Part shown: one piece after another, positions 1-64,000 of the stretch
Numbering within the stretch: the first letter of the stretch is position 1
How the letters are laid out: each line of letters begins with the position of its first letter
Assembly: GCA_016125005.1 (NCBI GenBank)
Contig: WGMQ01000045.1
Coordinates: 1-64,000, forward strand
Source of the DNA: a bacterium
Lineage (GTDB): Bacteria > Sumerlaeota > Sumerlaeia > SLMS01
Length of the DNA: 64,000 nt
Direction of reading: 5' to 3'
Made by a program: the position numbers and the translations under genes
The notes under the pieces: generated by a model
Database searches by the model: none
What the model saw: the letters and a program-made list of their open reading frames with translations, nothing else
What the model was told of the DNA's origin: nothing

Positions 1-402
1 ATCATTCGCGTGGGCGACCGCTCATGCACCTTCGACGGACGCTTTGTGGATCTGCTCTGGGGCCTGACGAAGCGGAACCCCAAGTGTCGGGCGCGCCGTG
101 CCCTGATGGACCGGGGTACGTGCGAGGCCACACCTGCCGCCCGCGCCGGTTTTCGTGCGGCGGGGATCTGTGCTCCGGTCGGGCACTATCATAACATGAA
201 CCAAAATACCGGCCAGATAGTCGCCGAGCAGGTGGCGCTCGGCGATTTGGAATCGCTGGTGGAGCTTGCCGCGGGCCTGGCAGTCGCCTCATCGCGGGGC
301 GAGGTACCGGAGCAGGTGGTTGCTCATGATTACGAGCTGTATTTGCAGAAGGGATACGAGCGACTTTCGGAATTGCCGCTCACCGTACCGGCGGGGGGAT
401 AG
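1..402 (+). CDS. C-terminal part of a putative zinc metallopeptidase/hydrolase (M20/M42-like), truncated by window start
   Basis: Open frame from base 1 (IIRVGDRS...) to stop at 402; motif 'DRGTCEATPAARAGFRAAGICAPVGHYHNMN' resembles the C-terminal metal-binding region of M20/M42 peptidases. Confidence 0.45.
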   Translation: MIRVGDRSCTFDGRFVDLLWGLTKRNPKCRARRALMDRGTCEATPAARAGFRAAGICAPVGHYHNMNQNTGQIVAEQVALGDLESLVELAAGLAVASSRGEVPEQVVAHDYELYLQKGYERLSELPLTVPAGG

Positions 403-507
403 CCACCTTTTCCTCCCCCATCAGTGGAACCGATCGTCGAAACCGCACCGCCCAGCGCGGCGCCATCATGACCTTCCCCCTCACTCAAGACCAAGGAGAA
501 GCAGAAA

Positions 508-1224
508 ATGAAGAAGCTTGCAGCGATTCTCTCAGCCAGCGCCATGTTCGCCACCGCGGGTGTGAATGCCCAGTGGGTCATCAACGAAATCGAGACGGAA
601 ACGGCTGGCACGAACATCCAGTTCGTGGAGCTCTACAACCCGACACCGAACGCCTCGGTCGCGGGTCTGACGCTGATCAACATTCGCTCTTCCCAGGCTC
701 GCGCGATTTCCGCCATCGACCTGACGGGCAGCGCGACCGGCAACTATTACCTCATCGGCAACCCGCTCTACGCGAGCAGCGCGGCGGGCCTGAGCCAGCC
801 CGCGCCGGATGCGACGCTCTCCGCCGACTTCCGCGGCCAGTACCACCAGACGATCCTGGTGAACACCGCTGACCTCCCCGGTGGTTTCGTCGCTGGCGGC
901 GCAGGCACCGTCTTCGCCGGAACGGAGTTCTCGAGCGGCGCGCTGTTGCTCGACTCTGTCCAGTTCACTGACGGTACCGACCCGGTGATCTGGGGGCCAC
1001 AGACCGAGGTGGTCATCGACAACGGTGGCACCGCGCCTGTCGGTTCCAACTTCGCCGGAACGGATTCGCTCAATCCCGACTCCCCCTTTGCTGCCGGTCG
1101 TCTCCCCGATGGCAGCACCACCTGGCAGTACTACCCCCTCAACACGGTGGCGGGCAGCATCTCGGTGTATTCGACCCCGGGTGTCGCCAACGCGGCCTCC
1201 GTGTCCGACTGGTCGATGTACTGA
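508..1224 (+). CDS. Exported lamin-tail-domain-like protein with C-terminal VSDWSMY
   Basis: Signal peptide MKKLAAILSASAMFATAGVNA; 'WVINEIETETAGTNIQFVELYNPT' resembles lamin-tail domain start. Confidence 0.6.
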   Translation: MKKLAAILSASAMFATAGVNAQWVINEIETETAGTNIQFVELYNPTPNASVAGLTLINIRSSQARAISAIDLTGSATGNYYLIGNPLYASSAAGLSQPAPDATLSADFRGQYHQTILVNTADLPGGFVAGGAGTVFAGTEFSSGALLLDSVQFTDGTDPVIWGPQTEVVIDNGGTAPVGSNFAGTDSLNPDSPFAAGRLPDGSTTWQYYPLNTVAGSISVYSTPGVANAASVSDWSMY

Positions 1225-1248
1225 TTGGACGCCTGACAGAAGGAAATC

Positions 1249-1276
1249 CTGCGGCCACCCTTACCGGTGGCCGCAG
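1249..1276 (+). terminator. GC-rich inverted repeat after the 508-1224 CDS (possible terminator or attenuator; no T-run)
   Basis: CTGCGGCCACC-CTTACC-GGTGGCCGCAG, 11-bp stem. Confidence 0.4.
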
Positions 1277-1297
1277 CCATTTGGGGGAGACATCACC

Positions 1298-2536
1298 ATG
1301 TTGAAGCAGCCGTGCCGTCACTTGATCGGGGCCCTATTGGTCTGTCTGTTTCCAGTCGTGGCGGCGAACGCGCAGCCTCAGCCGGGACACGGTGACTTGA
1401 TCATCATCGGGGGGAACTTCTCGCTGGATGCGGACCCGATCTGGGACCGAATGTACAGCACGCGATTGGGAGGAAGACCGGTCGGCATCTGCGGGACGGC
1501 AAGCAGCAGCGCCCAGTCCACCGCTCAAGGGTTAGTCGACGATTTTGTGGGGAAGTACGGTGCCGGCGCGGCGATTATTCTGAACGTGACGACAACGAAC
1601 AATCAGGCGGATACGCAGGCGATGGCGGATTTGGCCCGCTCATGCGGCGGGTTCTACTTCGCGGGCGGTGACCAGCGCCGCATCACACAGGCGCTCTACC
1701 GAACAAACGGCGAGCCAACGCTGACGCTGGAGGCTGTGCTTGAGGTCTATCGCGCGGGTGGGTGCGTGTCGGGCTCGAGCGCCGGTGCGGCGGTCATGGC
1801 GGATCCGATGTTGACGGGCGGCACCAGCGCCAGCGCCTTGCAGTATGGATATACATTCAGCGGAAGCAACGGCGTGACGCTGGGGCGGGGTATCGGCTTT
1901 TTTCCCGGTGCACAGTTCGACCAGCATCATCTCGTGCGCGGGCGTCTGGGTCGGTTGATCGTAGCCACGGAGGGCTCGGGATTTGACCGCGGCTACGGTG
2001 TGGACGAGAACACGGCCCTGGCGATCGACAATGACACGGGATGGGCCGATGTGATCGGAGCCATGGGCGTTTTCGTGGTGGATGTTTCACAGCAAGAGAA
2101 GGGGGCGGGCGGCTCGCGCTGGGGAATCCGGCTTCATTACCTGGACACGGGCGATCGTATCCACATGACGACAGGCGAAATCGTGCCGACGCCAAACAAG
2201 TCCACCATCACCACCCGCCTGTTGCCTGCTGGCGGTGTGACGGCTGCCAACGTCTGGAGCGACACGGAGGCGTGGCGCCTGGTGACCGAGTTGGTGGATC
2301 GTGATGGTGCGACCCTGGCGCGCGGTACCGATCCGATCTACGATGTGCTGTTCCGGGCGACGGAGCAGACGCGCGCGCTTCGCGGCCCGCGCCATAGCTA
2401 CGACAATACGCGCTACGCCTACACCATCACGGATATCGAGATCGGGGTGTTCCCTCGCGGGGGAAATTTCACCACTCCCCCACTCGGTCCGCCGACTCCC
2501 ACGGGCGCCGTCGGCGACATGATGCTTTTCTATTGA
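1298..2536 (+). CDS. Exported cyanophycinase-like peptidase, family S51
   Basis: Signal peptide (...VVAANAQ); S51 signatures GGDQRRI, SGSSAGAAVM (nucleophile Ser), DQHHLVRGRLGRL, YGVDENTAL. Confidence 0.85.
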   Translation: MLKQPCRHLIGALLVCLFPVVAANAQPQPGHGDLIIIGGNFSLDADPIWDRMYSTRLGGRPVGICGTASSSAQSTAQGLVDDFVGKYGAGAAIILNVTTTNNQADTQAMADLARSCGGFYFAGGDQRRITQALYRTNGEPTLTLEAVLEVYRAGGCVSGSSAGAAVMADPMLTGGTSASALQYGYTFSGSNGVTLGRGIGFFPGAQFDQHHLVRGRLGRLIVATEGSGFDRGYGVDENTALAIDNDTGWADVIGAMGVFVVDVSQQEKGAGGSRWGIRLHYLDTGDRIHMTTGEIVPTPNKSTITTRLLPAGGVTAANVWSDTEAWRLVTELVDRDGATLARGTDPIYDVLFRATEQTRALRGPRHSYDNTRYAYTITDIEIGVFPRGGNFTTPPLGPPTPTGAVGDMMLFY

Positions 2537-2552
2537 AAAGGAACCACGGCGC

Positions 2553-3503
2553 CTACCAGTCCCAAATGGCGACCTGAAAGCGGCCCGTCGAATCGGCAGC
2601 GCCACGATTCATGCCGACGGAGTTGTACGGCAGGGACAGATTGCCGTGCCGGTCGACCGCGATCAGCCCACCGCTTTCGGCAGGGAGACGAGTGATCACG
2701 GCTTCGGTGGCAACATCCAGCGACAGCCCCTTGTATTCCATCCCGGCGGACACACGGAAGGCGACGGTGTTTCGGATGAAGTCTTCGCCATTGCCAGTGC
2801 AGGAGACGGCGCAGGTTGCGTTGTTGGCATAAGTGCCGACGCCGGCGAGCGGCGAATCGCCGACTCGACCGGGCAACTTGTTGGTGAGACCGCCGGTCGA
2901 GGTCGCCGCGGCGATGTTGCCGTCGCAATCGACGGCGACCGCTCCGACGGTACCCCGCTCGACAACGCCCGCCTCAACGCCCGCGCGATGACGCCCAAGT
3001 TGATGCTGCTGAAGACGCTGCCAGCGTTGGTGTCGGTCTTCGGTGAAAAAGTAGGAGTTCTCCACGGTTTCAAGGCCCGCCTGACGTGCGTACTCATCTC
3101 CACCCGGTCCTGCGATGAGCACATGTTCGCCGTCCTCCATGATTCGGCGGGCGAGGCTGATGGGATTGCGCACATGCCTCACCGCGGCAATGGCACCGGT
3201 CGCCAGCGTGCGACCGTCCATGATGCAGGAATCCAACTCATACTCTCCGTTGCGATTCACGGCGGCGCCGTGCCCCGCATTGAAGAGAGGATCGTCCTCC
3301 ATGGCCCGCACCACCTGCTCGACCGCATCAAGGCTGGTTCCCCCGGAGGCGAGAATATCCCGGCCGATGGCGAGAGCCTTCTCCAGAGCCTCCAGATACG
3401 CTCGCCGACGTTCCGGCGAGGCGTCGCGGGCAATGGTTCCTGCCCCTCCATGGATGGCAATAGCCCAGCGATGTGAGGTAGAACTTTTCATAGCGAAGTG
3501 CAT
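2553..3503 (-). CDS. iaaA: Isoaspartyl peptidase / L-asparaginase (Ntn-hydrolase, type 2 asparaginase family)
   Basis: AIHGGAGTI N-terminus; GTVGAVAVDCDGNIAAATSTGG containing the autocleavage Thr; GVGTYANN; start may be Met at 3491. Confidence 0.88.
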   Translation of the reverse strand: MHFAMKSSTSHRWAIAIHGGAGTIARDASPERRRAYLEALEKALAIGRDILASGGTSLDAVEQVVRAMEDDPLFNAGHGAAVNRNGEYELDSCIMDGRTLATGAIAAVRHVRNPISLARRIMEDGEHVLIAGPGGDEYARQAGLETVENSYFFTEDRHQRWQRLQQHQLGRHRAGVEAGVVERGTVGAVAVDCDGNIAAATSTGGLTNKLPGRVGDSPLAGVGTYANNATCAVSCTGNGEDFIRNTVAFRVSAGMEYKGLSLDVATEAVITRLPAESGGLIAVDRHGNLSLPYNSVGMNRGAADSTGRFQVAIWDW

Positions 3504-3590
3504 CTGATCCTTTGGGTGGTCGGAGCGTTGGCCGTGTGGACATGACGAGGCAGGCCACCGATGGTGGGGGCCTGCCGGGGAGGGCTCGAA

Positions 3591-4790
3591 TCAGGGCGCG
3601 GCGTTTGCCCGCGGGAGGATGTCCATGCGCAGGTTCACCACCGAGATGGTGTCGGGATCATTGTCCGGACCGATGTATAGACGAGTGCCGTCGTCCTCGG
3701 AGAGAACGATCTCGAAGTTCGGATCGAGAGCCTTTGCGGTGGTTTGCGTGCTGAGGGCGAGCTGCTCGGCGAGATCCGAGATCACGTAGTCATCCCACGC
3801 ATCCTTGGCGACGGGGATGGCCTCGGTCTTGGCCGGGTCGGCGGAGAGAGGCTTTTTCCCCTCGGCAGGGGTGACCTCGCCACTTGGGCCATCCACCCAG
3901 TCGCCGCCACCGAGAATGCTGATTCGGACGTTGCGATAGCCTTTCCCTTCCTTGCTCGCCTGCTTCATGTCCACCAGGACGAGGGCACGATCATTGCCCC
4001 AGGTGACGACCTTGTTGGTGGAAAGATCGGCGAGCACCGCGCTGTCCTCGTCGATGCCCCAACCGAGGCGCGTGCCGGTGTGGCTCAGTGCGACCACGAG
4101 GCGCCCCAAGCGCCCACGGGCCAGAAAGTGCTGGTCGGTGATGCCGTAGGGGAAAAAGCCCATGCCGCGCGTCACAATGACGCCGCGTGCGTCGTCATCC
4201 CCCGGGGGCGCGACTCCATTCTCGAGGGCCGAGCGGCTGGTGCCGCCACCGATGATGGGATCGCTCATCATCGCGGCGCCTGCGGAGGTTCCCGCGATCA
4301 ACCCACCCCGGTCGAGCACATCCCACAGCGCCTTGTAGCCAACGGTGTCACCGGTCTCGGGACGGAAGGCCGCGAGGATGCGAGCCTGATCACCGCCTGT
4401 GAAGAAGATGGCGTGGAAGGAGCGGATCTGCTCGGCGATGGCGGGGTCGGCAGCGGCCTCCTTGTTGGCCTCCGTTACCATGATCACCTCGGGCTTTGCT
4501 TCAAAGCCAAGAAAGCGGCGGCGGGAGGACGCGCCGGGCGGTTGTTCGGCCGTGGCGGTCGGAAGGATACCAACCTCACCGTCCTTCGACGCGGCGATGA
4601 TACGGCTATAGATGGCCTCATTGTCCTCGGAGAGGGCACCTCCGATTGGCATCACGTATCCGTGGCGGTGAGTCCCGACCGACAATTCGGGATCAACAGT
4701 CGTGGTAGCTTGGCATGCGGCCATGAGCAATGTGGCAAGGAGGGCTGTGCCTGCCTTGGCAATCGGAGCGTATGACAATCTGGTTTTCAT
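3591..4790 (-). CDS. Cyanophycinase-like lipoprotein, family S51 (second paralog)
   Basis: Lipobox LLMAAC; GGDQARI, AGTSAGAAMM, DQHFLARGRLGRL, WGIDEDSAV motifs. Confidence 0.83.
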   Translation of the reverse strand: MKTRLSYAPIAKAGTALLATLLMAACQATTTVDPELSVGTHRHGYVMPIGGALSEDNEAIYSRIIAASKDGEVGILPTATAEQPPGASSRRRFLGFEAKPEVIMVTEANKEAAADPAIAEQIRSFHAIFFTGGDQARILAAFRPETGDTVGYKALWDVLDRGGLIAGTSAGAAMMSDPIIGGGTSRSALENGVAPPGDDDARGVIVTRGMGFFPYGITDQHFLARGRLGRLVVALSHTGTRLGWGIDEDSAVLADLSTNKVVTWGNDRALVLVDMKQASKEGKGYRNVRISILGGGDWVDGPSGEVTPAEGKKPLSADPAKTEAIPVAKDAWDDYVISDLAEQLALSTQTTAKALDPNFEIVLSEDDGTRLYIGPDNDPDTISVVNLRMDILPRANAAP

Positions 4791-4970
4791 TGGGATCCCT
4801 TGAGGTGACGTGGTGCCGGGAACTGCTACTTGAGCGCCCAGAATGAACCGCTTGAGGTGGTTGTCAACCACTGACAAAACCAAATTTTTCTTGTATCGAC
4901 AGGAGCGAATCCAGTCGTCAGCTTATTGCTTTGAGCCTGCAACCTGACGTAGTTTGAGAGGTCCCATATC

Positions 4971-6446
4971 GTGACCGAGAACACTGTCGAGCAGCAGCCA
5001 AAGACGACCCGCGATCCGTCTCTCGCCGAGGCATCGGTGCCGATCATCGCCGTGGTTTTGTGCCTTGGTATTGGTTATGGGATGCTCGGCCTCCGCATCG
5101 AGCTGCTGCTGATCACCGCGGCGATCGTGACGGGGCTGGTGGCGATGCGCCTTGGGCTGACCTGGGATGACATGCAGGCCGGGATCGTCGAGAGCATCTC
5201 GAGAGCCATGCCAGCAATCCTCATCGTCATCGTGGTGGGTGCGCTGATCGCCTCGTGGATCGTGGCAGGTACGATTCCGACCATCGTCCTCTACGGGTTG
5301 GACATGATCTCCCCGCGCATGTTCCTTCTGACGGCGTATCTTCTGTGCAGCCTTGTGTCGCTCGTGATCGGCACTTCCTGGGGAACGATCGGCACCGTTG
5401 GTGTGGCACTCATCGGAATCGCCCACGGGCTTGATGTTTCGTTGCCAGCCGCAGCGGGAGCCATCGTGGCCGGTGCCTACTTCGGCGACAAGCTATCGCC
5501 TTTCTCTGACACCACGAACCTGGCGCCGATCGCAGCCCGGGCGAACTTGTACGATCACATCAAGCACATGCTCTGGACAACGACACCTGCGTGGCTGATC
5601 GGCGCGGTTGTCTATACAATCGCTGATCGAAATGCAGCCAGCGACTTCGACCACACCGCGGTCGATGCGATGCGAAGCTCGCTGCACGAGATTTTCTGGA
5701 TTCATCCGCTCCTGCTACTGCCTGCGGCGATCACCTTGGGGGCCTCGATCCTCAAGAAGCCGGTGATTCCCGGAATGCTGGTCTCGATCGTCGTGGCGCT
5801 TGGGCTGGCGATGATGGCCCAGAACCTGGACGATCGGGTGCTTGGTCCTCGTGGCACCTATGAACAGACCACCGCCAACTGGGTGCGGATTGCGAAGACG
5901 GTTGTCCTCGGGCCGATGGCGGATACGGGCAACAAGGCGGTCAACTCGCTGATCGGCCGCGGTGGGATGGTGTCGATGATGGACACGGCGCTGATCGCCT
6001 TCTGCGCCTTCGCCTTCGCGGGCATCGCCCAGCGTGCACGGATGCTTGATGTGCTGCTGGCGAGACTGAGTCGCTTTGCCAGGACAACGGGACAACTGAT
6101 CGCCGCAACGGTGGGCGCCTGCCTGACGATGGCCATGGTGACGGGCAACTCCTACCTGAGCATCCTGGTTCCGGGCGAGCTCTTCCGCTCAGAATACCGG
6201 CGGCGCGGGTTGGCAGCCAAAAACCTCTCCAGGACCACCGAGGACTGCGGGACAGTCGTTGTGCCGATCCTGCCGTGGAGCATCGCCTCGGTGTTCATCA
6301 GCAACACCCTCGGTGTCTCCACGCTCCAATATGCACCGTGGGCGGTGATGTGCTACACGGGCGTGTTGTTTGCCCTGCTTTGTGCCTTCACGGGAATCGG
6401 AATCGCGCCGCTAAAGCGCGAAGATGAAACGCTGGTGGGGAGTTGA
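4971..6446 (+). CDS. nhaC: Na+/H+ antiporter, NhaC family
   Basis: Polytopic membrane protein with NhaC-like 'GTSWGTIGTVGVALIGIAHGL' and 'AGAYFGDKLSPFSDTTNLAP'; GTG start. Confidence 0.85.
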   Translation: MTENTVEQQPKTTRDPSLAEASVPIIAVVLCLGIGYGMLGLRIELLLITAAIVTGLVAMRLGLTWDDMQAGIVESISRAMPAILIVIVVGALIASWIVAGTIPTIVLYGLDMISPRMFLLTAYLLCSLVSLVIGTSWGTIGTVGVALIGIAHGLDVSLPAAAGAIVAGAYFGDKLSPFSDTTNLAPIAARANLYDHIKHMLWTTTPAWLIGAVVYTIADRNAASDFDHTAVDAMRSSLHEIFWIHPLLLLPAAITLGASILKKPVIPGMLVSIVVALGLAMMAQNLDDRVLGPRGTYEQTTANWVRIAKTVVLGPMADTGNKAVNSLIGRGGMVSMMDTALIAFCAFAFAGIAQRARMLDVLLARLSRFARTTGQLIAATVGACLTMAMVTGNSYLSILVPGELFRSEYRRRGLAAKNLSRTTEDCGTVVVPILPWSIASVFISNTLGVSTLQYAPWAVMCYTGVLFALLCAFTGIGIAPLKREDETLVGS

Positions 6447-6523
6447 TGAATGTTGCCAGTTTCAGCTTGTGAATTCCCCCTGCTGGCACCGAATTCAGCC
6501 ATCTATACCACGGGGGCTGAACC

Positions 6524-7519
6524 ATGAACCTGAAAAACCTGGAAGCTCTGATTGCTGTAAACCACCACGGAACCTTCAAGCAGGCCGCCGAGGCCCTCTA
6601 TTTCGAATCGCCGGGCGAGGAATACGTCACGCCCGAATCCATTCAATACCGGCTTCGTCAATTGGAGGAGGAACTCGGCGTCTCGCTCTATCGCAAGAGG
6701 CAGGGAAGCCCGCGAGTGACGCTGACCCGCGAAGGCAAGCTCTTCCTGCTGGAGGCGCTCGAGGTCTACGAACGCATGATCGAGTGGCGCAGCATGTTCT
6801 TGGAAAAACCGTCCGGCAACCTCATCTTTGCCACGACGCAGACCGTGACGATCAACCGGCTCTTCGACACGATCATGGCGTACAACAAGGCGTTTCCCAA
6901 CGTGAAGCTGCAGGTGATGAATACCAACGCCTCCCGCATGGAAACGCTGGTCTCTGCCGGCAAGGTCGATTTCGCCATCAGCACCCGGCCACCGTCGGAG
7001 TCCGAGTTGGACTACATCTTCTGGAAGCGCAGCAACATCGTGCTGGTGACCGCCCCGGGCCATCCGCTGACGATGATGGAAAAGCCCAAGCTGGCCGACA
7101 TCGCGCAGTTCCCGCTCCTGTTGCTGGATCGCGAGTTGCGGAGTGACCGCGAGATCATCGACGACGCCTTCCGCCGCGAGGGCGTTACTCAACCGAATGT
7201 GGTCTTCCAGGCCTCGGATTCGGCCACGCTTCTGGCCTATGTGGAGGCCAACATGGGCGTCTCGCTGATCAGCGAGACGAACCTGCTTCGCACCCAGCGC
7301 AAAGTAGTGACCGTTCCGATGGGGACCCGCGTCGGGCAAAGCGAAGTGGGCCTATTGCTTCGGGAGGACCAATACCTCCCCTCCCGCGTTCGCGAGTTCC
7401 TGATCATGTTGGACCCGACCTTCAAGAAGCTGCTCAGGGAACGGGACGAACGACTGGCTCAGGAGCGTGAGGAACGCCGCCAACTCGGCAAGTCACGCAA
7501 GGCAAAGAATCAGGCTTAA
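6524..7519 (+). CDS. LysR-family transcriptional regulator with an expanded wHTH
   Basis: MNLKNLEALIAVNHHGTFKQAAEAL...SIQYRLRQLEEELGVSLYRK; LysR substrate-binding domain; charged C-terminal tail. Confidence 0.8.
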   Translation: MNLKNLEALIAVNHHGTFKQAAEALYFESPGEEYVTPESIQYRLRQLEEELGVSLYRKRQGSPRVTLTREGKLFLLEALEVYERMIEWRSMFLEKPSGNLIFATTQTVTINRLFDTIMAYNKAFPNVKLQVMNTNASRMETLVSAGKVDFAISTRPPSESELDYIFWKRSNIVLVTAPGHPLTMMEKPKLADIAQFPLLLLDRELRSDREIIDDAFRREGVTQPNVVFQASDSATLLAYVEANMGVSLISETNLLRTQRKVVTVPMGTRVGQSEVGLLLREDQYLPSRVREFLIMLDPTFKKLLRERDERLAQEREERRQLGKSRKAKNQA

Positions 7520-7550
7520 CCAACTTCATCCGCATGGACGAACAACCCCT

Positions 7551-9179
7551 ATGACTACGACAGCCACCGAGTCGAAACCCGAGAAGGGCATCCGGATGCC
7601 GCCCACCTTGGCGATTCTTGCGGTCATCCTCTTCTTGGCGGCAATCCTGTCACAGGTTCTTCCCCCCGGATCTTTCAAGCGCGAGCAGAAGACTTTGCGC
7701 AAAGCCGGCGTCCTGATGAAGGAGTATGTGGTTCAGCCCGGCGATACTGTTGAATCCATCAAGGTCACCCAGGGCGATGATGCAACGGCGGATCGGGGGC
7801 TGATGGAGGCGGACGGAAAAACGCCACTGACCGCGGTCATCGCGGGCACGACGATCTCGATCCCTGTCCATCCCACCGGCACGCGCGAGGTCGTGGTTCC
7901 CGGCACTTTCGAGTATCAGGATCGACGCACCTACGAAAGCTCGGGAGACCGTGCCTTCTCCTTCCTCGGCGGGTTGCTGATGGCTCCCCTTCGCGGCTTT
8001 CAGGATAAGGCCGACGTCATCGCCTTCATCCTGCTCATCGGTGGAGCATTCGGCATCGTGCTGGGCACCGGATCGATCGACATCCTGCTGCGTTATGCGG
8101 TGGAGCGGTTGGCTCAGGTCGGCGCCACGTCGCTCATCATCCCGGTGCTCATGCTGCTCTTTAGCCTGGGAGGCGCGACGTTCGGCATGAGCGAGGAAGT
8201 CATCCCGTTCGTGATGATCACGATCCCTCTGGCGATTCGGCTCGGCTACGACACGATCACCGGCTTGTGCATGAGCTTTGTGGCGGCGGGACTCGGATTC
8301 GCAGGTGCCTTTTTCAATCCGTTCACGGTGCAGATCGCCCAGGCCATTTCCGACCTGCCGCTGGCGAGCGGCGCCCCCTATCGGGTGTTCGTGTGGATCT
8401 CCGTCACGTTGATCGGCATTGTCTATACGATGTGGTGGGCAGGGAAAGTGAAGCGGGACCCGACGGTGTCGCCGACCTACGAAAATGATCGCCAGTTGCT
8501 GAGCACCTACGAACATTCACATGAGGGGACACGCATCCGAGCGTCGGACATCGGCGTCCTGCTGACCCTCGCGGGCTCGATCGTGCTCATCATGTGGGGA
8601 GTGGTCTACAAGGGTTGGTACATCGAGGAACTGAGCGCAGTCCTGCTGGGGGCGGGAGTACTCAGCGCGATTGTCTCACGCATGGGCCTGACCCGGGCGG
8701 CGGAACTTTTCGCGCGTGGTGCGGCGGACCTGAGCGGGGCGGCACTCGTTGTTGCCTTTGCCGCGGGAATCCTCATCATCATGAAGGACGGTCAGGTGCT
8801 GGATTCCATCCTCTACTGGATCTCTGGAATGCTGGAGGGGACACACCCGATCGCCGGCTCGAGCCTGATGTTCATTTTTCAGTCATGCCTGAACTTCTTC
8901 GTGCCGTCCGGCAGCGGACAGGCGGCGATGACAATGCCGATCATGGCGCCGTTGTCTGACCTGATGGGAATCTCCCGCCAGACCGCCGTGCTCGCGTTTC
9001 AGTTCGGCGATGGTTTCGGGAACATGATCATCCCGACCTCGGCGGTGACAATGAGCGTCCTTGGCATCGCGCGAATCCCGTGGGTCACCTGGGCGAAATG
9101 GATCCTGCCGCTGGAGGCGATCCTCCTCGTGGCTGGCTGCGTCTTTCTGGCGATCGCGGTTCTGATTGGCTACCAGTAA
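7551..9179 (+). CDS. YfcC/DcuC-type amino-acid or peptide (anti)porter
   Basis: YfcC-type 'GGAFGIVLGTGSIDILLRYAVERL' and 'GGATFGMSEEVIPFVMITIPLAIRLGYDTITGL' segments; polytopic. Confidence 0.78.
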   Translation: MTTTATESKPEKGIRMPPTLAILAVILFLAAILSQVLPPGSFKREQKTLRKAGVLMKEYVVQPGDTVESIKVTQGDDATADRGLMEADGKTPLTAVIAGTTISIPVHPTGTREVVVPGTFEYQDRRTYESSGDRAFSFLGGLLMAPLRGFQDKADVIAFILLIGGAFGIVLGTGSIDILLRYAVERLAQVGATSLIIPVLMLLFSLGGATFGMSEEVIPFVMITIPLAIRLGYDTITGLCMSFVAAGLGFAGAFFNPFTVQIAQAISDLPLASGAPYRVFVWISVTLIGIVYTMWWAGKVKRDPTVSPTYENDRQLLSTYEHSHEGTRIRASDIGVLLTLAGSIVLIMWGVVYKGWYIEELSAVLLGAGVLSAIVSRMGLTRAAELFARGAADLSGAALVVAFAAGILIIMKDGQVLDSILYWISGMLEGTHPIAGSSLMFIFQSCLNFFVPSGSGQAAMTMPIMAPLSDLMGISRQTAVLAFQFGDGFGNMIIPTSAVTMSVLGIARIPWVTWAKWILPLEAILLVAGCVFLAIAVLIGYQ

Positions 9180-9207
9180 GGCCAGCCCGCAGCTTCCAAT
9201 CGACAAG

Positions 9208-9243
9208 AAGACGGCGCCGGGTGCTCAGACGCGGCGCCGTCTT
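9208..9243 (+). terminator. Bidirectional intrinsic-type terminator between convergent genes
   Basis: AAGACGGCGCC-loop-GGCGCCGTCTT followed by TCG; lies between stops at 9179 (+) and 9264 (-). Confidence 0.7.
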
Positions 9244-9263
9244 TCGTTGATGCGCTGCGTCGA

Positions 9264-11390
9264 TCAGCCGCGAAGGCTCTCCAACTTGCGGGCCAGAATG
9301 TTCAGGAACAGTCCCACGTCAGTCACGATGGGAGTGCTGTCCGTCGAGCCACGGTCCGCAAGCTTGGTCGCGACTGCGGGATTGATGTCGACGCTGATGA
9401 TCTTCACCCCGGCGGGCGTCATGTTGCCGACCCCGATGCTGTGAAGCATGCTGGAAAGCATCACGATCATTTCGGCGCCTTCGAGCAGACGTGCGTACTC
9501 TTCCTGAGCGCGGACCAGATCCATCAAGGTGTCGGGAAGAGGGCCGTCATCGCGGATCGATCCTGCCAGACAATAGGGGATCTTTGACTTCACCAGCCGG
9601 TGAAAGAGACCACTCTTGATCACGCCCGTCTCAACCGCACGTGCGATGCTCCCGGCGCGGCGGATCATGTTGATGACGGTGATGTGATGGCGATGGCCTC
9701 CGCCGACCGGTACCCCACGCGCCAGATCCACGCCCAGAGACGTGCCGTAGACCGCGTGCTCCAGGTCGTGCACCGCGATGGCGTTACCCCCGAGGAGAGC
9801 ACTCACGTAGCCCCCCCGAACCAGCCTCTCCAGATGAGGGCCGCCCCCTGTGTGGATGACTACCGGACCCGCGACCCAGACTATACGCCCGCCCTGCTGA
9901 CGAATGCGATCCATCTCCCAGGCGATGTGATCCACCGCCGCTTCCACCCGGCGCTCACTACTAACGGCCGAGCCCATGAACTTGAACTCGTTCTGGTCCT
10001 CGCCGGCCTCGCGAGGAACGTGGATTCGGATCCCATCGCTGCCGACGATGATCCTGTCGCCACGGCGCACATCACGAATCAGGCGACACACGGGCCGCCC
10101 CTCCGCCAGAACCACGACGGCATCCATCCGCTGCTTCTCCACGCGACGCCAAGTCCCATCGATCAGCACTTCCGTGGCATAGATGGTGGTGCTGTAGAAG
10201 TTCTCCGGCGCCACGCCGTCCAGATCCGCGACCACCACCTGCGCGGAGGACAACCGTTCCTCCTGTGGATTGCCACCGAGCGCAAGCAACTGAAGGAACA
10301 TTCCTTCCAGGGCTCTTTCGGACGGTGCGCTCACTTCCATCAGAATACGCGACTCGTCGTCCTTCCTCACGCCCGGTGCAAACTCCGCAACGCGATAGGT
10401 ACCACCGGCGTTCGGAATGACGTCCATCACGCGGCTGAGAGTTCCATTGTCGAGGATATGGCCGCGGAACTCCACACGGCGCGAAAGGATCGGCGCAGCG
10501 GGAGCCTTTCGGGAAGCAGCCGTTGGGCGTGGCTCGTTCAGGCGCAGGGTCAGGCACTTCGCCGCGCCACCGGCCAGCAGGAACTGATCGAGGGGTGTAC
10601 GGACGACCTCGAAGCCCCAGCTCTTGAGGACCGACTCCAGCTCGGGGGTTGCGTCGTTCAGCACGACCGCGGCGCCCGTGTCGACCGCATTGCAGGCAAA
10701 GCTGAGCGCATCACGCTCACTGACCGCATGGCGCTTGGCCGCGGGGACGCGACGCTCGATCTCCGCGCGTGATCGCTCGTCAAAGGCCTTCGGGTAGTAG
10801 ATCAAGTAGCCGCCCGTCAGCGGGCAAAAGCAGGTATCCAGGTGGTAGAACCGCTCATCGACGAGACCGAGCGGCACGACCTCAACCTGGAGGACCTCGT
10901 TGATGACGTTCGCCGCCTCGAGCGCCGTGCGGAATCCATAGCCCATGAAGAGATACGGTGAGTCTCGAAGGAACAACGCGTCGCCTGCACCTTCGAAGTG
11001 GGTGCCGCTCGGCATCTCAGTCACCTTGAAGCCGTTCTTCTCGAACCAGTCGCGGAAGTGCGGTTCCTCGCGCTGGCGCTCGGGATGACGAAAGTGCGAG
11101 AGAATGACCTGATCGCCCATCACAAGCCCTGCGTTTGCGGTGAAGACGAGGTCCGGCACGCCCTTTCGCGGATCCACCAGCTTGACCTCGGCCAGATCGG
11201 AGAGCACGGCGTGGAGACCCCGCCACTGGCGCCGCGCCTTGGTGGCGACCTCACGATGGATATTGCCGTCCATCCAGGGATTGATCACGTACTCCACACC
11301 GTAGAAGTCGGGCGGGCACATCAGGATCTGGTGGCGCGTGGCGTTGGTGGGACCGGCGGTGCCGGGAAGGGACTTCGGCTTTCTGCTCAT
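9264..11390 (-). CDS. ArgZ/AgrE-like protein: N-terminal arginine dihydrolase (amidinotransferase fold) + C-terminal LOR/SDH-type domain
   Basis: N-term 'CPPDFYGVEYVINPWMDGN', 'DLVFTANAGLV', 'SGTHFEGAGDALF', 'GGAAKCLTLRLNEP'; C-term 'RAGSIARAVETGVIKSGLFHRLVKSKIPYCLAGSIRDDGPLPD'. Confidence 0.85.
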   Translation of the reverse strand: MSRKPKSLPGTAGPTNATRHQILMCPPDFYGVEYVINPWMDGNIHREVATKARRQWRGLHAVLSDLAEVKLVDPRKGVPDLVFTANAGLVMGDQVILSHFRHPERQREEPHFRDWFEKNGFKVTEMPSGTHFEGAGDALFLRDSPYLFMGYGFRTALEAANVINEVLQVEVVPLGLVDERFYHLDTCFCPLTGGYLIYYPKAFDERSRAEIERRVPAAKRHAVSERDALSFACNAVDTGAAVVLNDATPELESVLKSWGFEVVRTPLDQFLLAGGAAKCLTLRLNEPRPTAASRKAPAAPILSRRVEFRGHILDNGTLSRVMDVIPNAGGTYRVAEFAPGVRKDDESRILMEVSAPSERALEGMFLQLLALGGNPQEERLSSAQVVVADLDGVAPENFYSTTIYATEVLIDGTWRRVEKQRMDAVVVLAEGRPVCRLIRDVRRGDRIIVGSDGIRIHVPREAGEDQNEFKFMGSAVSSERRVEAAVDHIAWEMDRIRQQGGRIVWVAGPVVIHTGGGPHLERLVRGGYVSALLGGNAIAVHDLEHAVYGTSLGVDLARGVPVGGGHRHHITVINMIRRAGSIARAVETGVIKSGLFHRLVKSKIPYCLAGSIRDDGPLPDTLMDLVRAQEEYARLLEGAEMIVMLSSMLHSIGVGNMTPAGVKIISVDINPAVATKLADRGSTDSTPIVTDVGLFLNILARKLESLRG

Positions 11391-11612
11391 TGCGGAAACA
11401 CTCCTTGTTTCGCTCGGGAAGGTGTTCAAGGGCACAGGGGCCGACGCGGAATACACGCGGCATCCATGAACAAACGATCGATGTGGAGTGAGGGCGTTAG
11501 AAGTCGGAGGGCCGGCCCCGACGGAATGTCCGGCCCCGCCGACCACGTAACGCCTGGCCGCACGGAATCCGGATTCCTGATCGGAGGAGGTCCTTTCTCA
11601 TGACACGAAATC

Positions 11613-13088
11613 TCAGTCGCCCAGCACGCGCAGGACGGGGATTTTTCCGTCCTCTGCGACGGTGCCGCGGAAGACCGGCCACTGGTACAAGCCGTATAGA
11701 AGGGAGGGCTCAAGGAAGGAGCAAACTCGCATGCCGGCGTTGGATCCCCGCGCTGCGATCAAGACGGTGCCGCTTGGGAGGATTCCTGAGCCGATATCAC
11801 CCAACTCCACAACCTGCCGTCCGTCGAAGCGATTGTAGAGGAGATCCTCGGAATCATCCACCGCTAGCAGGCGAGCCGACTGGAGGCGGGGCTCAGACCG
11901 CTCAACCGAAAGGACCTCGTAGGGGATTCCGTGTCGATCAAGCAAGTCTGTATAGATCTTCTGGTGCGGCGAAGAAGGAATCGCGTAGGCCAGCGGGCGC
12001 TCGACTGATCGCTTCACGGTCATCGTGTCCATGAAGTTCCAAGTCTCGACCTGGATCGTGCGACTCGTTTCGATCTCAACGGCGTCTACGAGGCGAGGGG
12101 TGTGTCCGCCGTTGGCCCAGAAGTAATTGACCGGGATGTAGTCCATCTCGAAGCCCTTGCGAGCAGCTTCGATCTCTGCGCGCGCCTCCTGCCGGTCATC
12201 ATCCTTGCGGATCAGATACCAGATCAGCCGCTTGTAGCCCTCGACGCGAACCGCCAAATCGGCCTGCGGCTCCGAAACCGTGGTCAGCCGACCAGACTCG
12301 ATGATGAAACTCAGGGTCCCGTAGATGCCGGTCCCGTTGCGCAGGTCGTCTGTGTCGAAGGTACTCCGACGTTGCTCCTCTTCCGGCGGCACCCCACCGA
12401 CCAGGTATTCGTCGTAGGTGATGTCGCTCCCAACGAATGCGTCCCTCGCCTCGTCGATCCAGGAAGCGGCACGGTCCCGGATGGCGGGATGCACGAAGGG
12501 GCTGTTGACGGCACCCATGGTCACGATCGCGGGCTTGAGCCAGCCCTTGCGCTTCCAGGCTCCCGAGTCGCGCGCGTACTCGTGGCAGTCCACGACAACA
12601 TGCGGCTGGACCTCGCGAACCGTCCTGTAGAGCGCCTGGGTTTCCGGCTGAAGCAGCACAAGGTGGTCCCGATTAAGGTCCGCATCATGTCCGTTCCGCC
12701 GCAGGTCCGCCTCCACGCCATCGGGGTTGATCATCGGCACCACGTATAGATCGACATCCTCCGGCAGCAGGGAAGGGTTCGCGGCGATGTCCCCGATCAT
12801 GTGAAGCAGGGCGTCCTTGCCCGCATGCTCGTCGCCGTGCTGGACGCCCACGAACATCATCTTCCAGGCACTCTCTCCATTGCCACGATGCAGACGGACG
12901 AGCATTAGATCCCGCCCCTGTCCGGACTGTCCAATTACCCGCGAGGAGATGAACTCGTGCTCACGGTCAGCATCAGCGACGATTCGGCGGGCGGCCTCGT
13001 AACCGATAGGGCCTTTGGGCGATTCCGCTGGTGCGATGCTTCCCAAGGCGAGGCAGGCGAGGAGGATCGAGAATACGTGAAGGCGCAT
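11613..13088 (-). CDS. Exported M14-family zinc carboxypeptidase
   Basis: Signal peptide MRLHVFSILLACLALGSIAPAE; zinc-ligand context 'GVQHGDEHAGKDAL', 'NPDGVEADLRRNGHDADLNRDH', 'DCHEY'. Confidence 0.85.
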   Translation of the reverse strand: MRLHVFSILLACLALGSIAPAESPKGPIGYEAARRIVADADREHEFISSRVIGQSGQGRDLMLVRLHRGNGESAWKMMFVGVQHGDEHAGKDALLHMIGDIAANPSLLPEDVDLYVVPMINPDGVEADLRRNGHDADLNRDHLVLLQPETQALYRTVREVQPHVVVDCHEYARDSGAWKRKGWLKPAIVTMGAVNSPFVHPAIRDRAASWIDEARDAFVGSDITYDEYLVGGVPPEEEQRRSTFDTDDLRNGTGIYGTLSFIIESGRLTTVSEPQADLAVRVEGYKRLIWYLIRKDDDRQEARAEIEAARKGFEMDYIPVNYFWANGGHTPRLVDAVEIETSRTIQVETWNFMDTMTVKRSVERPLAYAIPSSPHQKIYTDLLDRHGIPYEVLSVERSEPRLQSARLLAVDDSEDLLYNRFDGRQVVELGDIGSGILPSGTVLIAARGSNAGMRVCSFLEPSLLYGLYQWPVFRGTVAEDGKIPVLRVLGD

Positions 13089-13278
13089 GGAAGGAACCGT
13101 GGCGAGGTGGGAGACTGCGATCAGAAGCAGAAGGCGATACGAGGCCCAGCGTTGCCACAGGGAGGCGGAAAAGGTGAAGCAATTTTGCTTGGATTCATCG
13201 AAAATGGACCGGAGCTGTGCCATCACAGGGGAACAAAATCATCCGCAGTCTGCCACATGATCGATGGGTGGTTCCCCT

Positions 13279-15114
13279 TCAGGGACCTGACTCGGCGGGG
13301 GTTCCCTCAGCCAGCATTGCGTGATAGCGATCAAACGCCTTCGCAAATCCGAAGGCTAGGGCAGCGGCTAGGATCGTATAGACGATCCCCTCCACCCAAT
13401 CGCCGACGTAGAACTTCGACAGCGCGAGAATCGCCGCGCTGATCCAGGCCGCACCCAGAAGGCCCAGAACGAGCCCGCGCACCAACATGGGACGCTCGGC
13501 GGGAAGTGCGTCCGGTCCTTCGTCGCGGAGGATCGCCTCGCGCACCGGCCCCCAAGCGCCCATGGGACGGGCCCGCTTGTAGAAGGCCTTCAGCGTCTCC
13601 ATGTCCTCCGGCTTGGTGCAAAGCGTCACCGTCACCCAGGTCACGAGCGAGATCACCAGCCCGATGGCGCCCTTCAGCAGGTCCAGCGCCTGCTTCGCCG
13701 TCTCGCCCTGCGCGGCGTAGTCCTTCCACCAGGTGAACTCGGGGAGCAGATAGCCGAGGCCGAAGTAGATGAACGGGCCGACCACCATCGCCGATACCCA
13801 GGCCGGGAAGTTGGTCCGCCACCACCACCACTGGCCCCAGGCGATGCTCGCCGTGGCCGCAAACAACCCGAGCAGCGTCACGGCAATTCCGATCAGCGAC
13901 GTGGAGTTGTACACGACCGCGATGGAAGCGCCCATGATGGCCACCATCGAAAGTCGCCCATAGAGGATGCCGCGCTCGTCGGTGATGCCGGGACGGAACA
14001 CCTTCAGGATGTCGTTGACGATGGTCTGCGCGCCGAAGTTCAGGTGGCTGGCGATGGTCGACATGACCGCCGCAGCCATTGCCGCCAGCGCAAGCCCCAG
14101 CAGTCCGCTCGGGAAGAACTCCTTCAGCATCATCCCATAGGCCGCCTCGCGCGCCGCCGGTTCCGCGTGGTAGAGTTCCGGGTGGATCGGCAACAGGCCG
14201 AGCACCGGAAGCGTGAGCGTCAGCAGCATGACGAACAGCACGATCGCCGACCAGATGTAGGACTTCATCGATTCGCGCGCATTCGCGCAGGAGAGCAGCC
14301 GCTGGCCGTCCGTCTGTACGTTGCCCCCCGCCCCCACCGTCGGGAGTAACAACCACGCCAACACCAGCATCGGTCCCATCACCGCGTGGCCGGGCACCGG
14401 GAGCGCGCTTAGGATTTCGCCGGACTCCGCGGGTAGGGCGCCGCGAATGGCCTCGGCCAGTCCGCTCGGTCCGCCGTAGCGCATCAGCACCACCACCGTC
14501 AGCGCCACGTTCGCCACGACGATGACGCCCGCCTGAAATAGGTCCACCAGCAACACGCCGCTATAACCGGACTTCCATACGTATAGCAGCAGCACAGGAA
14601 TCAGGAAAGCCAGCGTGATCGAGACATCGTCATAGCCAAAGATGGGGCCGACAATCAGGTGGACGCCCAAAATGCCAGCGCCGATCCACGGGACCATGCC
14701 CAGCATGACGCCGTAGAGCGAGCTCCAAACGCGGACGAAACGGCCGCCCTTCCCGCCGAAGCGCAGAGCGAAGAACTCCGGCCCCGTGTTCACCCGCAGA
14801 CTCCTCCACTTGTACGCGAAGAGCAGGGCGATGACCATCAGCGCAAACGCGAAGCGCGACAGGTAGAACCACGCAACCGGCAGCCCCACCACCACGGCCA
14901 CGCCCGCATAGGCCGGTGCCACGTCGGCATTCATCGAGGTCACCCCCACCGACACACCCGCGAGCCAGCCGGGGATCTTTCGTCCCGCCAGGAAGTAGTC
15001 CGACTCGGTGCGGTCGCTGGTCTTCATCCAGCGTGCCGCCTTCACTCCGATCACGAACGAGACAACAAGATAGAGCACCACCACCGCCGCATCGATCCAC
15101 TGTGCGAGACTCAT
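13279..15114 (-). CDS. Sodium:solute symporter (SSS family)
   Basis: SDYFLAGRKIPGWLAGVSVGVTSMNADVAPAYAG; ~13 TM segments. Confidence 0.87.
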   Translation of the reverse strand: MSLAQWIDAAVVVLYLVVSFVIGVKAARWMKTSDRTESDYFLAGRKIPGWLAGVSVGVTSMNADVAPAYAGVAVVVGLPVAWFYLSRFAFALMVIALLFAYKWRSLRVNTGPEFFALRFGGKGGRFVRVWSSLYGVMLGMVPWIGAGILGVHLIVGPIFGYDDVSITLAFLIPVLLLYVWKSGYSGVLLVDLFQAGVIVVANVALTVVVLMRYGGPSGLAEAIRGALPAESGEILSALPVPGHAVMGPMLVLAWLLLPTVGAGGNVQTDGQRLLSCANARESMKSYIWSAIVLFVMLLTLTLPVLGLLPIHPELYHAEPAAREAAYGMMLKEFFPSGLLGLALAAMAAAVMSTIASHLNFGAQTIVNDILKVFRPGITDERGILYGRLSMVAIMGASIAVVYNSTSLIGIAVTLLGLFAATASIAWGQWWWWRTNFPAWVSAMVVGPFIYFGLGYLLPEFTWWKDYAAQGETAKQALDLLKGAIGLVISLVTWVTVTLCTKPEDMETLKAFYKRARPMGAWGPVREAILRDEGPDALPAERPMLVRGLVLGLLGAAWISAAILALSKFYVGDWVEGIVYTILAAALAFGFAKAFDRYHAMLAEGTPAESGP

Positions 15115-15290
15115 GGAACCACAACCCTCCCGAAAAAAAGCGACCCAGCGGGACGCACGAGAATCAAAAACCCAAACTGGGTGACGCGAATCGGAAGGGC
15201 GAGGGAAGAGTTGCGGATAACCGCCCCTCCCGAATCGTTGACAGCGTGGGGCACCGCGTCCGACGCTCCAGCCAGAGAGGGTTGCTGCCC

Positions 15291-15587
15291 ATGGACACGT
15301 TGACCGTCAAATGCCCCGATTGTAAGACCATCTTGATCGTCGACCGGAAGACCGGCGAAGTGCTGGAAGTCCGCAAACCGATCCTGGAGGACGGCACGGG
15401 CGACCGCTTTGAGGACGCCCGCCGCAAGGTGCTCGATTCGCAAGGACGCGCCGAAAAGCTCTTCCAAGAGGCCCGCGAGAAGGAAAAAGGGAAGATGGCC
15501 CGCCTGGAGGCCCTCTTCAACGAGAAGAAGGAAGAGCTGAAGGACCAGCCCATCACCCGCCCCGACCGTCCCAACGACTTCGACTGA
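15291..15587 (+). CDS. Small charged protein with an N-terminal CPDC motif, unknown function
   Basis: MDTLTVKCPDCKTILIVDRKTGEVLEVRKP...; good codon usage; directly upstream of the DnaC-like ATPase. Confidence 0.65.
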   Translation: MDTLTVKCPDCKTILIVDRKTGEVLEVRKPILEDGTGDRFEDARRKVLDSQGRAEKLFQEAREKEKGKMARLEALFNEKKEELKDQPITRPDRPNDFD

Positions 15588-15595
15588 GGCCCTTC

Positions 15596-16327
15596 ATGCC
15601 CCCCGCCAAGACGCGCGCCACCAAGCCCAGCAACGAACCACCGGCCGAATGCCCCAAGTGCGGCGGCTATGGCTATATCATCGACGAAGCCACCATCACG
15701 GCCCGCCCCTGCGACTGCCCCGCCTACACGGAGATGACGCTGCGTCGACGCCAGACCGACGCCGGCGTCCCGGCGCGCTTTAGCGTGAAGACCTTCGAGG
15801 GTTTCGAGGTGCCGAAGGGCGAGAAGGATCTGGGCGCCATCGTGCAAATGGCACGCAGCTACGCCAGTGGCTTCAACCGTGGAGAAAAAAGCGGCATCCT
15901 CATGCGCGGCGTGCCTGGCTGCGGCAAGACCCACCTCGCGGTCTCGATCCTCCACGTCGTCGTGAAGCGTGGCTACTCGGCCCGTTATGAGAACTTCAGC
16001 GACCTGCTTTCGAAGATCCGTGACACGTTCAATCGAGACTCTGAGGTCTCGGAAGGCGACCTACTGGAGGACGTCGACAACGCGGACCTACTGGTCCTCG
16101 ACGACCTCGGCGCTGAGATGACCTCCGACTGGGTGCGGGACCGCCTTTACCTGATCCTCAACCGTCGCTACGAAAACGCTCGTCCCGTCATCATCACCAC
16201 GAATTGCAGCGAGCACGAACTCGCTGCCCGCGTCGGCGAACGCATAGCCAGCCGTCTATACGAGATGTGCGACCTCCCCATCCCCGAGTTCCCCGCCGTG
16301 GATTGGCGGAAGAAGAACCTGCGGTAG
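15596..16327 (+). CDS. DnaC/IstB-like AAA+ ATPase with N-terminal Cys motifs (putative helicase loader)
   Basis: Walker A GVPGCGKTHL; Walker B LLVLDDLGAE; N-term CPKCGGYGYI...CDCP. Confidence 0.8.
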   Translation: MPPAKTRATKPSNEPPAECPKCGGYGYIIDEATITARPCDCPAYTEMTLRRRQTDAGVPARFSVKTFEGFEVPKGEKDLGAIVQMARSYASGFNRGEKSGILMRGVPGCGKTHLAVSILHVVVKRGYSARYENFSDLLSKIRDTFNRDSEVSEGDLLEDVDNADLLVLDDLGAEMTSDWVRDRLYLILNRRYENARPVIITTNCSEHELAARVGERIASRLYEMCDLPIPEFPAVDWRKKNLR

Positions 16328-16342
16328 CCACCGAAAAGATAA

Positions 16343-16376
16343 CGCTCCCGAAGGCATGGATTGCCTCCGGGAGCGC
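16343..16376 (+). terminator. Intrinsic-type hairpin between convergent genes
   Basis: CGCTCCCGaAGGCA-TGGAT-TGCCTcCGGGAGCG. Confidence 0.5.
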
Positions 16377-16400
16377 GAGATTCCTTGAACCGACCAGACC

Positions 16401-17855
16401 TTAGTACTGCGTCCAGTCCGGCACGTTGGAGGTCAGGGCGAAGCTCTGCGACGCGGGCGCAGTCACGGGGATGCTGGTGTTGCCGCCGGGGCTGTACATG
16501 CGCACGTGTTCGTTGACGCGATCACCGGCAATCACGTTGCCCACATAGTCGACCGCGAGCGGCGGTGAGTAGGTCACGCTGCTGGTGCCGTAGTAGGGGG
16601 CATTCAGTTCGATGGCTCGGTCGGTCGTCAGCAAGGTAACGGTCTTGGTAGCCTGGGTTGCGAGACCCAGGTCGTAGACGCCCAAGGTCGTGCTGACGAA
16701 GACATGGGGTCCACCGGGGGCTCCTGCTCCGGCGACCTTCACGAACATGGGGCGTTCCGGGAAGGTGACGACCCATGCGGCATTGGTATCCAGCAGCGAA
16801 CCGGCTGTCGCAGCGGCAACCGTGGCTGCATCCCAACGGAATAGCTTCAGGCCCGCCTGGGTCACCCAATACAAGTTGCCATCGGCGTCGAACTCCACGT
16901 CCTTCGAATACGCGATACCCGAGATGGTTCCAACGATATCCGTTCCGGTGGATGCAGCCGTGATGGCCGTGCCCGTCATCGGGAAGCGGGTGATGTTCCC
17001 GCCGCGGCACAGGAACGCGAACTTGCTGGCGCTGATGTTTTGCACGGCGATGTCGCGCGGGTTCGTGATGGAAACGGCGCTATCCGCGTCCGCAAACGAT
17101 GCCGGGTAGGGTGTCGTCAGGGAGGCCGACATCACTTCGCTGCCGGCAGGAATCTGCCCCGCACCATACAAGGTCGTGAGGTCGTCAGGATCGAGCGACA
17201 GTCCCCAGAGAGCATTGTTGCCGCCGCCAACGCCTGTGGCGTTCGTTGCATCGGCAAGACCCTTGATTAGGCGGTTTGCATAGCTGCCATCATATCCGCC
17301 TGCGAGAGACAGGTCCGGGTTCATGACGACCGCGACGGCGTTGCCCGCTGTCGCATTGTTGTAGGTGGAGGCCACAACCAGCTTTCCGAAAGCATCGGAG
17401 GAGGGGTTCTTCACCGAGAGCATCGTATTGGGAGAGAAGCCCGCGAAGATGGTGTTCACCTCGGCCGTCTGGCCGAGATTGCCGAGCGAGCGGTGTCCGC
17501 GGGTCAGGGTCCAGCCTGCCGCTGTATTCTTGGCCGCAGTCACGCGCACCTTGTAACCGGTACCAGAGGTGAGGAATGCACCAGCAGCGTTGTCGTTCCG
17601 CCCGTTCCAGACCACGGAGTTGAGGCCGACGGTGGCTGTCCCGGCGAAGGTCGCCACGACACTGTTGCCCGAATCGAGAACCTCGATGCTGACTGAGTCG
17701 GCGTCTTCGTTGAGCGTGTAGGAAATTGTGAGGCCTGCGGTTACCGCTACGCTGGTGCTGCTGACCTGAATGCCAGACGCGTAGGGGATTGCAAGAGCGG
17801 TTGATGTCAGGCTGGCGCCCAACAGGATGGATGAAACCAAAAGCCTCTTCAGCAT
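16401..17855 (-). CDS. Exported FlgD-Ig-like / beta-propeller-type protein with C-terminal VPDWTQY
   Basis: Signal peptide MLKRLLVSSILLGASLTSTALA; 'VVWNGRNDNAAGAFLTSGTGYKVRV' is FlgD-Ig-like; repetitive strand-rich C-term. Confidence 0.65.
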   Translation of the reverse strand: MLKRLLVSSILLGASLTSTALAIPYASGIQVSSTSVAVTAGLTISYTLNEDADSVSIEVLDSGNSVVATFAGTATVGLNSVVWNGRNDNAAGAFLTSGTGYKVRVTAAKNTAAGWTLTRGHRSLGNLGQTAEVNTIFAGFSPNTMLSVKNPSSDAFGKLVVASTYNNATAGNAVAVVMNPDLSLAGGYDGSYANRLIKGLADATNATGVGGGNNALWGLSLDPDDLTTLYGAGQIPAGSEVMSASLTTPYPASFADADSAVSITNPRDIAVQNISASKFAFLCRGGNITRFPMTGTAITAASTGTDIVGTISGIAYSKDVEFDADGNLYWVTQAGLKLFRWDAATVAAATAGSLLDTNAAWVVTFPERPMFVKVAGAGAPGGPHVFVSTTLGVYDLGLATQATKTVTLLTTDRAIELNAPYYGTSSVTYSPPLAVDYVGNVIAGDRVNEHVRMYSPGGNTSIPVTAPASQSFALTSNVPDWTQY

Positions 17856-18093
17856 GGAAAGACTCCTGATCCGTTTGGATTGAATTCCCGGCGGCGGACA
17901 GCACTAGCACCGAGGCCTGCAATTGCAAGTCCATTTTGATTGATTTAATTAACCAAGCCGCACCCGCATCGGCGTGATGGGCCCGAGCACCTCGCTCAAC
18001 AACCCGGCTCCAAACCTGTTGCGCTTCTCCCCTGCCATTGGCGTTCCTTCTCCATCCGGGCCACACGGCCCGAGTCGAAGCACTGGGTGACGC

Positions 18094-18897
18094 ATGTCGA
18101 TCGAGCAATCGGGTACGCCGGATAGGATCCGAGCGACCAATTTGGTGAAGGAATACGGCTCAACCCGCGTGGTTGATGGCGTGGACATCGAGATCAAGGC
18201 CGGTGAGATCGTCGGGTTGCTTGGGCCCAACGGCGCGGGCAAGTCCACAACCTTCAAGATGCTGGTGGGATTCACGAAGCCGACCTCGGGCAAAGTGCAG
18301 TTCAATTCCGAGGACATGAGCCGCCTGCCGATTCACCTGCGCGCCCGCCTCGGCATTGCCTACCTGCCTCAGGAAACCAGTGTCTTCCGCAAGATGACCG
18401 TGCGCCAGAACCTGATGGCTGTGATGCAGGCCCTTGGCTACTCCAAGAAGGAAATCCGTCCGCGGATGAACGAGTTGCTAGAGGAGCTGGGCATCGGCGA
18501 GTTGAAGGATCGATTGGCGGAGAAGCTTTCCGGTGGCGAGAAGCGCCGTGTCGAGATCGCCCGGGCGCTCATGACGAAACCGAAGTTCCTGTTCCTCGAC
18601 GAGCCGTTTACCGGCATCGATCCGGTCACCGTCGAAGACATCCAGGGGATCGTCAAGAACCTCTGCGCCAAGGGACTGGGCCTCCTCATCACCGACCACA
18701 ACCTGCGTGAAACGCTGCATATCACGCGGAGGAGCTACATCCTCATCGACGGAAAGGTTGCTGCCTCGGGTTCGGTGAAGGAAATCCTCGACAGCAAGAT
18801 CGTTCGCGAGCGCTTCTTCACCCAGTCAATCGTGGAGGACGTGTCGCGGCGCCGTGTGAGTAATTCCGCCGAGGATATCCCCCGGCTCGACGAATAG
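18094..18897 (+). CDS. lptB: LptB-like ABC transporter ATP-binding protein
   Basis: GLLGPNGAGKST; LSGGEKRRVEIARAL; FLFLDEPFTGIDPVTVEDIQGIV; ITDHNLRETL. Confidence 0.8.
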   Translation: MSIEQSGTPDRIRATNLVKEYGSTRVVDGVDIEIKAGEIVGLLGPNGAGKSTTFKMLVGFTKPTSGKVQFNSEDMSRLPIHLRARLGIAYLPQETSVFRKMTVRQNLMAVMQALGYSKKEIRPRMNELLEELGIGELKDRLAEKLSGGEKRRVEIARALMTKPKFLFLDEPFTGIDPVTVEDIQGIVKNLCAKGLGLLITDHNLRETLHITRRSYILIDGKVAASGSVKEILDSKIVRERFFTQSIVEDVSRRRVSNSAEDIPRLDE

Positions 18898-18930
18898 ACA
18901 CCGTCCCATCTCTGTTTGTGGAGGGGTTCC

Positions 18931-20448
18931 ATGTACGCCCTTTGGGCCAACATCTTCGACAATCCGATCCTTGTCCGGGAACTCCGCCGCCGCATGCGCG
19001 GCAAGGCGCTGCTGTATAGCATCATCAGCTACCTGTTCCTGATGACTCTCGCCACGATCATCGTAATGCTGAGCTACTCCCCCAGTTCCTTCGAGCGTCC
19101 CAGCACCGAGACGCTCCAGCGCATGAAGCACACGGGCGAAGTCATGTTCAACGCCATCACCGCTATTCAGGTTCTGTTGGTGCTGATCATCGCACCGACC
19201 ATCACCGCGGGACTGACCACGGGCGAGAAGGAACGACAGACCTTCGACTTCCTCCGCGTAACGACGATCTCGCGTTGGATGTACATTGTGGGCTGCTTCC
19301 TCTCCACCTGCTTTTACGTGGCGCTGGCGCTGCTCTGCGCGCTCCCACTCCAGGCAGTGACCTTCCTTTATGGCGGCGTCAGTCTCGGCGATGTGATGGG
19401 CACCTTCATCGTCCTGCTATGCAGCAGCGCCGTTTTGTCGGCCTTTGGACTGTTCATTTCCTCAGTGACCGAGAAGACACGCACAGCACAGGGCATGGTG
19501 ATTTTTCTGGTGTTTGGAATCCTGTTCGGCGGCCTGATGCTGGTGCAGTCTTATCGCTCAGTATTCCAGGGGGCGACCTCGCTCCTTCCTGCGGCGGCGG
19601 GCGGGTTGTTTGTGGCGGGACTTCAGATCCCCGCTTGGGCAATCGTCCCGGCGACACTCGCGGTCTTTGCCTTCCTCTTCCTGCTGCTGGCCGCGCGCAA
19701 ACTCTTCGAGTCCGACGAGGCGCGCGCGCTCAACCATTGGCAGTATCTGGCGGCATTCGCAGCAGTGATGGGGATCTCGCTGGGGATCCTCGGCGCAAAC
19801 CAGTTCACCAACGAATTCGTCGAGTGGTCCGTGCTGAGCGTCGGTTACGTGATGCTCCTCGCCGGTGTGCTGATCTTTTCAACAGGGCGCATGGAAGTGG
19901 GTGATGAGGTCTGGCATCTCAAGCGCCTCGTTCCCGTGCTTCGGCCCATCGATCAGACAGTGCCCTTTCTGGTGCTGGTCGGAGCGATCTGGTGGACTCT
20001 GGTTGGGATGATTCCGCAGCACACGGCCACGCCCCAACTGAAGGCGGATGCCGTGATGGCATTCCGGCTCTGCTCCACGGCCTCATTCGTTTTTCTCGTC
20101 GTCCTGGGACGATTCCTGACAGCGACGATGCGCTCCTCAGCCAAGGCTTTCCGAGTGACGCTGGCTGTCGTCTGCTGCCTGACCTTCCTGATCCCGCTGC
20201 TGTCCGGTGCCGGGCGCTTCGCGCTGGATTTGGACCCGCTGTGGAGCACCATCGAGTGCTTATCCCCACTCGGGATGATTACCAGCGCCGTTTACGGCAA
20301 CACGGGCGGGGCGAACTACGTGGGTCCTGCGACGGTCGCATCGGTGGCGCTTCTGGTGGTTGGCGCGGTACTCGGATTGATCGGAGAAGTCCGCCGCTAC
20401 CAGCGGTGGAAGCACTTTGACTATCACTACGACATGCCAGCGCGATGA
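18931..20448 (+). CDS. ABC-2-type transporter permease
   Basis: Multi-TM; 'NPILVRELRRRMRGKALLYSIISYLFLM'; 'TAGLTTGEKERQTFDFLRVTTIS'. Confidence 0.75.
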   Translation: MYALWANIFDNPILVRELRRRMRGKALLYSIISYLFLMTLATIIVMLSYSPSSFERPSTETLQRMKHTGEVMFNAITAIQVLLVLIIAPTITAGLTTGEKERQTFDFLRVTTISRWMYIVGCFLSTCFYVALALLCALPLQAVTFLYGGVSLGDVMGTFIVLLCSSAVLSAFGLFISSVTEKTRTAQGMVIFLVFGILFGGLMLVQSYRSVFQGATSLLPAAAGGLFVAGLQIPAWAIVPATLAVFAFLFLLLAARKLFESDEARALNHWQYLAAFAAVMGISLGILGANQFTNEFVEWSVLSVGYVMLLAGVLIFSTGRMEVGDEVWHLKRLVPVLRPIDQTVPFLVLVGAIWWTLVGMIPQHTATPQLKADAVMAFRLCSTASFVFLVVLGRFLTATMRSSAKAFRVTLAVVCCLTFLIPLLSGAGRFALDLDPLWSTIECLSPLGMITSAVYGNTGGANYVGPATVASVALLVVGAVLGLIGEVRRYQRWKHFDYHYDMPAR

Positions 20449-20519
20449 ATCCGTCGCGCTCAAATGATTGAATAAGCCCCGATGGAAACCGTAGGGTCTC
20501 CGAGGAGGGAAATAACCCC

Positions 20520-20705
20520 ATGAACAGACTGCTTTTGCTGATCGTCGCCTTCTTCCTCCCCCCAGTGGCCGTGGCCTTGGTGGATGGAATTGGGTTTCAC
20601 TTCCTGCTGAACATCATCCTATGGATCTGCGGATGCGGGGTCGCGGGCATCGTTCACGCCTTCATCGTCGTTCTGATGAAGGACGTCGAGATTACTAACA
20701 CCTAG
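20520..20705 (+). CDS. YqaE/Pmp3 (UPF0057)-family small membrane protein
   Basis: 61 aa, two TM: FFLPPVAVALVDGIGFHFLLNIILWICGCGVAGIVHAFIVV. Confidence 0.75.
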   Translation: MNRLLLLIVAFFLPPVAVALVDGIGFHFLLNIILWICGCGVAGIVHAFIVVLMKDVEITNT

Positions 20706-20708
20706 GCC

Positions 20709-21185
20709 TCACTGACGATAACGGCGAAATGCTTCCTTGAGCAGGGCGGCGCATTCCTCGGCCAGGACGCCGCTGTAGACCTCGAGTCGATGGTTGAATC
20801 GTGGGTTGGCCACAATATTCGGCTCGTGGCCCGGCGTACAGGCACCCCAGCGCGGATTGCTGGCGCCAAAGACCAGCCGGGCAATTCGAGCGTGTAGCAG
20901 AGCACCCGCACACATGGGACAGGGCTCCAGCGTCACATACAGGGTGGCGCCGTCCAGCCTCCAATCCCCTACCCGGTGGGCCGCCTCACGCAGCGCCAGC
21001 ATCTCCGCGTGTGCCGTTGGATCGCCCAGGGTTTCCTTCCCGTCGTGCGCGCCGCCAAGCAACTGGCCGTCTCGAACCACCACGGCACCGATTGGTACTT
21101 CTCCCCTATCGGCAGCGAGACGGGCCCACCCAAGGGCCCGCCTCATCCAGTAATCATCACCGTGTGGAACTGCGGGATCGGTCAC
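20709..21185 (-). CDS. tadA: tRNA-specific adenosine deaminase
   Basis: HAEMLALREAA and PCPMCAGALLHARI deaminase motifs. Confidence 0.92.
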   Translation of the reverse strand: MTDPAVPHGDDYWMRRALGWARLAADRGEVPIGAVVVRDGQLLGGAHDGKETLGDPTAHAEMLALREAAHRVGDWRLDGATLYVTLEPCPMCAGALLHARIARLVFGASNPRWGACTPGHEPNIVANPRFNHRLEVYSGVLAEECAALLKEAFRRYRQ

Positions 21186-23065
21186 AGCGGCGGCTCGATG
21201 CTCGCAACGGTCCGACGCTCGATTGTGACTGGAGCCAGTCGCTCGACGACTTTCCCCGCCTTGAGGGTGACGCGCTGAACCGTCATGCGAACGGGTGTCA
21301 CCTCAAGAACGATCGCGTCGAACTCAGACCCGGATGAAAGAACGATCCGGCGCGGATCAGAGCTGGGGATGTAGGACGGCACCGGCGTTGGTGACGGGAT
21401 GGGAGACGGAGTGGCGAACTCGAGCGGCTTGCTTCCAAGCACGTCCGTGGCGGGGGTTGGCGTGGGTGTGTTGCGCAGTACCTGGGCGGGCGGACTGAAC
21501 ATGCGGGTGAAAATCCGGCTCTCCCAGGGCCCGTCGATCGGGCGGGTCTCGACGATTCGGCCGGGGCGAGAGCGGTAGAAAACATTGGGAAGGCTCTGGT
21601 AGAAGCCGCGGGGGCGATCACGGATCGGTGAGGCATAGTGATAAATCACGGTGCCGAGGCCGCGGGACCGAACAGCCTCCACCTGGCGGCGGAACTGCTC
21701 GCTAAAGTTCATGTACCCCGCGAGGGAAATGATCGCCGAGGTATTGTACTGGTTGTTGCCCGCGAAGCCGGCCCAGGCGCGGATCGAGTCGTCTGGGGAA
21801 ACGCGCTCGTGCACCTGAAAGACCAGTTCGCTGACTAGGCCTTCACGCGCCCACGAGATCCAGTCAACCATCGAATCCTTGTAGGTGCTGGAGGCGATGT
21901 ACTCCTCGAAGGTATTCGGAGGCGGTCCGCTGGTCTCGATCAGGACGCCGACGGTGACATCGGGGCGGGCTGAAATGATGGTGTTTCGCAGGGAGCGAAT
22001 CAGCTGCGTGAGGCGGTCGCGACGCCATGCGGACCATACCGGGTCGTCCGCGGGGGGCGCCCCCTCGCCACCGACCGCCGCGCGGAAGGCCTTAACCGCG
22101 CCGGGAGAGTAACCCCAGTCTGCGCCGGGGTAGCGAACTCCTGTGAACAGATAACCGTCGGGGGCGATCTGCGTATCGATCTCGCGGACGATGGCGCTCA
22201 GATACCGCACTACATCCGGATCGCCCGGGTCCATGTAGATCACATTGTCGGGAGCGATCTCGCGGTCGTCGAGCGAGCGGTTGGCGTACTCGGGGAAGCG
22301 ACCGATGGGATTGCGGAGCGGAGGACGCCCGCCCGTTGCGGCCGCGTAGGCCGGCAACACGTTGACCACGGCGATCAGGCGCTTCTTCTGCTCTAGGCGA
22401 TTGCGCAGTGTACCCAGTGGGTTCGGGAACGCCGTACCGATGGACGGGAGGGACTCTTCCAACCCGGAAACATACGCCACACCGAGCACCGTCCGGACCT
22501 CGGCATAGACGCGGCTGAAGCCACCTGTGTTGATATCCGAGACCAGTTCCTCCAGCTGAACGCTGTTCTGGTAGCCGCGATCTGCCGCGAGCACGTAGAT
22601 GCCGCGGATCTCTCCTGACTCAAGGGGCACCGGCCTCAGCTGGACGAGGGGGATGTCGCTTAGGACCGCGGGGCGGTTGGAACCGGACGCTTCGAAAGGG
22701 TTGGTGGGCTGTGCAGCCGGGGTGGCAGCCGGCGAATCGAACGGATTGTTGGAGATGAAGGGAGCACCCGACTCGGCAGCGGAATCGGGGGAGCTGAAGG
22801 GGTCGGAGGACGGTTCGGCTGGTGTCGGCGTGGGCGTGGCGCTCTGCGCTCCGGGATCGGGCGCGGCGAAAGGATCATCGAATGGGTTGGGGCCTTGTGC
22901 GAATGCACCACCACCCAACAGCGCCACCATCAGGGCGCCCAGCAGTGGGCCTCTTGCACCACGAATCAGCCTGGACAAAATCACGGACTTCCTCCCGCAG
23001 GAAAAACTGGCAACCGCCGAAGCACTCGTTTGGCGAACTTCCTGACGGTCCTTATTGCCAACCAT
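21182..23065 (-). CDS. Glycoside-hydrolase-like protein (GHL10/DUF4015-type), exported, Pro-rich N-term
   Basis: 'GEIRGIYVLAADRGYQ', 'YMDPGDPDVVRYLSAIVREID', 'APDGYLFTGVRYPGADWGYSPG'; 4-bp overlap with tadA. Confidence 0.7.
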   Translation of the reverse strand: MVGNKDRQEVRQTSASAVASFSCGRKSVILSRLIRGARGPLLGALMVALLGGGAFAQGPNPFDDPFAAPDPGAQSATPTPTPAEPSSDPFSSPDSAAESGAPFISNNPFDSPAATPAAQPTNPFEASGSNRPAVLSDIPLVQLRPVPLESGEIRGIYVLAADRGYQNSVQLEELVSDINTGGFSRVYAEVRTVLGVAYVSGLEESLPSIGTAFPNPLGTLRNRLEQKKRLIAVVNVLPAYAAATGGRPPLRNPIGRFPEYANRSLDDREIAPDNVIYMDPGDPDVVRYLSAIVREIDTQIAPDGYLFTGVRYPGADWGYSPGAVKAFRAAVGGEGAPPADDPVWSAWRRDRLTQLIRSLRNTIISARPDVTVGVLIETSGPPPNTFEEYIASSTYKDSMVDWISWAREGLVSELVFQVHERVSPDDSIRAWAGFAGNNQYNTSAIISLAGYMNFSEQFRRQVEAVRSRGLGTVIYHYASPIRDRPRGFYQSLPNVFYRSRPGRIVETRPIDGPWESRIFTRMFSPPAQVLRNTPTPTPATDVLGSKPLEFATPSPIPSPTPVPSYIPSSDPRRIVLSSGSEFDAIVLEVTPVRMTVQRVTLKAGKVVERLAPVTIERRTVASIEPPL

Positions 23066-23237
23066 GCCGTGTCGGACAAGGGAAGAAAAGGAATTTGCAC
23101 CTCTCGGGGGGCAGAACCATAGACTGGCCCCACGCTGCTGATGATCAAGCTCGCTCGTTTTGATTGCGAGCAGTCCGCGGTGCCTCTAGGCTTGACGTCG
23201 ATTCACTACCCGCAAGGAGCGGTTTTGCCCCACACTC

Positions 23238-26200
23238 ATGTGCGAAAAAGACGCTCCTGACTCGACCCCAGCCCTGAATTCGCGGGCCATCGGTGAACTG
23301 CTCGAATCCGAGCGCCGCTATCGGTTGCTGGTGGACAACCTGAACGACGGGATCGTCATCAGCCAGAACGATCGCTTCATCTTCTTCAACCGGCGTTTTG
23401 CCGAGATGCTGGAGTACACCGCCGAAGAGCTCCGCAACCTGACGTACCATCACGTCTACACCGCGCGGGGGCTCGCCATCCTGATGGAACGGGGCGCTGC
23501 ACGCGACCGGGGGGAGGTTGTCCCGCCCCTCTACGAAACAGAACTTCGCGCCAAGTCAGGCAGGATCGTCCACGTCGAGGCGAATGTCACCATCATCACC
23601 TACGAGGGCTTGCCTGCGACGTTCGCCATCGTCCGGGACATCTCCATCCAGAAGCGGATCGAGTTCGAACAGGACTGCTTCTCGGAGCTTGCGGTCGGCC
23701 TCTCGAGCGCAGGATCGCTTGATGAACTGGCGCTCATTGTCCGTGACATCACCCAGCGCCTTTTCGGCTGGGATGCCATCTACCTCTCGTGCCGACTTTC
23801 AGGACGCACCCGCTTCTTGTCTCTGCTTCGCGTCGATAGCATCGACGGCGAGTTGGTTGAGCTGCCGAGCGCCGAGGTACATCTGCCGCATGACGGGTTC
23901 ATGTCGACGCTGGAGGTTGGGGTCGCCAAGCTGATCAACAGGACGCGTGAGGAAGCCGAGCCTGGGCTGCTTCCCTTTGGCCGGAAAACTCGACTGAGTC
24001 GCAGCCTCATGTTTGCTCCCCTGCATCGCAACGGCTCGCTGATGCTGGTTCTCTCGGTTCAGTCCTACACACCGAATCGCTACGGGCCCGTCGAGGCGGC
24101 ATTGCTCCAGCGATTCACCAACGCTCTCAGGCCGACTACCGAACGCCTGCTGGCGGAGCGGCGCTCGAACGCCTTTCTGGATCTCGGTCGAAAGCTGAGC
24201 GCATGCTCCACGCCCATCGAGGCAGCGCGCATTGTCGTCGAGGTCGCCGATCAGGTGGTTGGCTGGGATTCATGCTATGTCGATCTATACGACAGTGCAA
24301 CCGACCGTGTGGAGACGCTGTTGGTCATCGACCTGTTGGACGGCAAGCGCACCGAGTATCCGGTTTCCCACCACACCTACCCGCCCGGCCGATACATCCG
24401 GCATGTGCTGGAGCACGGTCCCACGCACTTGGAGAGGGATCAGGCCAAGGAGGGCAGCGCCCCGCAGGTGATGTTTGGCGACGTGACCCGATCCTCCGAG
24501 TCCATGCTCTTTGCGCCGCTCAAGTCCTATGGCAAGGTCGTGGGCTTCCTTTCGACGCAGAGCTACACCCCCAAGGCCTACGACGATGAGGACTTGGCAG
24601 TCGTGGATGCCCTCGCCAGCCACTGCAGCGCGGCGCTTCTCCGGGCCAGTGCTCAGAAGCAACTGCATGAGAGCGAGGAGCGATACCGCAAGGTGGCGGA
24701 AACGGTGCAGGCCGTCATCATGGGCCTGTCGAGCGACTTTCGGATCGTGGGATGGAATCGTCAGGCAGAGCGACTATACGGATACACCGCCGCGCAGATC
24801 ATTGGACGCCCCTACCTGGAAACCTTTACGCCGAAGGAGGAGCAGCTGTTCGTCCTCGACAGACTGCAAAGCGCCCTCACCGATTCCTCCCCCGGGGGAT
24901 TCGAAACGTCGGTCCATTGTCGCGATGGCTCACAGCGCATCATTTATTGGAACATTGCCCGCCAGCAGAACCAGATCACCGGCGACGTAACGTTGCTTTG
25001 CTGTGGCCAGGACATGACGGAGCGAAAGCATTGGGAGCGGGAACTCCAGATGAGCGAGGCCTACTTCCGCGCCATCGTGGAGGACCAGACCGAACTCATC
25101 GCGCGGTTCTTGCCGAGCGGCACCATCACGTTCGTTAACGAGGCGTTCTGCTCCTACTTCGGCGTGGAGCGCTGGCAGATTGTTGGGACGAACATCTTCA
25201 CGAGCGCCGCGCCGGGGTTCCGCCCCGGTCTGGAGCAGCATCTGTCGAGCCTGACAAAGGAAAGCCCGCTGGCGAGTGTGCAGCATAACTTTCGCGACCG
25301 AAACGGGGAACTCCGCTGGCAGGAGTGGTCCGACCGCGCCATCCACAATGAGACGGGGGAACTCCTCGGATTCCAGACGGTGGGACGCGACATCACGAAA
25401 CTTCGCGAAGCGCAGGAGGCACTTCGCCGCAGCCAGGAGCGTTACCTCAAGCTGCTCGAGTCATCGAGCGATGTGATCTTCCAGATCACAGCCGAGGGGA
25501 ATGTCGCCTACGCGAACCACGCCTGCAGGATGGTACTGGGCGAGGAACCCGCCGCGCTTATCGGCAACCCGGAACTCTTCCGTGGCCTGATCCATCCCGA
25601 CAGCATGGAGCGGCACCTGCGAAGCCTTCAGCTCTTCCGCGAGCGCCGCGAGGTCGCGTCGAGTTCCGAGCCTTTCCTGTGGCGGCGACGCGACGGATCC
25701 CTTGTCTATACAGAAAACCGCCTCGGCATTCTGAGTGGTGGTGAAGGCGAGGCGGCGAGCCTCCTCGCTGTATGCCGCGACGTCACGGAGCGGGTGGCGA
25801 TCGAAACCGAGCGGCGGGCCTTGGAGGGCCAGATCCAGCAGACGCAGAAGCTCGAGTCCATGAGCGTGCTTGCCGGTGGAATTGCCCACGACTTCAACAA
25901 CCTGCTGACGGGCATCATGGGCAACGCCAGCCTCGTGCTTTCGGACCTGCCTTCAAGCACGCCAGCACACGAACACACGAGCCAGATCCAAGCCGCAGCA
26001 CAGCGTGCGGCCGATCTGACGCGCCAGATGCTCGCCTACGCCGGCAAGGGTAGCTTCGTCGTCCGGCCCCTGCAGCTATCCAACGTGGTGCTGGAAATGA
26101 CCGGCATCCTGAAGACGGTCATCAGCCCGCGCGCACACATGGACCTGCAGCTGGATGAGAAAATCCCCAGTGTTCAGGCCGACGGGACACAGATCGGCCA

Positions 26201-27002
26201 GATCGTCATGAACCTCATGACCAATGCATCGGATGCACTCGAGGGGCACGATGGCTGCATCTCGCTCTCAACAGGCGTTCGCCATTTTGACGAGGCGGCC
26301 CTCGCCCCGATGCTCTTCGGAAGCCAGCGGGAACCGGGCGAGTACGTCTTCCTTGAGGTGCGCGACACGGGCTGCGGCATGGACGAGGCGACGAAGGAAC
26401 GCATCTTTGACCCGTTCTTCACACGCAAGCCGACGGGCCTCGTTGGCGGGAGAGGTCTCGGCCTCGCTGCCGTCCTCGGCATTGTCCGCAACCATCGCGG
26501 CGCCATTCACGTGGAGTCCTCGCCGGGCAAGGGCACCTGCTTTACGATCGTGCTTCCCAGAAGCCCCTACGAGGAACCGGCACCCCTTCTGCAAGAGCCG
26601 CCGCCCGAACCCGAGCCACTACGCTCAGGCACCATCCTGGTGGTGGACGACGAGAAGATCGTGCAGCGGGTGGCCCGCGGTGCTCTCGCGAGAGCCGGCT
26701 ACGACGTCCTGACCGCATCGGACGGAATCGAAGCGCTCGCCGTGTTGGAGGAACAGCCGAATCCGCCATCGGCGGTCCTCATGGACCTTCGCATGCCGCG
26801 CATGGATGGGCACACCCTCAGCGCAGAGATTCAACGCCGGTTCCCCGGGCTCCCTATCGTCGTGATGAGCGGCTACAGTGAGCAGGAAATGGAGTCCTCC
26901 CAGTGGGAGGAGTCCTCGTTCTTCTTCCTCGAAAAGCCCTTCAGCCCCGGTGATCTGGTCCGGATCCTCGACGAGGCGATCAGTTCCCAAACGGGGGGGT
27001 AA
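23238..27002 (+). CDS. Hybrid sensor histidine kinase: PAS, two GAF-like, further PAS, HisKA, HATPase, receiver
   Basis: Repeated PAS segments; 'GGIAHDFNNLLTGIMGNASLV' H-box; 'DTGCGMDEATKERIFDPFFTRKPTGLVGGRGLGLAAV'; receiver 'ILVVDDEK...VLMDLRMPRMDG'. Confidence 0.92.
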   Translation: MCEKDAPDSTPALNSRAIGELLESERRYRLLVDNLNDGIVISQNDRFIFFNRRFAEMLEYTAEELRNLTYHHVYTARGLAILMERGAARDRGEVVPPLYETELRAKSGRIVHVEANVTIITYEGLPATFAIVRDISIQKRIEFEQDCFSELAVGLSSAGSLDELALIVRDITQRLFGWDAIYLSCRLSGRTRFLSLLRVDSIDGELVELPSAEVHLPHDGFMSTLEVGVAKLINRTREEAEPGLLPFGRKTRLSRSLMFAPLHRNGSLMLVLSVQSYTPNRYGPVEAALLQRFTNALRPTTERLLAERRSNAFLDLGRKLSACSTPIEAARIVVEVADQVVGWDSCYVDLYDSATDRVETLLVIDLLDGKRTEYPVSHHTYPPGRYIRHVLEHGPTHLERDQAKEGSAPQVMFGDVTRSSESMLFAPLKSYGKVVGFLSTQSYTPKAYDDEDLAVVDALASHCSAALLRASAQKQLHESEERYRKVAETVQAVIMGLSSDFRIVGWNRQAERLYGYTAAQIIGRPYLETFTPKEEQLFVLDRLQSALTDSSPGGFETSVHCRDGSQRIIYWNIARQQNQITGDVTLLCCGQDMTERKHWERELQMSEAYFRAIVEDQTELIARFLPSGTITFVNEAFCSYFGVERWQIVGTNIFTSAAPGFRPGLEQHLSSLTKESPLASVQHNFRDRNGELRWQEWSDRAIHNETGELLGFQTVGRDITKLREAQEALRRSQERYLKLLESSSDVIFQITAEGNVAYANHACRMVLGEEPAALIGNPELFRGLIHPDSMERHLRSLQLFRERREVASSSEPFLWRRRDGSLVYTENRLGILSGGEGEAASLLAVCRDVTERVAIETERRALEGQIQQTQKLESMSVLAGGIAHDFNNLLTGIMGNASLVLSDLPSSTPAHEHTSQIQAAAQRAADLTRQMLAYAGKGSFVVRPLQLSNVVLEMTGILKTVISPRAHMDLQLDEKIPSVQADGTQIGQIVMNLMTNASDALEGHDGCISLSTGVRHFDEAALAPMLFGSQREPGEYVFLEVRDTGCGMDEATKERIFDPFFTRKPTGLVGGRGLGLAAVLGIVRNHRGAIHVESSPGKGTCFTIVLPRSPYEEPAPLLQEPPPEPEPLRSGTILVVDDEKIVQRVARGALARAGYDVLTASDGIEALAVLEEQPNPPSAVLMDLRMPRMDGHTLSAEIQRRFPGLPIVVMSGYSEQEMESSQWEESSFFFLEKPFSPGDLVRILDEAISSQTGG

Positions 27003-30000
27003 CCTGGTCGTGGAAGCTGACCGTCCGTGTGGGCGACCGACCTTTGAATTGATCGAGGGCCGTTAGTAGTTCCTCTGCCGATTCGTAGCGGTCTGCCGGG
27101 ATCTTGGCCAGCAGCTTCTCGATCACCCGCCAGAGGGTCATCTGGACGTCGGGGATGGGGCGCGGCGCCGTGAATTGGTGATGGTAGGCGATCGAACCCT
27201 TCACAAAGGGGGGCGTCCCCGCAAGCAGCTCGTAGAACATGACACCGAGCGAGTAGAGATCGCTGGCCTCCGTGATCTCGTTCCCCTCGAACTGCTCAGG
27301 ACTCATATACAGCGGCGTTCCGACGCCACCTGCCGTGGCGCCGCCGGTGGCGTCACTGTCACGGTTTCCGCTTTCGATGAGGGCAGCGATCCCGAAGTCG
27401 CTCAACTTCACGCGACCGGCCGAATTGACGAGGATGTTCGCAGTCTTGATGTCGCGGTGAAGCACACCCTCGCCGTGAGCGTGGGCAAGCGCGCGTGCCA
27501 CATCACGAACCACAGCGATGGCTTCCTCCTCCGAAAAGCGCCCGGACTTGGCGAGTCTCGATTTCAGATCACCTCCGCTGACGTACTCCATGCTGATGTG
27601 CTTGCGGCCGCTCTCCTCGCCAAAGTCATGGATGCGGACGATGTTCGGGTGGGCCAGCTTTCGCGCAGCCTTGGCTTCGTGACGGAACCGCGCAAGTGCC
27701 TCCTCATTGTTGGCGAAGTGCTCGGGGAGGATCTTGAGAACCACCAGTTCGTCCAACTCGCGATCGTAGGCCTTGTACACCACACCCATCGAGCCAGAGC
27801 CGATCTCCTCGCGGATGTCGTAGCGACCCTGGGCCCGGTTGGAAAGGGTATGGAGCACCTTGAGTCGTTGCGTGGACTCCTTGGTGTGGCGGGCCTGATC
27901 CTCGTGGAGCGACCGAAGCTGCTGCAGGAGCTCGCGTCGCGGGCCGCCCACCTCAATGGCTTCTGTCATGACCTGCGCTGCTGCAAGGTGCTCCCCGTCG
28001 TCGGCAAACGCGCGCGCAAGTCGCTGCATGAGGTCCAGCGATTCGGACTTATCGGACATCTTGCGGATGGTGGACTGGCACTTCAGCAAGGCTCCGGCGT
28101 TCAGTTGCAGCTCGGCCAGCATGCGCAGCGCCGCCTGGTTCCCCGGCTCAACCTTGAGAGCGATCTCGACAAGGTCGAAGGCGGACTCTTCGTCCGCGAG
28201 TTCCATGTAAATCGAGGCGCCCTCGAGGCACTCGGCAAGGCGCGGTGGGTTCTCCGCATGGATCTTCTGGGCCAGCACATCGGCGAACTCGCTCGCGATG
28301 TCGGTGTTCTCCGGAGTCTGCCGGTGAGCCGCCCGCAAGTCGTCAACCGCTTCGGTCAATTGGCCCGCGAGACGGAACAGCATTCCCCGTTCAATGCGGG
28401 GACGCGGGTTTTCCGGCGCGATGGCGATAAGGCGCTCGTAGAACTCGATCAACTGGGGATAGTGCTGCTGGTAGTTGGCGTGAACCCGGGCGAGGATCCC
28501 CAGCGCCTGCTCCACGCGCCCCGAGCGGATATTGACGTCCGCCAGCAGGAAGAGAATCTCCGGCGTCTTGGTGCTACCTTCGCGGATATTCTCGAGGAGC
28601 GCTGCGACCCGGGGGAGGTAGTCCGAAGTGGTTTCCATCAGTCGCATGAGGCGACGCGCACCCGACTTGAATGACCCCATGTTGAACTCGATGGCGGCCA
28701 GGTGGATCTGCAGGTCGGGGTTTATCGGGTCGATTCGCGCGGCCAACTCGGCGATCTTGAAGTTCTCCCGCGTTTGCTTGCCGAGACGAGCGTGTGTCTT
28801 GGCGAGTTCCAGGATGACGCTGTCGTCCTCCGGGATTTCCTCGACGAGGTTCGCCAGCAGGTCAGCGGCCTTCTGGGTCTCACCGGACTCGCCAAGGGCG
28901 GTGGCCAGCCAGCGGCGCACGCGCACGTTGCGAGGGAAGATCTCCGCGAGCACCTCGAGCAGCATGACGTCGTTGGCCGTGGCGGGTCTCCCCATGAAGA
29001 CGAGTTCCATTCCCGCAAGGAGCAGCGGCGGAGGCGGTCCGCAGGTATGCAGCGCCTCCTGCAGTGCTTCCACCAAGTCGGGCGACAGGGACTCGGCCTG
29101 GGTCACCGCCTGAATGCTGCGCAGCAGCGAGATGATTTCATCCTCGCTCTCGCCTTCGTCCATCATCCGCACCGCCAACTCGATGGCAGGGCGTGGATTA
29201 CCCTTGGCAGCAAAGCCTTCACCCCAGGCCCGCTCCAACTTGCGGTCGCCGGGAGCGAGGCGGATCGCCAGCGAGAGAAGCTGTAGTTTATCGGGATGGT
29301 CGATCTCGAGACCGACGAGTGTCCTCACGGTGCCGAGGATGATATCCGGCGGGCAGTCCGGTTCGCCCGAGGCCTCGAGGAGGACCTCGAGTTCGGCGCT
29401 GCCAGGTCCGGGCGGCTGGAGGAGGAAGCGGGCTACCCGCTGCAGCATGGTCGACCGCGTGAGGGCCGAGACCCCGCGGGGAAGTCCCGTCTGTCCACGC
29501 CAGCGCTCGAGCAATTCGCGGTACAGCGCAACGGCGTTGGACTCCTGGCCCAGATCCCACATCATGTCACCGCGCGCGATACGAAGGTCCACCGCATCGG
29601 GGTTGCGCCGACAGACGTCCCCCAGCAGTCGGACCGTATCCGCGTTGCGGATCCCATTCGCGATCCGGTGCCGGGCGAGACCCAGCGCGATCGGGCCGGC
29701 GTCCGGTGCCAGCAGATATGCTTCCTCGAAGACGGCGTGCAAGGTCATGGGCTTGAGCCCGGCCAGCCGGGCCAGTGCCCTGCGGGAAAAGTCCATGGAA
29801 AGGGCGCGCCCGCCCAGCTTCACCGCTTCGCGATCCGTTGGAGTCTTGGACAGGATGGCAACAACGGAATCCAGCGCACGCCCGGGGTCGCCTGTCTCGA
29901 GGTAGTGAAGGATCAGTCCCAACTGAGCCCAAACACACTCGGGAATCAGCGCAGCGGTTTGCGTGAAGAGTGCAATACTCTCGGCCGCCAGCGGTGCTTC

Positions 30001-31260
30001 GAAGTACAAGTGACGGGCGTAGATCCGGTGCACGCCCTCCATGAGGGTGCCCATGTCCACCGCCTTACGGTAGACGGCAATGGCGTCCGGGTCGGAGCGA
30101 TCGAACTCCGCATAGGCGGTTGCGAGCGGCAGGATGATGTCCTCGGACTCCACGCCTGAGGCACGGACCTCGTCGAAGATCGCGATGACGTCCGACCATT
30201 CGGAGCGGGAGGCATAGAACCGCCCCATCAGGCGCAGGTAGTTGCGGCGCTTGGGGCTGTGGGCGGAAGCCATCCGATAGATCGTGAGAGCCTCGTCCGT
30301 GAGAAGGCAGCGCTCGACGTACTGATCGGCCAGCATCTCCAGGGCGCGCAAATCCTCGGGGTGCTTGGCGACGTATTCCTCCACCACCTCCTCGTCCTCA
30401 TCCATCAGCACATCGCACTCCTTGATGGCTGACAGATAGCGTTCGAAGATGACCCGATGGCTGGGGTGTTCGGAATGGAGTTGGCGAAGGAGAGCCAGTC
30501 CCTGCTCGAAGAGTCGCGGGCTCTGCAGGAGACTCTCAGCCGCCCAGATCCGCAGATCGATCTCCTGCGGATTCTCCAGCGCAGCTTCCATGACGAGTGC
30601 GACGTTGGCGCCCGCACGGTCGTTTTCCGCGACGATGGCCTTGGCCAGGTGCAGATGGAACTCGCGCCGGTCCGGGTAGTACACAGTGGCCGAGCGCAGC
30701 AGGTCCTTCGCACGGGCGTCGACGCGCCGAAGGTCCAGAATGTTCACCGCCGCGTCGTGAAGGCAGCGGCCCATCAGATTGAAGGCGTCTTCCTCGGTAA
30801 TCTTGTCCGGCCAAACCCACTCGCGACCATCGGCGGGAAAGAATGGAAGTAGGGCCATGGCAGCCGACTCCCGGTCGGCGTAGTACTCGGCCTCATTTCC
30901 CAGGGCCTTCCGCTCGCGGAACAGACGAAGCCAGAGGTCGATCCGGGTAACCGACATCATCGCGGCGCGCTGCAGATAGGGGATCTCCTGGGCGGTAAGC
31001 ACGGGCTTGCGGAGCAATATCGCCACGATTTCTGTGAGCCAGTAGCTGTCGGAGGAAAGATTGGCCTCCGCGTGGAAGAGCAGTTCCAGCCGATCAATTC
31101 CTGATTCGTCGAACTGATCCTGGAGCCGGAGAACCGGCTCTCTGGCCTTGTCGGGGGGTTGGAGGCGATAGGCTGCGCGCGCTTCCACCACCGCCTGTTC
31201 CATCAACTGGCGGCGGGCCTGAGGATCCAGCAGCGACTTTCCAAAGCGAGGTACGCGCAT
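26980..31260 (-). CDS. Very large TPR-repeat protein with a C-terminal Ser/Thr protein kinase domain
   Basis: ~1100 aa TPR-like repeats then 'YDIREEIGSGSMGVVYKAYDRE', 'VLHRDIKTANILV', 'LSDFGIAAL', 'GTPLYMSPEQ'; start placed at the 'MRVPRFGKSL' Met to avoid overlap with tkt. Confidence 0.85.
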   Translation of the reverse strand: MRVPRFGKSLLDPQARRQLMEQAVVEARAAYRLQPPDKAREPVLRLQDQFDESGIDRLELLFHAEANLSSDSYWLTEIVAILLRKPVLTAQEIPYLQRAAMMSVTRIDLWLRLFRERKALGNEAEYYADRESAAMALLPFFPADGREWVWPDKITEEDAFNLMGRCLHDAAVNILDLRRVDARAKDLLRSATVYYPDRREFHLHLAKAIVAENDRAGANVALVMEAALENPQEIDLRIWAAESLLQSPRLFEQGLALLRQLHSEHPSHRVIFERYLSAIKECDVLMDEDEEVVEEYVAKHPEDLRALEMLADQYVERCLLTDEALTIYRMASAHSPKRRNYLRLMGRFYASRSEWSDVIAIFDEVRASGVESEDIILPLATAYAEFDRSDPDAIAVYRKAVDMGTLMEGVHRIYARHLYFEAPLAAESIALFTQTAALIPECVWAQLGLILHYLETGDPGRALDSVVAILSKTPTDREAVKLGGRALSMDFSRRALARLAGLKPMTLHAVFEEAYLLAPDAGPIALGLARHRIANGIRNADTVRLLGDVCRRNPDAVDLRIARGDMMWDLGQESNAVALYRELLERWRGQTGLPRGVSALTRSTMLQRVARFLLQPPGPGSAELEVLLEASGEPDCPPDIILGTVRTLVGLEIDHPDKLQLLSLAIRLAPGDRKLERAWGEGFAAKGNPRPAIELAVRMMDEGESEDEIISLLRSIQAVTQAESLSPDLVEALQEALHTCGPPPPLLLAGMELVFMGRPATANDVMLLEVLAEIFPRNVRVRRWLATALGESGETQKAADLLANLVEEIPEDDSVILELAKTHARLGKQTRENFKIAELAARIDPINPDLQIHLAAIEFNMGSFKSGARRLMRLMETTSDYLPRVAALLENIREGSTKTPEILFLLADVNIRSGRVEQALGILARVHANYQQHYPQLIEFYERLIAIAPENPRPRIERGMLFRLAGQLTEAVDDLRAAHRQTPENTDIASEFADVLAQKIHAENPPRLAECLEGASIYMELADEESAFDLVEIALKVEPGNQAALRMLAELQLNAGALLKCQSTIRKMSDKSESLDLMQRLARAFADDGEHLAAAQVMTEAIEVGGPRRELLQQLRSLHEDQARHTKESTQRLKVLHTLSNRAQGRYDIREEIGSGSMGVVYKAYDRELDELVVLKILPEHFANNEEALARFRHEAKAARKLAHPNIVRIHDFGEESGRKHISMEYVSGGDLKSRLAKSGRFSEEEAIAVVRDVARALAHAHGEGVLHRDIKTANILVNSAGRVKLSDFGIAALIESGNRDSDATGGATAGGVGTPLYMSPEQFEGNEITEASDLYSLGVMFYELLAGTPPFVKGSIAYHHQFTAPRPIPDVQMTLWRVIEKLLAKIPADRYESAEELLTALDQFKGRSPTRTVSFHDQVTPPFGN

Positions 31261-31498
31261 TGCGAAGCAGGGCCTCCGGGAGCCATGTTGCCGCGCGACG
31301 AGGCAGTAGGTGGTACATCGCGGGCAAGGGAGCCGGATGATCCAGCCGCGTTCGCTCCGAGGCAAGCCGAAGCTGGAGTTAACAACAGGTTTGACTTCAT
31401 GCCCAATCAAGTCGCTGACGGCAAGCTGCTGCGTCTTGACACAGCGACGCGCGGCGCCGTTCCCTAGCCATCTATTCGACGAAGGATTCTGAACATCC

Positions 31499-33550
31499 AT
31501 GAGCCAGAAGGCCCAGAACACGCAAATCACAGATAAACGCAAGGTCGACGCCGCCCTACTGCGGCGCCTTGCCAATACCGTCCGGGGACTTTCGATCGAC
31601 GCGATCGAGGCGGCCAACTCCGGTCACCCGGGGCTCCCCCTCGGATGCGCAGACCTCGCCGTCACGCTCTGGTACCACTTCCTTCGCTACAATCCCGCCG
31701 ATCCCCAGTGGCAGGGCCGCGACAAGTTCATCCTGTCCGCCGGTCACGGATCGATGCTCATCTATTCCCTCCTGCACCTCGCGGGATTCGACCTGTCCCT
31801 CGACGAGCTTCGCCGGTTCCGCCAGTGGGGCTCCAAGACCCCTGGCCACCCCGAGAACTTCATGACCCCCGGCGTCGAGACCACCACTGGTCCCCTCGGC
31901 CAAGGCTTTGCCACGGGCGTCGGTTTCGCCCTCGCCGAGAAGATGCTCGCCGCCCGCATCAATGAACCAGAAAACGCCCTGATCGATTCCTACGTCTACG
32001 GCATCGTGTCCGACGGTGACGTGATGGAAGGTGTGGCCATGGAGGCCGCCTCCTTCGCCGGTCACCTCAAGCTCGGCAACATCATCTATCTATACGACGA
32101 CAACGACATCTCGCTCGACGGTCCCACGTCACTCTCCTTCGGTGAGAACTCCGCCCAGAAGTTCCAGGCCATCGGCTGGCACGTTCAATCGGTCGATGGC
32201 TTCGACCATCAGGCCATCGCCGACGCGATCCTGGCCGCCCAGGCCGTCAAGGATCAGCCCTCGCTCATCATCTGCAAGACGGTGATCGGCTACGGCTCCC
32301 CCGCCAAGGCCGGCTCCAGCAAGGCCCACGGCAGCCCGCTCGGCAAGGACGAGGCGAAGGCCACCAAAGAGAAGCTCGGCATCCCCGTCGAGCCCACCTT
32401 CAACGTGCCGCTCGCCGACCGCGAGGCATGGACCCAGCGCACCTCCGACCTGGCCCCGATCTATACAGAGTGGCAGAGCGCCCTGACACGCCTCCGCAAG
32501 GAGGCACCCGCCAAGGCCGCCGCGCTCGACGCCTACTTCAAGCGTGCGGTCCCAGCCAACATCGGCGACCTGCTGCCCAAGTTCGATCCGGCAAAGACCA
32601 TTGCGACCCGCAAGGCCAGCGAGGCCGTCCTCGGTGCGCTCGGCTCTGCCGTGCCCTGGCTCGTCGGTGGCTCCGCTGACCTTTCAGGCTCGACCAACGC
32701 CAAGATCGCCGGCGGTGGCGTCGTTAAGCCCGGTGACTTCGCCGGACGCGAAATCTACTTCGGCGTCCGCGAGCACGCGATGGGCTCCATCTGCAACGGC
32801 ATGACCCAGCAGGGCGCCTTCCGCGCCTATGGCGGCACGTTCTTCACCTTCAGCGACTACATGCGCGGGGCAGTGCGCCTCGGCGCCCTGATGCACGCGC
32901 CCTCCATCTGGGTGTGGACCCACGACTCCATCTTCCTCGGCGAGGACGGCCCCACGCACCAGTCTGTGGAGCACTTGGCCGCGGCGCGCTGCATCCCCAA
33001 TCTGGTCACGCTCCGCCCCGGCGACGCGAACGAAACCGCGTGGGCCTGGGTCGCGGCGCTTCAGCGCAGTGGCGGTCCGACCGCGCTGGTCCTGAGCCGC
33101 CAGAACCTGCCGACGCTCGATCGTGCCACCGGCGAGTTCAACGACGCCGAGGGCACCCTCAAGGGCGCCTACATCCTGCGCCCGGAAAACGACCCGACGA
33201 ACCTCCAGGGCATCCTCATCGGCACGGGCTCCGAGTTGTGCCTCTGCGTCGACGCCGCCAAGGTACTCGAGGACGAGGGCTACTCGGTCCGCGTGGTCTC
33301 CATGCCGAGCTGGGAGCTGTTTGAAATGCAGGACGCCGATTACCGCGAGGACGTGCTCCCCAAGGACGTCCCGGCGCGCGTGGCCGTGGAAGCGGGCGTC
33401 CGCATGGGCTGGGAACGCTACATCGGCCTGTGCGGCACCTTCGTGGGCATGTCCGGCTTCGGCGCCTCGGCCCCCGCGGAAGTGCTGGCCAAGGAGTTCG
33501 GCTTCACCACAGAGAACGTGGTCGCCAAGATGAAGGCGCTGATCCCCTGA
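31499..33550 (+). CDS. tkt: Transketolase
   Basis: '[20 protein letters not shown]', '[16 protein letters not shown]', '[18 protein letters not shown]', '[22 protein letters not shown]'. Confidence 0.96.
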
Positions 33551-33589
33551 CCTCCGCGGAACCTCGGGGTGCGACCTCGCACCGTCCAT

Positions 33590-33903
33590 GTGGCAGGTCC
33601 ACCCCGGGGCCGTGGCAGAAAGTGGCAGATATCCTCCACGTCCTCCCTTGGAAGACGTGGAGAGGCTTGTTGGCGACCCGGTAAATGGTTGGAGATTCCA
33701 CGGCGTTCCTGCACGATCAGCAGGTTGCGGATGCCGTCAAATGTGGTTGCGGATAGTTGCGGATAAACTCATCGGTTCTCCTGCTCCGCATGTGTGGATC
33801 CAACCTCGGACCCTTAGCAGAACGCGACAGATCGCATCCCTTCAGAGGTCGAGGCGCCGAGGTAGCAGAAAGCAGCAAAAACGGTAGCAGAAAGTAGCAG
33901 AAA
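33590..33903. repeat. Degenerate ~67-bp tandem array; each strong unit has decamers in a 10-12-10-10 layout, consensus GTNGCRGAWA
   Basis: Strong units: 33590 GTGGCAGGTC/33612 GTGGCAGAAA/33622 GTGGCAGATA; 33724 GTTGCGGATG/33746 GTTGCGGATA/33756 GTTGCGGATA; 33862 GTAGCAGAAA/33884 GTAGCAGAAA/33894 GTAGCAGAAA. Weak units at about 33656 and 33791. Confidence 0.75.
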
Positions 33904-33905
33904 GC

Positions 33906-35489
33906 TCATTCCCTGCTCTCCGCGAGCCTGTAAGCGGCCCCCTTGGTTGTCCCATCTTGAGTTACCAGAGGTGGCTTTCGATCCCGTAGCTCCTTCAGGT
34001 TCTTGCGGATGGTCGAGCCCGCTACACCGAGAGTGTCAGCCAGATCATCTGCCTTCGCTTCCCCGTGCTCCAGCAGGTACGCCACGATCTTGCGTTGGGT
34101 CTGGTTGAGGCCGGAGAGGAGATCGCCCTTCACCTCGAAGACTGGACGGCCTTGCGGCTTGAGCTTCTGGATGTCGTCACCGGGGCCGTGGAAGACGATC
34201 AGGAAGTGCCCGTCGCGCACGGACAAGGTCGGGCGCGGAAGACCCATGCCCGTAGTGGCGTTGATGATGCGGCGGATGCCGTCGCCTTGTTCCTCGATGC
34301 GCTCGAAGAAGCCCAGCCCGCGCGCAATGTTCGGGTTGCGGGAGCACGGCACATAGTCGAGCCGATTGAGCTTCTCGACCGTGAGCGGGGCGGGTGGTAG
34401 ACCGGGGCTCAGGATCTCGATCCGGTCCTCGAACTTATCGATGCGGATACACGATCCCTGGAGGTCGTAGTCCCGGTGCGCCACCGCGTTGACCACGGCC
34501 TCGCGAAGCGCCTCATAGGGGTACTCGTCGATCCGGACCTTCGAGAAGCCCTCCACGCGCGTCGTATGGCGCATGTTGCGCTTCAGGAAGGCGAATGCCT
34601 GCTCCACCGCGTGCGGAAGAGCCTCCTTAAGGTCGAGTCGGTCCAGTGGGTCGCCGCCGCGTTCCTTGCCACCCCATGCGTTGCAGGCCACGCGAACCTG
34701 CGGGAAGATCGCCTCGGGGTTTTGACCAAGAAGGAGCAGTCCACCAGAGGTCGGATGAAATCGGCCCGTCTCGTTGTTCCTCCAAATCAGACCACGGTTG
34801 AGGAGCGTCCGCCGCACCTCGTTCTTCTCCGGGTCCTCTTCGCTAATGGTAGGAAAGATGTCGTCCTCGAACTTGCCCGTGACGGCCTTCGTGAACGCCA
34901 GCATCAGCTGACCATCCAGATCACGATCATCCGCACGGTCGACCAAACGCGAGTCAAAATCCGATGCCTGAGCGATCGTCTGCACCGCGATGGCAGACTC
35001 CTGATCCGTCGGACGCAGGTCCCGCTTCTCAAGCTCGGCCAGCAGGACACTCCGAACCTCTTCCTTCAGTATTCGGTAGTTACCGAACCGCTTGTAGACA
35101 TGGGAATCGCGCACGGCCTCGAAGAAGGCCTTGATGTCGTCATCGCGGCGGCTGTCCTGGCTGCTGTCGCCCTTAACGAAGAAGTAGGTCGGCATGTCGC
35201 GCCGCTTGGCCTCTTGATACTCGCGATGCGTCGCTGACAGACCATCCTCACCCTTCCGGCCATACTCGAACCCGAGGATGCCGAGGTAGACCTGGCAGCT
35301 TCCGAGCGCCGAGAGATAGGCGTCCTGTGCCGGCAGCGATGAACCGGGCATCTGCTCGAACAGCACCGGACGAACATGGCGGCCCAGAAACGGGTCCGAC
35401 GCCACCAGTTCCGTCACGGCGATGCGCTCGTTCTCCAGCTCCTTCTGTACAGAGCTGACGAAGACACTGAGGCGCCGAGGTTCATTCAT
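33906..35489 (-). CDS. DUF4062 N-terminal domain + RecG-like/AlbA-associated ATP-binding domain + C-terminal wHTH
   Basis: 'RLSVFVSSVQKELENERIAVTELV...YLGILGFEYG' (DUF4062); 'YPYEALREAVVNAVAHRDYDLQGSCIRIDKFEDRIEILSPG' (HATPase_c_4); C-term HTH 'LNQTQRKIVAYLLEHGEAKADDLADTLGVAGSTIRKNL'. Confidence 0.82.
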   Translation of the reverse strand: MNEPRRLSVFVSSVQKELENERIAVTELVASDPFLGRHVRPVLFEQMPGSSLPAQDAYLSALGSCQVYLGILGFEYGRKGEDGLSATHREYQEAKRRDMPTYFFVKGDSSQDSRRDDDIKAFFEAVRDSHVYKRFGNYRILKEEVRSVLLAELEKRDLRPTDQESAIAVQTIAQASDFDSRLVDRADDRDLDGQLMLAFTKAVTGKFEDDIFPTISEEDPEKNEVRRTLLNRGLIWRNNETGRFHPTSGGLLLLGQNPEAIFPQVRVACNAWGGKERGGDPLDRLDLKEALPHAVEQAFAFLKRNMRHTTRVEGFSKVRIDEYPYEALREAVVNAVAHRDYDLQGSCIRIDKFEDRIEILSPGLPPAPLTVEKLNRLDYVPCSRNPNIARGLGFFERIEEQGDGIRRIINATTGMGLPRPTLSVRDGHFLIVFHGPGDDIQKLKPQGRPVFEVKGDLLSGLNQTQRKIVAYLLEHGEAKADDLADTLGVAGSTIRKNLKELRDRKPPLVTQDGTTKGAAYRLAESRE

Positions 35490-35946
35490 TCCTGGGCTCA
35501 TCCTTGGCCGGTTCGTCCTCGATCTCCACCCGCAGCAACCCCGCTCGGTACAGATCCAGCGCAATCTCCACCGGGAGTTCCTGCACCGTGTGGTGGCGCG
35601 AAGCAAGCTCGTGGAGGTCCAGCTCCAGATCGAGGGAAAGCTCCGCGACGGATGGGATGTCCTCCCGGTCCGCCGACGCGGACAGGCGGCGCAGGAGGTC
35701 CTTCATCGGCTCGTGGCTCAGGCTACGCAGGATGGCGCTGTCGGGGTGCGCGGTCTCGACCTCCAGAGCATCGCACAGCCGCAGGTAGTCGTGAACCGAA
35801 TAGTTCAGCGGCTCGTCCTTGTAGGCGCACAGATCCCACGCGGACTCGCGGGTGCATTGCAGGATTTCCTTGATCGTATCGACAAGTCCCAGTGAACCGC
35901 CGAGCGCTTCGACGGCCGTGGTAAGGTTCTCGTATCGCTTGTTCAT
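35482..35946 (-). CDS. Hypothetical protein, translationally overlapping the DUF4062 gene
   Basis: 154 aa MNKRYENLTTAVEALGGSLG...; overlaps the next CDS by 8 bp; no family recognised. Confidence 0.7.
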   Translation of the reverse strand: MNKRYENLTTAVEALGGSLGLVDTIKEILQCTRESAWDLCAYKDEPLNYSVHDYLRLCDALEVETAHPDSAILRSLSHEPMKDLLRRLSASADREDIPSVAELSLDLELDLHELASRHHTVQELPVEIALDLYRAGLLRVEIEDEPAKDEPRNE

Positions 35947-35998
35947 GACTCGTTTCCTCCGTGCTGCAAGTAGCACACAATCCCGGCGCGGCGTCAAC

Positions 35999-37363
35999 TT
36001 ACCTGATCCACACCGCCTTCTGATTCATGAACTCGATCATCCCCTCGCGCGCCAGTTCGCGACCATAGCCCGAGGCCTTGATCCCGCCGAATGGAAGTCG
36101 CGGGTCCGACTTGACGAAGCCATTGACGAAGACCGCCCCTGCCTCGATCTGAGGGACGAGTCGCGCAATTCGCTCTTTGTCGGTCGTCCATAGCGCCGCC
36201 CCCAGTCCATAGGTGGTATCGTTCGCGATACGCACCGCGTCGGCCTCGTCCTTGAAGGGAATGACCACAGCCACCGGCCCGAAGAGTTCCTCGGTGGCCG
36301 CGGGTGCGTGGGACGGCACATCGATCAGGACCGTTGGCGGATAGAAGAAACCGCGGCCCGACGGCGTCTCCCCGCCGCAAAGCGCCCTCGCCCCCAGGGC
36401 CAACGACTTGCGCACCTGCTCCGCGAGACCATCGCGCAGATCGCGCCGCGCCATGGGACCCATCCGGGTCTCGTCCTTCAGGGGATCGCCCACCACCTGG
36501 GCTGTCATCGCCTCGACGAAGTCCGAGAGAAATCCATTCAGGATGCTCTCCTGCACAAGGAAGCGCTTGGCCGCGATGCAGCTCTGCCCTCCGTTCAGGC
36601 AACGCGAGAAAGCTGCGATCTTGGCGGCTTCCTCCAGATTCGCGTCGGGGAACACGATGAAGGGGTCGCTGCCCCCCAACTCCATCACGCTCGGTTTCAG
36701 CGCCTTCCCCGCCGCGGCGGCCACCTTGCGCCCAGCCGCGGTGCTTCCCGTCAGTGTCACGCCTGCCACCCGGCGGTCCTCGATCACCCGCGCCGCCTGA
36801 TCGTTTGTCAGGAAGAGCGACTGGAACACATCGGGTGGGAAGCCTGCCTCGCGCATCAGGTCGACCATTTCCAACGCGCATTGCGGCGTGTTGGGCGCGT
36901 GCTTGAGCAACACCACATTCCCCGCCATGAGGGCCGGAGCCGCGAACCGGAAGACCTGCCAGTAGGGATAGTTCCAAGGCATGATGGCGAGGATCGGCCC
37001 CAGCGGCTGGTAGCTCACCCGGGACTCGGATGCATCGGTCCGCGTATAGACGTCGCGCAGGAACGCCTCCCCGTGGTCCGCATAGTAGCGCAGGGCAAGC
37101 GCGCACTTGCGAGCCTCCGCGACGCCATCGCCGACCGGCTTTCCCATCTCAAGCGCCATGATGCGCGCGTGGGCCACCGCCCGGTTGTCGAGCAGATCCG
37201 CCGCGCGCCTCAAGAGTCGCGCCCTCGATGAGAAATCGGTCTGCCGCCAGGATTTGAAGGCCGCCTCGGCCCGGTCCAGCGCCGCCTCCAGGGCGCCCTC
37301 CTCGATTTCAGGATAGACCTCCATCAGTTCTTCAGTTGTGGGGTTCAGCGACTGGTAGGGCAT
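35999..37363 (-). CDS. NAD(P)-dependent aldehyde dehydrogenase, succinate-semialdehyde dehydrogenase-like
   Basis: 'VMELGGSDPFIVFPDANLE', 'NGGQSCIAAKRFLV', 'EELFGPVAVVIPFKDEADAVRIANDTTYGLGAALWT'. Confidence 0.9.
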   Translation of the reverse strand: MPYQSLNPTTEELMEVYPEIEEGALEAALDRAEAAFKSWRQTDFSSRARLLRRAADLLDNRAVAHARIMALEMGKPVGDGVAEARKCALALRYYADHGEAFLRDVYTRTDASESRVSYQPLGPILAIMPWNYPYWQVFRFAAPALMAGNVVLLKHAPNTPQCALEMVDLMREAGFPPDVFQSLFLTNDQAARVIEDRRVAGVTLTGSTAAGRKVAAAAGKALKPSVMELGGSDPFIVFPDANLEEAAKIAAFSRCLNGGQSCIAAKRFLVQESILNGFLSDFVEAMTAQVVGDPLKDETRMGPMARRDLRDGLAEQVRKSLALGARALCGGETPSGRGFFYPPTVLIDVPSHAPAATEELFGPVAVVIPFKDEADAVRIANDTTYGLGAALWTTDKERIARLVPQIEAGAVFVNGFVKSDPRLPFGGIKASGYGRELAREGMIEFMNQKAVWIR

Positions 37364-37561
37364 GGTACGGGGCTCCTTCAAGGCGGGGACATTTGAGACA
37401 GCCTTGATCCGACTCCGCTGCGCTGCAAGGTCAAGAGGGGAGGCCTATTCCGAAGCGTCAGATTCGGGACCGGCGCGAGGCGACATCAAAGATCAAAAAA
37501 CATGAGAAACCACTTGCGCACCCCCCTGCCACTCGCTGCATACACTTCTTCCCACGCGAGT

Positions 37562-37638
<77 letters not shown>

Positions 37639-37702
37639 TTTAACTTCCCCACACTCAGACCTTTGTATTCCAACGGAATTGCGCGCCAAGGTTACCAGTC
37701 GC

Positions 37703-38197
37703 ATGGCTGATTTCGTCGCCATTGATTTCGAGACCGCCAACAGCAAGCCGAACTCGGCCTGTGCCATCGGGCTGACGATTGTCTCCGGTTCGGATTTCGA
37801 AACTCATCATTTCCTCATCCGACCGCCGGTCATGAGTTTCTCAACCCGCAATATCGCGATTCACGGCATCACCCCCGACCGCGTCCGAGAGGAACCGCGC
37901 TTCGTCGACCTGTACCCCCGCATCCAGGCGATCCTCTGCATGGCGCCGCTGTGGGCGCACTACGCGCCGTTCGATGGTTCGGTGCTCCGCGCGTTGGGGG
38001 TCCATTACAAGATCGCCGTTCCCTGCGTCATCCATTGCAGTTGCGACCTCGCCCGCGATCACCTTCCACAGCTCAGCCGCCATCGGTTGCCCGATGTATG
38101 CCGCGCACTCGGCATCCCCTTGGGCCGCCATCATGATGCCGGGGCGGATTCGCTGGCCTGCGCCCGGATCGTGCATCGCCTCACTGCGAAGGCATAG
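37703..38197 (+). CDS. DnaQ-like 3'-5' exonuclease
   Basis: 'FVAIDFETANSKPNSACAIGLTIV' ExoI; 'HGITPDRV'; 'HHDAGADSLACARIV' ExoIII. Confidence 0.85.
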   Translation: MADFVAIDFETANSKPNSACAIGLTIVSGSDFETHHFLIRPPVMSFSTRNIAIHGITPDRVREEPRFVDLYPRIQAILCMAPLWAHYAPFDGSVLRALGVHYKIAVPCVIHCSCDLARDHLPQLSRHRLPDVCRALGIPLGRHHDAGADSLACARIVHRLTAKA

Positions 38198-38288
38198 CGT
38201 CCTCCTGCCGCCGCTCCGCGCGATTTGGAGCGACGTCGCCTCCCATTAGCCCTTGCCGTCCAGCACACGGCAAGTCATCCCTGTACAC

Positions 38289-39491
38289 ATGAACCAAGGC
38301 GCATCCAATCAGGTGGGTCCCTTCTCGAGCGGCGACGTCCTCGAGGGATTCCGGTTGGAGGAGTGTATCGGCAGCGGCGGGATGGGCATGGCCTGGAAGG
38401 CAACGCAGTTGGCCCTGGACCGTGTGGTCTGCGTCAAGTTCATGCACCCGGATCACCGCGTCCATCCCGGCTACATGCGCCTGCTCCAGTCCGAGGCAAA
38501 GACCTTGGCGACACTCGACCACCCGAACATCCTCACCATCCACCATTTCGGCGAGGCCGATGGGCATTTCTTCATTGTGACGGAGTTCGTTGGTGGGCCG
38601 AGCATCCAGGAATTGATCGCGAAGTGGATCCTGACACCGGACGAAAAACTGGAGGTGATCAGAGCCACCGGCGCCGCCATGCAGTTCGTTCACGAGCGCG
38701 GTGTCCTGCATCGGGACCTCAAGCCGGCGAACATTCTGGTGAGCCAGTGGGGTCGCGTGAAGGTGGCCGATTTCGGTCTCTCGAAGATGTTGCAATCTCC
38801 CGGCGACATGACCTCAACGGGGCATCTCGGCACCGAGTCCTACGCGGCACCCGAGATCCTCCTCGGCCGTAACTATGACCATCGCGCGGATCAGTTTTCA
38901 CTGGCCGTGACCTTCTACCGGCTGCTGACGGGCTTCTTTCCTCCGATCCCCGGAACGGAGAATCCGAACCGCCCCCTTCCGCCATCACTGGAGCAGATTT
39001 TCGAGCGCGCTCTTTCCATTGAGGCAGTGAATCGCTACCCCTCCGTGCAGGACTTCTGCGTCGAGTTGCTCGCTGCCCTTGAGCCGGGCTGGGAGAAGGG
39101 GGTCTCGCTGGAACAGCTCTATTTCCCCATTCGTCGTGGCCTGTCAGCAGACACGCCCGGCATCCCGCGAAACTTCGCTCCCGATCCGCGCGATGCCCCC
39201 ACGGCCGACCCGCTCCCACCCGCGCGGGATCTCTCTACCCCGATGATTCGGCTCGATGAAAGTTGGATGCCGATCCCGAAGGCTCTCGATACGCAGCGCC
39301 CCTCGGGGATGGTGCCGATTCCCGTGCTCAGTCCACCGACGCCAACTCCCACGGCGACCCGGCCCCAGACCCCGGTCCCCGTCCCACCAACTCCGCTTCC
39401 GGTTCCTGCTGGTGGGTTCTCAATGACCACGGTTTACGCGTTCCTGATCGGCGTACTGCTCACGGTCGTCATCGTCCTGCTGGTCCGTTAA
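38289..39491 (+). CDS. Ser/Thr protein kinase, Pro-rich linker and C-terminal TM tail anchor
   Basis: 'IGSGGMGMAWKAT', 'VLHRDLKPANILV', 'VADFGLSKML'; C-term 'MTTVYAFLIGVLLTVVIVLLVR'. Confidence 0.9.
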   Translation: MNQGASNQVGPFSSGDVLEGFRLEECIGSGGMGMAWKATQLALDRVVCVKFMHPDHRVHPGYMRLLQSEAKTLATLDHPNILTIHHFGEADGHFFIVTEFVGGPSIQELIAKWILTPDEKLEVIRATGAAMQFVHERGVLHRDLKPANILVSQWGRVKVADFGLSKMLQSPGDMTSTGHLGTESYAAPEILLGRNYDHRADQFSLAVTFYRLLTGFFPPIPGTENPNRPLPPSLEQIFERALSIEAVNRYPSVQDFCVELLAALEPGWEKGVSLEQLYFPIRRGLSADTPGIPRNFAPDPRDAPTADPLPPARDLSTPMIRLDESWMPIPKALDTQRPSGMVPIPVLSPPTPTPTATRPQTPVPVPPTPLPVPAGGFSMTTVYAFLIGVLLTVVIVLLVR

Positions 39492-39804
39492 TTCCCTGAT
39501 TCTTGAAATCAGGGGGCCCCAGCCCTATGCACCCTCATCAGTGAGTCCGGTCGTCACGTGTAAGGGATTTCCCATCCCCGTCCAAGCAATGCCACTTTCT
39601 TGTGCAAGTCCCGAAACAAAGGGGGGATTTTGCCGCTATATGGCCTGTCGCGGGACTGGAACGATCCATGCCATCCAACTGGGAGCCAACTGCTAAGGGT
39701 TTCCTCCGAAAGAAACCAGTGACAATTAGGCGGTAACGTCAGAGCATTTATCAGGATGAAAATCGTCCTGCCTTCGCCGTGATTCCAATCTGGAGCCCCC
39801 TCTC

Positions 39805-40464
39805 ATGAGATCATCCGTCAATACCCGCGGGTTTACCCTGATCGAATTGCTGATTGTCGTGGCCATCATCTCGATTTTGGCAGCGATCGCGGTTCCGAAC
39901 TTTCTGGAGTCTCAGACGCGCACCAAAGTCACACGCGCGAAGAGCGACATGCGTGCTCTGACCACTGCCATTGAGGCCTATCGGGTGGACTACAACAAGT
40001 ACCCGCCCTCATCGTCTGCCGACATTGATTTTGATCTGCGCGGTGACCTCACCCGCGAACCGGCAGGGATCTATCATGTGACCACCCCGATTGCCTATAT
40101 CGTGGGCGAAAGTGTCCGTGAGATCTTCCGTGGCAAGTCGCTCAACACGGTGGACAAGACACTCCCCTACTACGGCTACGCCTCGCGCGATGATCGCACA
40201 TACTCGTCGGGGGACGTCTTTGCCACGGCGGGAACGGGCCGCTCGGCTCAGTGGTACTTCCTTGTCAGCAACGGCCCGGACCTGGTTGTGAACGAGTTTG
40301 CCTCCGCGATTACCAACGACAACTTCGAAGCCTTCATCGACACCATGTACGATCCCACGAACGGCATCATCAGCCCCGGAAACATTTACCGCGCCAACGG
40401 CAGCATCGAAGGAAACGGCAAGCGCGCCGGTTTCCATGTGGTGAACTACGGCGACGGCAAGTAA
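39805..40464 (+). CDS. Type II secretion/type IV pilin-like prepilin (GspG/PilA family)
   Basis: Prepilin signal 'RGFTLIELLIVVAIISILAAIAVPNFLESQTRTK'. Confidence 0.9.
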   Translation: MRSSVNTRGFTLIELLIVVAIISILAAIAVPNFLESQTRTKVTRAKSDMRALTTAIEAYRVDYNKYPPSSSADIDFDLRGDLTREPAGIYHVTTPIAYIVGESVREIFRGKSLNTVDKTLPYYGYASRDDRTYSSGDVFATAGTGRSAQWYFLVSNGPDLVVNEFASAITNDNFEAFIDTMYDPTNGIISPGNIYRANGSIEGNGKRAGFHVVNYGDGK

Positions 40465-40526
40465 TTCCCGGCCAGCCACGCCGGTTTCGGATGGCATCCG
40501 GACCGCATCGCCCGGAACATGAGCCC

Positions 40527-42341
40527 ATGACCCGGGCGGAAGACCAACCTCAAGCTCCGACTTCCCGATGGCCGCTGTTGCTTCCCGCAATGGCGGCCTT
40601 CCTCTTTGTTTTCGGGCCCATGGCGGCGACGGCGCCCTGGCGCCAATTTACGGCCGATGACTACTGGTTCGTGGGGCATGGGCAGATTCGCCCCGACCCG
40701 TCCAGCTGCACGGTGCTGCAATCCTTCTGCGGCGATTGGCTCACGGGAGCACGAGGCACTGGCGGGTGGCTGCGCCCCATTCCGCGCGTCTTCTTTCTCA
40801 TCGACGACTTGCTTTGGGGGATCAATTCCCCGTGGGGATACTATCTGACCAACTTTCTCCTGCACGGCCTGTGCGCGGCGATGGTCGCTGGCCTGGCGAT
40901 TTGGTGCCTGGGGGCTAGGTCCCGCTGGGCGGCGCTGGCGGCAGGTCTATTCTTTGGCTGGTACCCCTACGCAGGCGGGGCGGTATCCTGGGTGGCATCC
41001 CGCACTGACGTGCTGGCGGTTTTCTTCCTGCTGGCAGCGCTTGGATCGGCGCTTTGGCTGCGCCATTGGGCGGTCTCGCTTAGCCTGACCGCCCTTTGCA
41101 CCGTGCTGTCCTGCCTGTCCAAAGAGAGCGGCTTTTTTCTCCCGCTCTGGATGGGTGCTTCAGTTCTTGTCTCCGCAAAGCGCATCGGCTGGCGCCGGGG
41201 GGGCCTTGCTTTGGCAACCTGTGTCACTGCCGCCGCGGCCACTTTCCTCTGGCGAATCCACTGCCTCGGGAGTGTTGGCGGCTATGTGGAGCAGTTCCGG
41301 GATAAGTCCATTGGCGAACTGCTGCGCTGGGGCCTCGAGTTCGCCACGGGCAGTTGCCTCTTCGGCCCGGGGATGCTGGGCGGTTTACTGGTGGCCTGCG
41401 GAATCGTCGTGGCTTTCTCGCACCGGAGACCGGGGCAGCTCTCCATCGAGCGCTCTTTCGTCCCCTTGGTGGCGTTGGTTTTCATTATGGCAGCGGCAGT
41501 CCCCGTGGTCGGTCTGCCGCTGCCAACGGTTGAGAATGCCCGCTACTTCTACATGGCTGGCATCGGCTGGGCGCTACTGGGAGGATGGGTGGTCGCGGGC
41601 GTTGAGCAACATTCGCCGCGCCGCGCCGCGCTCATCACCGGGATAGCGACTGCTGCGCTGGTGGCCGCGTGGCTTCAGATCGATGGTCCCTGGCGTCGCG
41701 CCGGGCTGGTGACCAATTCGTTGGTCTCACAGATGATCGAGCCGACGCTTTCTGCAGGGGATCGACCGGTGGTCTCCGCCTATCGCGACATGGACGGCGC
41801 CGGATACGAGGCGAGGAACCTCCACGCGCGGGACGGAGGGAAGGTACTGCCCTGGGATCAGGCACCCTGGGCCATCTGGCGTCGAACTCTGGGTAAAGGT
41901 TCCAGCACCTGGGGCTTCCAGCCCGCGCTGCCCGAACCGGAGAGCGCGCGGCTCCTCCTGATCGGGCGTCTCGACGAGGACAAAGTCGAGGTATTCGATC
42001 TGGAGCGTCTGCTCCACGAATCCGTCGATCCTGTGGAAGGCGATTTGGTCGTCCGAATTCCCCCTTCCAATCAGGAGGAGGACCTGCAATATGCGATCCT
42101 TCGTCTGGACGTCGCGAAGGCATCACCACCCTGGCTACCCCGAGTGCGTCGCCCTGATGGCACGATCGTGGAGACAAAAACGGTCGCGGGGGAATCGCCT
42201 TCCAGCCACATTCTGAACCTCGGCATGGTCGCGGCGGACAATGGGGAGTGGCGCATCGATGCAGCCGAGGGCACGCAACTCTCGCGGATCCTGCTGACTG
42301 TCTATACGATGACCCCGGTCACGCCAGGTAGCGTCGAATAA
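40527..42341 (+). CDS. Polytopic membrane glycosyltransferase-like protein (PMT/GT-C-type)
   Basis: N-terminal multi-TM with 'LRPIPRVFFLIDDLLWGINSPWGYYLTNFLLHGLCAAMV'; soluble C-term. Confidence 0.6.
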   Translation: MTRAEDQPQAPTSRWPLLLPAMAAFLFVFGPMAATAPWRQFTADDYWFVGHGQIRPDPSSCTVLQSFCGDWLTGARGTGGWLRPIPRVFFLIDDLLWGINSPWGYYLTNFLLHGLCAAMVAGLAIWCLGARSRWAALAAGLFFGWYPYAGGAVSWVASRTDVLAVFFLLAALGSALWLRHWAVSLSLTALCTVLSCLSKESGFFLPLWMGASVLVSAKRIGWRRGGLALATCVTAAAATFLWRIHCLGSVGGYVEQFRDKSIGELLRWGLEFATGSCLFGPGMLGGLLVACGIVVAFSHRRPGQLSIERSFVPLVALVFIMAAAVPVVGLPLPTVENARYFYMAGIGWALLGGWVVAGVEQHSPRRAALITGIATAALVAAWLQIDGPWRRAGLVTNSLVSQMIEPTLSAGDRPVVSAYRDMDGAGYEARNLHARDGGKVLPWDQAPWAIWRRTLGKGSSTWGFQPALPEPESARLLLIGRLDEDKVEVFDLERLLHESVDPVEGDLVVRIPPSNQEEDLQYAILRLDVAKASPPWLPRVRRPDGTIVETKTVAGESPSSHILNLGMVAADNGEWRIDAAEGTQLSRILLTVYTMTPVTPGSVE

Positions 42342-42957
42342 GACCGATCACCACGCCCTGAAGCTCGACGTCTTTGGCCATCACGATGATCGGTTCCATG
42401 GTGCTATTGGCAGGCTGAAGCCTGACGTTGTCACCTTCGCGGTAGAAGCGCTTGACGGTCGCCTCCGTCCCGTTCACGAGGGCCACAACGACCTGACCCT
42501 GGCGAGCACTGGCAGCTCTCTCCACAATGATGAAGTCACCCTCGTGGATGCCGTCCTCGATCATCGAATCGCCGCGTACCCGAAGCACATAGGAGGTCTC
42601 GGCGTTGCGAACCAGATCGGACGGCACGTTGAAGCGATCAACGTCCTCCTCAAAAGCCTCGATGGGCAGACCAGCTGCCACGACGCCCTTGATGGGGAGC
42701 TTGTAGGCGGCATCCAGTTCCATCTGGACCATGTTGGGAGAATCCAGGTCACTGACCAGCTCGATACCGCGACCGCGGTTCCAGTGACGTTTGATGATTC
42801 CCTTTTCGGCCAGGTGCTTGAGGTGCTTGTGGACGGTCGCCAGGGACGACAAATCCATGCCGCGAGCGATTTCCTCCAGCGAGGGGGAGTACGACTTTTC
42901 CTCGATGAAGGTGCGGATGAACTCGAATATCTCGCGTTGCCTGCGCGTTAGGTACAT
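42319..42957 (-). CDS. lexA: LexA repressor
   Basis: 'LTRRQREIFEFIRTFIEEKSYSPSLEEIARGMDLSSLATVHKHLKHLAEKGII'; 'RGDSMIEDGIHEGD'; 'VALVNGTEATVKRFYRE'. Confidence 0.95.
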   Translation of the reverse strand: MYLTRRQREIFEFIRTFIEEKSYSPSLEEIARGMDLSSLATVHKHLKHLAEKGIIKRHWNRGRGIELVSDLDSPNMVQMELDAAYKLPIKGVVAAGLPIEAFEEDVDRFNVPSDLVRNAETSYVLRVRGDSMIEDGIHEGDFIIVERAASARQGQVVVALVNGTEATVKRFYREGDNVRLQPANSTMEPIIVMAKDVELQGVVIGLIRRYLA

Positions 42958-43107
42958 GCCGTCGGACCTCACGGTGAATTGCTTCCCGAAAACCTGAGGC
43001 AACGGTTGGCGAAGATTTGGTGAACGTCAAGGCAAAAAGAACGCGAAAGCAACACAAAATCCCGCGATATACAAGCTTTTGCAGGCGGCGGGAAAACCCC
43101 CGACTCC

Positions 43108-43809
43108 TCAGGCGAACTTGCGCAGGACAAACACCATTTCGGCAGGGCGCGTTACGAATAGGGCGAGTTCCGCTGGCAGAGCGAAGCGATTCGTCAGGCA
43201 GAGGAGCAATTCCTGCATCGCGGGCGGCGTCCAGTTGTGGAAGTGGATGCTGTACCGAATCGCCATGTAGTGCTCCACCTGGTGGGTGGCGTGGGGCTCG
43301 GCGAGCTTGTCGACAATGGTTGCCCATTCGTGATAGTGATGATGCCGCGAGATCTCGGGCCCTTCCTCATGATCGCGGAGCAGATGGTCGAGCGTGGTTG
43401 TCTCGCGGTCTCGATCGAATGTGGCGCGCTTGTCGGGCACCGCGCAGTAGAGGACTCCGCCGGGCCGAATCACGCGGCATAGATTCTGGATCGTGCGGAT
43501 GGGATCCTCGCAGTGCTCCAGGAAGTGGTTGGCGATCACAAAGTCGACGCTCGCGTCCGCGACTGTGGAGAGCGTCTCGCCATCGTCGATGATGTGGGGC
43601 TCCACGAGCTGCTTGTCCGCCAGTTCCGGGTAGTGCTTGCGCAGCTCCGCGGTGGGCATCCGGTCGACGTAGCGAACACGGGCCGCGCGGGGAACCTTCA
43701 GCGGCAGGTGGAGCGCGCCGATCTCAAGGCCGTCGCCGCAAAGGAAGGCCTCGGCGATCTGCTCACGAGAGAGTCCCTGCTCAGCAGCGCGACGGAAGAG
43801 CTTGAGCAC
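43108..43809 (-). CDS. SAM-dependent class I methyltransferase
   Basis: 'DASVDFVIANHFLEHCEDPIRTIQNLCRVIRPGGVLYCAVPD'. Confidence 0.85.
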   Translation of the reverse strand: MLKLFRRAAEQGLSREQIAEAFLCGDGLEIGALHLPLKVPRAARVRYVDRMPTAELRKHYPELADKQLVEPHIIDDGETLSTVADASVDFVIANHFLEHCEDPIRTIQNLCRVIRPGGVLYCAVPDKRATFDRDRETTTLDHLLRDHEEGPEISRHHHYHEWATIVDKLAEPHATHQVEHYMAIRYSIHFHNWTPPAMQELLLCLTNRFALPAELALFVTRPAEMVFVLRKFA

Positions 43810-43811
43810 CG

Positions 43812-44471
43812 TCAGAATCTCACCTTCACCACGGTGCCGTCACCCACGTCGATGGTGAGCAGGCCGACGCGGACCTCGATGAGGTGAAGCTCGCCGATTT
43901 TTTGTCCGGCCCGGTATTCCTTCCCATTGATGAAGGCCACGGCGCCGTTGCCGAACTCCATGACACCGGTCACGGTGAGGCCCAACTCGTCGGGGCGCAC
44001 GATTTGGCCGCTACGGAACACGCCGGAATAGCCGGACGGCGGTGGAGTGGGGACTGGCGAGGGCATGGCCGTGGGCACGGGCGTCGGCGACGGAGGCGGA
44101 GTGGGTGACGGCCACGGGGTCGGGGTGGGCCAAGGCGTGGGAGATGGCGCCGGAGTAGGGCTCGGCGTTGCCGCGGGAGTTGCTGTTGGGACCGGTGTTG
44201 GGCTCGGCGCCAACGTGGGGGTTGGCGGAACCGGGGTGGCTGAGGCCACGACGATTGGTGGCGTCGCGGGGACTTCACCCTGCTGTCCCTTCCATAGCAC
44301 GACCACGAGCACGATCAGCCCGGCCAGGACGGCGACGATCAGGAACTTTCCTCCCCCACCACCCGGGGCGGGAGTCGGTGGTGGCGGAGCGGATGGCGGC
44401 GGAGGCGGCAGGTCTCGGCGGGCTGCGCGCTCCTTGGAGGCCTTCTCCAGCGCGTCCAGGATGGAACTCAT
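43812..44471 (-). CDS. GspB-like secretion accessory protein with TM and Pro-rich linker
   Basis: '[20 protein letters not shown]' N-term; TM; PTP/PSPTP linker; C-term '[43 protein letters not shown]'; partner of the ExeA-like gene. Confidence 0.75.
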
Positions 44472-46450
44472 GGCGCGCCCTCCGTTTCACCAATCAGGCG
44501 CAGCGCCGTCGCTGCGTCCACTTCGGTCCCTGCGGACAAACCGGAGCGAGTGCGGTAGGTAGAGACGGCCAGTTCGGTCAATGCGTCGAACTCGCCCGTG
44601 GGCGCGATGGCGTATAGACCAACCTTGGCGAGACGCTTCTGCAGCGCGGAAACGGCTTCGCCCTGGGCGAGCGGCTTGAGTCCCACGAGACCCTCCGGAT
44701 CAAAGAAAGGCACCATCACGGAGGTCACGTGCGCGTTCACCATCTGCGCCGGGAGCAGCAGCCTGCCGCTCCGCGGATCGAGGATCGTGACGGTGTTCGC
44801 CTCCACCTTCAACACGACCGACCAAGGGCCGAATCCGGGGCTTGAGTCGTCGACCTGGATCAGCGCGGGGAACATCCCGGGCTTCAGCACGTTCAGCGTG
44901 GCGGCAAGGCGTGCTTCGCGCAGGAAAAGCGGGGCGCGCCCCGTGGCGAGACGACGCTCGCTAAGTTGCTCGGGGGTCATGCCGCGTAGAATTGCCAGCT
45001 GATCTTCGGGGAATCGGCTGCCATTTTTGGCGGCCAACCAAGTGATGAGCGCCGCGTGATAGGCGACACCGGCTTCGTTCACGCGGAGGATGCCATCGGT
45101 GTCATAGGTCCATGGCGCCGCGGCGGCCTTGCTCGGTGCCGGGGTGGGCACGGGGGTGGGTTCCAGGGTGGGCGCCGGCGAGGGCGAAGGTGTCGGCGCG
45201 ACCGTCGGGGACGGCGACGGGGTGGGCACCGGTGATGGTGTCGGGGAAGGTTCGGGACTCGGCGAAGGCGATGGCGTCGGCTCGGGCGTGGGGGTCGACT
45301 CTGGCGTGGGAGAAGGAGCGGGTGTTGGCGACGGCTCGGGAGTTTGAGTCGGGCTCGGCAACGGCGTGGCGGTCGGCGTGATGCGAGGCGTGGCGGTGGG
45401 CGTCGGCAGCGTCGTGATGGGCGTCGCGACCGCCGGCATTGCTACCGCAGGCGCTGGATTGCGCGGCTGGATTGCCAGCACGACCGCGATGACAAGCAGG
45501 CCCGCAAAAAGGGCAAATGCCAGCGGCCAGATACCGGGCAATCCGCCTCGGGAACGCTCTGCATCCCCGCCCACCACGACGACTTCATCGGAGCTTCCCG
45601 CGGCGGCTTGGCGAGCGGTAGCTTTTGCTCCAGCGCGGCGCGGCATTCCGCCCAGCTCGTCGATTGCCTTGTCGACAATTTCCTCGCTGATCTCGAACTG
45701 CTCGCGGACGAAAGCGACGAGGAGCGCGCGGTCTGAGAGCACATTGACGCGACGGGGAACCCCAAGGCTGTATTCGAAGATGCGACGCAGGGCCTTCTTG
45801 TGGAACTTGATGGGCTTGGTGGCACCGGCGACTTCGAGACGATGGGTGATGTACTCGCCGAGTTCCTCGAAGGTCAGCGGCGAGATGTGGAAGCGCACGG
45901 TGATGCGCTGATTGAGCTGTTCGAGCTCCGGCAGGTCCAGCATGTCAGCCAGCTCCGGCTGGCCGACCAGGGCGATCTGGATCAACTTGGCCGTTTCCGT
46001 CTCGAGGTTGCTCAGGAGTCGCACCTGCTCGAGGGCCTGTGCGGACAGGCGCTGCGCCTCGTCGATCAACAGCACCACGTTGCGGTCGTGGCGGTATTCT
46101 TCCAGAAGGAACTTGTTCAGCTCCGCAAGGAGTTCGCGCTTCGAGGTGCTGGTGGCGGGAATGCCGAATTCGCCATTGATGGTCTGGAGCAGCTCGACAT
46201 CGCTCAGCTCGGGGTTCAGGACGATGGCGAGGCGGTTGGCCTGACGATCCAGCTTGCCGAGCATGGCGCGACAGATGGTCGTCTTTCCGCAGCCAATTTC
46301 CCCGGTCAGGGCGATGAACCCTTTGCGCTGCTCGATGCCGTAGGTGAGCGCCGCCAAAGCCTCGCGGTGGCGCCGCGACAGGAACAGGAACCGCGAGTTT
46401 GGCGTGATGTTGAACGGCTCTTCGGTGAATCCGAAGAATTCAAGGTACAT
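44468..46450 (-). CDS. GspA/ExeA-like AAA ATPase with Pro-rich linker and C-terminal peptidoglycan-binding region
   Basis: '[64 protein letters not shown]'; '[12 protein letters not shown]'; C-term PG-binding_1-like; 4-bp overlap with the GspB-like gene. Confidence 0.87.
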
Positions 46451-46692
46451 GATGATGGGCCCTCGGTGACTCCACCTGACGATTCGACGGGAGAGTGGTA
46501 TCGATGCGATCGGAAGGTCAACCGCGGAGGTGGATCGACGGTTCCATCTTGGGCGAGGTTGTCGATCATCCTTGACCGTGCCGACAGGGGAGCGGATTTT
46601 CTCGCTTGAATTGCGGTACAAGTGTCACGATCCTTGCATCCCGCTGTTCCTGTGCGGTCCCATTGCCGCATCACTTCATCGCCGAGTGCATA

Positions 46693-48699
46693 ATGAACAA
46701 TCTAAAGTCCGTTTCGCTGTGGCTGGTTATTTTCGTCCTCTGTATCATTTTGGCCTTCCGGTTGATCGATCGGCCAAAGCCCGTCGAGCTGACGGTGGTC
46801 GCGTTCCTTGAGTTGGCAGAGGAGAATTACGACGCCACGAAGAAGGAGAACCCCGCCCTGAAGGGGGTGATCGATCGCGAAGGGCAGATCGAAGGGAAGG
46901 TGCTCGCCTCCGCCTGGACCGCGAAGACCGGCAAGGAAGTCGACAAGGTCCTCAAAGACGCGGACGGCTTCGTTCCCTTCACCACCAGCTACGTCCCGAA
47001 TCAGGCGCAGGCCATTCTGGAAACCATGCGCAAGACCGGCGTTCGCGAATACGACGGCCGTCAGGCCGGTGGCTTTGCGATGTCGCTGCTCCTGACGATT
47101 GTCGGCCCGATCATCTTCCTCGTGCTGCTATGGGTGCTTTTGGTGCGCCAGCTCCAGAATAGCGGCAACAAGGCCATGACCTTCGGGAAGTCGAAGGCCA
47201 AGATGATCAGCGAAGGCCAGATCAAGGTCAACTTCGACGACGTCGCCGGCGTGGAAGAGGCCAAGGAAGAGCTTCGCGAAATCGTGGAGTTTCTCAAGGA
47301 TCCGAAGAAGTTCTCCCGCCTTGGCGGCAAGATTCCGAAGGGCGTGCTGCTGTTCGGCCCCCCCGGTACAGGCAAGACGTTGCTTGCTCGCGCTGTTGCG
47401 GGCGAAGCGGGTTGTCCGTTCTTCTCGATCTCCGGCTCGGACTTCGTGGAAATGTTTGTCGGCGTCGGCGCGAGCCGCGTTCGCGACTTGTTCGACCAGG
47501 CGAAGAAGAACAAGCCCTGCGTGATCTTCATCGATGAAATCGACGCCGTCGGTCGTCACCGCTTCGCCGGCATTGGCGGCGGGCATGACGAGCGTGAGCA
47601 GACCCTCAACCAGTTGCTGGTGGAGATGGACGGCTTTGCGACGAACGAAGGCGTGATCCTGATCGCCGCGACCAATCGTCCCGACGTGCTTGATCCGGCT
47701 CTGCTCCGCCCGGGCCGCTTTGATCGCCAGATCACTGTGGATTACCCCGATGTGCTCGGTCGCGAGCGCATCCTGAAGGTCCACGCCAAGAACGTGAAGT
47801 TGGCTAACGCGGTCGAACTGAAGTCCATCGCCAAGGGGACCCCCGGGTTCTCCGGTGCAGACCTCGCCAACATCATCAACGAGGCCGCGCTGCTGGCGGC
47901 CCGCCAGAACAAGACTCACGTCGACCAGAAGGACCTGGAGGAAGCCAAGGACCGAGTCATGATGGGTCCCGAGCGCCGCAGCCTGAGCATCACCGCCAAC
48001 GAAAAGCGGCTGACGGCAATCCACGAGGCTGGGCACGCCCTGGCTGCCTACTTCACCCCGGGTTGCGACCCGGTTCACAAGATCACCATCATTCCCCGTG
48101 GCCGCAGTCTCGGCCTCACCGCCGTGCTTCCCGGCGAAGAGCGCTTTAATCGCACAAAGACCCAGCTTCAGGCCCAGTTGGTGTACGGCCTCGGTGGTCT
48201 CGCGGCGGAGAAGGCAGTGAACGGCGAGTTCGGCACAGGTGTTGGGAACGACCTGATGCGGATCACCGGATTGGCCCGTCGCATGGTTTGCGAGATGGGC
48301 ATGAGCGATCGTCTTGGCCCGCGTACCTTCGGCGAGAACAACAACAACGTCTTCCTGGGTCGCGACATGGCCAACCACGAGAAGACCTACTCCGAGGAAA
48401 TGGCCAAGATCATCGACGAGGAAGTAAAGCAGCTCATCGACGAGGCCCACAATCGCGCCATGACCATCATGACCGATCAACGCAACCTGCTGGATGTGGT
48501 CACCCAGGCGCTGGTCGACCGCGAGACGCTCAATGGCGAAGAATTCCTGGCCCTGATGAAGGGGGAGACGCTCCCCCCGCTCTTCAACAAGGAATCCACC
48601 CCGCCGACCGCTCCGCCAAGCTCCAAGGAAGAGGACTGCAAGCCCCGCGCTCCTCGCCTCGGCGACATCCTCGACGGTCCCCGCCAAGTCCCCGGATGA
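46693..48699 (+). CDS. ftsH: ATP-dependent zinc metalloprotease FtsH
   Basis: [31 protein letters not shown]; zinc motif [10 protein letters not shown]. Confidence 0.97.
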
Positions 48700-49571
48700 A
48701 ACCCGCTCTCCTGAATATCGTGCTCACGGCCACCCTGCTTCAGGGTGGCCTTTGCCTGTCCGCGGAACCCTCCGCCACGCTGAAGGTCGGCGACTTGTTC
48801 GTAACGCCGGACGCGGAACCGCTTGTCGGCACCCCGCTGGTCACCTTCGAGCAACTGAACAATGACGTGGTCCCCACGCTCTGGCCGCGGCTGGACGCAG
48901 AGCACGCTGCAGGTCACCATGATGTGGTGCTGGCGACTACCGAGGTGCTCCTAGCATGGATTCCTCCGACGGCCCCCGAGTACGGGGAGGCCCTCTGGTA
49001 CCGCGCGAGGGCCTATGCGGAAGTCGGCGACCTGGACCGCGTGGATCGCGTGGCGACCACCTATCTCAAGAGTTTCCCCAAAGGCCCACGGCTGGGCTGG
49101 TTCTTGGTCCGAGTGGCGCGCGGATGGATGCGCGAGCAGAAACCGGTGGAGGCGGCAGCCGTCTGGGCCGTGCTGCTGGACGAGAAGATCGCCCTGTCGC
49201 CCGAGGAGGCGATGGAGGCGGCGATCGTCTTCGATCTTGCATTTCGTCCCGTTGACGTGCGGCGGGCTTTGGATGCGGCGCCCGGTCTGGCGGGGGGAGC
49301 GAAAGGATCTGCGCTGGTGGTGCGTTCGCTGCTGATGGCGGACGATCCGTCGCGTGAGCTCCCGAAGGGGGAGCTACTGACGGAGCCGGAGGACTTGTTG
49401 GTCTTCGGCTTCCTCTTGGAAGCGCGGGGACGTCGCGAGGAAGCGGTGCCCGCCTACCGGGCTGTGCTGGCTGACAAGCGTGCATCGCAGGCCCTGCACG
49501 ATGCAGCGTCGCGTCGGCTCGACGATCGCTGGAAGCTCTGGCCTCCCCCGACCACCATCACATCCCCGTGA
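48696..49571 (+). CDS. Exported TPR-like protein of unknown function
   Basis: Start overlaps ftsH stop (ATGA); signal peptide [24 protein letters not shown]; helical repeats. Confidence 0.65.
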
Positions 49572-50355
49572 TGACCAGGATCAGCGTGGTAAGCAGGTAG
49601 TCGAAAATCAGGATCTGGATCAGTGCGAAAACCACCGAGTTGGTCGTCGCACGCCCGACCCCTGCAGCGCCGCCACTCGTGTTAAAGCCGTAATAACAGC
49701 CACTGACCGCGATGATCAAACCGAAGACGAACGTCTTCGCGATACCTCCGACGATGTCGGGGATCTTGGCGAAGGCCAGGGTGGTGGTGTAATACTGAAG
49801 CGGGTCGATGTTCAGTGCCGCATCGCCGACCGCCTTGCCGCCGAGATAGCCAGTGACTAGGCAGATGCAGCTGATCATGGGCAGCATCAGGGTCATGGCG
49901 ATGACCCGCGGGGCGCAGAGATAGCGGAGCGGATCGACATTCAGGATATCCATCGCGTCCAACTGTTCGGTCACGCGCATGGTGCCGATCTCGGCCGTGA
50001 TGGAGGCGGCGACGCGCGCGCCGACCACCATCGCGCAAAAGGCTGGTACCATCTCGCGCGCATTGGCGATGAACGAGATGCCGGGAACGTAGTTCTTGGA
50101 GCCGAATTTGACGAGCTGCACGCCGGTCTGGAGCACCATCACCATGCCCACGAAGATACTGGTCAGGGCGGCGATGGGAAAGCTCTTCACGCCAATGAGA
50201 ACCGCCTGGTCCATGATCTGGCGATAGCGCCAAGGGGGGCTGAGGACCCGGCCCATGACTGATAGAAAGAAGTTGAAGTAGTTGCCCACAAACTGGAGCA
50301 GGTCGAGAGTACCGCGACCCACGTTGGCAACCAAATTGAGCGGAGCGCTGGTCAT
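49558..50355 (-). CDS. mlaE: MlaE-family ABC transporter permease
   Basis: 'FPIAALTSIFVGMVMVLQTGVQL', 'GARVAASITAEIGTMRVTEQLDAMDILNVDPLRYLCAPRVIAM'. Confidence 0.9.
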   Translation of the reverse strand: MTSAPLNLVANVGRGTLDLLQFVGNYFNFFLSVMGRVLSPPWRYRQIMDQAVLIGVKSFPIAALTSIFVGMVMVLQTGVQLVKFGSKNYVPGISFIANAREMVPAFCAMVVGARVAASITAEIGTMRVTEQLDAMDILNVDPLRYLCAPRVIAMTLMLPMISCICLVTGYLGGKAVGDAALNIDPLQYYTTTLAFAKIPDIVGGIAKTFVFGLIIAVSGCYYGFNTSGGAAGVGRATTNSVVFALIQILIFDYLLTTLILVITGM

Positions 50356-50387
50356 TTGGGTAAGGCGTTTCCTACTTCAGGGGGTAT

Positions 50388-51116
50388 GTGACGAAAGAAT
50401 ATGGGAACGAAGCAGCAACTCTTGTTGTCAAACGCGGCGGATTGAACCCAGCTTCGGAACCGAAGGCAATCGGCATCTGGAAAGCACCCGGAGTGAATCA
50501 CCCCTTGCAGGTAACGCGCCGCACCATCGGGCCCAAGTCGAGTCAACGTGGCATGACGGTCTTTGAACTGACCATCGTGTTGCTGATCGGCTTGATCATT
50601 GTGGGCGTGGGGTGGATGATGACGCGGCCGGCCGTGACCCAGACCAAACTGAGTCGTGTACGGGAGGATCATCGGGCCCTCGCCCGTGCCCTTTCCAACT
50701 ATCAGATCGACTACGCCTCCAAGCCCCAGGACCTGGCCACGCTGCGCTCCCACGACAGCTACCTCGGGTCGACCCCGCTGGATCCCTTCCAGCGTAACCG
50801 CGGTGGCTACGTCTATGTGCCTTCCCTTTATCCCGACATGCCGGCATTGCTGATCAGTGCGGGTCCCGATGGGGACTTTGACCTGCCACCGGAGTTGCTC
50901 CGCATTGCAGACATCACCATGGCCTCGCCCGACATGTTCCCCCCGTCGCGAGGGACCAACGGAAGTTCCGCGATGTCGGACTCGTCCGGCCAGGCGGCGG
51001 AAGCTGGTTCCCTGAGCCAGGAAGCAGCTCTGGGCATCATCTCGGCCTATCTATATCTGGGTTCGTTCAACGCCGAGCGCGGCAATGACGGCGACGTCAT
51101 CACCATCGTCCACTAA
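50388..51116 (+). CDS. Prepilin-like protein (pseudopilin); true start may be downstream
   Basis: 'RGMTVFELTIVLLIGLIIVGVGWMM' prepilin-like segment. Confidence 0.65.
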   Translation: MTKEYGNEAATLVVKRGGLNPASEPKAIGIWKAPGVNHPLQVTRRTIGPKSSQRGMTVFELTIVLLIGLIIVGVGWMMTRPAVTQTKLSRVREDHRALARALSNYQIDYASKPQDLATLRSHDSYLGSTPLDPFQRNRGGYVYVPSLYPDMPALLISAGPDGDFDLPPELLRIADITMASPDMFPPSRGTNGSSAMSDSSGQAAEAGSLSQEAALGIISAYLYLGSFNAERGNDGDVITIVH

Positions 51117-53274
51117 GGGGAGCCCGGCTCTTCCACCGAGGCGCGTCGAGACCCCCGCGCTGCTCTGCACCCTCTATGCCCTCGCGGCGGTCACCATTGC
51201 GGGGACGGGCGTGAGCACCGCCCTGATCGGGTTTGCGGCATTCGCGATCGTGGCGGGTGCCATCGCCACCCGCGCAGGCCGACCCACCAGCCGCGAGGTA
51301 CGCGTGGCCTGGCTCAATGCTTCAGCGATCTTTGCGGTCGCGCTGCTGATCGGGTGGATGTTTTTCGAAATCCCCCCCGAACAGGCGCTGGTGGTGATCT
51401 GCCTATTTCTCATGCTCCGGTGCTGGCTGATTGAGCGACGAGAGTGGGATTACATGCAGGTTTGGCTCCTGAGCACCATGCTGCTTCACGTGGCAGCGCT
51501 GGCACTGGGCGGACTTTGGGGGGCCTTGGTCGTGCTCGGCTGGGGGGTGAGCACGATCCAGCTATTCAACGTGCTGGCGACCCTGCGCAGCAATCCCGGG
51601 GCGGATCCGTACCAATCCGCGCCAAGATCGCTCTCCAGCGCCACCCTGCACCTGCCGATCTTCGTTCTCCTGAGCGCCGTGCTCATGGTCGCGGCCCCCC
51701 GCTACAAATCAATCGAGCCCGACCATTCCCCCGAGACACGCAGCCGATTCGTCTTCATGCGCTCCACCGGCATGGCGGAGGGAGGCGTGAACCTCGGCGA
51801 GCCTGCCGTCATCCAGGCAGACCCCACCGTCGCCTTCCGGGTCATCGACCCTCCCCCGACGCTCCTCCCACAGATCGCCCGATTCCGGGTCGACGTCCTC
51901 GATGCCTTCGATGGGGTGCGGTGGACGCGCTCCCCGTCGGATGCTCCGTCGGCCCCCAACCACAATGGCCAAGTCGTCGTGCGCGACGTGGGACCGCTTC
52001 CAGAGGGCGCGGCGGTGCGCTACGAGATCTGGCTCGCGGCCCATCGAATGGCGCGTCCGCCGCTTTCGAGACGCACGGTGGCGCTGGAACGCCTCCCGCT
52101 GGATACCGAGGTCAGCGCCTACGGGGACGGCACCGTTGAGTTCCGAGGTGCGCGCCCGCCCTCCAAGTGGCAGGTACTGGCCACCCTGAACGAACCGTTT
52201 CCGTCGGTCGATCCTCCCAGCCCGCAGGACCTAGTGGTCCCCGATCCCCTCCTCGCTTCCACGGAAGTGCTGGCCGATGAGGTCTTCCGCGCGGCGGAGA
52301 CCGAGGACCACAAGTTGCAGGCACAGTACGCGGCCATGTGGCTGCGTCGGCATGGTCGCTATACGCTCGATCTGTCGGGGCTGCGCCCGGGAATCGACGG
52401 CGTGCGTGACTTCATGGGTGGGAGATTGGAGGGAAACTGCGAGCTATTCGCCTCGGCGCTGGCGACGGTGCTTCGCTTCAAGGGGATTCCGGCGAGGATG
52501 GTGGTCGGCTATCGAGGGGGGGAGTATGCGCCCTCGATGGTGCCGGGAAGCAGTCGCCCCGACCTGGTCTTCACAAACGAGCACGCTCATGCCTGGGTGG
52601 AATGCTGGATTGAGGGCGAAGGTTGGATCGAGTGCGAGGCGACACCGGTCAATGAGTTGGGCGTCGGCAATGAGGGCGATGGCCAGGCACCGACCGCCAT
52701 CTTGTCTGCATCCATGAAGGAGATGAACCGCCTCGGCGGGTTGCTTGACAGCTATGATGCGAGAGCACAGCAGGCGATGGTCGCAGGACTGAAGGGACGG
52801 ATGATCACCCGTCTCCAGCGAATAGACAATGGCTCCCTCTATCGCGTCGGAGACCGATTTCTGACGAATGCCCGCGAGCCTGGGTTCCTATGGTTGGTCG
52901 CTGCCCTGTTGGCGCTCAATCTATTGGCGTGGTGGCTGCGTCATCGAATCGGCCTGGACCGACTGGGAGTTCGAAATCCCCGCGCGGCAGGTCAGGCGGG
53001 CATGCTGCCCGCCCCGCTCGAGGAGTTGGCAGGCGTGCTCCGACGTCGCGGAATTGCTCCACCGCGCGTCCCCGATTCAGGCGGCGCCATATTTATTCGG
53101 GATGCGGTGAGGCGGTTGGGCGCGAGCGACCAACTCGGGGAGCAAATGGTCTGTCTATACGAGGAATGGCGCTTCGGTGCGGTAGATTCCACCCGCTCGG
53201 CAGCGCTGCTCGATCGCTATCGGGGACTGCTTGCCGGTCTGCCGACGGTCACCCATTCGGCAGGACGAGGTTGA
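51085..53274 (+). CDS. TgpA-like membrane transglutaminase
   Basis: N-term multi-TM (DUF3488-like), 'GNCELFASALATVLRFKGIPARMVVGYRGGEY...NEHAHAWVECWIEGEGWIECEATP' Cys-His-Asp transglutaminase core. Confidence 0.87.
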   Translation: MTATSSPSSTKGSPALPPRRVETPALLCTLYALAAVTIAGTGVSTALIGFAAFAIVAGAIATRAGRPTSREVRVAWLNASAIFAVALLIGWMFFEIPPEQALVVICLFLMLRCWLIERREWDYMQVWLLSTMLLHVAALALGGLWGALVVLGWGVSTIQLFNVLATLRSNPGADPYQSAPRSLSSATLHLPIFVLLSAVLMVAAPRYKSIEPDHSPETRSRFVFMRSTGMAEGGVNLGEPAVIQADPTVAFRVIDPPPTLLPQIARFRVDVLDAFDGVRWTRSPSDAPSAPNHNGQVVVRDVGPLPEGAAVRYEIWLAAHRMARPPLSRRTVALERLPLDTEVSAYGDGTVEFRGARPPSKWQVLATLNEPFPSVDPPSPQDLVVPDPLLASTEVLADEVFRAAETEDHKLQAQYAAMWLRRHGRYTLDLSGLRPGIDGVRDFMGGRLEGNCELFASALATVLRFKGIPARMVVGYRGGEYAPSMVPGSSRPDLVFTNEHAHAWVECWIEGEGWIECEATPVNELGVGNEGDGQAPTAILSASMKEMNRLGGLLDSYDARAQQAMVAGLKGRMITRLQRIDNGSLYRVGDRFLTNAREPGFLWLVAALLALNLLAWWLRHRIGLDRLGVRNPRAAGQAGMLPAPLEELAGVLRRRGIAPPRVPDSGGAIFIRDAVRRLGASDQLGEQMVCLYEEWRFGAVDSTRSAALLDRYRGLLAGLPTVTHSAGRG

Positions 53275-54558
53275 TCGGCTCCGCGTTGGCCTGACTGGTG
53301 CGGAGCTGTTCCGCGCTCGGCACCTTGCTGGCGGGCACGCCGCTGAGGTTCGTGATGATGCGGTGGGTCTTCGCCTCACGAAGGCGTTCCAGCAGGCGCG
53401 TGCGCGCGATCTCGGTCATGTTTCGCATGATGGCGGGGCGGGCCGACTCGAAGTCGGTGCCGGTCTCCGGGATCACCTCGATCATTTTCACCACATGGAT
53501 GGAGCGGGTGACGACCTTTCCATTCTCCCGGGCCTTGTTGATGAGCACGTCGCTGACCTCGCCAGCTTTCAACTCGCGACCGCGAACCTGCACGATGGGA
53601 GGCAGGATGTTTTCGTCGAGCGTGAGAAACCGGGTGATGACGCCACCAAAACCACGCGTCTCGTCGTTGAAGGCGGGCTGGTCGAAAACCTCCTTCGGAT
53701 TGGAGGTGGTCTTGAGAGCCTCGCGAACCTTTTCCGCAACGGCGCGGCGGTCGTCGATCAGCTTGCTGTCCGTGCTGGAATCGAGCGCCATGGCGAAATG
53801 CGCCAACTGGTACTTCGGGGGTTCGTAGAAGATGGCGGGGTTGCTGTCGTAGGCCGCCTTGTACTGCTCGTCCGTGTAGTTCAGGGAGATGAACTTGGCG
53901 ATGAGCTTCTCGATCAGCAGCGCGTCGTAGACCGACTTCTCGTAGTCGCCGCGGGAGACCTTCGCGTGATCGAGGACCGCATCGATCGTCTTCTGGTCCA
54001 GCTCGCTCATGGCCTCCGCCTCGGCAAGGCGGGCGCGGAACTCGGCTTCGGAGATGACAAGCTTCTGACGCCGGGCCTCGTCGGCGAGCAGCGAGTGTTC
54101 GACCCAGGACTGAAGCGTGGAGGATTCCTCCGCACGGATGGCCTTGTCGATTAGGTCGCGCTGTTCCTCCAGCACCTCGTTCGGGTCTTCTTCAAGGTCG
54201 ATCACCATGTCCTTGAACTCAGGATCGATGGTGGTGACGACGCCGCCGAATCGCGCCTGCACTTCCTTCTTGAGCCGATCGTACTGGTCGGCAACGCGGA
54301 CGTTGAGCTCGGCCCGGGTCAGGACCCGGTTGTTGACGATGCCCACGATCACGTCCTCGGGGCGGGGCGTCGGTGCGACGCTCTCGTCAGCCTTGGGTGT
54401 CGCTGCGGGGGTGCGCGTCGGCTTGGGGCGCGGCGCGGCCTGAATGGCGGATGGGCGGTTGTCGAGGATCAGTTCCTCGTCCGTCTGCGCGGGCATGGGC
54501 GAGGCGGCCAGAAGAACAGATGAGAGTGACGCGAGAACGATGCGATATGTGGACTTCA
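53249..54558 (-). CDS. SurA-like periplasmic chaperone / parvulin-type PPIase
   Basis: Signal peptide MKSTYRIVLASLSSVLLAASPMPAQ; 'VGIVNNRVLTRAELNVRV' SurA-N-like; PPIase-like C-term. Confidence 0.75.
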
Positions 54559-54575
54559 TGGGTTGCCCTCCAGTG

Positions 54576-55514
54576 CTAGTTCTTCCTGCGGCCGGGGTTC
54601 CTGGGGACGGTGAAGCCAAGTTCCCGCAGGTCGTTGTCGTTCTTGCGCCAGCGATCACGCACCTTCACCCAAAGGTCGAGAAAGACAGGTGCGTCGCAGA
54701 GTTGCTCAATGTCGCGGCGGGCAGCACTGCTGATGCGCTTCAGCGTCTCGCCACCCTTGCCCAGGACAATTCCCTTCTGCGAATCACGCTCAACCCAGAT
54801 GGTGGCGCGTATATACCACTTCTCTTCTTCGCGTTCCTTGAATTCGTCGATTTGCACGGCGACGGCGTAGGGAAGTTCCTGCCGAAGAAAGTGATAGGCC
54901 TTCTCGCGAATCATTTCCTGCGCCAGGTAGCGCATGTCGCGATCCGTCAGGATCTCGGGATCGTACATGGCTTCCGTCTGTGGAAGAAGACCGCAGAGGG
55001 TCTCCTGGAGTTTGTCGATCCCGGTGCCGGTGCCGGCCGAAATTCCCACCACGCCGCGGTAGCGGGGGCGCAGTTCCGCGGGAACCTGTTCGCCGAACCA
55101 GGAGCCCACATCCACCCGCGCCTTCTTGCCGTCGATCTTGTTGAGGACCAGCAGGAGCGGGCGACCGATCTCGCTGACCGTCGCGACAATGTCCGCATCG
55201 AAGGGAGCCGGATCGTTGACGTCCACGAGGTGCATGACCAAGTCCACCCCCTCAAGGCCCTCGATCACGTTGTGGCGGATGCACTCGTTCAGCCGGTCGT
55301 CGCCGGGCGCCAAGCCGGGAAGATCCACGAAGATGACCTGTGCGGCGTCGGTCGACCAGATACCGGTCGTGCGCTCGCGCGTGGTCTGCGGAAGGGGGGA
55401 AACCGCGGCGAGGCGCGCTCCCACGACCTTGTTCATCAGCGTCGACTTGCCCGCGTTCGGCTTGCCGAAAATGGCGACAAAGCCGCAGCGGAACTCCTTG
55501 GGTGATTCCTCCAT
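54576..55514 (-). CDS. era: GTPase Era
   Basis: G1 GKPNAGKSTLMN; DLPG; NKID; C-terminal KH domain 'GIVLGKGGETLKRISSAARRDIEQL'. Confidence 0.95.
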   Translation of the reverse strand: MEESPKEFRCGFVAIFGKPNAGKSTLMNKVVGARLAAVSPLPQTTRERTTGIWSTDAAQVIFVDLPGLAPGDDRLNECIRHNVIEGLEGVDLVMHLVDVNDPAPFDADIVATVSEIGRPLLLVLNKIDGKKARVDVGSWFGEQVPAELRPRYRGVVGISAGTGTGIDKLQETLCGLLPQTEAMYDPEILTDRDMRYLAQEMIREKAYHFLRQELPYAVAVQIDEFKEREEEKWYIRATIWVERDSQKGIVLGKGGETLKRISSAARRDIEQLCDAPVFLDLWVKVRDRWRKNDNDLRELGFTVPRNPGRRKN

Positions 55515-56029
55515 CAGAGGCCTTTCTTCAGTTCCAACCGGGGGCGGGGAATGGCCGCGAGGGCCTTGAGAATCTCATCGGTGCGGCGCCACATCTTCTT
55601 CTTCTTCGGGGCGGTGTCGTGATCGTGGCCGAGCAGGTGCAGAAACCCATGGACGAGCAGCAGGGCGACTTCCTCGTCAAGGTCGCGCCCTGCCTCCTCG
55701 GCGCCGTGGGCCGTGTAGGGAAGGCAGATCGCCAAGTCGCCGAGATGGGGCTCGGGGACGCCGACCAGTTCCTCCGGATCATCGACGGCGGGAAAGCTGA
55801 GCACGTCGGTTTCCTCGTCAAAGCCACGGAACTCGGCATTGAGGCGGCGGATTTCCCGTCGGTCGCAGTAGAGCACGGAAACGGAGGCATCCTGCCAGCC
55901 GCTCGCGCGGATCGCTCCGTCCAGGATCGCCACCGTGAAACGCCGCAGGGGCGCGACTCCGCCGAGCACTCCGCTCCGGCGAAGCACGACATCGATCTGG
56001 TTTCCGGGGGCGGGGGAAGGATGGGTCAT
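55514..56029 (-). CDS. ybeY: Endoribonuclease YbeY
   Basis: 'LLVHGFLHLLGHDHD' zinc motif; 'TDVLSFP'; adjacent to era. Confidence 0.93.
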   Translation of the reverse strand: MTHPSPAPGNQIDVVLRRSGVLGGVAPLRRFTVAILDGAIRASGWQDASVSVLYCDRREIRRLNAEFRGFDEETDVLSFPAVDDPEELVGVPEPHLGDLAICLPYTAHGAEEAGRDLDEEVALLLVHGFLHLLGHDHDTAPKKKKMWRRTDEILKALAAIPRPRLELKKGL

Positions 56030-56145
56030 GCGCATTGTCCTGAGCTGAGCATCGGGCAGCCAGCGCGCCGCCAACAATGGAAATCGAAGACACAACGTAA
56101 CATCCCCTTGTCCGCCTTGGGAGACTTCGCCACAACTCCCCCACC

Positions 56146-57486
56146 ATGGCACCACGCAAGCGCACGGAGAGCTACGCCAGACACCGACTGCACCAGTTGC
56201 TCCACCATGTGGGGTGGAGCCTGTCGCTGCTTGAAGAGCCACGCGTCGAAAAGAGCGGCCTGTGGCAACTGGCGCCGCTTCCCGACGGCCAGACGATCCT
56301 GTTCCTTTTCCTGAACGAGCCACTCCCGGCGCTCGACGCCGCGTTCCGCGCCTATGAGGACTTTTCGCCCGAGCACCGCCGGCTTTTTTCCACGCTGCGC
56401 GAGCAGGGGGTACACGCCCGCCATGCGCTCCTCATCGATGAGGAGTTCAAGACGGAATTGGTCGACCTGGCCCAGGAGGACGTGCTCCTCCACGTCCGCA
56501 ACGAGACAGAACTGAACGAGCGCATGTTGCCGCTCCTGACGGCGACGGCGCTGGCGCGCGGGTCGCTGACCGCCTACCCGCGCAAGACGCCGCGCCAGCG
56601 TGCCCGCGAGCTGGACGAGTGGACGCGCCTTTGGACCTCACGCCTCGGCGCCGCCACCGGAGCCTCGCGCGAGCAAGCCTTGATGTTCTTTGAGTGGCTG
56701 CATCTCTCGCGGCTGGCCGAGCAACTCGGCATCGGCAAGAAGGGACTGGAACCCATCACCCGATTCGGCGAGCTTCCGCGCAATCCGCCCAACGCGGCAC
56801 GGCGGCTCCTGCAGAGCTGGAAACCACTGGCGGAGCAATGGTGCCTTCTTCAGGGAACGCCCCTCAAGAACATGGACCAGCTTGCCCGTCGCGCCCTCGA
56901 CAATAACCTGCTGCTCGACTGCCTTTCGAGCTACGGTCGGCTTTCGCGCGGGAAGTTCTCCTCGGACATTTTTGCGGAAGCCTTCGGTGACGAGGAACTG
57001 CGTCTCGTCGGCTGGCGCCATTCGCTCGTGGAGGCCCTCCCCCAGGCGTCCGACGCGCCCGATCCCGCTCGGTGGCTCTCGTCGACGTTCGACGTGGACC
57101 TCGATGCGACAGGGTTTCCGGGCCTGCTGGCGGCCTACAATCAGGTGGCGGAGGAACTTCGCATGCTGGCCCGCCAACAGGCCATCCAGCGCCAACGCGG
57201 CGAGCGCCCCGGTGTGCAACTCGACCTCCTTGGCACCGAGCCACCTCCCCTCGCGGAGGAAGAGGCCCCGCGCCTGACGCTTCAGAATGTGCTGCGCGTG
57301 ACGACCACCAAACGCTTCCGCGCCGAGATCGCCCGCATGGTCCTCCTGGCCCACACCGCCGAGTGGTTCGCCCGGCTCCATCGGCCCGAGTCGATCTTTC
57401 CGGTGCCGCAAGTCGAAGTAGTCCCCGGCACCGATCGCGCGGCGACTCCTCCCGCCCCGCCAACCTCGACAGCCCACCTGAACTGA
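56146..57486 (+). CDS. Conserved-looking hypothetical protein
   Basis: 446-aa ORF with coherent codon usage; no family recognised. Confidence 0.6.
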   Translation: MAPRKRTESYARHRLHQLLHHVGWSLSLLEEPRVEKSGLWQLAPLPDGQTILFLFLNEPLPALDAAFRAYEDFSPEHRRLFSTLREQGVHARHALLIDEEFKTELVDLAQEDVLLHVRNETELNERMLPLLTATALARGSLTAYPRKTPRQRARELDEWTRLWTSRLGAATGASREQALMFFEWLHLSRLAEQLGIGKKGLEPITRFGELPRNPPNAARRLLQSWKPLAEQWCLLQGTPLKNMDQLARRALDNNLLLDCLSSYGRLSRGKFSSDIFAEAFGDEELRLVGWRHSLVEALPQASDAPDPARWLSSTFDVDLDATGFPGLLAAYNQVAEELRMLARQQAIQRQRGERPGVQLDLLGTEPPPLAEEEAPRLTLQNVLRVTTTKRFRAEIARMVLLAHTAEWFARLHRPESIFPVPQVEVVPGTDRAATPPAPPTSTAHLN

Positions 57487-57494
57487 GAACCAAC

Positions 57495-59225
57495 ATGACG
57501 GCGGAAAGCGCATCGATCGACTCGCCGGGGCCAAGCATCCGGTACGCCTGCGCCCTCCTTGTCGCCTCCTGCCTGATCGCCTACATCCCCTTCGTGGTGG
57601 CCGAGCCCTTCTGGGACGATCGCGCCATCATTCGCCCAGATGGACCGATCGCTTCCCTGGCCAGCATCCCGTTGGTCTTTCAGGTGCGCAGCCCGCTGTT
57701 TCCGCCCGGGTCGGGGCTCAGTTACTACCGTCCCGTCGTGGATACCCTCTTCATTGTGGAGTACGCCATCGGGGGAACCAGCTCGCTGCTCTACCATACA
57801 ACGAACTTGATGATCCACGTCTTTAACGTACTGCTGTTCTTCGGCCTTTGCCTCGGGTTGCAGGGCCGGGAGAGGCGCATTGAAACGGCACTGCTTGGGG
57901 CGGGGCTGTTTGCCCTTCATCCCGTGCAGGCGGAAAGCGTGCTATGGATCGCGGGGCGATACGCCACATTGGCAATGAGCTTCCTGCTGCTCGCGGGGCA
58001 CGCGGCCCTGCGCTCGGTGTTAGCCGCGGACGCTGGGAAGCGGCTGGCCTGGGCCGCGGCCACGGGAGCGGCATTACTGGCGTCACTGCTGTGTAAGGAG
58101 TTCGCCTTTGCGGCGCTTCCGGCGCTGGTCCCGTTGGCCATTTTCGCCTTCCGCCAAAGTAGCGACCGCCTGACTCACGCCATTCCCACCGGTGTGGCCG
58201 TGGTCATCGCCACCGCGATTTGTGTCGCTCTGAATGGAGATTCCAGCACCGCCGGGCTTGGCGGCACGCTACGGACTCTCGGGCTGGCCCGCCTCTTGTT
58301 GTCGCTCACTTCCGTCTTTGGGTTCTACCTCGAGTGCCTGCTGTGGCCATTCCGGCTCGCACCGCTGTATCCCATCGGTGTGGACCAGAGCCCGGTCTAT
58401 CTGGTCCTGGGGGGAATTGGCGCGGTCGTTTCCCTGGGATTCGTCGGATGGCTTTGCACGCGGAAAATTTTGGCGGCGGCGCTGGCCGCATCGGCCATTC
58501 TCTTCTTCGGTGCGAGCGCACTGCTGCCGGTTTTGGCGGGACAGTTTCAACTCGCCGACCGCTACCTTTACCAGTCGTTGGCCGGTTTGGGATTGCTGGC
58601 TGCGCTCTTTCTTCCACGCCCTCGGCGATTGGCGCTGGGAGTGATCGCCCCGCTCGTGTTGCTCACCGCGTTGTGCCTGCGACAATCCAGCTTTTGGGTT
58701 GAGGAGAACGTGCTTTGGACGCGGGTTCTGGAGGTCGACCCAAACAGCGAGGACGGCAACTTCCAGCTCGCGGAACATTTCGTCCGGACGGGGCACCCGG
58801 AACGGGCACTCCCCTTGTGGCGGGCGGGAATCGAGAGTCCGAACCGCAGCAATCGCCCGCGCGTCCGAATCGCCCGGGCCAGCCAGATGGCGTGGACCGC
58901 CTTTACGCTCGGCGAGAACGAACAGGCCATCTGGGCCGCCAATGTCGCTGCCGCCGACCCGGAGTTTTCGCAGGAATCGAGCGCCCTGATGGCGTTCCTG
59001 CTGTTCGAGTCAGGTCGCCCCGAAGAAGCGCGGACGGCGCTAAGTCGCATCACAGACAGCGACTCGCTCTCCTCGCGCGGAACGATCGTACTGGCATTGA
59101 CGGAACTCCGCCATCTCGGCCTGCCGGGTGCCGCCCGGGCACGCTACGCCAGGCTGCGGGCTAACGGCGGACCGGTGGTTCCTGAGTTGGAGGCAGACCC
59201 CGAGATTCCCGGAGAGCAGGACTAG
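57495..59225 (+). CDS. O-mannosyltransferase-like multi-TM protein with C-terminal TPR region
   Basis: 'YRPVVDTLFIVEYAIGGTSSLLYHTTNLMIHVFNVLLFF', 'ALHPVQAESVLWIAGRYATLAM' typical of PMT/TPR (Tmtc-like) proteins. Confidence 0.75.
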   Translation: MTAESASIDSPGPSIRYACALLVASCLIAYIPFVVAEPFWDDRAIIRPDGPIASLASIPLVFQVRSPLFPPGSGLSYYRPVVDTLFIVEYAIGGTSSLLYHTTNLMIHVFNVLLFFGLCLGLQGRERRIETALLGAGLFALHPVQAESVLWIAGRYATLAMSFLLLAGHAALRSVLAADAGKRLAWAAATGAALLASLLCKEFAFAALPALVPLAIFAFRQSSDRLTHAIPTGVAVVIATAICVALNGDSSTAGLGGTLRTLGLARLLLSLTSVFGFYLECLLWPFRLAPLYPIGVDQSPVYLVLGGIGAVVSLGFVGWLCTRKILAAALAASAILFFGASALLPVLAGQFQLADRYLYQSLAGLGLLAALFLPRPRRLALGVIAPLVLLTALCLRQSSFWVEENVLWTRVLEVDPNSEDGNFQLAEHFVRTGHPERALPLWRAGIESPNRSNRPRVRIARASQMAWTAFTLGENEQAIWAANVAAADPEFSQESSALMAFLLFESGRPEEARTALSRITDSDSLSSRGTIVLALTELRHLGLPGAARARYARLRANGGPVVPELEADPEIPGEQD

Positions 59226-59368
59226 AAAGACGACAGGGTTACCATGAGAGTGCCGGTGCTCCAAATCATTGAAAAAATCGTACTTGACCCCCAGCCCGGT
59301 CAGCAGCAGATTCGAGGATAGCAGTAAGTTTCTTAACCTCACCTTTCTTTGAAGGAGCGTAGTTCCCC

Positions 59369-59695
59369 ATGAAGAAACTGCTCGCCTTGGCCGCAGTGAC
59401 CATTGTGTCCCTCCAGTTGACCGGCTGCCTCGTCGCCCCGGTCCAGCCCCCCATGGGCATCCTGTACACCAGCTATCAGGCTCCGCTGGATTACGATCAG
59501 AGCAACTCCTCTGTTGGTAGCAAGTCCGGCTCCGCCGAGACCATGAGCATCCTGGGCCTCGTCGCCCTCGGTGACGGCTCCGTCAAGACGGCTGCCTCCA
59601 ACGGCGGTCTCTCCACCATCAGCGGCGCCGACTACGAGTACCTCAACATCATCGGCGTTTACCAGAAGTACACCACCATCGTCCACGGCGAGTGA
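59369..59695 (+). CDS. TRL-like family lipoprotein (copy 1)
   Basis: Lipobox LQLTGC; 'GILYTSYQAPLDY...GLVALGDGSVKTAASNGGLSTISGADYEYLNIIGVYQKYT'. Confidence 0.8.
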   Translation: MKKLLALAAVTIVSLQLTGCLVAPVQPPMGILYTSYQAPLDYDQSNSSVGSKSGSAETMSILGLVALGDGSVKTAASNGGLSTISGADYEYLNIIGVYQKYTTIVHGE

Positions 59696-59706
59696 GATAA
59701 CAATCC

Positions 59707-60111
59707 ATGATCAAGAATCTCCTGACCGGAAGTCTTGCGCGTAAGGCTGGCCTCATGGCCGCCGCGTGCGTTCTCGGCATGGGACTCGTGGGTTGCGGAG
59801 GACGCCTGGCCTCCCGCGAAATGATGAAAGCACCGGTGGTTCCCCCCCCGGGAGTGCTTGTCACCATGTATAAAGCTCCGCTCGACTTCAACTTCGGCAA
59901 GGAAGGCGGGACGAAGGCGGAGAATTCGCGCTTCGGGCAGTCTGAGACGCACTACATCGGGATCTGGTTCATCCGCATCGCTTGGGGTGATGGCAGCCTC
60001 GATACCGCCTCGAAACAGGGCGGCATCAGCAATCTCAGCTACGCCGACTACGAGTACCTTAACATCCTCGGTGTTTACCAGAACGTCAAGTTCAACGCCT
60101 ACGGCGAGTAA
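59707..60111 (+). CDS. TRL-like family lipoprotein (copy 2, diverged tandem paralog)
   Basis: Lipobox LVGCGG; 'SETHYIGIWFIRIAWGDGSLDTASKQGGISNLSYADYEYLNILGVYQNVK'. Confidence 0.8.
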   Translation: MIKNLLTGSLARKAGLMAAACVLGMGLVGCGGRLASREMMKAPVVPPPGVLVTMYKAPLDFNFGKEGGTKAENSRFGQSETHYIGIWFIRIAWGDGSLDTASKQGGISNLSYADYEYLNILGVYQNVKFNAYGE

Positions 60112-60141
60112 ACTGCGAGTAACCCCAACCGTTCCAAAATC

Positions 60142-60177
60142 GACCGCCACTCGGATTCCGGGTGGCGGTCTTCTTTT
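60142..60177 (+). terminator. Rho-independent terminator after the TRL pair
   Basis: GACCGCCAC-TCGGATTCCGG-GTGGCGGTC-TTCTTTT. Confidence 0.85.
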
Positions 60178-60180
60178 GGA

Positions 60181-62616
60181 TCAGCGTGGCGTTGCGGCCA
60201 TCGCGCCCGCGCCGCCGGTGATCATGCGGCCCACGTCCCAGTTGTTGCGGATGCCTTCGCCGTAAAGGTCGATGCGACCGTCCTCGGCCACGGCATAGAG
60301 CAGCGCCGGGGGCTTGCCGAAGGTCTGCGTCTGTCCCGGCTGTGACGCTCCGACAAGCTGCATGAGCGCGCCGAGTTCGTTCCCCTGGCTTTCCGGTTGG
60401 TGGTAGAGCACCAGCGAGGCATGGGTGCCGCTCTTGGCGGGGAGGGACGCCAGGAACTCGGGGTTTTGGGCGAGGCTCTCCCCGCGGGCTGCCTCGTCCC
60501 ACGCCTCCTCCAAGGCGGCTTGGCCGATGGTGAAGACCGCCTGATCGCGGACGATCCCGACGGCAATGGGTAGCGAAGTGCCCGGGTGGTCGAAGCGGAT
60601 GATCGGACGTCCGCGGGATTCGGACTGCTCCACGCGGAGCGTCCGCGCGGTGTCGATCGACGTGAGCAATGTGAGCAGTGCGCGATGGAATCGGGCGGGG
60701 TCTGTGACCTCGATGGCGAGGCGGGCCTTAGGCATGGGGATCATGGGGCGGGCGATCCCGAGTCCGACTTCGTTGCCGAGCGACTCGGCCAGATCCTTGA
60801 GCGCCGCGCTGGTGACGGAGGACACTGCATCGGGGGCATCGACCAGCCGCAGCACGTCGGTCAGGATGTCCGCGGGGCGATCGGTCCTCATCCCAAGGTA
60901 GAACCAGGTATTCGGCGCCATGACCTGCGTGGTGCCGAGCGGAGCCGGGGCGCCCAGCCAGCGGAAAATCCCTTCGCGCTCGCCGTTGAAGGTGACCCGC
61001 AGGGCCCGGTTGTCCGCCTGGTCCGTGAAGCCATTCGACGCGACGAGTGAGCCCACGGAACCGAAGCCGAGTTGGTTCAGCCCCGGGACGATGGCGGCGT
61101 TGTGACGTGCCGCCTGGGCCAGGAGCATCTGCGCGTCCATCCCCACGGTAAAGGAACCGCTCCGGGTGGCGCGCGAAACAGACCGGAAGAAGTCGCTGTT
61201 GCCAAAGGTGGATGCACGGTCCTCCGCCACGCCGTCGGCCACCGTATCGAAGGTTTCGCCCTGACTCCCCAACAGGAGCCATCGGTTGACCAGACGTGCT
61301 CCCAATGGCCGGTCGGTCGACGCTTCTGCGAGGGCCGGTGAAAGCTTTTCACGCACGATCCGCTGGGCTGCTGCCTGATCCCCACCAACGGCGCCGAGAA
61401 TCAGCAGTCCGTCGCGGTGGACGGAAACCACGAAGTCACCATTCAACTGGTCGAGGAACGGCGGAATATCCGGGTCGCGGACCAGCGCATTGAGGGCCGT
61501 GAAACCGGCTTCGATCGACGGACCGGGGGCGGAGACGCGAAGCGCCTCGTGGAGCCGTTCCAGATTCGCAGGCGACAGCGCGTCGGACAGTTTCGGGGTG
61601 CCGACATCCTTGAGCACGGCGCCGAGATCGTCCGATGCCACGAAGGTGTAGGTACTCTCGGGAAGGTAGCGGACCAGTTCCTCGAGCGAGGCGTTGCCGG
61701 TTGTGCTCGCCGGCTCGGCCACTACGGTCAGGTCGATGAGGTGCTTGAGTTCGTCCCGCCGCTCGGACCAGGCGATGCGATCCGCAATCGGGAGCGGGCG
61801 CGAGTCGGTGGTGCTGAAAAGCTCTCCTGCCTTGAGCTTGCGCACCAATCCGCCGGTGCGCAGCTCGACTTCGCCCTCGATGACGGCGACTTCCGCGCCG
61901 CCGAGGCCGCGCGCCACGCTGAAGACCGCTCCCCGACCGGAAACTTCCAAACCTTCGGTGGTGATCGTCACGGTCTTGTGGGCGCGTTCGTCCGCATCGT
62001 CGCCCCAGATGAGCAGTTCCCCCCGGTCGAGCGTCACGGAGGACTGGTTCCGCCGGGCGGTCAAGGTGACGGTGCTGTTGCCGTTCATTTCCATCCGCGC
62101 GCCGCCGTTGGAGGCCAGTTGAATCTGGGCGCGGGTGCCGTCGGGGGTCTTGAGGACGCTTCCGGTGCGGGAGATGAGCGACCCGGGGCGGAGGCTGACC
62201 GGTCCGTCACTGCCAACAATCTGCACAGGACGGCCACTGTCGCTCGCCACGGTCGCGAGAATCGCAGGACTGGGGCTGGACTGGAATCCGTACCAGACGG
62301 ATCCGGCGGCAATGGCCAGCGAGGCAGCAGCGGCGAGGGGCCAGTACCCGACGCGGCGCCGCGGAGTGCCGACAGAAACGATTTTCGCGCCGGCTCGCTG
62401 GGCCGGGAGCGGCGGCATTGGCGCGGCGTCGGCGCGCGCTCCATGTGCGGCGAAGGCCCGCCCCAGCGTCGCTTCCTGGTCACGGTACTTCTGGAGCAGG
62501 GCGGCCAGATCGGGACTGCGCTCGGCCTCCGCAAGGAGTTCGCGCTCCTCCTCAGGGGTCAGGTCACCCTCCAGAAACTCAAGAACCCGGGTCTCGAAAT
62601 CGTGTCGTGTCTTCAT
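60181..62616 (-). CDS. Anti-sigma-factor-like N-term + TM + FecR domain + long C-terminal domain (DUF3352-like)
   Basis: 'MKTRHDFETRVLEFLEGDLTPEEERELLAEAERSPDLAALL'; TM; 'SSVTLDRGELLIWG...VSGRGAVFSVARGLGGAEVAVIEGEVELR' FecR; 4-bp overlap with the sigma gene. Confidence 0.7.
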   Translation of the reverse strand: MKTRHDFETRVLEFLEGDLTPEEERELLAEAERSPDLAALLQKYRDQEATLGRAFAAHGARADAAPMPPLPAQRAGAKIVSVGTPRRRVGYWPLAAAASLAIAAGSVWYGFQSSPSPAILATVASDSGRPVQIVGSDGPVSLRPGSLISRTGSVLKTPDGTRAQIQLASNGGARMEMNGNSTVTLTARRNQSSVTLDRGELLIWGDDADERAHKTVTITTEGLEVSGRGAVFSVARGLGGAEVAVIEGEVELRTGGLVRKLKAGELFSTTDSRPLPIADRIAWSERRDELKHLIDLTVVAEPASTTGNASLEELVRYLPESTYTFVASDDLGAVLKDVGTPKLSDALSPANLERLHEALRVSAPGPSIEAGFTALNALVRDPDIPPFLDQLNGDFVVSVHRDGLLILGAVGGDQAAAQRIVREKLSPALAEASTDRPLGARLVNRWLLLGSQGETFDTVADGVAEDRASTFGNSDFFRSVSRATRSGSFTVGMDAQMLLAQAARHNAAIVPGLNQLGFGSVGSLVASNGFTDQADNRALRVTFNGEREGIFRWLGAPAPLGTTQVMAPNTWFYLGMRTDRPADILTDVLRLVDAPDAVSSVTSAALKDLAESLGNEVGLGIARPMIPMPKARLAIEVTDPARFHRALLTLLTSIDTARTLRVEQSESRGRPIIRFDHPGTSLPIAVGIVRDQAVFTIGQAALEEAWDEAARGESLAQNPEFLASLPAKSGTHASLVLYHQPESQGNELGALMQLVGASQPGQTQTFGKPPALLYAVAEDGRIDLYGEGIRNNWDVGRMITGGAGAMAATPR

Positions 62617-63215
62617 TCCGGGGACCTCCCTTCGATGCGGGGAAGGAGATGCTTCCAGCCGTGTTTCTCGAGCGATTCCATTCGGTTGCGGAGCAGCTTG
62701 CGGGCCTCGAAGAGGCGGGACTTGGCGGCCTCGACCCCGATTTCCAGCCGGTCGGCGATGTCCTTGCAGGAGGCGCCCTCGAGGTACTTGAGGGCGATGA
62801 CCACCCGGTGTTGCTCCGGGAGTTGGCTCAGGGCGACGCGCATCAGGAGCACCTGCTCGTCGGCCTCGAGCGTGTCGCCGATGGGCGCGGCAATGGGCTC
62901 GGGGTTGCGCTCGGCGATCCGGTGCTGCTTGTCCGACTGACGGACCTGCTCGTAGGCGACGTTGCGCGCCATGACGTAGAGCCAGCCCGACAGCTTTTGC
63001 GGCGACTGGAGCGTCCCGAGCGTGGTCCAGGCCCTGACCCAGGTATCCTGCACGACATCCTCCGTCCGTTCCTCGTCGCGCAGGACCCCCCACGCGACGG
63101 AGTACACGAGTCTGCGGAAGGGGGAAACCAGTTCCCAGAAGGCCCGGGAATCACCCGACGCGGCCCGGTGAAACAGGGCCTCGTCGATCGGTTGGCTGGT
63201 TGCTTCGGGACTCAT
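62613..63215 (-). CDS. ECF RNA polymerase sigma factor
   Basis: 'FRRLVYSVAWGVLRDEERTEDVVQDTWVRAWTTL' sigma2; 'LPEQHRVVIALKYLEGASCKDIADRLEIGVEAAKSRLFEARKLL' sigma4. Confidence 0.93.
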   Translation of the reverse strand: MSPEATSQPIDEALFHRAASGDSRAFWELVSPFRRLVYSVAWGVLRDEERTEDVVQDTWVRAWTTLGTLQSPQKLSGWLYVMARNVAYEQVRQSDKQHRIAERNPEPIAAPIGDTLEADEQVLLMRVALSQLPEQHRVVIALKYLEGASCKDIADRLEIGVEAAKSRLFEARKLLRNRMESLEKHGWKHLLPRIEGRSPE

Positions 63216-63721
63216 GGTGCGGTCGGAATCCTTCCGGTCTGTCAGTCCGAGGCTACCCTTCCGGAGAGAAGGTGACGGGGGAGGCAGGGAGGTTGGAAAA
63301 AAAACACCGGCCCAACGGCGGCGCAAACAGAAGCGCGCTGAGGAAAGGTCGGTGGCCCGCAGGCGGGACCGCTCCAAAAGCGGGTAACTTTGCCCATTCT
63401 TGGTGCCGAAGTCCCGCGCCGGGGATCAGAGCGCCGTAGATAGCTGACAAATAGAGGTTTGCGCCCGGTGACTGAAAGCGCCATTCGCGACTTGGTGTCC
63501 GCCACCGAATTGCCTTGACCAGAGCGTTCCAATTTGGGTTAATCGCTTTAATAGCTTGGCGAAAATGACAAATGCACTCTTGTGCAAACGTCTGTCGACA
63601 AGGCAAAGCTGACGCCCAGCAAGTTCGCTCGGGCGGCTGCGGAGTGAGCACTCGGAACCACGTCCGGCGACAGGCCAATGGACGGAACAAACGGACCTTT
63701 TCGGATCAGGAGTATCCACAC

Positions 63722-64000
63722 ATGCGAGTCAGGAAAGCATTAGTTTTGGCTTTGTTGGCAGGCGCAATCGGGGCGCCCGGCGCGCTGAATGCGGCCTACA
63801 AGACCCCTACCATCGATGGAGCAGGCATCTCGGCGGCCAACAACGGTCCGTCGCTTGCCGTCCAGACCGCCACGGCGGGCTTTGGTGACACACTCCAGCT
63901 CGGCGAACTGCTGGTGGCCAACGATGGAACCAACCTCTATGTCTCCATTCCCGGCGACAACGAGAACGGCGGCAGCGGCATCTACCTGTTCATCGACTCC
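63722..64000 (+). CDS. Exported protein, N-terminal part only (runs off window)
   Basis: Signal peptide MRVRKALVLALLAGAIGAPGALNA; open to window end. Confidence 0.65.
   Translation, partial: MRVRKALVLALLAGAIGAPGALNAAYKTPTIDGAGISAANNGPSLAVQTATAGFGDTLQLGELLVANDGTNLYVSIPGDNENGGSGIYLFIDS

Follow-up and report, generated by a model that had tools for sequence, protein, structure and literature searches.

What is the cluster of short direct repeats that fills the gap between two convergent genes in this bacterial genome, and is it tied to the gene whose stop codon it adjoins? Within the window (the whole 64,000-nucleotide stretch of contig WGMQ01000045.1 that was analyzed), three strong units lie on the + strand at positions 33590 to 33631, 33724 to 33765, and 33862 to 33903, with starts exactly as the first-pass annotation of this DNA had claimed. 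Each follows the layout X-N12-X-X, with decamer copies at 0, 22, and 32: unit 1 is GTGGCAGGTC-N12-GTGGCAGAAA-GTGGCAGATA (word GTGGCAG(NNN)), unit 2 is GTTGCGGATG-N12-GTTGCGGATA-GTTGCGGATA (word GTTGCGGAT(A/G)), and unit 3 is GTAGCAGAAA-N12-GTAGCAGAAA-GTAGCAGAAA. Read on the gene strand, these become TATCTGCCAC TTTCTGCCAC N12 GACCTGCCAC, TATCCGCAAC TATCCGCAAC N12 CATCCGCAAC, and TTTCTGCTAC TTTCTGCTAC N12 TTTCTGCTAC, respectively. Unit 3 ends 2 bp short of the stop codon of a gene encoding a DUF4062 protein.

The strong units stand far above chance. Their internal self-similarity scores were 24, 28, and 30 for units 1, 2, and 3 (maximum, 30), relative to a next-best score of 22 elsewhere in the window and a highest score of 21 in ten Markov-shuffled windows (640 kb). 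The paired-decamer pattern, allowing up to three mismatches, matched four times in the window against 0.35 expected, a count reached in no shuffle, so the layout far exceeded the shuffled-sequence control that had been named in advance as its refuting test. Exact matches in the whole 4.69-Mb genome were confined to the three strong units, and none was found in any other genome of the same class. The proposed search of the whole genome and of relatives thus returned a single locus here and nothing in the class, whereas the layout did recur in unrelated bacteria, as described below. Weaker units had also been proposed at 33656 and 33791. Each scored below 20 for self-similarity, and a position weight matrix of the decamer yielded, outside the strong units, only lone weak matches at 33688 and 33814. 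Since these candidate units do not stand out, the ~67-bp period claimed for the array is not established; the strong units are spaced 134 and 138 bp apart.

The coordinates confirm that the array sits between two convergent genes, namely, transketolase (tkt; 31499 to 33550, + strand) and the DUF4062 gene (33906 to 35501, - strand). The DUF4062 domain, a TIR-like NADase domain, was recognized by Pfam (PF13271, E = 1.1e-17), as was a C-terminal half composed of HATPase_c_4 and a DeoR/HTH_24-like winged helix; this protein is the probable reader of the array. In PADLOC, its ATPase part resembles regions of pAgo-associated SIR2 proteins, and we consider the gene a probable defense-like, anti-phage gene. 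Upstream, a gene for a 154-amino-acid protein with no family assigned (35482 to 35946, - strand) overlaps the start of the DUF4062 gene and likely belongs to the same operon. Single-sequence structure models of both proteins were uninformative (pLDDT of 35 and 40). Because the genes downstream of tkt differ among the family relatives examined, the DUF4062 module looks like an island. A separate feature of this part of the window is a 1,545-amino-acid open reading frame (26980 to 31617, - strand) that encodes numerous TPR repeats and, at the C terminus, a serine/threonine protein kinase domain.

A relaxed scan for the layout took in 386 genomes and gave matches in the window genome and in one other, G312, whose array (GTAGCGGATT-N12-GTAGCGGATG-GTAGCGGATT) is the sole X-N12-X-X array among the 385 other genomes. 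Between the stop codon of a homologue of the window protein (58% identity over residues 173 to 566, the ATPase-winged-helix part) and the start of this array lie only a few bases; the orientation is the same as in the window, and the word of the array nearly equals the window word. No homologue of the 154-amino-acid protein was found beside this gene. Directly upstream of it, a second gene encodes a full-length DUF4062-HATPase-winged-helix protein (37% identity) and has its own array at the stop codon, with a different word, ATCTTCCGAT, at 0, 11, and 32 (steps of 11 and 21). Further homologues in G312 have arrays of ATGTCGGATA and AATGGGGACA at the same place. The 0-22-32 spacing is common to the window and to loci L053 and L195. 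Past the array in G312 (L199, ~7725 to 9700), we also observed a row consisting of a small nucleotidyltransferase-like gene, a HEPN-like gene, a PIN-like fragment, and a HATPase_c_4 remnant, which suggests a hotspot for small mobile defense or toxin-antitoxin genes.

Arrays at stop codons were also found in a survey of 45 HATPase_c_4-type genes, fetched by protein similarity together with 200-bp flanks. A significant short-repeat array was present in the 3' 200 bp of 9 of the 45 genes and in the 5' 200 bp of 1. Among genes on the contigs that served as background, 21 of 264 passed; of these, 18 come from the Flavipsychrobacter pieces, which are rich in repeats, and the remaining three include two that are the DUF4062 genes themselves. 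Genes whose products have a short winged helix at the extreme C terminus had an array in 8 of 19 cases, versus 2 of 32 for the others (P = 0.003, Fisher test, with winged-helix classes assigned by eye and post hoc). Many family members have no visible array, some of them with the same kind of winged helix; the link between gene and array is recurrent but not universal. The homologue search within one phylum covered 10 genomes, and a plasmid search with a winged-helix-only protein query returned no match.

Later samples added arrays on plasmids. On Streptococcus respiraculi plasmid NZ_CP022681.1, the stop codon of an ATP-binding gene (HATPase_c_4, winged helix) gives way at the very next base to 15.6 perfect copies of TTTATTGTAG with a period of 10 (L264:2461-2616), and a tyrosine recombinase gene comes after them. 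Three Hymenobacter plasmid genes, whose winged helices are 55 to 85% identical, have words that are related and share an 11-bp step: ATTGGCTCA at -10, +1, +77, and +88; ATGGGCTCC/AAGGGCTCA at -10, +1, +88, and +99; and A(A/T)GGGTTCA at +68 and +79. The array straddles the stop codon in two of the three, and the words occur inside gene bodies at a rate of 0 to 0.12 per 265 bp. An array of AATTGGGCAA likewise straddles the stop codon of a Rhodothermus gene.

Across 13 genes, winged-helix similarity correlated with word similarity (Mantel r = 0.49, P = 0.0003, with words chosen by eye). The correlation persisted with one Hymenobacter gene retained (P = 0.016). Since it weakened to P = 0.10 without close pairs, shared descent of the gene and its flank may explain part of it. 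These data support coevolution of word and reader, mainly among moderately close relatives; the first-pass proposal of coevolving paired sites is supported at the level of gene versus array, with a weaker signal once close relatives are removed.

Three readings had been offered for the array: a repeat RNA, a protein-binding array, and a recombination or insertion site. The second fits best, as does the early hint that the DUF4062/wHTH protein is the binder, given the G312 homologue beside nearly the same word and the separate arrays of other family genes there, and binding is what we infer from it. On balance, we lean toward reading the array as clustered cognate sites to which the neighboring DUF4062 protein would bind, with the C-terminal winged helix as its predicted reader; judged across the family, each protein may read a DNA tag of its own. 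The winged helix would read one decamer per protomer. With the three decamers of a unit 10 and 22 bp apart, three protomers would line up along almost one face of the helix, and the array as a whole consists of three such units. The purpose is the least certain part: we favor autoregulation or docking, in which the bound protein would stay close to the gene that encodes it, inactive or self-limiting, until infection disturbs this state and the NADase is released or assembled. If related gene-plus-array modules inserted here one after another and all but the last gene were lost, that could account for the divergence between the window units; the tandem homologues in G312 are suggestive of such an origin.

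A bolder version of this proposal strikes us as improbable. It would have the proteins of a probably anti-phage NADase/ATPase/winged-helix family dock on self-specific tags where their genes end. Bound to its tag, the killer enzyme would stay inactive, and loss of the tag or its invasion (degradation, replication, or displacement by phage) would trigger the enzyme, while word and reader drift together to give each copy a private address. In the open-licence literature searched, no paper was seen to describe stop-codon arrays for genes of this kind. HATPase_c_4 proteins occur widely, and their annotation usually goes no further than ATP-binding, RecG-like, or transcription regulator protein. 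Should many of them have a DNA target of their own at the stop codon, each target could be read from the sequence, which would permit a direct test of what these proteins bind.

Copies that lie away from such a gene count against the preferred reading and bear on the competing explanations. A scan of the GTDB genome collection with the pattern GTNGCRG-N15-(GTNGCRGAWA)x2 found three foreign loci, two in Flavipsychrobacter and one, L053, in a metagenome-assembled genome of another phylum (G063). The L053 unit, GGTTGCGGAT-N12-GTTGCGGATA-GTTGCGGATA, is almost identical to window unit 2, part of the spacer included, and is accompanied by two more, one complete with the 0-22-32 spacing and one partial. 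The array is at a single locus in G063, between SNF2 and KTSC genes (L164, contig C102, about 18170 to 31139), in an operon of SNF2 helicase, KTSC, AAA, DUF1156-like methylase, and DUF499-like ATPase genes (named by reading open reading frames) that looks like a defense operon. Despite the window-type array, no DUF4062/HATPase_c_4-type gene was found on the 45.6-kb contig of L053, and no integrase was seen by eye among its open reading frames. Array DNA compared with plasmids gave chance-level matches only. As a separate observation, GTAGCAGATA direct repeats on an IMG/VR contig (L070:1560-2000) flank an AT-rich stretch downstream of a primase-like gene, an arrangement that resembles a phage origin of replication with iterons.

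The main rival holds that the gene moves as a cassette and that the array serves as its recombination or insertion site, comparable to integron attC or phage integrase arm sites; the window units would then be scars of successive modules. It keeps this place because arrays occur at the 3' ends of mobile genes, as attC does, and can occur, as in L053, as word-specific arrays without the gene. The tandem G312 genes with an array each, the variable genes after tkt, and two viral matches next to an integrase (L055 and L056, one with a tRNA end) point the same way. However, no GTNGCRG arrays were found at the tyrosine recombinase loci fetched from three array-bearing genomes (the window genome, G062, and G063), so the arm sites raised by the viral matches are unsupported there, and no integrase of the kind expected for arm sites adjoined the array in the array-bearing genomes examined. 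By our estimate, the number of viral matches is about that expected by chance for a short pattern, and their integrase neighbors may be coincidental. Moreover, a bias toward genes with a C-terminal winged helix would be unexpected for a neutral cassette site. We therefore regard this explanation, one of those first offered, as unlikely, though still the strongest competitor.

Less probable still is a REP/MITE-like dispersed repeat that landed by chance between convergent genes, with no functional tie to the DUF4062 gene. Convergent intergenic regions tolerate insertions, and Flavipsychrobacter stenotrophus (L099 to L118 and L228 to L262) has a dispersed element: an intergenic repeat of roughly 200 bp, in >20 copies, with three to five GTGGCAG(NNN) decamers in tandem at its left, a variable middle of ~60 nucleotides, and CTGCCACTTTTNNGAAAAACTGCCAC at its right. 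Its decamer word is nearly the same as the window word. No DUF4062/HATPase_c_4-type gene was found beside the copies examined, and the repeat gave no Rfam match and no autonomous copy. But many copies were found only in Flavipsychrobacter; the window genome and G063 have one locus each, and arrays of different words recur at the stop codons of homologous genes. A simple MITE was set aside, as no autonomous copy was seen and the window genome has a single locus.

We consider it very unlikely that the array works at the RNA level, within the 3' untranslated region of the DUF4062 transcript, e.g., as a terminator or an autoregulatory RNA site. Its position just past the stop codon would suit such a role, as would the arrays that overlap the end of the reading frame in L222, L274, and L275. 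Nevertheless, the Rfam covariance models gave no match, and the repeat RNA suggested at first was dropped on this ground; there are no conserved hairpins, because the words are direct repeats, and the near-helical spacing of 10 to 12 and 20 to 22 bp points to DNA, as does the correlation with the winged helix. Finally, replication slippage alone, leaving unrelated short tandem repeats after several genes, could produce a perfect 10-bp tandem array such as that of Streptococcus but is the least probable explanation of all, since gapped 0-22-32 layouts recur with different words across phyla, the G312 array matches the window array in word and layout beside a homologous gene, and arrays favor the 3' over the 5' side by 9 to 1.

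Returning to a cognate binding-site cluster as the preferred explanation, several known systems offer comparisons. In integrons, each cassette gene ends in attC, a gene-specific site of folded inverted repeats with paired core boxes. The arrays resemble it in being gene specific and in marking the 3' ends of horizontally moving genes but differ in being direct repeats, with no recombinase among the neighbors examined; on inspection of the sequence, no conserved inverted arms were seen in the window units. REP sequences, which form palindromic hairpins, pair with RAYT transposases. Here too a gene is matched with a specific repeat that varies with it, and related repeats can be dispersed, as in Flavipsychrobacter, but the array has no palindromic REP hairpin and the adjoining gene is not a transposase.

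Plasmid Rep iterons and ParR centromeres are short direct repeats bound cooperatively by a protein encoded alongside. The window-type arrays are likewise short direct repeats about one or two helical turns apart, as seen in the 0-22-32 spacing of the window, L053, and L195, the period of 10 in Streptococcus, and the step of 11 in Hymenobacter. In contrast to iterons and centromeres, they are found where a DUF4062/HATPase_c_4 gene ends, either at its stop codon or spanning it, and the word changes from gene to gene; no role in replication or partition is evident in the window.

The closest comparison for the protein is Swarozyc, an anti-phage system formed by DUF4062, which was recently shown to be a TIR-like NADase; its auxiliary domain senses the phage portal protein, and defense proceeds through NADase activity and abortive infection (PMC13174449). 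Term searches of the accessible text of that paper found no DNA array (PMC13174449). Like Swarozyc, the window gene combines DUF4062 with a C-terminal auxiliary region that includes a winged helix, but this part of the window protein is HATPase_c_4 plus a DeoR/HTH_24-like winged helix. If the DUF4062 members do read their own arrays, the NADase would be tied to a DNA site, a mechanism of sensing or self-restraint unlike the portal sensing of Swarozyc.
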